From Planctomycetota bacterium (GTDB lineage: Bacteria > Planctomycetota > JAJSAM01 > JAJVHW01): a stretch of 35,166 nt of DNA. A program made the translations under genes and the position numbers. The notes below the pieces were generated by a model that was not told the DNA's origin, did no database searches, and saw only the letters and a program-made list of their open reading frames with translations. The number at the start of each line of letters is the position of its first letter. The first letter of the stretch is position 1. Below, one piece after another: positions 1 through 35,166 of the stretch. Location of the stretch: NCBI GenBank assembly GCA_022072415.1, contig JAJVHW010000173.1, positions 1-35,166 of the forward strand. The letters are read 5' to 3'.

Positions 1-2
1 CA

Positions 3-803
3 GACCCGCCGTCCGGCATCGGTCACGCGACCGAGGACGACAGCGTCACGGGCGAGCCGGGCCTGCCCGTCCCCGCCGCGCGGACGGCGGAACGCGCGGC
101 GCCCGCCCGGGCCGCGGCAGAGGCGACCGTCCAGGCGGGCGAGTCTCCTCCGCGGGACGCGCCGGACGACCCGGACCGCTTCGTCGTCCGCGTGCTGCTC
201 CCGGAGGGCGACAAGCGTCTCGTCGAGGTCGGGTCCCGCAAGGTCGCGCTGGGGTCCGGACTCGACGAACTCGGCCTCCCCGGCGACCCGCGCGTGCGGA
301 GCCGCGAGGCGTGGATGTACGTGAAGGACGGTCGCCTCTGGATCGAGCCCGCCGAGGGCGCCCAGGGCGTGTACCGGCGCCTCTCCGGCGAGGAGACGCT
401 CGCGCCGGGCGACGTGGTCCTGATGGGCGACGTCGCCGCCTGCTATGACCGCCTGCCCCCCGCGCCGGCGGTGAACGCCGACGTGATGGCCGTCGGCGGC
501 GCGGCGAACTCGCCGTGCGGGCGGCTCGTGTTCCTCCGCCGCGACGGCTCCGCGGGGCCGGTCCACGATCTCCCCGCCGGGAAGACCGTCCTCGGCCGCA
601 CCGACGGACACGTCAACTTCCCCACCGACTCGCGCCTCTCCCGCCGCCACGCGCGCTTCGTCGCCACCGAGGGCCGCGTCACCGTCGAGGACCTCGACAG
701 CCGGAACGGGACCTATCTGAGGATCCGCCGTCGCATCTCGCTCGACGTCGGCGACGCGCTCCGCGTCGGTTCGTCCGGCCTCCAGATCCGCGGCAAGGCC
801 TGA
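3..803 (+). CDS. FHA-domain protein, 5' end outside the window
   Basis: The reading frame is open from the window edge to the TGA at 801-803, so the true start lies upstream; the first internal GTG candidate (192) falls inside what looks like folded sequence. After an Ala/Pro/Glu-rich stretch (about the first 60 codons) there are two FHA-like beta domains. The second, C-terminal one is clear: it has the GR of strand 3 (VLGRTDG), the SRRHAR loop and the LDSRNGTYL signature that bind phosphothreonine peptides in this family. The first (roughly 195-460) has the same strand spacing but lacks the SxxH and NG residues, so it is probably degenerate. The product would be a cytoplasmic phospho-dependent adaptor. 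No kinase is visible in the window. The next gene starts 44 bp downstream and may be cotranscribed. Confidence 0.8.
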   Translation, partial: DPPSGIGHATEDDSVTGEPGLPVPAARTAERAAPARAAAEATVQAGESPPRDAPDDPDRFVVRVLLPEGDKRLVEVGSRKVALGSGLDELGLPGDPRVRSREAWMYVKDGRLWIEPAEGAQGVYRRLSGEETLAPGDVVLMGDVAACYDRLPPAPAVNADVMAVGGAANSPCGRLVFLRRDGSAGPVHDLPAGKTVLGRTDGHVNFPTDSRLSRRHARFVATEGRVTVEDLDSRNGTYLRIRRRISLDVGDALRVGSSGLQIRGKA

Positions 804-847
804 GCCTGACCCTTGTCGCCGGTCCCGTCCCCGGGATAGAAGGGGGC

Positions 848-2716
848 ATGCAGCAGGGAGGCGTCAGCGGCATGCGATCGGACGGACTCGTCTCACGGAA
901 GCGCGGACGGGCGCTCCGCGGGGGTGCGGCGGCCGCGCTGGCCGCCTTCGCGGCGGTCGCGATCGTCGGGGGCCCGACACCGGAAGCCGGCGCGCAGGGC
1001 GCGCCGCTCACCACGACCGAGGTCGAGGAGATCGTCGCCGACTGCCTGTTCATGGCGTCCCGCGTCGCGACGCGTCCGGACCTGACCGTGGCCGTCGTGG
1101 ACCCGGAGGGGAACTCCCTCGGCGTCTTCCACGCGGCGGGCGTCCCCGCCGACGCGGCCGAACGCGAGAACCGCGCCGCGACGGCGCTCTCGAAGGCGGC
1201 GACGGGCGCCTACTTCTCGTCCGACGACCAGACGTTCAGCACCCGCACGGCGGCGTTCATCATCCAGGACCACTTCCCGCCGGGCGTGCGGTTCTTCCCG
1301 GGCGGCCCGCTCTACGGAGTGCAGTTCTCGAGCTTCGCCACGAGCGACGTGAACCCGATCGCCTTCGGCGCGCCGGGGAGCACGCCCGCGGCGGCGCTGC
1401 TGGGCGGCGCCACGTCGGCGGACTATCCGGTCCCGGCGGCGGCGGAGATGCGCGTCCGCGGCGATCTCGGCGGACTGGCGCTCTACCGCGGACGAAAGCG
1501 CGTCGGCGGACTCGGCGTGGACGACGGGCGGCACGACGGACGCCTGACCATCCCGAACCGCGTGCTGTCGCCGGACGGCTGCCGCGACGAGTACCGCATC
1601 TCCTTCTCCAACCTGGAGCGCGCCCGCGATCTCGAACGGATCGCCGTGGCGGGCGCGGGAGGGTTCCTCGCCCCGGGCCGCATCCGGGCGACGGCGATCA
1701 CGGTGGACGGCATCACGCTCCCGTACGCGAAGCCGACGCGGCTCCCGCGGAGCCGCGCGGGCGCCCTGACGCCCGCCGACGGCGCGTTCGACCCCGCGTT
1801 CCCCCTGCGCGACGCATCGACGATCCTCTCCCGGTTCAGCGACACGGTCCTCGCTCCGCCGCCCGGCGCGGGTCCGGACGCGAGGGACTACGTCGGGCAG
1901 ATGCCCGCCGCGTTCCCCGTGCAGGCGGGGTCCGACGGGATCCTCACCGCGGCCGACGTGTCGCGGATCCTCTGGCAGGGCGCGCGGCGGGCGAGCATCA
2001 CGCGCGGGGCGATCCGCCGCCCGATCGGCCTCGAGATGCAGTGCTGGATCAGCGTCGTGGACACGAACGGCGAGGTGCTCGGCGTCTTCCGCTACCGCGA
2101 GGACGCGACGCTCTTCTCCTACGACGTCTCGGTGCAGAAGGCGCGCACGGCGGCGTTCTTCTCCGACGACAAGGTGGCGTGGAGCTGCCGCGCCGTCGGG
2201 CTCTTCTCGCAGGCGTTCTACCCCGCCGGCCAGCAGGACGAGGAGCGCGCGCCGCTCTTCCAGCTCCAGGACGGGATCACGGTCGGACTCCTGACCGGAG
2301 GCATCCCGCCGGCCGGATTCCCGCTGCGCAACGGGATCACCGTGTTCCCCGGGGGAGTGCCGCTCTACAAGGACGGCGTGCTCGCGGGGGCGGTCGGCGT
2401 GTCGGGGGACGGCGTGGACCAGGACGACATCGTCGCGGACGACGCGGCGACGGGCTTCAAGGCGCCGCTCGCGATCCGCTGCGACGCGTCCACGGGTCCC
2501 GAACTCCGGAACTCGCTCCGCCGCACGTTGAACCGCCTCGAGTCGCTCGTTCCCGCCGGCCCTGCGGGCGTCCCGGCGACGCTCGGCGAGGTCGGCCTCT
2601 GCTTCTTCCACGAGCGCCTCCGCGTGTGCCGGAACGCGCTCGAGCGGACGGAGTTCGACGTGAAGCCGTCGTGGGTGAAGTTCCCGCGCCACCCGGGCCC
2701 GGTCACGATCCGGTGA
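848..2716 (+). CDS. Secreted protein with two HbpS/GlcG-like heme-binding domains
   Basis: 622 residues. Arg-rich n-region, a hydrophobic Ala/Val stretch (about residues 25-42) and a GAQG site suggest a Sec signal peptide. Two copies of a GlcG/HbpS-like (DUF336-type) fold are recognisable. Copy 1 (about 55-230) has VAVVDPEGNSLGVF, then RTAAFI, then GGPLY. Copy 2 (about 380-540) has ISVVDTNGEVLGVF, ARTAAFFS, then FPGGVPLYKDG and VGVSGDGVDQDD. In this family such domains bind heme or sense redox state; there is no CXXCH here, so any heme would be non-covalent. It lies 11 bp upstream of the porin-like gene and is probably cotranscribed with the decaheme gene, which suggests a periplasmic heme or redox partner of that cytochrome. 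The ATG at 848 and the ATG at 872 (with GGGAGG upstream) are both possible starts; the longer is given. Confidence 0.8.
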   Translation: MQQGGVSGMRSDGLVSRKRGRALRGGAAAALAAFAAVAIVGGPTPEAGAQGAPLTTTEVEEIVADCLFMASRVATRPDLTVAVVDPEGNSLGVFHAAGVPADAAERENRAATALSKAATGAYFSSDDQTFSTRTAAFIIQDHFPPGVRFFPGGPLYGVQFSSFATSDVNPIAFGAPGSTPAAALLGGATSADYPVPAAAEMRVRGDLGGLALYRGRKRVGGLGVDDGRHDGRLTIPNRVLSPDGCRDEYRISFSNLERARDLERIAVAGAGGFLAPGRIRATAITVDGITLPYAKPTRLPRSRAGALTPADGAFDPAFPLRDASTILSRFSDTVLAPPPGAGPDARDYVGQMPAAFPVQAGSDGILTAADVSRILWQGARRASITRGAIRRPIGLEMQCWISVVDTNGEVLGVFRYREDATLFSYDVSVQKARTAAFFSDDKVAWSCRAVGLFSQAFYPAGQQDEERAPLFQLQDGITVGLLTGGIPPAGFPLRNGITVFPGGVPLYKDGVLAGAVGVSGDGVDQDDIVADDAATGFKAPLAIRCDASTGPELRNSLRRTLNRLESLVPAGPAGVPATLGEVGLCFFHERLRVCRNALERTEFDVKPSWVKFPRHPGPVTIR

Positions 2717-2727
2717 GGAGGACGACG

Positions 2728-4590
2728 ATGCGCGCCCGGCTCCTCCTGCCCGCCGCCGCGCTCTGCGCGTCGGCCGCCGCGTGCAAGCACGCGCCCATCG
2801 ACGGGAACGCGGACCCCCGCTCGGTCGAGACGTCCCGCGCCGTCCACGGCGGCGGAAAGCCCGGGGACGTCACGAAGGGCGAACTCGGCCCCGCCGCCCG
2901 CGAGGCGGTGAAGTTCCTCCCCCACGGCGCGGCCGGCGGCGGCCCGCAGCCGGGGACCGGACCCGGCGACCTCGCGAGGGACGAGGTGCCCGTCCCCGAC
3001 CGCTGGCGGATCGGCATGCCCGCATGGGAGCGCGGGAGCCGGTCCGACTCGCCGTGGGACCTCGGCCACTGGGCGGACCCGTACCACCAGAACGTGCTGA
3101 AGGGCGACTACCCGCTCCCGGGCACGCAGAACACGTTCCTCGTGCTCGAGGCGACGTCGATCTCGCTCGTCGAGAAGCGGAAGAACCCCACCCCGTCGGG
3201 CGTCTTCACCCGGAGCGCGGGGAGCGAGCCGTTCTTCGGCAACTTCCACTCGCGGACGCAGGCGGAGACGGTCACGCTCTCCGCCGATCTGTTCCACGGC
3301 GAGACGTCGTTCAGGCCCGTGGACTGGCGCGTCTTCGTGAAGGGCGCCTTCAACTGGAACTACACGGAGGCGGAGGAGAACTTCGCGCTCTTCGCGGACC
3401 CGGGGAAGGGCGACACGCGGCAGGACCGTCACACGGCCCTCCAGCAGGCGTTCTTCGAGACGACGCTCGCGTCGCTCAACGCGAAGTACGACGTGGTGCA
3501 GGCGCGGATCGGAACCCAGCTCTTCAACAGCGACTTCCGCGGGTTCATCTTCTACGACGAGGCCCTGGGCTACCGCCTCTTCGGCACGGCCGACGACAAC
3601 CGCTGGCAGTGGAACGCCGGCTACTTCCGCCGCTGGAACAAGGACACGAACAGCGGCCTCAACACGCTGCGCTCGATCGAACAGGACGTGGTGATCCTGA
3701 ACCTCTACCGGCAGGACGTGCTGGAACTCCTCCTCCCGCGCTGGGCGTCGGAGGACTGGAGCCACGGTCTCACGTCGCAGATCTCCTTCCACTGGTTCCA
3801 GGACGACCCGTCCGTCCACTACGACGAGAACGGGTTCATCGTGCGGCCGCGGCCGGTCGGGAGCGTGCGTCCCAACGAGTCGAAGTCGCGCTACCTCGGC
3901 TGGGCGAACGACGGGCACATCGACCGCCTCAACGTGAGCTCCGCGCTCTACCGCGTCTACGGCGAGCAGGAGGCGAACGAGATCGCCGGGCGCGAGGTGG
4001 ACGTGGACGCGTGGATGGCGGCGCTCGAGCTCTCGGTGGACATGGACTGGATGCGCTGGCGCGTGCAGGGCTTCTGGCAGTCCGGCGACGACGACCCGCG
4101 CGACGGGCAGGCGAACGGATTCGACGCGATCTTCGACAACCCGAACTTCGCCGGCGGCGAGTTCGGCTTCTGGAACCGGAACGCGGTGCGCCTCACGGGA
4201 TCGGGCGTCGGGCTCGTCCACGGGGGCTCGCTGCTGAACTCGCTCCGCTCGTCGAAGATCGAGGGCTCGCAGAGCTTCGTGAACCCGGGGCTCCGGCTCC
4301 TCGGCGCGGGGTGGGACGGGCAGCTCACGCCGACGCTGAAGGTCGTCACCAACGCGAGCCACCTCTGGTTCGACGACCGGAGCTCCATCGAGTACGTCCT
4401 CGGGCAGGGCGCGCTCGGGAAGGAGATCGGGTGGGACCTCTCCGTGGGCGCGATCTGGCGCCCGGGGCTCACCGAGAACGTGATCGTGAAGGGCGGAGTG
4501 TCCGCGCTGGTGCCGGGCGACGGCTTCCGCGACATCTACACGGCGGACACGCTTTACACAGTCTTCGGCGAGGTCATCCTGACGTGGTGA
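2728..4590 (+). CDS. Outer-membrane beta-barrel (porin-like) protein, partner of the decaheme cytochrome
   Basis: 620 residues. The start is placed at ATG 2728 behind GGAGGAC and gives a short export signal (MRARLLLPAAALCASAAAC); Cys19 could be a weak lipobox but the -3 residue is Ala, so lipidation is uncertain. After a ~100-residue low-complexity segment the sequence is full of alternating, aromatic-girdled strands typical of outer-membrane barrels (WRVFVKGAFNWNY, WQWNAGYFRRWNK, WMRWRVQGFWQSG, DLSVGAIWRP), and it ends in ...GEVILTW, an aromatic C-terminal residue as in barrel proteins. No named family is recognised. It sits between an HbpS-like heme protein and a decaheme lipoprotein, spaced 11 and 14 bp, which by analogy with porin-cytochrome conduits suggests a sheath that lets the cytochrome cross the outer membrane. 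That role is inference. Confidence 0.78.
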   Translation: MRARLLLPAAALCASAAACKHAPIDGNADPRSVETSRAVHGGGKPGDVTKGELGPAAREAVKFLPHGAAGGGPQPGTGPGDLARDEVPVPDRWRIGMPAWERGSRSDSPWDLGHWADPYHQNVLKGDYPLPGTQNTFLVLEATSISLVEKRKNPTPSGVFTRSAGSEPFFGNFHSRTQAETVTLSADLFHGETSFRPVDWRVFVKGAFNWNYTEAEENFALFADPGKGDTRQDRHTALQQAFFETTLASLNAKYDVVQARIGTQLFNSDFRGFIFYDEALGYRLFGTADDNRWQWNAGYFRRWNKDTNSGLNTLRSIEQDVVILNLYRQDVLELLLPRWASEDWSHGLTSQISFHWFQDDPSVHYDENGFIVRPRPVGSVRPNESKSRYLGWANDGHIDRLNVSSALYRVYGEQEANEIAGREVDVDAWMAALELSVDMDWMRWRVQGFWQSGDDDPRDGQANGFDAIFDNPNFAGGEFGFWNRNAVRLTGSGVGLVHGGSLLNSLRSSKIEGSQSFVNPGLRLLGAGWDGQLTPTLKVVTNASHLWFDDRSSIEYVLGQGALGKEIGWDLSVGAIWRPGLTENVIVKGGVSALVPGDGFRDIYTADTLYTVFGEVILTW

Positions 4591-4604
4591 ACGGGAGAGA
4601 GACG

Positions 4605-7600
4605 ATGCGGACCCGGACGACCCTCCTGCTCGCGCTCGCGGCGCTCGGCGCGTCGGCCGCGCTCGCGTCCTGCGGCGGCGCCTCCACCGAGCCCGACCTC
4701 GCGCCGCCCCCCGGATCCGTGTGGGATTCGCACCATGCGCACGGCGCGGCCGACGCGGCCGCTCCGGACCGCGACGCGCGCGTCAAGGCCGCGGCGGAGC
4801 AGTACGAGGCGAAGAGCCGGGGGTGCCTCTCGTGCCACGAGGGGATCGAGCCCGACCACGGCAAGGCGAACCTGAAGATCGGCTGCGTGGACTGCCACGG
4901 AGGCGACGGGCAGGCGACGACGAAGGAGGCCGCGCACCCCGCGTCGAACGACCCCGCCCTCGCGGGGAAGACCGTCACGCCGTCGAACTGGGACGCCGAG
5001 TGGATGCAGCTCAACTGGGAGTACGTGCGGTTCGTGAACCCGGGCGACCTCCGCGTCGCCGACGCGACCTGCGGCGGGTGCCACCCCAACGAGACGTACG
5101 CGACGAAGAAGAGCATGATGACGCACGGGGCCATGCTCTGGGCGGCCGCGCTCTACAACAACGGGAGCTTCCCGCTGAAGCGCCCGCACTTCGGCGAGGC
5201 CTACGACGAGAACGGCACGCCGGTGCGCGTGCAGACCGTGCCCGCTCCGACCGACGAGGAGATCACGAGGAAGGGCGTGGTCGCGTACCTCGACCCGTTC
5301 CCCCGCTACAACGTGTCGCAGATGGGGAACATCCTGCGCGTCTTCGAGCGCGGGACGAAGCGTCCGCTCGAGATCGGCAACCCGGACAAGGAGGAGGAGT
5401 CCGGCCTCCCCGCCCGCCGCCTCTCCGAGCGCGGTCTCGGCACGAAGCTCCGCACGGACCCGGTCTACCTCGGCATCTCGAAGACGCGGCTCCTCGATCC
5501 GGTGCTCTGGATGCCCGGCACGAACGACCATCCGGGCGACTACCGCCACAGCGGGTGCACGGCGTGCCACATGGTCTACGCGAACGACCGCGACCCGGTG
5601 CACTCCGGGCACTGGGCGCAGCACGGGAACCGCGGGCTCTCGAAGACCGGGGACAGGACGATCCCGAAGGACGAGCCGGGCCACCCGATCACGCACACGA
5701 TGACGCGGGCGATCCCGTCGAGCCAGTGCGTCGTGTGCCACATGCACCCGGGCACCAACATGCTCACGACGTACTACGGCGACATGTGGTACGACGACGA
5801 GACGGACTCCGCGGCGCTCTACCACGGGCGCGAGGACCTCACCCACGAAGAGGCGCACGAGATCCAGCAGCGCAATCCGAACGCCGCGGCGCTCCGCGGC
5901 AAGTGGGCCGACCCGGAGTTCCTCGCGGAGTCGAGCCGCCTCAATCCGCAACTGAAGAACGTCCAGCTCGCCGACTACCACGGGCACGGCTGGCTCTTCC
6001 GGAAGGTGTGGAAGAAGGACCGGAAGGGGAACCTCCTCGACGCGGCGGGGAAGATCGTCTCGCCGGACGACCCGCAGAAGTGGTCGAAGACCGTCCACCT
6101 GATGGACATCCACGCCGAGCGCGGGATGCACTGCGTGGACTGCCACTTCACGCAGGACGTGCACGGCACGGGGAAGCTCCACAGCGAGCCGCGCGCGGCC
6201 ACCGAGATCATGTGCGTGGACTGCCACGGCACGGTGTCGGAGCCGGCGACGCTGGTCACCTCCGGCGTGGCGGGCGGGAACGACCTCGCGGACTCGAAGG
6301 TGCCGAGCGGCGAGAAGCGGTTCACGTGGCGCCGCGGCACGCTCTACCAGCGTTCGCAGCTCGACCCGAACCTCGTCTGGGCGGTCCCGCAGGTCGCCGA
6401 CGCGGCCGACCCGTCGCTCGCGGGGAAGGAGTACTTCGCCGGGCAGGACGGCGGGCGGCAGCGCCCCGTCTTCAACGAGAAGGCGCAGTGGGCGCATACG
6501 GTCCGGAAGGACGGCGCCACCTGGGGCGGGAAGCCGGCGGAGTCCGAGCTCGCCCACGGAAGCGACCGCGTCACCTGCCAGACCTGCCACACCGCGTGGA
6601 CCACGTCGTGCTACGGCTGCCACCTCTCCATGTCGGCGAACAACCGGAAGGAGATCCGCCACTGGCAGGGCGGCATCTCGCGCAACTGGACTTCGTACAA
6701 CTACCAGTCGATGCGCGACGACACGTTCCTCCTCGGGAGGGACGGCACGGTCACGGGGAACAAGGTGAGCCCGATCCGCCCCGCGTGCCCCATCGTGGTC
6801 GGCTCCCAGAACCAGAACCGCGAGTGGATCTACTCGCAGCAGCAGACGATCTCCGCCGAGGGCTACTCCGGCCAGGCGTTCTCGCCGTACGTCCCGCACA
6901 CCGTGCGGAAGACGGAGACGCGCGCGTGCACCGAGTGCCACCTCTCCGAGACGAACGACAACAACGCGTGGATGGCGCAGGTGCTCATGCACGGCACCAA
7001 CTGGTCGAACTTCATGGGTCGGATCTGCTACGTCGGATGCGGCGACGACGGCTTCTACGCCGTGACCGTGACCGAACGGGACGAACCGCAGGCCGTGATC
7101 GGCTCGACGCTCCACCGGGACGCCTTCCCGCAGCGGCACGAACGGTTCGTCGCGAGCGGACGCGAACTGACGGAGAGCTGGCACCACGGCGGCACCGACA
7201 CGCGCTCGATCCAGCTCCGCGGCGAGTATCTCTACGCAGCGGAGGGCGCAGGCGGCATGTACGTGTACGACGTGGCGAACGTGGACAACAAGGGCTTCAG
7301 CGAACGCATCACCACGTCCCTCAACTCGCCGCTCGGCCAGCGCTTCTACATCAAGTCGAAGATGGCTGCCGCGGTGGCGAGCCCGACGACGCTCGGCGTG
7401 GACCCGACGCGCCCCCACCGCCCGGAGAACGAGGAGGCGGAGCACGGCACCCACAAGCAGCCGATCCACCCCCTCTACGCGTTCCTGTACGTGGCCGACC
7501 GCGAGGAGGGGCTCGTCATGGTCCTCGCCGCGACGCTGCTCGACGGCGATCCGCAGAACAACTTCCTCGAGCGGAACGTCGTGTTCAACCCCGACGGCAT

Positions 7601-8372
7601 CCTGAAGGGCGCGCAGTCGATCCACGTCGCCGGCGAGTACGCCTACGTGGGCTGCGACGCCGGGCTCGTCATCCTCGACCTCGACTTCCCCCTCTCGAAC
7701 CCCGTCCCGAAGGTCGTCCAGGTGATCCCCGATCTCCGGGGCGTCACGTCGATCTGCGTCCAGTTCCGCTACGCCTTCGTGACCGACGCGAAGGGCATGG
7801 CGGTCGTGGACGTGACCGACCCGAAGCAGGCGGCGGTGGTCCCCGGCGCGCGGATCGAGCTCGCGCAGGCGAACGACGTGTACGTCGCGCGGACCTACGC
7901 CTACGTCTCCGCCGGGAAGCAGGGCCTCGTCATCGTGGACGTCGAGAACCCGGAGAAGCCCAAGATCGACCAGGTCTTCGACGCAGGCGGCGCGATGAAC
8001 GACGTCCGCATGACGCGGATCGCGGTGACCAACGCGTCGCTCTTCGCGTACGTCGCCGACGGCGTGAACGGCCTCCGCGTCGTGCAGCTCACGTCCCCCG
8101 AGGCCGTGCCGCAGTTCGCCGGCTTCAGCCCTCGCCCGCGTCCCGAACTCATCTCGACCTTCCGCACGAAAGGCCCGGCCCTCGCGCTGAGCAAGCCCCT
8201 CGACCGCGACCGCGGCGTGGACGAGAGCGGAAACCAGCTCGCCGTGTTCGGCAGGATCGGCAGCCGCCCGTTCACGCTGGAGGAGCAGCAGAAGCTCTAC
8301 ATCCGCGACGGGAAGGTGTTCAAGGTGCGCGACGAGCCGAAGCGCCCGGCGTCGGGCGACCGGTCGCGCTGA
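4605..8372 (+). CDS. Decaheme c-type cytochrome lipoprotein with C-terminal LVIVD beta-propeller
   Basis: 1255 residues, starting at ATG 4605 behind GGGAGAGA. Signal peptide with lipobox LASC (Cys23), so an exported lipoprotein. Ten CXXCH motifs lie between about residues 74 and 776 (CLSCH, CVDCH, CGGCH, CTACH, CVVCH, CVDCH, CVDCH, CQTCH, CYGCH, CTECH), enough for ten covalent hemes. From about residue 865 to 1180 there are repeats of the LVIVD type, for example GEYAYVGCDAGLVILDLD, FAYVADREEGLVMV and TYAYVSAGKQGLVIVDVENP, which fold as a beta-propeller in surface proteins. One near-motif, CYVGC (about 807), lacks the His and is not a heme site. It is the third gene of a set with the HbpS-like and barrel proteins. 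Likely role: the terminal, possibly cell-surface, electron carrier of a porin-cytochrome conduit, with the propeller binding a partner, mineral or substrate. Confidence 0.88.
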   Translation: MRTRTTLLLALAALGASAALASCGGASTEPDLAPPPGSVWDSHHAHGAADAAAPDRDARVKAAAEQYEAKSRGCLSCHEGIEPDHGKANLKIGCVDCHGGDGQATTKEAAHPASNDPALAGKTVTPSNWDAEWMQLNWEYVRFVNPGDLRVADATCGGCHPNETYATKKSMMTHGAMLWAAALYNNGSFPLKRPHFGEAYDENGTPVRVQTVPAPTDEEITRKGVVAYLDPFPRYNVSQMGNILRVFERGTKRPLEIGNPDKEEESGLPARRLSERGLGTKLRTDPVYLGISKTRLLDPVLWMPGTNDHPGDYRHSGCTACHMVYANDRDPVHSGHWAQHGNRGLSKTGDRTIPKDEPGHPITHTMTRAIPSSQCVVCHMHPGTNMLTTYYGDMWYDDETDSAALYHGREDLTHEEAHEIQQRNPNAAALRGKWADPEFLAESSRLNPQLKNVQLADYHGHGWLFRKVWKKDRKGNLLDAAGKIVSPDDPQKWSKTVHLMDIHAERGMHCVDCHFTQDVHGTGKLHSEPRAATEIMCVDCHGTVSEPATLVTSGVAGGNDLADSKVPSGEKRFTWRRGTLYQRSQLDPNLVWAVPQVADAADPSLAGKEYFAGQDGGRQRPVFNEKAQWAHTVRKDGATWGGKPAESELAHGSDRVTCQTCHTAWTTSCYGCHLSMSANNRKEIRHWQGGISRNWTSYNYQSMRDDTFLLGRDGTVTGNKVSPIRPACPIVVGSQNQNREWIYSQQQTISAEGYSGQAFSPYVPHTVRKTETRACTECHLSETNDNNAWMAQVLMHGTNWSNFMGRICYVGCGDDGFYAVTVTERDEPQAVIGSTLHRDAFPQRHERFVASGRELTESWHHGGTDTRSIQLRGEYLYAAEGAGGMYVYDVANVDNKGFSERITTSLNSPLGQRFYIKSKMAAAVASPTTLGVDPTRPHRPENEEAEHGTHKQPIHPLYAFLYVADREEGLVMVLAATLLDGDPQNNFLERNVVFNPDGILKGAQSIHVAGEYAYVGCDAGLVILDLDFPLSNPVPKVVQVIPDLRGVTSICVQFRYAFVTDAKGMAVVDVTDPKQAAVVPGARIELAQANDVYVARTYAYVSAGKQGLVIVDVENPEKPKIDQVFDAGGAMNDVRMTRIAVTNASLFAYVADGVNGLRVVQLTSPEAVPQFAGFSPRPRPELISTFRTKGPALALSKPLDRDRGVDESGNQLAVFGRIGSRPFTLEEQQKLYIRDGKVFKVRDEPKRPASGDRSR

Positions 8373-8581
8373 TCACCATATGTAGCCGGCGGTCAGCCAC
8401 AGGAAGCCGAGGCACCCGGCGAGGACCCCGAGTTCGGCGCCACGCCACGCCGTCGTCCGCCGGACAGCCGCCTTGAGGAGCAGTCCCGCCAGGACGATCA
8501 TCGTCGGCGCGAAGTTCGAGATGTACTCGAAGGACGTTCTCGAAGGGAAGGCGACGCTTCCGACCGTGCAGATGGCGTTAA

Positions 8582-8607
8582 CCTGGATCATTCACGAAGG
8601 TTCGCGC
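8582..8607 (+). repeat. Left terminal inverted repeat of the 231-bp element
   Basis: 26 bases beginning CCTGGATCATTCACGA; complementary to 8787-8812 with one mismatch and preceded directly by TTAA. Confidence 0.85.
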
Positions 8608-8786
8608 CTGGCCGAGCCCGCGGGCGCGCTGCTGCGTCGGAGCCCTTGACCGACTTGCCGAAGTCGCTCTGCGGTCTCCTCCTTGCATCGCATCCCGCGG
8701 ATCTCGGCCAGGACAGTCCGTCGCCGCGTGGACGCCCGCGGAGTCGACGTACAGTGCAGGCAGTCGCAGCGCTGGATGCCGTTCTC

Positions 8787-8812
8787 GCGCGAACCCTCGT
8801 GAATGATCCAGG
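8787..8812 (-). repeat. Right terminal inverted repeat of the 231-bp element
   Basis: Complement of 8582-8607 with one mismatch, followed by TTAG. On the minus strand the matching left end supplies the ATGATCCAGG from which the 3' gene fragment appears to start. Confidence 0.85.
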
Positions 8813-8963
8813 TTAGACGTCTTGAGCACCGCCAGTCCGACCGCCCCCATCAGCACCGAGCCCGCGACGAACCCGCCGACTTCCGCACCCATCGACGCAC
8901 GGCTCATGTCCGGGAGCCACGGGTTCCCCGCGCGGAGGGGGCGAGGGATGCGGTCGCCGCGCA

Positions 8964-9356
8964 TCAGTGCAGCCTGAAGTCCTTCAGCATGAACCCGCAG
9001 GCGACGTCGAAGAGGCACCAGAGCGACGAGAGCACGATGAAGCCGACGGCCATCCCCTTCATCCGCTTCGACGTCCAGAGCCACCGTCCGAGGAGCACCC
9101 CGGCGAGGAGGCTCACCGGCCCGGCAGCGAGCACGCCCACCCACGAGCTCCGAGGCGCGAAGGCGTCGCCGGCGGCCGCCCCCGCGAACAGGAGGCCGAA
9201 CCCGAGGAGGGTCGCCGCGCAGGCGCCGATCAGGAACCCGGCCACGCGGACTCCGGCGTTCGCGTTCCCCGCTTCGGGAAGGACGCGCGGCACGTAGGGC
9301 TGAGGGTCGGGAGGCGTGGACGGCGGTCCCGCGCCCGGCCCGGGTGCATCGGACAT
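8964..9356 (-). CDS. Small membrane protein, paralogue of 12087-12488
   Basis: 130 residues. Start at ATG 9356; an in-frame ATG 9 bp upstream (9365) is equally possible and neither has a strong Shine-Dalgarno site. A Pro-rich N-terminus leads into a conserved core, VLPEAGNANAGVRVAGF, then hydrophobic segments (LIGACAATLLGFGLLFAGA, WVGVLAAGPVSLLAGVLLG, MAVGFIVLSSLWCLFDVACG) with an RWLWTSKRMKG loop. The protein at 12087-12488 shares this layout almost segment by segment (WIGVLAAG, LGRWLWKSK, MKGMAVG, LWCTFDVSCG). The stop overlaps the start of the interrupted gene at 8964 (TGATG). Function unknown; likely an inner-membrane protein. The paralogue follows a radical SAM and an Lgt-like gene, so a link to lipid or membrane chemistry is possible but unproven. 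Confidence 0.8.
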   Translation of the reverse strand: MSDAPGPGAGPPSTPPDPQPYVPRVLPEAGNANAGVRVAGFLIGACAATLLGFGLLFAGAAAGDAFAPRSSWVGVLAAGPVSLLAGVLLGRWLWTSKRMKGMAVGFIVLSSLWCLFDVACGFMLKDFRLH

Positions 9357-9669
9357 GCCCGGCATCGTAGGGCGTCGTCCCGAAACACGTGACTCACTTG
9401 GCCGCGATTCGGGGAGGGGGCTGCAGAGCGGGCGGCAGGACGCGACTTCGTCAGCGGGTCCCGGGCCGGGCTCGCGGTCGTCGATCGCGAGGCGGAGACG
9501 CGCGGTGGGCGTCGCGGCGGAGGCTGCGTCCATGCCCGCGGCCGCAGGAACCCCCGGCGACCGGCAGGCTCCCGGCAGCAGGAATCGCGCCGTCGCCCCC
9601 TCCCGGCGCGGCGAGGTGCTGTAGCCTCGCTGCGGCGCGCCCAGCAGAACCTGGAGGGAGGTCCAGAAC
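9357..9669. other. Intergenic stretch, no gene seen
   Basis: 313 bp between the divergent small membrane protein and the SBBP gene. It holds one copy of a dispersed 34-bp repeat (9374-9407) and, at its right end, a GGAGGGAGG ribosome-binding site for the gene at 9670. I see no credible coding frame and no clear promoter motif, though both flanking genes must start here. Confidence 0.6.
9374..9407 (+). repeat. Dispersed 34-bp repeat, copy A
   Basis: 28 of 34 bases match 11806-11839 (shared GTCGTCCCGAA, GTGAC and GGCCGCGA blocks). It lies just upstream of the membrane protein gene at 8964-9356. Origin unknown; possibly element ends or a regulatory site. Confidence 0.5.
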
Positions 9670-11799
9670 ATGCGTCCTCGTCGATCCCGCGACCCCGCCC
9701 GTGCGTCACGGCCCGTGGCGTCGCCGAACGGTCGCGACGCGCGGGCGTCGCGCGGCGGCTCCAGGACCGCGCGCGTCCCGCATCGTGCCGCGATTGCGGC
9801 GCTCCTGCTCGCGGCCGCCGCCGTGCGTCCCGGGCTGGCCGCTCCCGACTCGCAAACGGACACGTTCCCGACCGGCCTCGAGGGCGTCGGGGTGATCCAG
9901 GACATCGCCCGCGACGCATCCGGGAACATCTTCGCCGTCGCTTCCGTAGACGCTCCCGGAGCGGTGCCCGCAGGGCACGCCGGGTACTCGAACTCGCTGA
10001 GCGGCCCCTCGGATGCGTGGATCGCGAAGTTCGACGCCGGCGGGGCGCTCGTGTGGGCGACGTACCTCGGCGGCTCGGGCCCGGAGTCGGCCGCAGCGGT
10101 GGCCGTCGATCCGCAGGGCCGCGTGGTGGTCGCCGGATGGACGATGTCCACGGACTTCCCGATCGTGTCCGGAGACCGGGCGACTCCGGGAACGTCCGGA
10201 GACGCCTTCGTGGCGCGGATCTCCGCCGACGGGCAGGACCTCCAGTGGTCGCGGACCTTGGGCGACTCGGGGAACGACCTGCCCGCGTCCTTGGCGGTCG
10301 GCTCCGATTCCGCGGTGTATCTGGCCGGCACGACGTCGGGGACGCCGTTCCCCGTCTCCTTCCGTCCGGGGCCGGGACCCGCATCGAATCGCGCCGTGTG
10401 GGTCGCGAAACTCCAGGCGGATGGCGGCATCGCATGGACGACCGACCTCGCGAACGGCGCGGCGACGACCGAGCAGGCTGCCGGACGCATCGCGGTGGAC
10501 GGATCCGGCGCCGCGTACGTGTGCGGCACGACCTACGGCGCCGGCAGCCTGCCGCCCGCGGACGAGGGCAACGAGTATCACGGCGGGCCCGTGGATGGAT
10601 TCGTCGTGAAGCTCGCTCCGTCCGGCCGGACCCTCGACTACGCGGTCTACCTCGGCGGGGCCGCGGCGGACGGTGCGGGTGGGCTCGCACTCGACGACGC
10701 CGGCGCCGCGTGGGTGGCGGGCGCGACGCAGTCCACCGTGACGACTTTCCCGCGCAGGACGGGGCCGGACACCGGCACGACCGAAACGGTCCCGGGCAAC
10801 GGCTTCCTGGTGAAGGTGTCCCCTTCGGGCGTCAACACGGAGTCCGCGGTGGCGCTGCCGGCGACGTTCTGGACCGCGTACGAGGCGCTCGGCCGGTTCC
10901 ATGGCGTGGACCTCGACGCGCAGGGGCGCGCCTGGACCGTGTTCGGCCGGCTGATGCGTTTCAGCGCGGACACGTCCGTCGTGGACGACTTCGGAACCGT
11001 CGTGCAGTGGGGAATCTACGGCGCGCCGCGGACCGTGGGTTCGCAGCAGGTGTGGGCCACCGCGGGACTGTCGCTCGTCCGCGTCATCGACCTCGGGTCC
11101 GGCGCCGCAGAGGTGCCGGCATCGGTGACGGCTCGACCGTCCGGCCCCCGGGCCGTCGATCTGGCGTGGAGCGCGCGCGGGAACGAGACGTCGTTCATCG
11201 TCGAACGGGCCGGGGCGACCGGATCGTTCACCGACGTGGGGACGGTCGGCGGCGGCACGACCGCGTGGACCGACACCGGACTCGATCCCGAGTCGAACTA
11301 CCGCTACCGGGTACGCGCCGTCGTGGGCGGCGAGACGTCGTCGCCGTCGGCATTCGTGGTCGTCCGGACGAGCGGCACGTTCGGCCTGCGGGTCGCGTCT
11401 GCACGCCTCGTCAACTCGCCCCGTGCGCGCCGCGACTCGGTGCGGCTGGTCGCCGACGCGACGTTCTCCGCGCGGGAGAGGTTCGATCCGGCCACCCAGG
11501 CGCTCCGCATCTCGGTCGCCGACGGTCTCGCCGGCGCGTACGTCCTCGACATCCCTGCCGGCGACTCCGGATGGACGATGACGGCGCGCCGCGCCATCTG
11601 GGAGGCGCCGTCGGCACTCCCGGGCACCACGACAGTGACGATCGATACACGGCGCGACCGGATCGTCGTGAGGGCCACCCGGACCGACCTCGCGGGGCTC
11701 CCTGCCGATCCGGCGGCGGTCGTCGTGCGGATCGGCGTCGATGCGGCTTCGGACGAGCCCGTCTGGGTGCGGCGTGGAGACACGATGTCCGCGCGGTAG
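9670..11799 (+). CDS. Secreted SBBP-repeat beta-propeller protein with a fibronectin type III domain
   Basis: 709 residues, ATG 9670 behind GGAGGGAGG. An unusually long Arg-rich leader (about 36 residues) precedes a hydrophobic segment (AAIAALLLAAAAVRPGLAAP), so the protein is exported; a start further downstream cannot be excluded. Residues ~55-470 contain repeats of the SBBP type (DAWIAKFDAGGALVWATYLGG, DAFVARISADGQDLQWSRTLG, DGFVVKLAPSGRTLDYAVYLGG), each followed by a GxAVDxxGxxxVAG-like strand pair, forming a beta-propeller. Residues ~475-560 form a fibronectin III domain (VDLAWSARGNETSFIVERA, TDTGLDPESNYRYRVRAV). The last ~140 residues are an unassigned beta-rich domain. Such proteins are usually cell-surface or extracellular; the ligand is unknown. 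No CXXCH is present. Confidence 0.83.
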   Translation: MRPRRSRDPARASRPVASPNGRDARASRGGSRTARVPHRAAIAALLLAAAAVRPGLAAPDSQTDTFPTGLEGVGVIQDIARDASGNIFAVASVDAPGAVPAGHAGYSNSLSGPSDAWIAKFDAGGALVWATYLGGSGPESAAAVAVDPQGRVVVAGWTMSTDFPIVSGDRATPGTSGDAFVARISADGQDLQWSRTLGDSGNDLPASLAVGSDSAVYLAGTTSGTPFPVSFRPGPGPASNRAVWVAKLQADGGIAWTTDLANGAATTEQAAGRIAVDGSGAAYVCGTTYGAGSLPPADEGNEYHGGPVDGFVVKLAPSGRTLDYAVYLGGAAADGAGGLALDDAGAAWVAGATQSTVTTFPRRTGPDTGTTETVPGNGFLVKVSPSGVNTESAVALPATFWTAYEALGRFHGVDLDAQGRAWTVFGRLMRFSADTSVVDDFGTVVQWGIYGAPRTVGSQQVWATAGLSLVRVIDLGSGAAEVPASVTARPSGPRAVDLAWSARGNETSFIVERAGATGSFTDVGTVGGGTTAWTDTGLDPESNYRYRVRAVVGGETSSPSAFVVVRTSGTFGLRVASARLVNSPRARRDSVRLVADATFSARERFDPATQALRISVADGLAGAYVLDIPAGDSGWTMTARRAIWEAPSALPGTTTVTIDTRRDRIVVRATRTDLAGLPADPAAVVVRIGVDAASDEPVWVRRGDTMSAR

Positions 11800-11805
11800 G
11801 AGGGT

Positions 11806-11839
11806 GTCGTCCCGAACCAAGTGACACGCCCGGCCGCGA
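11806..11839 (+). repeat. Dispersed 34-bp repeat, copy B
   Basis: Second copy of the 9374-9407 repeat, 7 bp after the SBBP gene stop. The two copies frame the SBBP gene in the same orientation. The rest of 11840-12086 contains no gene I can support. Confidence 0.5.
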
Positions 11840-12086
11840 CGCAGCGAGTCGGCTGCGGCGCGGGCGAGAGGCGCGAACTCGACGGAGAGAGTCGCGGCGC
11901 GAGCCCGACGCAGCGCCGGCGCGGTTCACGAGATCGGCCGCTGCATCGCGGCCGCTTGCCGGCGTGCGGGTTGCGATCCGTTCGTGCGGGGCGTTCCAGC
12001 GACGGACGTCTCAGCCCGCAAGGCGACGTGTGTCGGTCGTCTCGGGACGAGGCCTGACGCCCGGGCCGTGCGGCTCCTCGCGCGGC

Positions 12087-12488
12087 TCAGTAGTTCTGGA
12101 GGATCAGCCCGCACGACACGTCGAACGTGCACCAGAGCGCCGAGCACAGGATGAGCCCCACCGCCATGCCCTTCATCTGCTTCGACTTCCAGAGCCACCG
12201 GCCGAGGAACGCCGCGAGCACGAGCTGGACGATCCCCGCCGCCAGCACGCCGATCCATTCGCTCCCCTGCGCGACCATGGTCATGCCGTACAGCACGGCG
12301 AGGAACAGGCCGAGCCCTCCGACGAACGCCGCTCCCGCGCCGAGCATGAATCCCGCGACGCGCACCCCGGCGGTCGCGTTCGCGGCGTCGGGGAGGACGC
12401 GGTCCACGTAGGGCTTCGGGTCCGGCGGCCGGCCCGGCGCAGGTTCCGGGACGTGCGAGCGGCCCGGATCTCCCTCGGGGCGGGTCAT
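12087..12488 (-). CDS. Small membrane protein at the end of the cytochrome/radical SAM gene string
   Basis: 133 residues. ATG 12488 overlaps the stop of the radical SAM gene by 4 bp (ATGA), so it is the last gene of that string. It is a paralogue of the protein at 8964-9356, sharing the VLPDAANATAGVRVAGF segment, WIGVLAAG, LGRWLWKSKQMKG and LWCTFDVSCG. Hydrophobic segments at about 48-75, 80-97 and 105-128 indicate three membrane helices. A pair of Cys (LWC...SCG) near the C-terminus is conserved between the two copies. No known family; it may be a membrane partner of the upstream radical SAM or Lgt-like protein. The function is not inferable from sequence alone. Confidence 0.85.
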   Translation of the reverse strand: MTRPEGDPGRSHVPEPAPGRPPDPKPYVDRVLPDAANATAGVRVAGFMLGAGAAFVGGLGLFLAVLYGMTMVAQGSEWIGVLAAGIVQLVLAAFLGRWLWKSKQMKGMAVGLILCSALWCTFDVSCGLILQNY

Positions 12489-13906
12489 GTGCGCACCTCC
12501 GCCCGCAGCGGCGCGAGGCGGGTCCGCTCGAGGTCGTCGCGGTAGAAGAGGTTGTACGTGTCGAACGGGATGAGGCGCCCGTCGTCGGGGTGCACGATGT
12601 GGATGCAGGACTTCTTCACCGACCGCACGTCGAAGCCGTGGGCGTCCATGAACTGGACGATGAGCACGCGGAAGACGTTCTCGTAGGTGAGCGCGCCGCC
12701 CTGACGCAAGCTGATCCGCGGCAGGCAGCAGAGGAGGTCCCGGAGCGCCCCGGCGCCGGACTCGGGCGAGTGGTTCGTGGCGAACGCGCGGAAGATCGCG
12801 TCGCGGAGGCCCGGGTCCTTCTCGTAGACGATCGTGTTCCGCGCGCCGCCGAGGAGGATCTGCGGGTCGACGAGGCCCGTGAGCGGCTTCACGGCGCCGC
12901 CGATCTTCAGCGCGTAGCCCATCGCCAGGCAGTCGGGGTGGCACGGCACGGGGATGATGTCGGACTCGCCGAACACCTGCGACTGCGCGAGGATCCGCCG
13001 CCGCACGCCCGTCAGCGTGAGGCGGTCCCGCGCCGGGTCGAACCCCTCGTTCCGCCCCGCGTCCTGCACCGGCTGGAAGGTCACGCCGCGGACGCACCGG
13101 AACGAGAGCGCATGGTCGATGATCCGCCCGAGCTCGCCGTCGTTGACGCCGTTCATCACGGTCACGACGAGGGTCGTCGAGATCCCGAGTTCCTCGAGCC
13201 GCGCCAGCGCCGCGTCGCGGACGGGGCGGAGGTCGGCGCCGCGGAGCCGCATCAGCGGCTCGCGCTCGAGCGAGTCGAACTGGAGATAGACCTCGAAGCC
13301 CGCGCGGTGCTCCGCGAGGCGCGCGGCGAACGCAGGGTCCTTCGCGATGCGGATCCCGTTCGTGTTCACCATGAGGTGCCGGATCGGGCGCCGCCGCGCG
13401 GCGGCGAGGATCTCGAAGAACTCGGGGTGCAGCGTCGGCTCGCCGCCCGAGATCTGCACGACGTCGGGCTCGCCCTCGTTGGCGACGACGGCGTCGAGCA
13501 TGCGCTCGACCTGCGCGAGCGGACGCATCCGGTTCCGGTGCGGACCGCTCGCCGCGTAGCAGACGGGGCACGCGAGATTGCAGTCGTCGCAGATCTCCAC
13601 GATCGAGAGACACGAGTGCTGCTCGTGGTCGGGGCAGAGCCCGCAGTCGTACGGGCACCCCCACCGGACCGGCGTGTTCCACCGCTTCGGCATCTCCGGC
13701 GGCTTCAGGAAGTCCTCGCGCCCGCGGCGGTAGAACGCCGCATCGTCGGCGATCAGCACCGTGCGCCAGCCGTGCTCGGCGCAGCGCTTCCGCAAGAAGA
13801 CCTTCCCGTCCTCGATCAGGATCTTCCCGTCGGCGCGGCGGAAGCAGACGTCGCAGATCGAGACCGCGAGGTCGTAGTAGAGGTAGGGCCGCTCGCCGCC
13901 GCTCAT
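12485..13906 (-). CDS. Radical SAM enzyme of the Tes / MJ0619-like type
   Basis: 473 residues, ATG 13906 overlapping the upstream stop by 4 bp. N-terminal CDVC (18-21) with CAEHG (Cys42) resembles the rubredoxin-like metal site of the archaeal tetraether synthase Tes. It is followed by the family-typical Cys string CPYDCGLCPDHEQHSC (84-99) and then the radical SAM CX3CX2C motif CNLACPVC (109-116). ISGGEPTLHPE is the GGE motif that holds SAM. Further Cys residues (PVPCHPDC, LLCC) could bind extra clusters. Relatives include Tes (C-C coupling of lipid tails), the MJ0619 C-methylase and bacterial proteins proposed to make membrane-spanning lipids. The adjacent Lgt-like gene fits a lipid-directed substrate, but the reaction here is inferred from family only. 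Confidence 0.85.
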   Translation of the reverse strand: MSGGERPYLYYDLAVSICDVCFRRADGKILIEDGKVFLRKRCAEHGWRTVLIADDAAFYRRGREDFLKPPEMPKRWNTPVRWGCPYDCGLCPDHEQHSCLSIVEICDDCNLACPVCYAASGPHRNRMRPLAQVERMLDAVVANEGEPDVVQISGGEPTLHPEFFEILAAARRRPIRHLMVNTNGIRIAKDPAFAARLAEHRAGFEVYLQFDSLEREPLMRLRGADLRPVRDAALARLEELGISTTLVVTVMNGVNDGELGRIIDHALSFRCVRGVTFQPVQDAGRNEGFDPARDRLTLTGVRRRILAQSQVFGESDIIPVPCHPDCLAMGYALKIGGAVKPLTGLVDPQILLGGARNTIVYEKDPGLRDAIFRAFATNHSPESGAGALRDLLCCLPRISLRQGGALTYENVFRVLIVQFMDAHGFDVRSVKKSCIHIVHPDDGRLIPFDTYNLFYRDDLERTRLAPLRAEVRT

Positions 13907-14634
13907 CGGGGGGATGCTCGCATGCGGTCCTGCCGCCGCTCCCACGCGATCCACGCGAGCCCGAGGACGCACGTCCACTGGATCGCGGAGAGCCCGAACA
14001 CCGGGCCGCGGGGCTTCAGGAAGTCCACGGCGAGCCGCCACGCGAGGTACGCCGCCACCACCGCGCGGAACACGGACCCCTCGCGGCCCGGAGCGGCCCG
14101 GCGGAGCGCGAACGGGAGGAGCGCAAGGCAGAACGCCGTCTCGTAGAGCTGCGCGGGATGCCGCGGGCCGTCGCCGAAGTCCACGCCCCACGGAAGCGAC
14201 GTCGGGAGGCCCGTCGTGCGGTCGCGGAGCCCTTCGAGGAAGCATCCGACGCGGCCGACCGCGATCCCGACGAGGAGCGGCGCGGCGAACAGGTCCCCGG
14301 TGCGCGCGCGCAGGTCCGCCATGCGCTTCGCCGCCTCGACCCCGATCCATCCGCCGAGGATCCCGCCCACGATGGACTTCGCCCCGAGAATCGTGCGGAG
14401 GTCCGTGCTCCCCTCCCCGAGCCGCTCGAGCGCGCCGGTGATGCGCGACCCGAACACCGCCCCCGCCGCGGCGCCGGCGACGACGAGCCAGCGATGCGTC
14501 GTGTCGAGCGAGTCGCCGCGCCGGCGGCGGAGGACGTGGAAGACGATCCCTGCGAGGGTGTAGCCGGCCGCCTCCAGCACCGCGTGCGCGGAGACGTCGC
14601 GTCCGAGCAGGCGGAAGACGACGGGGAAGTCCAC
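13903..14634 (-). CDS. Diverged Lgt-like (prolipoprotein diacylglyceryl transferase family) membrane protein
   Basis: 243 residues from a GTG at 14634, 4 bp after the stop of the 15-heme gene; its own stop overlaps the radical SAM start. Multiple hydrophobic segments and the Lgt signature region are visible: VGRVGCFLEGL aligns with Lgt GRxGNFxNGE, and RHPAQLYE with the Lgt RHPxQLYE. Two residues considered important in canonical Lgt are changed: the Asn after GRxG is Cys, and the HGG motif appears as VGG (SIVGGILGGWIGVE). It is also short for Lgt. I infer a lipid-handling membrane enzyme that has left the lipoprotein role, working with the neighbouring radical SAM protein. A genuine lipoprotein transferase is the alternative, which would suit the lipoproteins nearby. 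Confidence 0.8.
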   Translation of the reverse strand: MDFPVVFRLLGRDVSAHAVLEAAGYTLAGIVFHVLRRRRGDSLDTTHRWLVVAGAAAGAVFGSRITGALERLGEGSTDLRTILGAKSIVGGILGGWIGVEAAKRMADLRARTGDLFAAPLLVGIAVGRVGCFLEGLRDRTTGLPTSLPWGVDFGDGPRHPAQLYETAFCLALLPFALRRAAPGREGSVFRAVVAAYLAWRLAVDFLKPRGPVFGLSAIQWTCVLGLAWIAWERRQDRMRASPR

Positions 14635-14638
14635 TCCG

Positions 14639-16744
14639 CTACCGGTGGAACCGCTCGCGGACGTGGCACTCGAGGCAGCCGCGCTCGGCGGCGCCGGGCA
14701 GCGGCACGTCGAGGACCCGCGTCGCGCGGTCGATCGACGCGGCGTCGTGGCACGGGACGCAGGTCCGCTCGCCCGACGCGCCGGACGGCTCCGCGTGCCC
14801 GTCGCTGAAGTGGCGGAAGGACTCGATCGGCGCGACGGTCTTCCGCGCCGCCTTCGGCGACGCGGCGTCGAAGATGCCCGTCTCGAGCGTGCGGTACACG
14901 AGCTTCCCGTCGCGCGTGTTCGCCGGCGACGCGCGATCCACGTGGCAGAGCACGCACTTCCCCTCGCCGAGGCTCTCGTGCCCCGCGTGGCATGCCGAGC
15001 AGTCGGAAACGCCCGCGCGGAGCGTCATCGGCGCCGCGCCCGCCGCGGGGACGTGGCAGGAGAGGCAGCCCTGCGCGAGGGCGCCGCGGCTCGCCACGGC
15101 GCGCATCGCCGCGCGGCCGGTCTGCACGCCGGGCTCCACCGTGTGGACGAGGTGGAACATGTCGGTGACCGTGCGCGTCCTCCCGTCGGCCGCCGCCACC
15201 GGCACGGGGTCGCCGTCGGTGTGGCAGGTGCCGCACGTCGCCGTCGAGACGTCCGCCCGCGGCAGCGCGCCGCCGAGCCCCGCGAGCGACCGGCTCTCCG
15301 CCACGCCCTTGTGGCACGGGACGCACGACGCCGAGAGGTCGGCCTCGCCGCCCTTCGGCGGAGTCACGCTGCGCACGTGGTGGTCGTGACGGAACGCGAG
15401 GACCCGCGGTTCGCCGGACGGCGCATGCTGCGCGCCGGAGACGTGGCACGAGCGGCAGTCGTCCTTCGCGAGGTCGTGCTTCCGCGGCGGGAGCCGGTAG
15501 AGCGAGCCCGACGCGGGGACCTCGACCGTGCGGATCGTCCGCGTGATCTTCCCGGGGCTCGCGGCCTTCGCGTGGCACTGGAGGCAGTGGACGCCGTCCT
15601 CGTCCCGGCCGTGGACGTCCACCCGCCACTCCGCGTGGCACTTGAGGCAGGTCTCGTACGCGACGGCGGCGAAGTCCCCCTGCGGCTCGGCCGGGTCCTT
15701 CACGTGGCACTCGCCGCACGCGAGCGGGACGGATCCCTCCGGCGGCTTCGACGACACCGACGCGCCGACGCGCCGCTCCTTCGCGATCCGGTGGTCCGCG
15801 TGCGAAAAGCCGTCCACCTGGAGCGTGCGGGCCCGCGGCGGGGACGCGACGTCGCGGATACTCGCCGGAAGCGCCGGGTTCGAGACGGCGGCCGTCACCT
15901 TCGCCTCGCGGTCCTCTCCGGCGTGGCAGAGCGCGCACGTCTTCGGCCAGCCGTCGGCGCCCGTCTCCATCGAGGGGACGATGTCGGCCTTCGCGCCGGC
16001 GTGGTCGGTGTGGCACGCGGCGCACGAGAACTCGTCCGTCTTCGCGTACGGGTGCCGGTCCGCGGACGCGTACCCCTCGTGGCACTTCGCGCACTTCGGC
16101 GTGTAGTCCGACGAGAAGGGGTCGTGGCACGACGCGCAGGAGTCGGGGTGCGTCTTCCCGTCGGCGCGCGGCGCGCCGATCGCGTGCACGTCGCGGAGTT
16201 CGCCGCGGGACAGCACGTCGCTCTGCGTGAGCCCGAAGAACGCCGCGCAGCCCGCGAGCCCGAGGAGCGCGGCGATCCAGTTCCAGCGCGAGAGGACGGC
16301 CGACTTCCCCCAGCGGTGCTCCTGCGGCCCGGAGTCCGCGAGCGCGAACTCCTTCCCGAGCTTCTTCGCGGCCTCGGCCACCGTCTTCCCGAGGTATCCC
16401 TCGCCGACCACGAGCCCGCACTCGCCCTTCGCCTCGTCGATCGACACCTCGACGAGCACCTGCCCCGTCTGCACGGTGGACCCGTGGTGCACCGGGCCGC
16501 GGGTTCCGGCCGCGAGTGGGCGCCCGTCCACGAACACGCCGGCGAGCGGGGTCAGCACCTCGACCTCGAGCCGCTTCCCGTCGAAGGTGAAGGCGAGCGC
16601 CTCCTGGGCGACCATGCGGTCGTTCACGAAGAGGTCGGCGAGGGGCCGCGAACCGAGCACCACGCGCATCGCGTCCACCGCCGACGCCGGACGGGCCCGG
16701 TTGGGCTTCTTGTCGAGCTTCCACTCGAGGAGGAAGCGGCTCAT
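14639..16744 (-). CDS. Transmembrane FHA-like / 15-heme cytochrome c fusion
   Basis: 701 residues. ATG 16744 overlaps the upstream stop (ATGA). Residues ~26-101 form an FHA-like beta domain (VVLGSRPLADLFVNDRMVAQ, then FVDGRPLAAG and GSTVQTGQ), followed by a ~45-residue linker and a single membrane helix (WIAALLGLAGCAAFFGL, ~156-172). Basic residues before the helix place the N-terminus in the cytoplasm. The remaining ~520 residues carry 15 CXXCH motifs, from CASCH (203) and CAKCH to CVPCH and CLECH near the C-terminus, so this part is periplasmic. The FHA-like part lacks the textbook SxxH and NG residues and may not bind phosphothreonine. The architecture allows a cytoplasmic contact or signal to touch a periplasmic heme wire directly. 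Probable partner of the ferredoxin-like protein encoded just upstream. Confidence 0.88.
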   Translation of the reverse strand: MSRFLLEWKLDKKPNRARPASAVDAMRVVLGSRPLADLFVNDRMVAQEALAFTFDGKRLEVEVLTPLAGVFVDGRPLAAGTRGPVHHGSTVQTGQVLVEVSIDEAKGECGLVVGEGYLGKTVAEAAKKLGKEFALADSGPQEHRWGKSAVLSRWNWIAALLGLAGCAAFFGLTQSDVLSRGELRDVHAIGAPRADGKTHPDSCASCHDPFSSDYTPKCAKCHEGYASADRHPYAKTDEFSCAACHTDHAGAKADIVPSMETGADGWPKTCALCHAGEDREAKVTAAVSNPALPASIRDVASPPRARTLQVDGFSHADHRIAKERRVGASVSSKPPEGSVPLACGECHVKDPAEPQGDFAAVAYETCLKCHAEWRVDVHGRDEDGVHCLQCHAKAASPGKITRTIRTVEVPASGSLYRLPPRKHDLAKDDCRSCHVSGAQHAPSGEPRVLAFRHDHHVRSVTPPKGGEADLSASCVPCHKGVAESRSLAGLGGALPRADVSTATCGTCHTDGDPVPVAAADGRTRTVTDMFHLVHTVEPGVQTGRAAMRAVASRGALAQGCLSCHVPAAGAAPMTLRAGVSDCSACHAGHESLGEGKCVLCHVDRASPANTRDGKLVYRTLETGIFDAASPKAARKTVAPIESFRHFSDGHAEPSGASGERTCVPCHDAASIDRATRVLDVPLPGAAERGCLECHVRERFHR

Positions 16745-18570
16745 CCCTTCCCTCCGAGGAGCACTTCGGGGTCGATCCGCTCGATGGCGCCGCACGGGCA
16801 GTTGTAGATGCACGCCATGTCGCCGCGCCCCGCGCAGAGATCGCACTTCACGGCGAGCGCCTTCGCGCCCTTCTCCTCCTTCGCGGGGGCGGCGCCCGCC
16901 GCGTCCGGAACGACCGGGAGCCGCTTCTTCGGCGCGAACCACTTCCCGATCACGGGCATCGTCGAGAGGAGCTGCTGCATCGGCGTCGCGACGACCTTCG
17001 CGCTCGACTCCCCGATCAGCGACTGCATGTGGATCGTGCCGTAGGGGCACGCGGGCTCGCAGAGCGAGCAGCCGGTGCACGCCTCGGGGTCGATGTTCAC
17101 CCGGCCGCGGCGGTCGCGGCGGATCGCGCCGAACTTGCACGCGAGCATGCAGTCCGGGACGCGGCAGTTGTAGCAGGACGACGTGAGGAGGAGGTCGCCG
17201 TAGGCGAGTCCGCGCTTCCCGATGCGCGGGATCCGGTCCTCGTGCGCCTCGATGCAGCCCGTCACGCACATGTTGCAGCGCGTGCACTTGCTCATGTCGA
17301 TCACGAGGGCCTCGCCGGCCTTCACGACCTCGTGCTCCGTGCCGAGCTCCTTCGCGCGTTCGCGGGCCTCGATCTCCTCCGCGGTGAGGTGCTCGTCCTC
17401 GAAGATCCGCTGCACGCGCTCGAGGACGGTCTGCTTCACGTCCGGGTGCTCGTCCATGAGCTTCCGGAACGGCTCCTTCGGGATCCGCACGAGGTCCATC
17501 CGGTCCACGGCCGAAACCGTGGATCCGCGGGGCTTGTCCGTGAGGAGCGCGACCTCGCCGAAGAAGCTGTTCTCGCAGACCCACGCGAGGATGTCCTCGC
17601 GCGCGCCGCTCTTCCGCCACACCTTCGCGTGGCCGGTGCGGACGAGGTAGAACGCGTCGCCGGGCTCGCCCTCGCGGATCACGTCGGAGCCCTTCTCGGC
17701 GACCACCAGCTCCGCCACCTCGGAGATGCGCTTCAGCACCTTCTCCTTGATGCCGCGGAAGAGCGACACGCCCGCGAGGTGGTTCACGAGGGCGCGGTCG
17801 CGGTAGAGGTCGTCGATCGTCTTCTTGAACGCGGCGCTGCCCTTGTCGGAGTAGAGCCGCATGAACGTGTGGCGCGGGACGGAGAGCACGACGGCCTCGG
17901 ACTCCGCGATCACCGTCGCCGCGCGGGGCGCGCTCGACATGCAGCTCATCTCGCCGAACCACGATCCGGCGGTGAGCGACGTCAGGTACTTCGTGCCTTC
18001 CTGGCTCGCCTTGTAGACGCCGACCATCCCCGCGAGGATCACGAAGAAGTCCGCCGTGTACTCGCCCTCGCGGCAGATCTGCGCCTTCGGTGCGAGGGCG
18101 CGGAACTGGACCGTGCCTTCCTGGAGCCCCTCGCGGATGAACTTGAACGCGGTCGCGCTCACGCCCTTGAAGAGCGCGAGTTGCGCGACCTGTCCCTCGG
18201 GCGAGTTCGGATCGAGCGCGGGAGCGGGGGGAGCGGCAGGAGCGGCCGCCGCAGGAGGAGAGCCGGCGGCCGGGGCCGGCACAGCGCCCGGCGCGCGCGG
18301 CGCGGCCGGTGCCTTCGGCGGAGACGGGGACGCGGGCGCGGGCGGCGACGGTGATTTCGGCGCTCCCGGTGGAACGGGAGCGGATGGCGGCTTCGGCGCG
18401 CTCGGCGGGACGGGCGCACTCGGCGGTCTGGGCGCTCCGGGCGGTCGGGGCGCACCCGGAGGTTTCGGGACGCCCGGGGGTTTCGGAACGCCCGGCGGCT
18501 TCGGAGGCACGGGGGCTCCGCCCGCGTCCGCGGGTCCGGGTGCGTCGCCAGGCGTGCCGTCGTCGCTCAT
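16741..18570 (-). CDS. Double cyclic-nucleotide-binding domain fused to a four-cluster ferredoxin domain
   Basis: 609 residues, ATG 18570 overlapping the upstream stop as TGATG. Residues 20-118 are a Pro-rich linker. Two CRP-like cNMP-binding domains follow (~130-250 and ~268-385). Both keep the phosphate-binding cassette: FGEMSCMSSAPRAATV (Arg216) and FGEVALLTDKPRGSTV (Arg348). The C-terminal part is a DmsB/NrfC-like ferredoxin with 16 Cys in four groups: CTRCNMCVTGC (429-439), CYNCRVPDCMLAC (466-478), CTGCSLCEPAC (498-508) and CDLCAGRGDMACIYNC (576-591), fitting four [4Fe-4S] clusters. There is no signal or Tat peptide and no DNA-binding helix-turn-helix, so it is cytoplasmic and not a transcription factor. 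Likely role: an electron-transfer subunit whose activity or docking responds to cyclic nucleotide made by the nearby cyclase. Confidence 0.9.
   Translation of the reverse strand: MSDDGTPGDAPGPADAGGAPVPPKPPGVPKPPGVPKPPGAPRPPGAPRPPSAPVPPSAPKPPSAPVPPGAPKSPSPPAPASPSPPKAPAAPRAPGAVPAPAAGSPPAAAAPAAPPAPALDPNSPEGQVAQLALFKGVSATAFKFIREGLQEGTVQFRALAPKAQICREGEYTADFFVILAGMVGVYKASQEGTKYLTSLTAGSWFGEMSCMSSAPRAATVIAESEAVVLSVPRHTFMRLYSDKGSAAFKKTIDDLYRDRALVNHLAGVSLFRGIKEKVLKRISEVAELVVAEKGSDVIREGEPGDAFYLVRTGHAKVWRKSGAREDILAWVCENSFFGEVALLTDKPRGSTVSAVDRMDLVRIPKEPFRKLMDEHPDVKQTVLERVQRIFEDEHLTAEEIEARERAKELGTEHEVVKAGEALVIDMSKCTRCNMCVTGCIEAHEDRIPRIGKRGLAYGDLLLTSSCYNCRVPDCMLACKFGAIRRDRRGRVNIDPEACTGCSLCEPACPYGTIHMQSLIGESSAKVVATPMQQLLSTMPVIGKWFAPKKRLPVVPDAAGAAPAKEEKGAKALAVKCDLCAGRGDMACIYNCPCGAIERIDPEVLLGGKG
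18216..18513 (-). repeat. Pro-rich coding repeat (PPG/PPS-A/V-P units)
   Basis: Encodes about 100 residues of five- to six-residue units such as KPPGVP, RPPGAP and PPSAP, grading into Ala/Pro sequence. It forms an extended tether in front of the cNMP-binding domains. Degenerate repeats of this kind can slip in replication, so length may vary between strains. Confidence 0.75.
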
Positions 18571-19628
18571 CAGTACCAGAGCACCATCCACACGTGGATC
18601 AGGATCACGAAGAGGAGGAACACCGAGACGGGGACGTGGATCCACCGCCAGAGCTTCAGGTGGAAGTCGAGCCGCCGCGCGTCGCGCGTGTTCCAGATCA
18701 AGTGGTCGCGCGTTCCGGCCATCACGACGAGGTCCCGCGCCGCCTCGATCTGCGCCGGGTGCGCGACGGCCACGCGGCCGAGGGCGGCGTCCACGGCCGA
18801 GCGGAGCGCTGCCGGCGAGTCCGCGCCGCGGAGCGCAGGGGCGATCTCCGCCCGGACGGCAGGCTCGAACGACGCGAGCATCGCGGCGAGCGACGCCTCG
18901 TAGTGCTCGCGGGCCACGCCCGCCTCCTCGAACGGGATCTCCGGGCCGGCCGCGGCGAGCTTCGCGGGGAGCGTGCGGTAGAGCAGCGCGCCGAGCACGC
19001 CGGTGAGGAGCACCACCGCGGTCCCCGCGAAGAGCAGCCAGCCGACGGCGTGCCGGGGCAGACCGTCTCCGTGGAACCACACGCCGACGCACGCGGCGAC
19101 GCCCACGCCCATGTGCATCTCGAGCCACGGCTCGAGCCGCCCGAGGGGCTCGCGCTTCCGCAGCACGACGTGCTTCACGCGGACGCCGCCGACGCTCGTC
19201 TCGTCGATCTCCGCCCGCTGCGCGCCGTCCACCTGGAGCCGGACGAGGATCTCGTCCGCCGCCGCGAGGATCTCGCGGTCCGACGAGAACGCGTTCTGCC
19301 GCACGCGGCGGTTGAGCGCCTGGACCTCGGCCCAAGCGGCGTCGCCCGCGCCCTTCGGAGTCCGTCCGAGATCGCGGAACCACGCGAGCTTCACCGACCA
19401 CTTGCGGAGGACGAAGAGCAGCGTCAGCACGAACAGCGCGAGGACGACGTTCCCCGACCAGAGGAACCACGAACGCTCGTGCGCGGGGATCCCCCGGGCG
19501 GCCGACGTCGCGAGCACCCACGCCGCGATCCCCGGGCCGAGCGTGAGCGCGAGCCAGAGCCACGCGCCCGGCCGTCCGAGGAATCGCACGGCGAAGCGGC
19601 GGTCCTTCAGAGCGACGGCGCGGCTCAC
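18570..19628 (-). CDS. b-type membrane cytochrome of the multiheme complex
   Basis: 352 residues. The GTG at 19628 overlaps the upstream TGA (GTGA). About five membrane segments: WLWLALTLGPGIAAWVLA, WSGNVVLALFVLTLLFVL, HMGVGVAACVGVWF, VGWLLFAGTAVVLLTGVL and WIHVPVSVFLLFVILIHVWM. Histidines fall at heme-b spacings within helices: LEMH...WFH (14 apart) and WIH...LIH (14 apart), a pattern seen in diheme b cytochromes such as the b561/NarI-like group. A ~90-residue soluble domain sits between helices 2 and 3 and another between helices 4 and 5. Presumed role: the quinone-reactive membrane anchor linking cytoplasmic Fe-S and periplasmic c-heme subunits encoded on either side. No family member is recognised with certainty. 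Confidence 0.8.
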   Translation of the reverse strand: MSRAVALKDRRFAVRFLGRPGAWLWLALTLGPGIAAWVLATSAARGIPAHERSWFLWSGNVVLALFVLTLLFVLRKWSVKLAWFRDLGRTPKGAGDAAWAEVQALNRRVRQNAFSSDREILAAADEILVRLQVDGAQRAEIDETSVGGVRVKHVVLRKREPLGRLEPWLEMHMGVGVAACVGVWFHGDGLPRHAVGWLLFAGTAVVLLTGVLGALLYRTLPAKLAAAGPEIPFEEAGVAREHYEASLAAMLASFEPAVRAEIAPALRGADSPAALRSAVDAALGRVAVAHPAQIEAARDLVVMAGTRDHLIWNTRDARRLDFHLKLWRWIHVPVSVFLLFVILIHVWMVLWY

Positions 19629-21670
19629 TTCCGGCGCTCCAGCGCGCGGAGGTAACCGCGCGGCTCGTTCACGTGGCACTTCCGGCAGGACGCGGGTCCG
19701 CCGGACGGATCGTTGAACCACTGCCCCGCCAGCGCGGGGTCGTCGTGGACCGACACGCCGAGCTTCGCCTTCGGCATCCGCACTTGGTACGGGACCTGCG
19801 CCGCGCCGTCGCGCGCGTGGCAGTCGGCGCAGGCGCCGGACATGTCGTGGTGCTGGACTCCCGGGAGGAGCGAGAGGTGCGTCCTCGGCGGGATCGCGGC
19901 CCGCGCGGCGCCCGGTTCGTCGTGGCACGCGGCGCACTTCGCGGCGTCGCCCGCTTCGCGCGTCTTCTTCCCGGTGCGCGCGTACTTGTCGGCCTGCGCC
20001 TCGTCGTGGGAGTGGCAGCGGACGCAGGTGAGGGCGTCCGGCGCGGTCCCGTATCCGTGCGGCCCGCCGGGCGCGTGGCACTCCGTGCAGGCGATGCCCT
20101 TCCCGCCCTTCCAGACGGCGCCGACCACGTGGCTCCTGTGGTCGAACTCCGGGACGTCGCGCGTCGCGCGGTCGATGCCGAGATCCTCGGGCTTCGCGCC
20201 GACGTGGCAGTCGAGGCACGCCCGGGCGCCGCGGGCCTCCGCGTCGGCGGAGAGCACGCCGCCGAGGTGGGCGTCGAAGCGGCGCATGAACGCGCTCCAC
20301 TGCGACTCCGCCGCGGTCGAGTGGCAGACGAGGCAGTCGGCGGGCTTCGGGTCCGCGGGAAGGTGCGGCGCGTGCGCGAAGGGCTTCCCGGCGGAACGGG
20401 CGGCGAGGGCGGGGACGTCGGCCTTGTGGCAGTCGCTGCAGGGCTTCGTGCCGTCCGCCGCGCCTTCGATCCGGGCGCCGGACGACGTCACGACCGGGTG
20501 CGCGTGCGCCGCGGCGCGGAACCCGCCGGGCATCGACTCCCGCGTCACGCGGGACGTCGCCATCGCGAGGGAGCCGTCGGCGCCCGTCGCGCCGCCGTGG
20601 CACTTGAAGCAGGACCATGCGCCCACGCCGTGGCCTGCGACCTTCCACGCCTCGTGGCACGGAAGGCACGTGTCGTAGTCCACGAGCGACGCGCGCCCGA
20701 CCGGCTCGGCCGACGTCGCGCGCGACGCGAACGCCTTCCCCGCCCCGTCCTTCGCCTGCTCCGGGTAGTGGCACGTGCGGCACGCGTCGCCGACGGCGGC
20801 CGACGTCTCGATCTTCCCCGTCTTCGGCGCGAGGTGTTTCCCGTGCGGGAAGTTCGAGAACTGCACGAACGCGGGCTGCGTGACGACCGGCGGATCGCCC
20901 ACCCCCGCGAGCGGCTTCCCCGCGGCGTCGCGATGGCAGTCCGCGCACGCGGCCGCGGTGCCGGCGACGGGGTCGTGGTCCCAGATCGTCGCGCTCGCCG
21001 CGATGCCGGCGTGGCACGACTCGCACGCGCCCTGCGCGCCTCCGTGGTCCGCGTGGCGGAACGGCCCGCGCGTCGCGGACGGCGGCGACGGCACGATCGC
21101 AGCCGCGCCCTGGTGGCACGTCGAGCACGTCCGCCCGTCGCCGGTCACGTCGTCCTGCCGGACCTTCCCGCCCGACGGCTCGTGCGTCCGGTGGCAGTCC
21201 GCGCACGACGCCTCGCCGGACGGTCCGCGCCGCGACAGACCGGCGGCCGGCATCGAGAAGGCGATCCAGTCGCGCTCCTTCACGGGCTTGTGGCAGGAGA
21301 AGCACGTCGTCTTCGGATCGCGCAGGTGCTCGGCGTGCGTGAACGGCTTCGCGCCGGGACGTCGCGGCGCCACGGTCGTCGCGAGGTGCTTCTCGCCGAT
21401 GTGGCACTGCTCGCAGCCGGCGAGGTGCGCGTCGGGCCCCTTCGCGTAGTCGTGGCAGGTGCGGCACTCGCGGTCGCTCCCGCCGGAGAGGGCGGCGTCC
21501 ACGGCGCCCTGCGAGAGGTGCGGACCGTGCGGGAAGTGGTCGATCGACGCGCCGTAGTCGCCCCGGTCCTCCGCGAGTCCCTCGGGCGGCGCGACGAGCG
21601 CGGACGCTGCGAGGGCGAGGACGGCCGCGACCGCGGCGGCACCGGCCCAGGCGTCCCTCGCACGTCCCAT
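19625..21670 (-). CDS. Periplasmic 18-heme c-type cytochrome
   Basis: 681 residues. ATG 21670 with GAGGTGG upstream is preferred over a GTG ten codons earlier (21700). The N-terminal hydrophobic stretch (AGAAAVAAVLALAASALVA) is a signal peptide or anchor, with a likely cleavage near GLAED; there is no lipobox. I count 18 CXXCH motifs, from CRTCH, CEQCH and CFSCH through to CAACH, CADCH and CRKCH, spread evenly over the whole mature protein. Many extra His residues (HFPHGPH, HAEHL, HRSH) could serve as distal ligands. No catalytic domain is recognised, so it is most likely an electron wire or store in the periplasm. The stop overlaps the b-cytochrome start, and it lies 38 bp after the FHA gene. 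Confidence 0.9.
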   Translation of the reverse strand: MGRARDAWAGAAAVAAVLALAASALVAPPEGLAEDRGDYGASIDHFPHGPHLSQGAVDAALSGGSDRECRTCHDYAKGPDAHLAGCEQCHIGEKHLATTVAPRRPGAKPFTHAEHLRDPKTTCFSCHKPVKERDWIAFSMPAAGLSRRGPSGEASCADCHRTHEPSGGKVRQDDVTGDGRTCSTCHQGAAAIVPSPPSATRGPFRHADHGGAQGACESCHAGIAASATIWDHDPVAGTAAACADCHRDAAGKPLAGVGDPPVVTQPAFVQFSNFPHGKHLAPKTGKIETSAAVGDACRTCHYPEQAKDGAGKAFASRATSAEPVGRASLVDYDTCLPCHEAWKVAGHGVGAWSCFKCHGGATGADGSLAMATSRVTRESMPGGFRAAAHAHPVVTSSGARIEGAADGTKPCSDCHKADVPALAARSAGKPFAHAPHLPADPKPADCLVCHSTAAESQWSAFMRRFDAHLGGVLSADAEARGARACLDCHVGAKPEDLGIDRATRDVPEFDHRSHVVGAVWKGGKGIACTECHAPGGPHGYGTAPDALTCVRCHSHDEAQADKYARTGKKTREAGDAAKCAACHDEPGAARAAIPPRTHLSLLPGVQHHDMSGACADCHARDGAAQVPYQVRMPKAKLGVSVHDDPALAGQWFNDPSGGPASCRKCHVNEPRGYLRALERRK

Positions 21671-21708
21671 CCGTCCACCTCGCCGCGCGCGACGCGGCAC
21701 CGACCGGA

Positions 21709-22749
21709 TCACTTCGCCCCGAACAGGCCCGACCTCCACGCCACGAACGCCGCGGCGGCGAGCGCGACGAGCGCGACGATCCAGCCGGTCTTCGAGGCCC
21801 CGCCGCCGCCGGCCGCCGGCGCGGCGCTCCCGAGCGTGCGGAGGAGTTCCCGCTGCTTCCAGAGGTCGGCCCACTCCTTCGGCGTGAAGACGCCGCGCTC
21901 GACGAGCACCTCGCCGAGGGTGCGCCCGCTCGCCCGGTGCTCGGCGACCGCGTCCCGCGCCTGCTGCTGCGTGGCCTTCCCGAGCCGCACCGCGTGGTCC
22001 GCGAGCACGTCGGAGATCGGGTCCCCCGCGCCGACGGCGCCGGTCGTCTCCGGCGGACGCGCGACGAAGAGGCACTCGACCGTGCCGAGGGTGACGGCCG
22101 ACTGCGGCGGCAGCGGCGACTCGCCGGAGATCCGGATCCCGTCGAGGAAGGTCCCGTTGGCCGAGCCGAGGTCCGAGATCTGGAACTGCCCGTCGGCGAA
22201 CCGGATCTTCGCGTGCCTCGACGAGACGGACTGGTGGTCCACGACGACCTTCGCGTCGGCGGACGACCGTCCGACCACCGACTCGAGCTCCTCGAGTGCG
22301 ACGACCTTCCGCCCGTGCTCGAGCGCCACCACGAGCCGCGGCTTCGCCGCCTGGAAGCGCGCGATGTTCACGAGCACGGACTGCATCGAGTTCCCGGTGA
22401 TCGCGACGGTCTTCTCCGTCTTCGCGAACCCGCTGTCCGACGACTCCGGCCCGCCGGACGAGACGATCTCCAGGATCGCCGGCCCGGCGAGGATCTGCTG
22501 CCCGGGCCGGATCTCGAAGTCGCGGTCGGCCTCGATCCGGTCCCCGGCGCCGATTCGCGTGCCGTTGGTCGAGCCGAGGTCGCGGAGGACCGCACCGTCG
22601 TCCCCGGGGCGGAGCGAGAGGTGGCGGGAGGAGATCTGGCCGTCGGCCACGACGAGGTCGGCGGGCGCCTTCCGTCCGAGCACGAGCTCCCGGTCGAGCA
22701 GGACCTCGTGGGCGACTCTCCCGTCTACGGTGACTCTCACCTTGTGCAT
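21709..22749 (-). CDS. Tail-anchored protein with two FHA domains and an MshEN-like helical domain
   Basis: 346 residues from ATG 22749 (in-frame ATGs at 22797 and 22806 would add 16-19 unlikely residues). FHA domain 1 (~1-95) has LGRKAPADLVV, SSRHLSL and DLGSTNGTRI. FHA domain 2 (~138-230) has VVGRSSADAKVVVD, SSRHAKI and DLGSANGTFL; both keep the Arg, Ser, His and Asn-Gly residues that bind phosphothreonine. Residues ~244-303 resemble the helical MshEN/GspE N-terminal module (GRTLGEVLVERGVFTPKEW). A C-terminal helix (WIVALVALAAAAFVAW, ~323-338) anchors it with the FHA domains in the cytoplasm. As first gene of the cytochrome string it is a candidate scaffold or regulator recruiting phosphorylated partners to the complex. 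The kinase is not in the window. Confidence 0.85.
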   Translation of the reverse strand: MHKVRVTVDGRVAHEVLLDRELVLGRKAPADLVVADGQISSRHLSLRPGDDGAVLRDLGSTNGTRIGAGDRIEADRDFEIRPGQQILAGPAILEIVSSGGPESSDSGFAKTEKTVAITGNSMQSVLVNIARFQAAKPRLVVALEHGRKVVALEELESVVGRSSADAKVVVDHQSVSSRHAKIRFADGQFQISDLGSANGTFLDGIRISGESPLPPQSAVTLGTVECLFVARPPETTGAVGAGDPISDVLADHAVRLGKATQQQARDAVAEHRASGRTLGEVLVERGVFTPKEWADLWKQRELLRTLGSAAPAAGGGGASKTGWIVALVALAAAAFVAWRSGLFGAK

Positions 22750-22886
22750 GCTGTGCGGGCCGTCCTGTCCGTGCCGTGGATGGATGTTCGCGCGCATTGT
22801 CGCCACGCCCGCGGAGGCGGCAAGACCTATCCCCGTCGCCGCGCCGCGCTTGCAATCCGCACCGCGACTGTATCCTCGGGCTCCTC
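22750..22886. promoter_or_regulatory. Divergent promoter region between the cytochrome string and the cyclase
   Basis: 137 bp between two divergent starts, so it must drive the 8-gene minus-strand string and the cyclase/phosphodiesterase pair. On the plus strand TTGCAA (22850-22855) and TATCCT (22871-22876) resemble a -35/-10 pair but with a 15-bp spacer, shorter than usual. No obvious CRP-like palindrome is seen. The location is well supported; the motif calls are weak. Confidence 0.45.
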
Positions 22887-24809
22887 GTGACAGCCCGCAT
22901 CAAGATCACCGGATCCGGCACGGAGCCCAAGGTCCTCGAACTCGACCGCGAGATCATCGTGGGCCGGTCCGTGAAGTCGGACATCCAGATCGAGGGCGAC
23001 CTCGTGTCGCGCCAGCACTGCCGCATCTGGCAGGACGGCGGCCGCTGGCGGTTCCAGGACCTCCAGAGCCGGAACGGGCTGCTCCACAACGGCGAGCGCG
23101 CGACCGAGGGGTGGCTCCGCAACGGCGACGTGCTGATGATCGGCTACGGGAAGCTCGAGTTCGTCATCGACGAGCCGGACCGGGACTCCGACCTCGAGGT
23201 GAGCTTCGTGGACGCGCCCCTCGCGCACGATTCGGCGATCATGGCCGACGCCGAGGAGCAGTCCGGCGCCACCATGGCGCTCAGCTACCGCGACCTGGTC
23301 CTCGTCAACCAGCGGATCTCGACCATCGCCCGCGTCTTCCAGCAGCTCGCGACGATCCTCGACCGCGACCAGCTCCTCCGCGAGGTGCTTTCGACCCTCT
23401 TCGAGCTCTACCCCCAGGCCGATCGCGGCGCCGTGGTGCTCCGCGACCGGTCCGACGCGTTCCGTGTGGCCGCCACGCACACGCGCCAGGGGCAGGGCGC
23501 GACGACGTCGGTGATGAACATCTCCACCGGGCTCATCGGGCTCGTCCGGAAGGAGAAGAAGGCCGTGCTCTCCGCCGACACGGGCTCCGACGCGCGGTTC
23601 CAGGACCGCCAGAGCATCGTGAGCAGCGGCGGTCGGTCGGTCATGTGCGCCCCGCTCCTCCGCGAGCAGGAGTTCCTCGGCGTCGTCTACCTCGACACGG
23701 AGTCCCTCGCGCAGCCCTTCACGCCGAACGACCTGAACCTGATGCAGGGCGTGGCCGGGCCGGTCGCGGTGGCGGTGAAGAACGCGGAGCTCGTGTCGCG
23801 GATCGAGTCGGAGACGACGCTCCGGACCAGCCTGTCCCGCTACCTCTCTCCCGACGTCGTCCGGCAGATCGGCGAGGGCGCGCTCAAGCCGAACCTCGGC
23901 GGCGACCAGGTCGAGGGCACCGTGATGTTCAGCGACATCGTGGGCTTCACCGCGATGTCCGAGCGGCTCCAGGCCACGGAGGTGGTCGCGCGCCTCAACC
24001 GCTACTTCACGCAGATGCTCGAGGCGATCTTCGGGTGGAACGGCACGGTGGACAAGTTCGGCGGCGACGCCATCATGGCCGTGTGGGGCGCCCCCGTGGC
24101 GTCGGCGGAGCACGCGAACCTCGCGGCCTGCGGCGCGCTCGAGATGCAGCAGCGGCTCTTCGACCTCAACTGCGCGTTCGAGGAGGCGGGCGAGAACCGG
24201 ATCGGGATGGCGCTCGGGCTCAACTCGGGGAAGTTCGTGGCCGGGAACATCGGCGGCGCGGACCGGATCGAGTGGACCGTGATCGGCGACAACGTGAACC
24301 TCGCCCAGCGCGTCGAGTCCCAGGGCTTCCGCGGCTGCGTGCTCTGCTCCGAGGCGACGTTCGCGCAGGTGCCCGCCGCGGGGGCGTACCGATTCGAGCC
24401 GGTCGCCGTGAAGAACAAGACCCTGCCGGTGACGATCTACTCCGTCCGCGCCGTCCGGTCCGGACGCGGCGCCGCGTGCTCGATCCCCGGGGAGCTCAAG
24501 GCGGACTCCGGCGCGTGGCGCGCGCTGCTCGTGAAGGCGACGCCGCGCACGGGCGGCACCCGCGTCACGATCTACGCCGACGGGACGCCGAAGATCGGGG
24601 AGAAGGCGGAGTTCACCGCCGCGCTCCCCGAGCGTCCGGAGCCGTTCCGGCTCTCCGGCAAGGTCGCCGCCGTGGCGCCGCTCATCGAGTCGAAGAAGGC
24701 GCGGTCGGTGGATGTGGACGCGGAGTCGATGGACCCGGAGATGAAGCGACTGCTCGACGCCGCCGGCGCCGCGCCCGCTCCGCTCCGCCTGGACCAGATC
24801 GAGAGGTAG
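22887..24809 (+). CDS. FHA-GAF class III adenylate/guanylate cyclase
   Basis: 640 residues from GTG 22887, which places the FHA domain at the very N-terminus; no Shine-Dalgarno site is evident. FHA (~1-95): VGRSVKSDIQI, SRQHCRI, LQSRNGLL. GAF (~150-300): ends with LGVVYLDTES and FTPNDLNLM, typical of cyclase-linked GAF domains. Class III cyclase (~341-521): metal Asp350 (MFSDIVGFT) and Asp394 (KFGGDAIMAVWG), base-selecting Lys390, and transition-state Asn471 and Arg475 (TVIGDNVNLAQR), all present, so it should be active; Lys390 with Thr464 favours ATP over GTP. The C-terminal ~115 residues form an unassigned domain, possibly PilZ-like. Soluble. Divergent from the cytochrome string and followed by a phosphodiesterase, so it probably feeds the cNMP-binding ferredoxin protein. 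Confidence 0.92.
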   Translation: MTARIKITGSGTEPKVLELDREIIVGRSVKSDIQIEGDLVSRQHCRIWQDGGRWRFQDLQSRNGLLHNGERATEGWLRNGDVLMIGYGKLEFVIDEPDRDSDLEVSFVDAPLAHDSAIMADAEEQSGATMALSYRDLVLVNQRISTIARVFQQLATILDRDQLLREVLSTLFELYPQADRGAVVLRDRSDAFRVAATHTRQGQGATTSVMNISTGLIGLVRKEKKAVLSADTGSDARFQDRQSIVSSGGRSVMCAPLLREQEFLGVVYLDTESLAQPFTPNDLNLMQGVAGPVAVAVKNAELVSRIESETTLRTSLSRYLSPDVVRQIGEGALKPNLGGDQVEGTVMFSDIVGFTAMSERLQATEVVARLNRYFTQMLEAIFGWNGTVDKFGGDAIMAVWGAPVASAEHANLAACGALEMQQRLFDLNCAFEEAGENRIGMALGLNSGKFVAGNIGGADRIEWTVIGDNVNLAQRVESQGFRGCVLCSEATFAQVPAAGAYRFEPVAVKNKTLPVTIYSVRAVRSGRGAACSIPGELKADSGAWRALLVKATPRTGGTRVTIYADGTPKIGEKAEFTAALPERPEPFRLSGKVAAVAPLIESKKARSVDVDAESMDPEMKRLLDAAGAAPAPLRLDQIER

Positions 24810-24816
24810 CCCGGCG

Positions 24817-25590
24817 ATGAGAGTCCGCGTCCTCGGCTGCAGCGGCGGGTGCGCCCCCGGACGGGCCCCGTCCTGCTACATGCTCGACGACGGCATCGTG
24901 GTGGACGCCGGCGCCATGGCGACCGCGCTCACCGTGGAGGAGCAGCAGCAGGTCACGGACGTGCTGCTCACCCACGCCCACTGGGACCACGTGCGGGACC
25001 TGCCCCTCGCGACGATCAACCGCGGCGCGGGCGCGAAGACGCTCCGCCTCCACGGGCTCGCGGAGACGATCCGCGCCGTCCGCACGCACCTCATGAACGG
25101 CGAGGTCTGGTTCCAGGCGTTCGACCTCCCTTCGGCCGACACTCCCTTCGTGTCGGCGAAGACGGTGAAGCCCGGGGACGTGTTCCGCGCGGGCCGGTAC
25201 ACCGTGCACTGCGTCGAGGTCCCGCACACGGTGCCCGCCGTCAGCTACCTCTTCGACGACGGCACGTCGTCGCTGCTCATGAACGCGGACACGGGCGGCG
25301 GGATCGCGGCGGGGCGGCCGAGCATCTTCGCCAACCTGCCGAAATCGTCGCCGCTCCGCGCGGTCTTCCTCGAGGCGTCGTTCCCGAACCGCATGCGCGA
25401 GTTCGCGGTGATGACGGGGCACCTCACGCCCGCCATGCTCGGCGAAGAGGTCGCGTGCCTCCCCCGCGACGTGGACGTGATCGTCACGCACCTGAAGCCC
25501 GGCTTCGAGACCGAGATGGCCCGCGAGATCGCGGATCTCGGCCGCCCGGGCGTCCGCCCGTGCCGGGACGGCGACGTCTTCGAGTGGTAG
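24817..25590 (+). CDS. Class II 3',5'-cyclic-nucleotide phosphodiesterase (metallo-beta-lactamase fold)
   Basis: 257 residues, ATG 24817, 7 bp after the cyclase stop, so cotranscribed. The metal motif THAHWDHVRDL (His53, His55, Asp57, His58) fits the HxHxDH signature of class II PDEs such as CpdP and yeast PDE1. Other family markers are EVPHTVPAVSY, MNADTGGG (metal-bridging Asp), LEASFPNRMREFAVMTGHLTP and THLKPGF, where each His is a likely metal or phosphate ligand. There is no signal peptide, so it is cytoplasmic. It would hydrolyse cAMP (or cGMP) to the 5'-monophosphate, ending the signal made by the upstream cyclase. Other metallo-beta-lactamase hydrolases are the alternative, but the FPN...GHLTP...HLKP series is specific. 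Confidence 0.88.
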   Translation: MRVRVLGCSGGCAPGRAPSCYMLDDGIVVDAGAMATALTVEEQQQVTDVLLTHAHWDHVRDLPLATINRGAGAKTLRLHGLAETIRAVRTHLMNGEVWFQAFDLPSADTPFVSAKTVKPGDVFRAGRYTVHCVEVPHTVPAVSYLFDDGTSSLLMNADTGGGIAAGRPSIFANLPKSSPLRAVFLEASFPNRMREFAVMTGHLTPAMLGEEVACLPRDVDVIVTHLKPGFETEMAREIADLGRPGVRPCRDGDVFEW

Positions 25591-25609
25591 CAGGTCCGGT
25601 GTTAGGATT

Positions 25610-25628
25610 CTCCCCCCGAACCGGGGAG
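25610..25628 (+). promoter_or_regulatory. Hairpin covering the fbaB ribosome-binding site
   Basis: CTCCCC (25610-25615) can pair with GGGGAG (25623-25628) across a 7-base loop. The 3' arm contains most of the GGGGAGGAG Shine-Dalgarno site for the ATG at 25640. It may damp translation or be a chance feature of GC-rich sequence. Confidence 0.3.
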
Positions 25629-25639
25629 GAGAACGTCCG

Positions 25640-26596
25640 ATGAGCCAGCCCTGCGCGTCCACGAGCCTTACACCGAGCCTCACGCCCACCGTCCGCGAGA
25701 TCCTGTCGTGGTACCCCTCCGACACGCCCGGGGTGAAGGCGAACATCGCGCGGCTCCTCATGACGGGCCGCCTCGCCGGCACCGGGAAGCTCGTCATCCT
25801 CCCCGTGGACCAGGGTTTCGAGCACGGCCCCGACCGGAGCTTCGCCCCGAACGCGCCGGGGTACGACCCCGCCTACCACGCCGACCTCGCCGTCGAGGCG
25901 GGCTGCAACGCCTACGCCGCGCCGCTCGGGCAACTCGAGGCCGCGGCGGACCGCCATCCCGGCGTCCTCCCGCTGATCCTCAAGCTCAACAACTCCGACT
26001 CCCTCGGCGGCCCGAAGCAGCCGTGGCCCGCGATCACGGGCTCCGTGAACGACGCGCTCCGCCTCGGCTGCGCGGCCGTGGGGTTCACGATCTACCCGGG
26101 CTCCGACCACCGGAACGAGCAGTACGGCGAGATCCGGGCGATCTCCGAGGAGGCGAAGGCCAAGGGAGTCGCGGTCGTGATGTGGAGCTACCCGCGCGGC
26201 GGCGGGCTCACGAAGGAGGGCGAGACGGCGGTGGACGTGGTCGCCTACGCGGCCCACATCGCCTGCCAGCTCGGCGCGCACGTCGTGAAGGTGAAGCCGC
26301 CGACGGCGCACGTCGCCATCGACGCGAACAAGAAGGTCTACGACAAGCACCCGGCGAAGTTCGACACGCTCGCCGACCGCATCCGCCACGTGGTGCGCGC
26401 GTCGTTCGGCGGGAGGCGGATCGTCGTCTTCTCCGGCGGCGAGGCGAAGGACACGGCCTCGGTGATCGAGGAGGTCCGCGGCATCCACGCCGGCGGTGGC
26501 AACGGCTCGATCGTCGGCCGCAACTCGTTCCAGCGGAAGCGCGAGGACGGCGTCGCCTTGCTCCGGGCGATCATGGACGTCTACGCCGGGAAGTAG
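25640..26596 (+). CDS. fbaB: Class I fructose-bisphosphate aldolase, archaeal (DhnA/FbaB) type
   Basis: 318 residues, ATG 25640 behind GGGGAGGAG. Typical DhnA-family blocks: LVILPVDQGFEHGP, YDPAYHADLAVEAGCNAYAAPLG, GFTIYPGS, VAVVMWSYPRGGG and VVKVKPP, where the last Lys is the expected Schiff-base residue. The C-terminal phosphate-binding part reads VVFSGGEAK and GNGSIVGRNSFQR. It cleaves or forms fructose 1,6-bisphosphate with DHAP and glyceraldehyde 3-phosphate in glycolysis/gluconeogenesis, in the cytoplasm. It stands alone, 49 bp after the phosphodiesterase, and is convergent with a small membrane protein gene. It is distinct from the FbaA class II metalloenzyme; the close relative FSA/LsrF is less likely. 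Confidence 0.93.
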   Translation: MSQPCASTSLTPSLTPTVREILSWYPSDTPGVKANIARLLMTGRLAGTGKLVILPVDQGFEHGPDRSFAPNAPGYDPAYHADLAVEAGCNAYAAPLGQLEAAADRHPGVLPLILKLNNSDSLGGPKQPWPAITGSVNDALRLGCAAVGFTIYPGSDHRNEQYGEIRAISEEAKAKGVAVVMWSYPRGGGLTKEGETAVDVVAYAAHIACQLGAHVVKVKPPTAHVAIDANKKVYDKHPAKFDTLADRIRHVVRASFGGRRIVVFSGGEAKDTASVIEEVRGIHAGGGNGSIVGRNSFQRKREDGVALLRAIMDVYAGK

Positions 26597-26600
26597 CCGG

Positions 26601-26777
26601 TCAGCCCTTCCGCTTGGCGTCGGCGTACGCTTCGAGAGCCTCCCCGACGGAGAGTGTGAGCCGCTCAAGGATGGTCAAGCAGCGCAGGACGATCCAGGCG
26701 TAGAAGAGCGTGGATCCTACGGCGAGGATCCCTACCGCGACACCGATCCACGTCATCCAGGCCTCCATTTCCCGCAT
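26601..26777 (-). CDS. 58-residue single-helix membrane protein
   Basis: A short frame from ATG 26777 to TGA 26603-26601, with a strong GGGAGG site 6 bp upstream. It starts MREMEAWMTW, has one hydrophobic helix (IGVAVGILAVGSTLFYAWIVL) and an amphipathic, charged tail (LERLTLSVGEALEAYADAKRKG). Its stop is 4 bp from the fbaB stop on the other strand. The good ribosome-binding site, the coherent helix and a reading frame in an otherwise empty 350-bp gap support a real gene. No family is recognised. Confidence 0.7.
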   Translation of the reverse strand: MREMEAWMTWIGVAVGILAVGSTLFYAWIVLRCLTILERLTLSVGEALEAYADAKRKG

Positions 26778-26946
26778 CGCGCACCTCCCGCCCGGCGCAC
26801 CTGCCGGGGCGGACGCAGGCTACCACCCCGACCGATCGTTTCGCCGCCCGCCTCGCGGCGACTAACCTCGGCGGGATTGCGCCTGAGGAACCGCCCCGGA
26901 ACGCTCCGGACGGGCTCCGCGGGTCGCAGACGCGGAGGACGAACCG

Positions 26947-28797
26947 ATGACCCCCCTCACCGCCTCGACGGCAGCCGCCCCGGGCGCATCGAAGGCGTCG
27001 CACGTGAACGTCAACGACTTCACGATCCTTGTCGCCACGGCCAACGGCACGGGCTCCCAGACCGCCAACAGCACGCTCATCCGGACGATCATGGGGATGG
27101 GCCTCCCGGTGTCCGGGAAGAACATCTTCCCGAGCAACATCCAGGGCCTCCCGACCTGGTACTCGATCCGGGTCTGCGAGGCGGGCTGGTCGTCGTTCCG
27201 GCGGGTCCCGGACGTGGTCATCTGCATGAACCCGGCCACGGCGCTCGAGGACGTGCGGAAGGTCGCCCCGGGCGGCACGGTGATCTTCGACGCGCCGCTC
27301 CAGCTCGAGAAGATGCGCGACGACGTCCGCTTCTACGCGGTCCCCTTCGGGAAGCTCGTCTCGCAGGTCACGCCGAACAGCAAGCTCTGGACGCTGCTGA
27401 AGAACATGCTCTACGTCGGCGCGGCCGCGGAACTCCTGTCGCTCGACTTCGCCGAGGTGGAGAAGGCGCTCCGCAAGGCGTTCGCCTCGAAGCCGAAGGC
27501 GCTCGAGAGCAACCTCCTCGCGGTCAGGATCGGCGCGGACTACGCGAAGGCGAACTTCCCCGAGCGTCCGCCGTTCCGGGTCGAGGCGCGGAACCTCACG
27601 GCGGGGAAGATCCTGATCGACGGCAACTCCGCCACGGCGCTCGGCGCCTGCATGGCCGGGTGCACGGTGCTGACCTGGTACCCGATCACGCCGTCGTCGT
27701 CGGTCGCGGAGTCGCTCCAGGAGTACTTCGCGAAGCACCGGAGGACGCCGGACGGGAAGCACACCTACGCGGTGATCCAGGCCGAGGACGAGCTCGCCGC
27801 GGTGGGCATGTGCATCGGCGCCGGCTGGGCGGGCGCGCGGGCGATGACCGCGACGTCCGGCCCCGGCGTGTCGCTGATGAGCGAGTTCATCGGCCTCGCG
27901 TACTACGCGGAAGTGCCGTTCGTCCTCGTCAACGTGCAGCGCACCGGGCCGTCCACCGGACTCCCCACCCGCACGATGCAGGGCGACCTCCTCGCGTGCG
28001 CCTACAACTCCCACGGCGACACGAAGCACCCGATGCTCTTCCCGGCGACGCCCGAGGAGGCGTACCGGATGACGATGGACGCCTTCGAGCTCGCGGAGGG
28101 CGCGCAGACGCCGGTGTTCGTCCTCTCCGACCTGGACCTCGGCATGAACAACTGGATGTGCGACCCGTTCGCGTATCCGGAGACGCCGATCGCGCGCGGG
28201 AAGGTCCTCTCGAAGGAGGCGTTCCTGAAGATGCCGGCGGGCTCCTGGGGCCGGTACGCCGACGTGGACGGCGACGGCATCCCGTGGCGCACGCTCCCCG
28301 GCACGGAGCAGGACGGCATGGCGTACTTCACCCGCGGCACCGGCCACGACGAGAAGGCCCGGTACACGGAAGACGACGCCATGTACGTGAAGAACATGGT
28401 CCGCCTCTCGAAGAAGTTCGAGACGATCCGGAAGCTCGTCCCCGCGCCGCTCGTGTCCGCCGCGCCGAAGCCGTCGCGGACGGGCGTCCTCGCCTTCGGC
28501 ACGACGCACTACGCCGTCGAGGAGGCGCGCGCCCTCCTCCGCACGGACCACGGGATCGAGTTCGACTACATGCGCCTGCGCGCGTTCCCGTTCACCGACG
28601 ACGTGAAGCGCTTCTTCGACGCCCACGACCACGTGTACGTCGTCGAGCAGAACCGCGACGCGCAGATGGCCGCGATGCTCCGGATCGAGATCCCCGAGGT
28701 CGCGATGAAGATCCGCAGCCTGCTGAGGTTCGACGGCCTGCCCATGGCGGCCGACGAGGTCGCGGCCGAGATCGCCGCGAAGGAGCCCCGCCGATGA
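26947..28797 (+). CDS. korA: 2-oxoacid (2-oxoglutarate):ferredoxin oxidoreductase, fused gamma-alpha subunit
   Basis: 616 residues, ATG 26947 behind CGGAGG. The N-terminal ~200 residues are the gamma domain (ILVATANGTGSQTANSTLIR, MGLPVSGKNIFPSNIQGLP). The rest is the alpha subunit with YPITPSSSVAE, AEDELAAVGMCIGAGWAGAR, TATSGPGVSLMSEFIG and RTGPSTGLPTRTMQGD. The enzyme oxidatively decarboxylates a 2-oxoacid with CoA, reducing ferredoxin; with the beta subunit it supplies the TPP-dependent active site. The oxoglutarate assignment over pyruvate or other 2-oxoacids rests on the gamma-alpha fusion and is moderate. The gene overlaps korB by 4 bp. Confidence 0.92.
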   Translation: MTPLTASTAAAPGASKASHVNVNDFTILVATANGTGSQTANSTLIRTIMGMGLPVSGKNIFPSNIQGLPTWYSIRVCEAGWSSFRRVPDVVICMNPATALEDVRKVAPGGTVIFDAPLQLEKMRDDVRFYAVPFGKLVSQVTPNSKLWTLLKNMLYVGAAAELLSLDFAEVEKALRKAFASKPKALESNLLAVRIGADYAKANFPERPPFRVEARNLTAGKILIDGNSATALGACMAGCTVLTWYPITPSSSVAESLQEYFAKHRRTPDGKHTYAVIQAEDELAAVGMCIGAGWAGARAMTATSGPGVSLMSEFIGLAYYAEVPFVLVNVQRTGPSTGLPTRTMQGDLLACAYNSHGDTKHPMLFPATPEEAYRMTMDAFELAEGAQTPVFVLSDLDLGMNNWMCDPFAYPETPIARGKVLSKEAFLKMPAGSWGRYADVDGDGIPWRTLPGTEQDGMAYFTRGTGHDEKARYTEDDAMYVKNMVRLSKKFETIRKLVPAPLVSAAPKPSRTGVLAFGTTHYAVEEARALLRTDHGIEFDYMRLRAFPFTDDVKRFFDAHDHVYVVEQNRDAQMAAMLRIEIPEVAMKIRSLLRFDGLPMAADEVAAEIAAKEPRR

Positions 28798-29876
28798 GCA
28801 GCACCCTCCCCCCCTCCGTCCCCGGCGCCGCCCCCGGCGGCGCGTCGCAGCCCGCGAAGCCGCAGGTGAACCGCCTCGGCCTCTCGCAGAAGGACTACGG
28901 CGGCGTGCCGTCCACCCTCTGCAACGGCTGCGGGCACGACACCATCACCGCCGCCCTCATCTCCGCGATGTGGGAGGACGGGATGAACCCGTACAAGATC
29001 GCGAAGATGTCGGGGATCGGCTGCTCGTCGAAGACCACGGCCTACTTCAACAGCAAGGCGTGGGGCTTCAACGCCGTCCACGGCCGCATGCCCTCGGTGG
29101 CGACGGGCGCGATCCTCGCGAACCACACGCTGAACTCGGTCGGCGTGTCCGGCGACGGCGACACCGCGTCGATCGGCATCGGGCAGTTCGTCCACGCGAT
29201 CCGGCGGAACGTCCCGCTCGTGTACGTCGTCGAGAACAACGGCGTCTACGGCCTCACGAAGGGCCAGTTCAGCGCCACCGCCGAGCGGGGCGCGAAATCC
29301 CGCTGGGGCGACGAGAACCAGGCGGAGGGGATCGACCTCTGCGGCCTCGCGCTGGAGCTCGGCTGCACGTTCGTCGCGCGGAGCTTCTCGGCCGACCGCA
29401 AGCAGATCGTCCCGCTCCTCCGCGCCGCGCTGCGCCACCGCGGCACCGCCGTGCTCGACATCATCTCGCCCTGCGTGACCTTCAACAACCACGAGGCGTC
29501 CACCAAGTCGTACGACTGGGGCCGCACGCACGAGAAGCCGATCCACGAGATCGGCTACGTGAACGCGTGGGACGCGCCCGCGGTGGACTACCCCGAGGGC
29601 GAGCGCATCGAGGTCCCGATGCCCGACGGCGGACGCATCCTGCTCCGGAAGCTCGGCCGCGACCACGACCCGCGCGACCGCGAGTCCGCCGCCCGCCTCA
29701 TCGCCGAGGCCCGCGCCAGGCGCGAGTTCCTGACCGGCATCTTCTACGTGGACGGCGACGCGCCGAACCTCGTGGACGGCCTGAACCTCCCCGCCGAGCC
29801 GCTGGCGACCCTCCCGGAGTCCCTGACCCGCCCCGGCAGGGACGCGCTCGACGCCGTGATGGAGAGCTTCCGGTAG
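28794..29876 (+). CDS. korB: 2-oxoacid (2-oxoglutarate):ferredoxin oxidoreductase, beta subunit
   Basis: 360 residues. ATG 28794 overlaps the korA stop (ATGA). TPP-binding beta subunit: LCNGCGHDTI at the N-terminus, IGCSSKTTAYFNS, VHGRMPSVATGA, the VSGDGDTASIGI metal/TPP motif, and ENNGVYGLTKGQFSAT. Later Cys residues (LDIISPCVTFNNHE) complete the single-cluster pattern of this subunit. It works with KorA to make reduced ferredoxin in the cytoplasm. The reduced ferredoxin could feed the cytoplasmic Fe-S protein of the cytochrome string, but that link is inference. Confidence 0.93.
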   Translation: MSSTLPPSVPGAAPGGASQPAKPQVNRLGLSQKDYGGVPSTLCNGCGHDTITAALISAMWEDGMNPYKIAKMSGIGCSSKTTAYFNSKAWGFNAVHGRMPSVATGAILANHTLNSVGVSGDGDTASIGIGQFVHAIRRNVPLVYVVENNGVYGLTKGQFSATAERGAKSRWGDENQAEGIDLCGLALELGCTFVARSFSADRKQIVPLLRAALRHRGTAVLDIISPCVTFNNHEASTKSYDWGRTHEKPIHEIGYVNAWDAPAVDYPEGERIEVPMPDGGRILLRKLGRDHDPRDRESAARLIAEARARREFLTGIFYVDGDAPNLVDGLNLPAEPLATLPESLTRPGRDALDAVMESFR

Positions 29877-29895
29877 GGTCGACCTGCTCGCATCA

Positions 29896-29915
29896 CCGCG
29901 GAGGCGGCACCGCGG
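29896..29915 (+). terminator. Possible terminator hairpin after korB
   Basis: CCGCGG (29896-29901) and CCGCGG (29910-29915) can pair across an 8-base loop, 19 bp after the korB stop and between convergent genes. There is no U-tract, so rho-independent function is doubtful. Confidence 0.3.
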
Positions 29916-29955
29916 CATCGTCCAAGCCCGTGGCCTCCGGCGCGGCGGTTCGCTC

Positions 29956-30684
29956 CTACGGTCGGCCGTCGTCGAACAGGAACTTCGGCTGGTTCCGGCG
30001 TCGGTACTCCGCGTCGATCTCGTCGACTACCTGCGCGAACGACCTGGCGGATGCGCCGTGGGGCGGTCCGTGGCGCGGCGGAGCGTCGTTCACGTCGATG
30101 AACGACACGTGACCGTCGTCTGCATAGACGCCGACGAAGACGCGCTCGAACGTATCGGCCTCGTCCGACGGCTCGACGCGGTGATTCCGCGGACGGAAGT
30201 GCCGCACCGCTTGCCCGAAGGACGACGCCCTCTCGCCGGAGCCGTCACGGCAGGCGGCCTCCGGGAGCAGGATCACCGCAACGAGCACTGCGTAGGGCTG
30301 CCGCCGGTGGTGGTCCGTCGCCTCCGCGCGCAGCTCGCCGTCCACGCGCGTGAAGTTCTTCCGGAAGTTCCCGGTCTTCGGGTCGGGCTTGTTGATCGTC
30401 TTGATCGAGACCCCGAACCCGAGGCCGTGCAGCGTGTTGCTGTAGTTGACGTCGAGACGCTTCATCCCCTTCTCGCCGCGCGTCAGGGACTCGCGTCCGG
30501 CTCCGTCTGCCGACGGGAGCACGCCCTTGAACGACCTCCGGAGTGAATTGGCGAACGCCTGTGCGACTGCAGTCGAGAGCCGCTCCGCGTAGTTCTTCCA
30601 GTCGCGGCGCTCCGTCCCCAAGGGCGGGGGCCCGGCACCGACGATCGCCTTTGCGAGTCCGTCAGGTCTCCTCTCCCCCATCAT
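29956..30684 (-). CDS. Candidate restriction endonuclease coupled to the C5 methyltransferase
   Basis: 242 residues. ATG 30684 overlaps the methyltransferase stop by 4 bp (ATGA), typical of a restriction-modification pair. No family is recognised. A possible PD-(D/E)XK-like core is KRLDVNYSNTLHGLGFGVSIKT, where Asp78 and Lys95 would be metal and catalytic residues and Ser93 replaces the usual acidic residue. After it comes TGNFRKNFTRVDGELRAEA, rich in basic residues that could contact DNA, then YAVLVAVILLPE, a buried strand. The C-terminus carries a DDGHVSFIDVND segment. The identification as the cognate nuclease rests mainly on position; it could be an unrelated accessory protein. Confidence 0.6.
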   Translation of the reverse strand: MMGERRPDGLAKAIVGAGPPPLGTERRDWKNYAERLSTAVAQAFANSLRRSFKGVLPSADGAGRESLTRGEKGMKRLDVNYSNTLHGLGFGVSIKTINKPDPKTGNFRKNFTRVDGELRAEATDHHRRQPYAVLVAVILLPEAACRDGSGERASSFGQAVRHFRPRNHRVEPSDEADTFERVFVGVYADDGHVSFIDVNDAPPRHGPPHGASARSFAQVVDEIDAEYRRRNQPKFLFDDGRP

Positions 30685-31856
30685 CCCACCTCCGCGTGCG
30701 CGGGCCGTGCGCGCACGACCTCGAGATGCGCCTCCACCGCAACCAGGAACCCGGGCACGAACCGAAGCGAACTGCGCTTCGTTCGCGAGAGGAACCCTGC
30801 TGTCGCGCGCTCCGAGAGCAAGCGCACCGGGTGTTCGAGGAATGTCCGGAGGCGCGGACGGCGCACCCGGGACGGCCACATCGAGACATCGGAGGCACGG
30901 ACGTCGGCGCCGTGACCCCACGCCGCAGTCGGCCATGAGCCCCCGGCAGAGATCGGCGCATCGCGGCGACTGTCGTAGCGGCCGGGGCTCGTCAGTCGCC
31001 GCCCGATCCACTCGAACGCCGGCGTGCTCACCGCGTTCCCGATCAGCTTCCAACGCTGCGCCGCGCCGCGCGGCGCAGCGCCCGCCGCAGCCGAAGTCCA
31101 GTCCGCCGGGAAGCCTTGCAGACGCTCCGCATCGCGGATGTCCGGCGTCACGATCCGCCCATCAGGCATCCAGATCGCAGGCGGCGACGGAATGCCTATC
31201 GTCGAGCCACCTTTCAGGGTCGGCACCGCATCGACGGCCCACCCGAGGCCGCGCACACCCTCGGTCCAGTAAAAGCCGCATGCCCGCCCCGCGGGATCGA
31301 TGGGTTCCGGCTCGCCGGAGTCATCCGCGAGGAGGACGTCCCACGGCGCCTCGGTCCGTGAGGCGACGAGGAACACCCGCTGGCGTCGCTGCGGAAGTCC
31401 GAACGCCCGACTGTCCACGACCCGGTAGGCCCACGAGTACCCGCGGGACGCGAGTTCGGACGTGAGCCGTCGCATTGCCTCGCCCTTGTCGAGGGACAGC
31501 ATGAACGGCACGTTCTCGAGGATCAGCCACGTGGGATCGGCTTGATCCAGCAGCCGGAAGACATGCTGCACGAGCCCGGATCGGGCCCCGTCGATCCCGG
31601 CGGTCCGACCTGCCTGGCTCAGGTCCTGGCACGGAAACCCCGCCGCGAGGATCTCGCAGGAGGGAACCGATCGAAGATCCCGGATGTCCGCATGCGCCGG
31701 CACGCCGGGGAGCCGTTCCGCCAGCACCGCGCGTGCGGCGGCGTCGATCTCGCAGAGAAACGTCGTCGCGAATCCTGCCCGGCTCAGCCCGACCTCGACG
31801 CCGCCGATCCCGGCGAACAGGCCGACCACGCGGTTCGCCGCCTTGGGAAGCACCAT
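30681..31856 (-). CDS. DNA (cytosine-5-)-methyltransferase
   Basis: 391 residues, ATG 31856. Ordered C5-methyltransferase motifs: I VGLFAGIGGVEVGL (11-24), IV GFPCQDLSQAG with catalytic Cys76, VI ILENVPFM (112-119), VIII QRRQRVFLVASR, IX RLQGFPADW in the target-recognition/C-terminal part, and X LIGNAVSTPAFEWIG. It transfers a methyl group from SAM to C5 of cytosine at an unknown site. About 90 residues follow motif X, an unusual extension of Arg-rich, low-complexity sequence, so the functional end may lie earlier. It forms an overlapping pair with the gene at 29956-30684. The target specificity cannot be read from sequence. Confidence 0.92.
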   Translation of the reverse strand: MVLPKAANRVVGLFAGIGGVEVGLSRAGFATTFLCEIDAAARAVLAERLPGVPAHADIRDLRSVPSCEILAAGFPCQDLSQAGRTAGIDGARSGLVQHVFRLLDQADPTWLILENVPFMLSLDKGEAMRRLTSELASRGYSWAYRVVDSRAFGLPQRRQRVFLVASRTEAPWDVLLADDSGEPEPIDPAGRACGFYWTEGVRGLGWAVDAVPTLKGGSTIGIPSPPAIWMPDGRIVTPDIRDAERLQGFPADWTSAAAGAAPRGAAQRWKLIGNAVSTPAFEWIGRRLTSPGRYDSRRDAPISAGGSWPTAAWGHGADVRASDVSMWPSRVRRPRLRTFLEHPVRLLSERATAGFLSRTKRSSLRFVPGFLVAVEAHLEVVRARPAHAEVG

Positions 31857-31942
31857 GAAAGCTCCGATCTACGGGCCGCTCGATCCTCCGCAGGAACGCT
31901 ACCCGGAGACGGGGACACCCTCTTCCGACGCCGCCCTTGCGA

Positions 31943-31980
31943 ACCGCGCCTTCGGCGGCCTTGAGCCTCTCGCGCTCGTC
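31943..31980 (+). repeat. Direct repeat copy A, duplicated mrp 3' end
   Basis: Matches 32244-32281 at 36 of 38 bases. Lies directly after the stop of the small gene 31981-32190 and upstream of the methyltransferase. On the minus strand it reads as the last codons of mrp (DERERLKAAEGA). Confidence 0.85.
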
Positions 31981-32190
31981 TCATGAGATCCGCGAGGGGT
32001 TCCGCCCGATGCGGCGGTTCCGCTCGAAGACGCGCAGCGCCTCGGCGAGGGTCACGCCGTGGGCGCTCGCATAGTCCCGCAGGGCCCGGCGTCCCAGCTC
32101 GAGCGCGAGTTCGAAGCGCTCTTCGGGCGACCGGGCGAGGTCGGCGCGCCGGCGCTCGTCGCGCAACTGGTCGGCGAGGCGGGACCGCAT
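31981..32190 (-). CDS. Small charged helical protein, 69 residues
   Basis: ATG 32190 to TGA 31983-31981. The composition is Arg/Glu/Ala/Leu-rich and amphipathic (LARSPEERFELALELGRRAL, then HGVTLAEALRVFERNRRIGR), compatible with a small all-helical protein; the second part could be a helix-turn-helix-like element. It is flanked on both sides by copies of the mrp 3' end, suggesting arrival by duplication or insertion next to mrp. It might act as an antitoxin-like or DNA-associated protein, but no partner gene is evident and I assign no function. Confidence 0.65.
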   Translation of the reverse strand: MRSRLADQLRDERRRADLARSPEERFELALELGRRALRDYASAHGVTLAEALRVFERNRRIGRNPSRIS

Positions 32191-32239
32191 GGCCCGAGCT
32201 TACGGACATGCGCCGTGCCCGGCGAGGAGTCGCCGGGCG

Positions 32240-33328
32240 TCAGACCGCGCCTTCGGCGGCCCTGAGCTTCTCGCGCTCGTCCACCACGCGGCGGCTGACT
32301 TCGCCGGCGAGGCGGCGGGCGGTCGCGCGGAACGCGTGCGAGACGGCGGAGTCCGGGTGCGAGATGACGACCGGCGTGCCGACGTCGCCGCCCACGCGGA
32401 CCGAAGGGTCGATCGGGATCTCGCCGAGGAGCGGCCAGCCGTGCCGGGCGGCCATCTTCTTCCCGCCGCCGTGGTCGAAGATCTCGCTCCGCGTGCCGCA
32501 GCAGGGGCACGCGAAGAAGCTCATGTTCTCGACGACGCCGAGCACGGGCACGTTGACGCGGGAGAACATGTTCGCGCCCTTCTCCACGTCGATCAGCGCG
32601 ACCTCCTGCGGCGTCGTGACCATCACCGCTCCGGTCATCGGGAAGATCTGCGAGAGCGAGAGCTGCACGTCGCCCGTGCCCGGCGGGAGGTCGATGACCA
32701 TGTAGTCCACGTCGCCCCAGTCGCAGTCCTCGTAGAACTGCGTGATCGCCTTGTGGAGCATGGGTCCGCGCCACACGACGGCCTGTCCGGGCGGGACGAG
32801 GTAGCCCATCGAGAGGCACTTCATGCCGTGCGCGACGACGGGCTGGAGGCGCCCCTCGGAGACGGCCGGCTTCGCCTGGTCCGTGCCGGTCATGAGAGGG
32901 ATCGACGGGCCGTAGATGTCCACGTCGAGCAGGGCCACGCGCGCCCCGTCGAGCGCGAGCGACGCCGCGAGGTTCACCGCGACGGTGGACTTCCCGACCC
33001 CGCCCTTCCCCGACGCGACGGCGATCACGTTCCGCACGCCCGGCGCCTTGCTCTGCCTGTTCGCGGCGGACGCGGGCACCTGCGCGCCCCACTGGATCTC
33101 GACCGGCGACCGGATGCCGAGCGGTGCCACCGCCGCCTCGATCGACGCGCGGATCTCGTCCTTCAGCGGACAGGCCGGCGTCGTGAGCTCGATCTCAAGC
33201 CAGAGCTTGGTCGGCGAGAGGACGTCCACGCCCTTCACCATCCCCATCTCCACGATGCTCCGGCCGAGCTCGGGGTCGCGGACGGGGACGAGGGCGGCGA
33301 CGATCTGGTCCTTGGTGGGCGCGGGCAA
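32240..33328 (-). CDS. mrp: Mrp/ApbC-type Fe-S cluster carrier ATPase
   Basis: 362 residues from a TTG at 33328, chosen because GGAGG lies 8 bp upstream; the ATG at 33367 would add 13 residues (MWCNLPIPPEDPP) that span this Shine-Dalgarno site and do not look conserved. The N-terminal ~85 residues are a MIP18/DUF59 domain (LVPVRDPELGRSIVEMGMVKGV, TTPACPLKDEI). The ATPase follows with the deviant Walker A GKGGVGKST, LLDVDIYGPSIP, and VIDLPPGTGDVQLSLSQ. ACPCCG carries the CxxC that bridges a [4Fe-4S] cluster between monomers. It delivers clusters to apo-proteins in the cytoplasm, plausible in a genome rich in Fe-S proteins. Confidence 0.93.
   Translation of the reverse strand: MPAPTKDQIVAALVPVRDPELGRSIVEMGMVKGVDVLSPTKLWLEIELTTPACPLKDEIRASIEAAVAPLGIRSPVEIQWGAQVPASAANRQSKAPGVRNVIAVASGKGGVGKSTVAVNLAASLALDGARVALLDVDIYGPSIPLMTGTDQAKPAVSEGRLQPVVAHGMKCLSMGYLVPPGQAVVWRGPMLHKAITQFYEDCDWGDVDYMVIDLPPGTGDVQLSLSQIFPMTGAVMVTTPQEVALIDVEKGANMFSRVNVPVLGVVENMSFFACPCCGTRSEIFDHGGGKKMAARHGWPLLGEIPIDPSVRVGGDVGTPVVISHPDSAVSHAFRATARRLAGEVSRRVVDEREKLRAAEGAV
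32244..32281 (+). repeat. Direct repeat copy B, native mrp 3' end
   Basis: The copy inside mrp, encoding its C-terminus (DEREKLRAAEGA). It is 301 bp from copy A, with the 69-residue gene between them. Confidence 0.85.
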
Positions 33329-33415
33329 CGGGGGGTCCTCCGGAGGGATGGGGAGGTTACACCACACTCGTCGCGGCGCGTCGGCCGGACGGCGGGAGGC
33401 GCGGCGAGGGGCCCG

Positions 33416-34627
33416 CTACTGGACGACCGCCTCCACCAGCACGTCCACGTCCTTCGACTTCCCGCTCGCCGGGTCCACGACCGTTCCGGTGCAGAGGATC
33501 TCGATCACCTGCCCCGGGATCGTGCTGAAACGGCGGATCTCGAGGGTCACGTCGGCCGGGGCCGAGGCGGTGCCGTACGTGCGGTTCCCGATCTCGACGA
33601 AGAACCTCCGCGCGTTCATGCCGGTCGCGGTGGACGGATCGGCGTGGACGGTGCTCACCGAGTCCGACGCGGGGAACTGGACGGTCAGCGAGGACGTCTT
33701 CCCGAAGAACTTCCGCGGAACGCCGTTCCGCGTGATCTCGATCTGGCCCGCGGAGACCGTCGCGTCGCAGAGGGCGAGGCGGTTCTTCGGAGGAGGCGGC
33801 GGCGGCGGCGGCGGCGGCTCGGGCCCCGGGAAGACGGGGAACGTCCACGGGGCGGCGGACACCTCGTACTTCCGGGTACGGAGCGACACGAGCGCGTGGA
33901 AGCCCCCGGCGTCCATCGGGCCCTCGAGCGTCCCGCGCCAGCCGGAGCCCTTCAGCTTCACCTTGCAGGTGGTCGTCGCGCGGTCCCGGGACGTCTTCAC
34001 CAGTCCGCGGGCCGTCCCGTCGGGGAGGATCTCCTGCCCGAACGTCGTGAGGCGGACCTTCGCCTCCTCGCCGCCCTCCGGCTTCAGGCCCCGCACGCGG
34101 CCCTTCGCGTCCGTGACGAGCGTCATCTCCAGGCGGAAGGTGCCCTGCCCCTTCGCAGGGTTGAACCGGCGGAGGGTCGCGGGGCCCGAGGCGTCGCCCG
34201 GGAGCCCGCCGAAGCCGGCCTTCCGCGTGTACGTGCCGGTCACGTCGCCGCCGTCGGACGCCATCGTCCCGCGGAACGAGATGCGCGGGAACTTCACGTT
34301 CTCGTCGAAGTCCACGTGCTGCGCGCCCGTCTCGTCCACCGTGCTCGTCCCGACGACCTGGTAGAGCTCGAACGTGTCGCCGATCTGGAGGAGCCCCCCG
34401 CCGGCGAGGGTGCCGTCGTCGAGGGTGGACAGCGAGATGCGGACGTTGTGGACGTCGAAGAGGAAGTCGTAGTCCCCCGCCGCGGAGTGGAAGCCGACCT
34501 CGACCCGCTCGTCGTACTCCCCGGCGAGCACCCACGCCGGAAGCTCGGCCGCGGGGGCGGCGGCCGCCAGCGCGGCGGCGAACGCCAGCACGGCGGCGGA
34601 TCGGCGGAAGGCCCGGCCTGTGGACAT
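33416..34627 (-). CDS. Secreted protein of unknown function with a polyproline linker
   Basis: 403 residues from ATG 34627; a longer frame exists upstream but this start gives a clean signal peptide (MSTGRAFRRSAAVLAFAAAL, cleavage near PAAE). Two beta-rich regions are joined by a run of ten Pro (PEPPPPPPPPPPKN, about residue 270). The first contains repeated strand-turn units (FRGTMASDGGDVTGTY, LKGSGWRGTLEGP, TFRLEMTLVTDAKGRV) suggestive of a lipocalin-like or barrel fold; the second is a compact beta domain ending at the TAG. No family is recognised. Probably periplasmic or extracellular. It is separated from mrp by 87 bp and transcribed the same way. Confidence 0.75.
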   Translation of the reverse strand: MSTGRAFRRSAAVLAFAAALAAAAPAAELPAWVLAGEYDERVEVGFHSAAGDYDFLFDVHNVRISLSTLDDGTLAGGGLLQIGDTFELYQVVGTSTVDETGAQHVDFDENVKFPRISFRGTMASDGGDVTGTYTRKAGFGGLPGDASGPATLRRFNPAKGQGTFRLEMTLVTDAKGRVRGLKPEGGEEAKVRLTTFGQEILPDGTARGLVKTSRDRATTTCKVKLKGSGWRGTLEGPMDAGGFHALVSLRTRKYEVSAAPWTFPVFPGPEPPPPPPPPPPKNRLALCDATVSAGQIEITRNGVPRKFFGKTSSLTVQFPASDSVSTVHADPSTATGMNARRFFVEIGNRTYGTASAPADVTLEIRRFSTIPGQVIEILCTGTVVDPASGKSKDVDVLVEAVVQ

Positions 34628-34707
34628 GCACCCCATCCTACGCGCGGAAGGCGGCTGCGTTTCCAGTTCGGCGTCCGACTGTCCCGCGAGCCTGCTACAT
34701 TGGGCCC

Positions 34708-35097
34708 ATGGACGAGAACGCGCGCCGGCGCGCCATGGCGACGCTGCAGAAGATGTACGAGGACCTCGCACGGCGGGCGGTGGACACCGTCAACGAGAAC
34801 GAGGACGGGCTGCGGAGCTCGCCCTTCTCGTTCGCGTACCAGGAGATCGAGGACCGGTTCGCGCCGCGCCTGCTCAACCTGGGCCACCTGCTCGGGGCGA
34901 TGCAGCACCTGCAGCGGCAGAAGCCGCAGCACACCGAGTTCAGCGTGGAGCGCGTCGAGGGCCCCCTCGACCAGCTCGACAAGCGCATCAACGACAAGCT
35001 CCGCGGCGACCGCGGGGCCACGCTCCACAACGTGAGCCTCGCCCAGGCCGACGACGGGACGTGGCATGCGTTCCTGACGCTGTCGCGGACGGTGTGA
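34708..35097 (+). CDS. 129-residue cytoplasmic protein of unknown function
   Basis: ATG 34708, preceded by TACATT (34696-34701), which could be a -10 box very close to the start; no Shine-Dalgarno site is visible, so the message may be leaderless. It is mainly helical (TLQKMYEDLARRAVDTVNENED, LNLGHLLGAMQHLQRQ) with a C-terminal strand region (LHNVSLAQADDGTWHAFLTLSRTV). There are no membrane segments or cysteines. No family is recognised. It is divergent from the secreted protein gene, 80 bp apart. Confidence 0.72.
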   Translation: MDENARRRAMATLQKMYEDLARRAVDTVNENEDGLRSSPFSFAYQEIEDRFAPRLLNLGHLLGAMQHLQRQKPQHTEFSVERVEGPLDQLDKRINDKLRGDRGATLHNVSLAQADDGTWHAFLTLSRTV

Positions 35098-35105
35098 GGC
35101 CGCGC

Positions 35106-35128
35106 GGCGCGCTTCGCGGCGGCGCGCC
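35106..35128 (+). terminator. GC-rich hairpin after the last gene
   Basis: GGCGCGC (35106-35112) pairs with GCGCGCC (35122-35128) over a 9-base loop, 8 bp after the stop at 35097. A U-run does not follow, so this is a possible terminator only. Confidence 0.4.
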
Positions 35129-35166
35129 CGCAGGCGGCAGGTCCGCGCCGTCCGGCCGCGGCCGGG

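What the first reader, a model, noticed from the sequence alone, without database searches (positions are those of the whole stretch)
12087..25590. A cyclic-nucleotide-gated membrane electron-transfer module: cyclase, phosphodiesterase and cNMP-binding ferredoxin beside giant cytochromes
Seen: divergent from one 137-bp region are (a) an FHA-GAF class III cyclase with intact catalytic residues plus a class II cNMP phosphodiesterase, and (b) an overlapping string with an 18-heme cytochrome, a b-type cytochrome, a protein fusing two cNMP-binding domains to a four-cluster ferredoxin, and an FHA-like/15-heme transmembrane protein. Established: these cyclase and PDE families make and degrade cAMP or cGMP, and CRP-like domains with FGE...PR cassettes bind them. 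Inference: the second messenger acts post-translationally on an electron-transfer complex, not through a transcription factor, letting the cell switch electron flow between cytoplasmic Fe-S donors, quinone and periplasmic hemes. I know of no described respiratory complex with this composition.
Basis: partly seen in the sequence, partly recalled or inferred. Interest (0 to 1): 0.93.

Follow-up and report, generated by a model that had tools for sequence, protein, structure and literature searches.

The report
Cyclic-nucleotide-gated electron conduit across membrane
A planctomycete gene cluster builds what looks like a wire for carrying electrons out of (or into) the cell, and the iron-sulfur protein at its cytoplasmic end carries two sensor domains for a cyclic nucleotide such as cAMP, with enzymes that make and probably destroy it encoded next door; it may be a respiratory chain switched directly by a second messenger.

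Summary
In detail: genes, heme counts and the 137-bp divergent region are real. The core (18-heme cytochrome, diheme cytochrome b, 2xCNB/4x[4Fe-4S] fusion "CNFD", FHA/15-heme protein) is conserved in Planctomycetota: of 79 CNFD loci from 75 genomes, 68 have the cytochrome b and 69 a multiheme cytochrome within 5 kb. A version occurs in Sphingobium. The cytochrome b matches the inner-membrane protein of the predicted PCC3/PCC4 extracellular-electron-transfer clusters (PMC5566968), and the window also carries a porin and a giant decaheme lipoprotein (2728-8372), so the electron conduit is not new in kind. The cyclic-nucleotide side is not mentioned in that paper's main text and is supported here by four lines: canonical PKA-R-like cassettes; a class III cyclase linked in 5 of 5 close relatives and in 5 of 30 other families (0.82 expected, P=8e-4); a PDE linked in f1, f99 and, as a different enzyme class, Sphingobium; and the CNB-A phosphate-binding Arg kept in 62 genomes (61 with a cyclase) but lost in 10 (8 without one), although this is only 1-3 evolutionary events. 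CNBs often lie between an electron-input module and the output ferredoxin. Gating is the best explanation but untested; electron direction is unknown.

The parts
16741..18570 (-). CNFD: Pro-rich N-terminus, two PKA-R-like cyclic-nucleotide-binding domains, C-terminal four-[4Fe-4S] ferredoxin (609 aa)
   Evidence: Pfam PF00027 x2 and Fer4 families; PKA RI-alpha as tandem match E=1.8e-24; 16 invariant Cys
17911..17967 (-). phosphate-binding cassette of CNB-A: GSWFGEMSCMSSAPRAATV (E and R present)
   Evidence: alignment of 79 loci
17515..17571 (-). phosphate-binding cassette of CNB-B: NSFFGEVALLTDKPRGSTV (E and R present)
   Evidence: alignment
18570..19628 (-). CYTB: diheme b-type membrane protein, two WxxxH-x13-H helices and [ST]GxxG, same motifs as the PCC3/PCC4 IMP
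   Evidence: invariant W168 H172 H186 G210 W327 H331 H345; motif described in PMC5566968
19625..21670 (-). 18-heme c-type cytochrome with signal sequence
   Evidence: 18 CxxCH; Cytochrome_C7, Mtrc-MtrF_II-IV
14639..16744 (-). degenerate FHA - TM - 15-heme cytochrome
   Evidence: 15 CxxCH; Pfam; true FHA in homologues
21709..22749 (-). two FHA domains, weak MshEN-like segment, C-terminal TM
   Evidence: PF00498 x2; NF053729 below cut-off
22750..22886 (.). 137-bp divergent intergenic region
22887..24809 (+). FHA-GAF-class III nucleotidyl cyclase, K/T substrate pair (adenylyl type)
   Evidence: PF00211 75.2 bits, FHA, GAF; residues
24817..25590 (+). class II cyclic-nucleotide phosphodiesterase-like MBL protein
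   Evidence: PF02112 44.1 bits, above cut-off
2728..4590 (+). predicted outer-membrane beta-barrel (porin), C-terminus VILTW; related to a barrel beside CNFD in Sphingobium
   Evidence: phmmer E=1.5e-114 to the L152 protein; C-terminal aromatic residue in 9 of 10 homologues, the tenth cut by a contig end
4605..8372 (+). LVIVD-repeat decaheme cytochrome, lipoprotein signal (LASC)
   Evidence: PF08309 78 bits, 10 CxxCH
515..2716 (+). HbpS-like protein upstream of the barrel
   Evidence: PF03928 60.5 bits
26947..28797 (+). 2-oxoacid:acceptor oxidoreductase alpha (candidate source of reduced ferredoxin; same order in G001)
   Evidence: TIGR03710 567 bits, above cut-off; same order in L149

Best explanation
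A PCC4-like transmembrane electron conduit whose cytoplasmic entry protein is gated by a 3',5'-cyclic nucleotide. Electrons enter the four-[4Fe-4S] chain of CNFD from a cytoplasmic donor (in the window perhaps ferredoxin; in relatives a fused NuoG-like or FAD/NAD(P) module), cross the inner membrane through the two b-hemes of CYTB, and pass to the 15/18-heme periplasmic cytochromes and on to the porin and giant decaheme lipoprotein at the outer membrane, or run the reverse way. The tandem CNB domains, which lie N-terminal to the output ferredoxin and in relatives between input and output modules, bind cAMP (or cGMP) made by the divergent FHA-GAF cyclase and removed by the PDE, and the binding couples or uncouples the redox modules. 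Shown by sequence: parts, motifs, conserved linkage, cassette/cyclase pattern. Inferred: nucleotide binding, the allosteric effect, direction of flow.
For: (1) Conserved core: 79 CNFD loci, CYTB within 5 kb in 68, a multiheme cytochrome in 69; all 72 CNFD genomes counted have CYTB, and of genomes with a strong CYTB only G198 lacks CNFD, on a contig that ends there. (2) Tandem CNBs match PKA-R/PKG by sequence and by model, with E and R of both cassettes. (3) Cyclase linkage: 5 of 5 f1 genomes, and 5 of 30 other families within 10 kb against 0.82 expected, P=8e-4: f27 divergent, f50 4 bp from CNFD, f99, f41, f60; also f6 next to the CYTB block. The cyclases differ in architecture and subfamily, pointing to repeated recruitment. 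(4) PDE linkage: f1, f99 and, as an unrelated CpdA/SpdA-like metallophosphoesterase, in the Sphingobium operon. (5) CNB-A Arg kept in 62 genomes, 61 with a class III cyclase; lost in 10, 8 with none; phylum baseline 270 of 392. (6) CNBs sit between input and output modules: NuoG-like Fe-S in seven families, Pyr_redox in Sphingobium. No DNA-binding domain in CNFD.
Against: No binding or activity data. Arg loss falls in one clade of the CNFD tree (2 parsimony changes), so the cassette/cyclase pattern is 1-3 events, and two of ten losers keep one cyclase. Three of the linked families (f99, f41, f50) are neighbours in the tree, so P=8e-4 overstates independence. In 25 of 30 families no cyclase is nearby. 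CNB-B cassettes are lost in many families. f27/f99 cyclases carry D/G in place of K/T, so the nucleotide is uncertain. The AlphaFold model of the ferredoxin part is poor, so no domain contact can be shown.
Confidence: 0.6

Rival explanations
1. The CNB domains bind a cyclic nucleotide but as an assembly or localisation switch: binding docks CNFD onto CYTB or releases it, with FHA contacts (cyclase, FHA2 protein, FHA-cytochrome) holding the complex together. Electron transfer itself is not allosterically altered.
For: FHA domains recur in the cyclase, the FHA2 protein, the cytochrome and some CNFD proteins; flexible Pro-rich N-terminus in the window.
Against: Does not by itself explain why the CNBs lie in one chain between two redox modules in seven families and Sphingobium.
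Confidence: 0.2
2. The CNB domains are only scaffolds or sense something else (nucleoside, heme, redox state), and the cyclase and PDE neighbours act on an ordinary CRP regulator; the conduit is a plain PCC4-like pathway.
For: In cyclase-poor lineages the CNBs persist without the Arg; CNBs that lost this Arg can bind nucleosides, as in trypanosomatid PKA (PMC10959531); most families have no linked cyclase.
Against: Canonical E/R cassettes where cyclases exist, linkage in several lineages, PDE in the operon in another phylum.
Confidence: 0.15
3. CNFD is a redox-controlled cyclic-nucleotide sink or sensor: the redox state of its clusters changes cNMP affinity and so reports respiratory state to the cyclase/PDE network.
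For: Same parts list; nothing in sequence gives the direction of allostery.
Against: The strict link to CYTB and multiheme cytochromes, and fused input modules, look like an electron path rather than a sensor.
Confidence: 0.05

Closest known systems
PCC4 subgroup II predicted porin-cytochrome c clusters (He et al. 2017, PMC5566968)
   Same: Inner-membrane protein with two WX3HX13H motifs and SGXXG; Fe-S gene beside it; multiheme cytochromes (4, 5, 10 hemes, as in f27/f18 loci); porin; Planctomycetes included
   Different: Main text mentions no cyclic-nucleotide domain, cyclase or PDE; the window has 15- and 18-heme cytochromes and an outer-membrane LVIVD decaheme lipoprotein, whereas PCC4 has no extracellular cytochrome
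PCC3 predicted clusters (same paper)
   Same: Porin plus extracellular plus periplasmic multiheme cytochromes plus five-helix diheme IMP
   Different: PCC3 parts list in the main text has no Fe-S/CNB gene; much higher heme counts; direct homology not tested here
Cbc-type inner-membrane cytochromes of Geobacter (CbcL and relatives, PMC9129911)
   Same: b-type membrane cytochrome feeding multiheme c cytochromes
   Different: No CNB or cyclase known to me; homology not tested
PKA regulatory subunit / cGMP-dependent kinase tandem CNB
   Same: Tandem CNB-A/CNB-B with the E...R phosphate-binding cassette
   Different: Effector is a ferredoxin of a membrane electron carrier, not a kinase
Bacterial post-translational CNB effectors (mycobacterial acetyltransferase Pat, K+ channel SthK)
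   Same: CNB fused to a non-DNA-binding effector (Pat and SthK are among the family/PDB matches)
   Different: Here the effector class is electron transfer

Membership tests
PCC4 subgroup II (PMC5566968) | IMP with two WX3HX13H motifs and SGXXG | tested here: met
   W168/H172/H186, G210/G213, W327/H331/H345 conserved in A1; window has T for S in SGXXG
PCC4 subgroup II (PMC5566968) | Fe-S (pfam13247) gene upstream of the IMP gene | tested here: not met
   CNFD matches PF13247 (29.6 bits vs cut-off 26.2) and adjoins the IMP gene, but in the window it is downstream of it; in f27/f18-type loci it is upstream
[quoted passage not shown]
   Window has 18- and 15-heme cytochromes; f27/f18 loci do have 4, 5 and 10. 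The window is therefore called PCC4-like, not PCC4
PCC4 subgroup II (PMC5566968) | no extracellular MHC | tested here: not met
   Decaheme LVIVD lipoprotein beside the barrel
PCC4/PCC3 | outer-membrane porin in the cluster | tested here: inconclusive
   Predicted barrel at 2728-4590, 10 kb from the core; homologues linked in relatives; the barrel fold itself was not modelled
cNMP-responsive CNB protein | phosphate-binding cassette Glu and Arg | tested here: met
   Both CNBs in the window
cNMP-responsive CNB protein | binds cAMP or cGMP | not testable with these tools
   needs protein
class III adenylyl cyclase | two metal Asp, Lys/Thr (or Asp) base-binding pair, Asn, Arg | tested here: met
class II cNMP phosphodiesterase | PDEase_II profile and HxHxDH | tested here: met
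   PF02112 above cut-off; THAHWDH in the sequence; NCBIfam NF041851 below cut-off
CRP/FNR transcription factor | CNB followed by HTH domain | tested here: not met
   no HTH in CNFD by Pfam

The most novel reading that the evidence does not exclude
A general ligand-gated electron switch: a tandem CNB placed between an electron-input and an electron-output Fe-S module that opens or closes an extracellular electron conduit on binding a second messenger, recruited with different cyclases and PDEs in different lineages and two phyla, and re-targeted to another ligand (for example a nucleoside) in lineages that lost their cyclases.
Probability: 0.3. Interest if true: 0.92.

Novelty: new variant of a known kind. 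Interest (0 to 1): 0.78.

Why it matters
Control of bacterial respiration by cyclic nucleotides is, to my knowledge, described as transcriptional. If CNFD is gated, a cell can switch electron flow to or from the outside within seconds, and second-messenger biology acts directly on an electron wire. It would explain part of a predicted extracellular-electron-transfer system in abundant, poorly understood Planctomycetota, give a function to CNB domains that the literature I could search does not discuss there, and offer a natural module for ligand-controlled electron transfer. Sphingobium herbicidovorans MH carries a version in a named isolate, which makes it testable.

Tried and rejected
AlphaFold of CYTB with four sequences gave pLDDT 60, pTM 0.37: not searched by fold. 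AlphaFold of CNFD modelled the CNBs (70-85) but not the ferredoxin, so interdomain contact could not be judged. My iterative GAF profile also picked up SpoIIE and histidine-kinase proteins (L100, L136); these were not counted as cyclases. L064 matched CNFD only through its CNBs and lacks the ferredoxin, so it was excluded. The independent-pairs test of Arg loss versus cyclase absence has too few pairs to reach significance. The supplement of PMC5566968 could not be read, so a mention of CNB domains there is not excluded.
Full report
OBSERVATION. The window is contig 24 of a draft Planctomycetota genome, G000 (3.86 Mb, 76% complete; phylum from the four named relatives). The cyclase has the full class III residue set with a Lys/Thr substrate pair. 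The phosphodiesterase passes the Pfam class II cut-off but no NCBIfam cut-off, so it is a probable PDE.

THE FUSION PROTEIN (CNFD). It has two CNB domains and 16 ferredoxin cysteines, all invariant over 15 diverse homologues, i.e. four [4Fe-4S] clusters. The best PDB matches to the CNB pair are PKA RI-alpha and PKG, and the AlphaFold model, reliable only for the CNBs, finds the same. Both phosphate-binding cassettes (FGEMSCMSSAPRAATV, FGEVALLTDKPRGSTV) keep the Glu and Arg.

THE MEMBRANE PROTEIN (CYTB). Sixteen homologues share four invariant His in two WxxxH-x13-H motifs plus [ST]GxxG. This is the signature that He et al. (PMC5566968) described for the inner-membrane protein of PCC3 and PCC4, predicted extracellular-electron-transfer clusters; they compared it with the diheme ferric-reductase/NOX/cytochrome b fold. 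PCC4 subgroup II has an Fe-S gene before it, cytochromes with 4, 5 and 10 hemes, and members in Planctomycetes. The f27 and f18 loci here (for example L118: 5-heme, 4-heme, CNFD, CYTB, 10-heme) fit this. The window differs in heme counts (15 and 18), in gene order and in having an outer-membrane cytochrome, so I call it PCC4-like rather than PCC4. The phrase 'cyclic nucleotide' does not occur in that paper's main text; its supplement could not be read.

THE OUTER END. At 515-8372, on the plus strand, are an HbpS-like protein, a predicted beta-barrel ending in an aromatic residue, and an LVIVD-repeat decaheme cytochrome with a lipoprotein signal. Homologues of the barrel and/or the giant cytochrome lie near CNFD or CYTB in many other Planctomycetota families and, in the same three-gene order, in Sphingobium plasmids. 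I take these as the outer-membrane end of the conduit; this is inference from linkage and sequence signatures.

CONSERVATION OF THE CORE. A profile search of 392 Planctomycetota genomes found CNFD-type matches in 82. I examined 79 loci from 75 genomes: CYTB lies within 5 kb in 68 and a cytochrome with six or more hemes in 69. All 72 CNFD genomes in the cyclase table carry CYTB, and among genomes with a strong CYTB only G198 lacks CNFD, on a contig that ends at CYTB.

LINKAGE TO CYCLASE AND PDE. In the window's own family (f1) all five genomes have the cyclase-PDE-aldolase cluster facing the cytochrome string; in G001 it is about 8 kb away, and in G004 the string is split between contigs, with the cyclase reading frame interrupted. 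Outside f1, 5 of 30 families have a class III cyclase within 10 kb of CNFD against 0.82 expected from each genome's cyclase number and size, P=8e-4: f27 (eight genomes, divergent from the operon), f50 (cyclase-FHA frame ending 4 bp before the CNFD frame), f99 (with a class II PDE), f41 and f60. f6 has a cyclase 15 bp from the cytochrome gene beside CYTB (not in the statistic). f99, f41 and f50 are neighbours in the CNFD tree, so independence is overstated, but their cyclases differ in architecture. The f1 cyclases carry K/T (adenylyl type), while f27 and f99 carry D/G, so different cyclases were recruited and the nucleotide may differ. In Sphingobium the operon is Pyr_redox-CNB-CNB-4x[4Fe-4S], CYTB, FHA-TM-10-heme cytochrome, and a CpdA/SpdA-like metallophosphoesterase, which is a different PDE class (matches are below NCBIfam cut-offs).

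CASSETTE VERSUS CYCLASE. Across 72 genomes with known cyclase counts, the Arg of CNB-A is kept in 62, of which 61 have a class III cyclase (the exception, G211, is 77% complete). It is lost in ten, of which eight have none. The phylum baseline is 270 of 392. A naive Fisher test gives 3e-8, but the losses lie in one clade with f71 (Arg and cyclases both kept) nested inside: 2 changes by parsimony, so this is suggestive rather than proven. The Glu stays. In trypanosomatid PKA, loss of the same Arg goes with nucleoside instead of cAMP binding (PMC10959531), so a changed ligand is possible there.

ANATOMY OF A GATE. In seven families (f48, f51, f6, f50, f69, f99, f41) a NuoG-like Fe-S module (Fer2_4, Fer4_Nqo3) precedes the CNBs in the same chain, and in Sphingobium a flavin/NAD(P) module does. 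In the Arg-less f32 and f88 loci an FHA-FAD-NAD-[2Fe-2S] reductase gene lies in the cluster instead. Placing CNBs between input and output redox modules is what a gate would look like. The window form has only a Pro-rich N-terminus; its donor may be ferredoxin from the 2-oxoacid oxidoreductase of the same divergent cluster (inference).

CONCLUSION. The electron conduit is a variant of a predicted, already named kind. Its cyclic-nucleotide control is the new part and is supported by four separate lines (cassettes, cyclase linkage, PDE linkage, cassette/cyclase covariation), each imperfect. Binding, gating and direction of flow are untested.

Noticed in passing
window 515-8372 (+): HbpS-like, beta-barrel and LVIVD-repeat decaheme lipoprotein operon; homologous barrel/giant-cytochrome pairs recur near CNFD in many families and in Sphingobium.
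   Followed up: yes
L104, L056, L055, L099, L116, L058, L059, L051, L117: CNFD proteins with an N-terminal NuoG-like [2Fe-2S]/[4Fe-4S] input module, some with three CNB stretches.
   Followed up: partly
L096:5255-6955, L108:1456-3234: FHA-FAD-NAD-Fer2 reductase gene inside CNFD clusters of the clade that lost the CNB Arg and mostly lacks cyclases.
   Followed up: partly
window 21709-22749 (-): C-terminal part of the FHA-FHA-TM protein resembles an MshEN c-di-GMP motif (NF053729, below cut-off).
   Followed up: no
window 12485-13906 and 13903-14634: TrsS/tetraether-synthase-like radical SAM protein and an Lgt-like protein directly after the string; order kept in G001.
   Followed up: no
window about 8964-9400 (-) and 12087-12485 (-): Two paralogous small membrane proteins (PYVxRVLPxAxNAxAGVRVAGF...).
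   Followed up: no
window 25640-29876: DeoC/LacD-family aldolase and 2-oxoacid:ferredoxin oxidoreductase alpha/beta follow the PDE, an order kept in G001.
   Followed up: partly
L150:4599-6572: Cyclase of G004 is split by an in-frame stop (assembly or real).
   Followed up: no
L159 (G170:C3:786098-788214): A CNFD gene beside CYTB broken into two frames, with an intact second copy (L104) elsewhere.
   Followed up: no
L062, L063, L118, L120-L123, L116: Linked cyclases with D/G at the substrate-specificity positions instead of K/T.
   Followed up: partly
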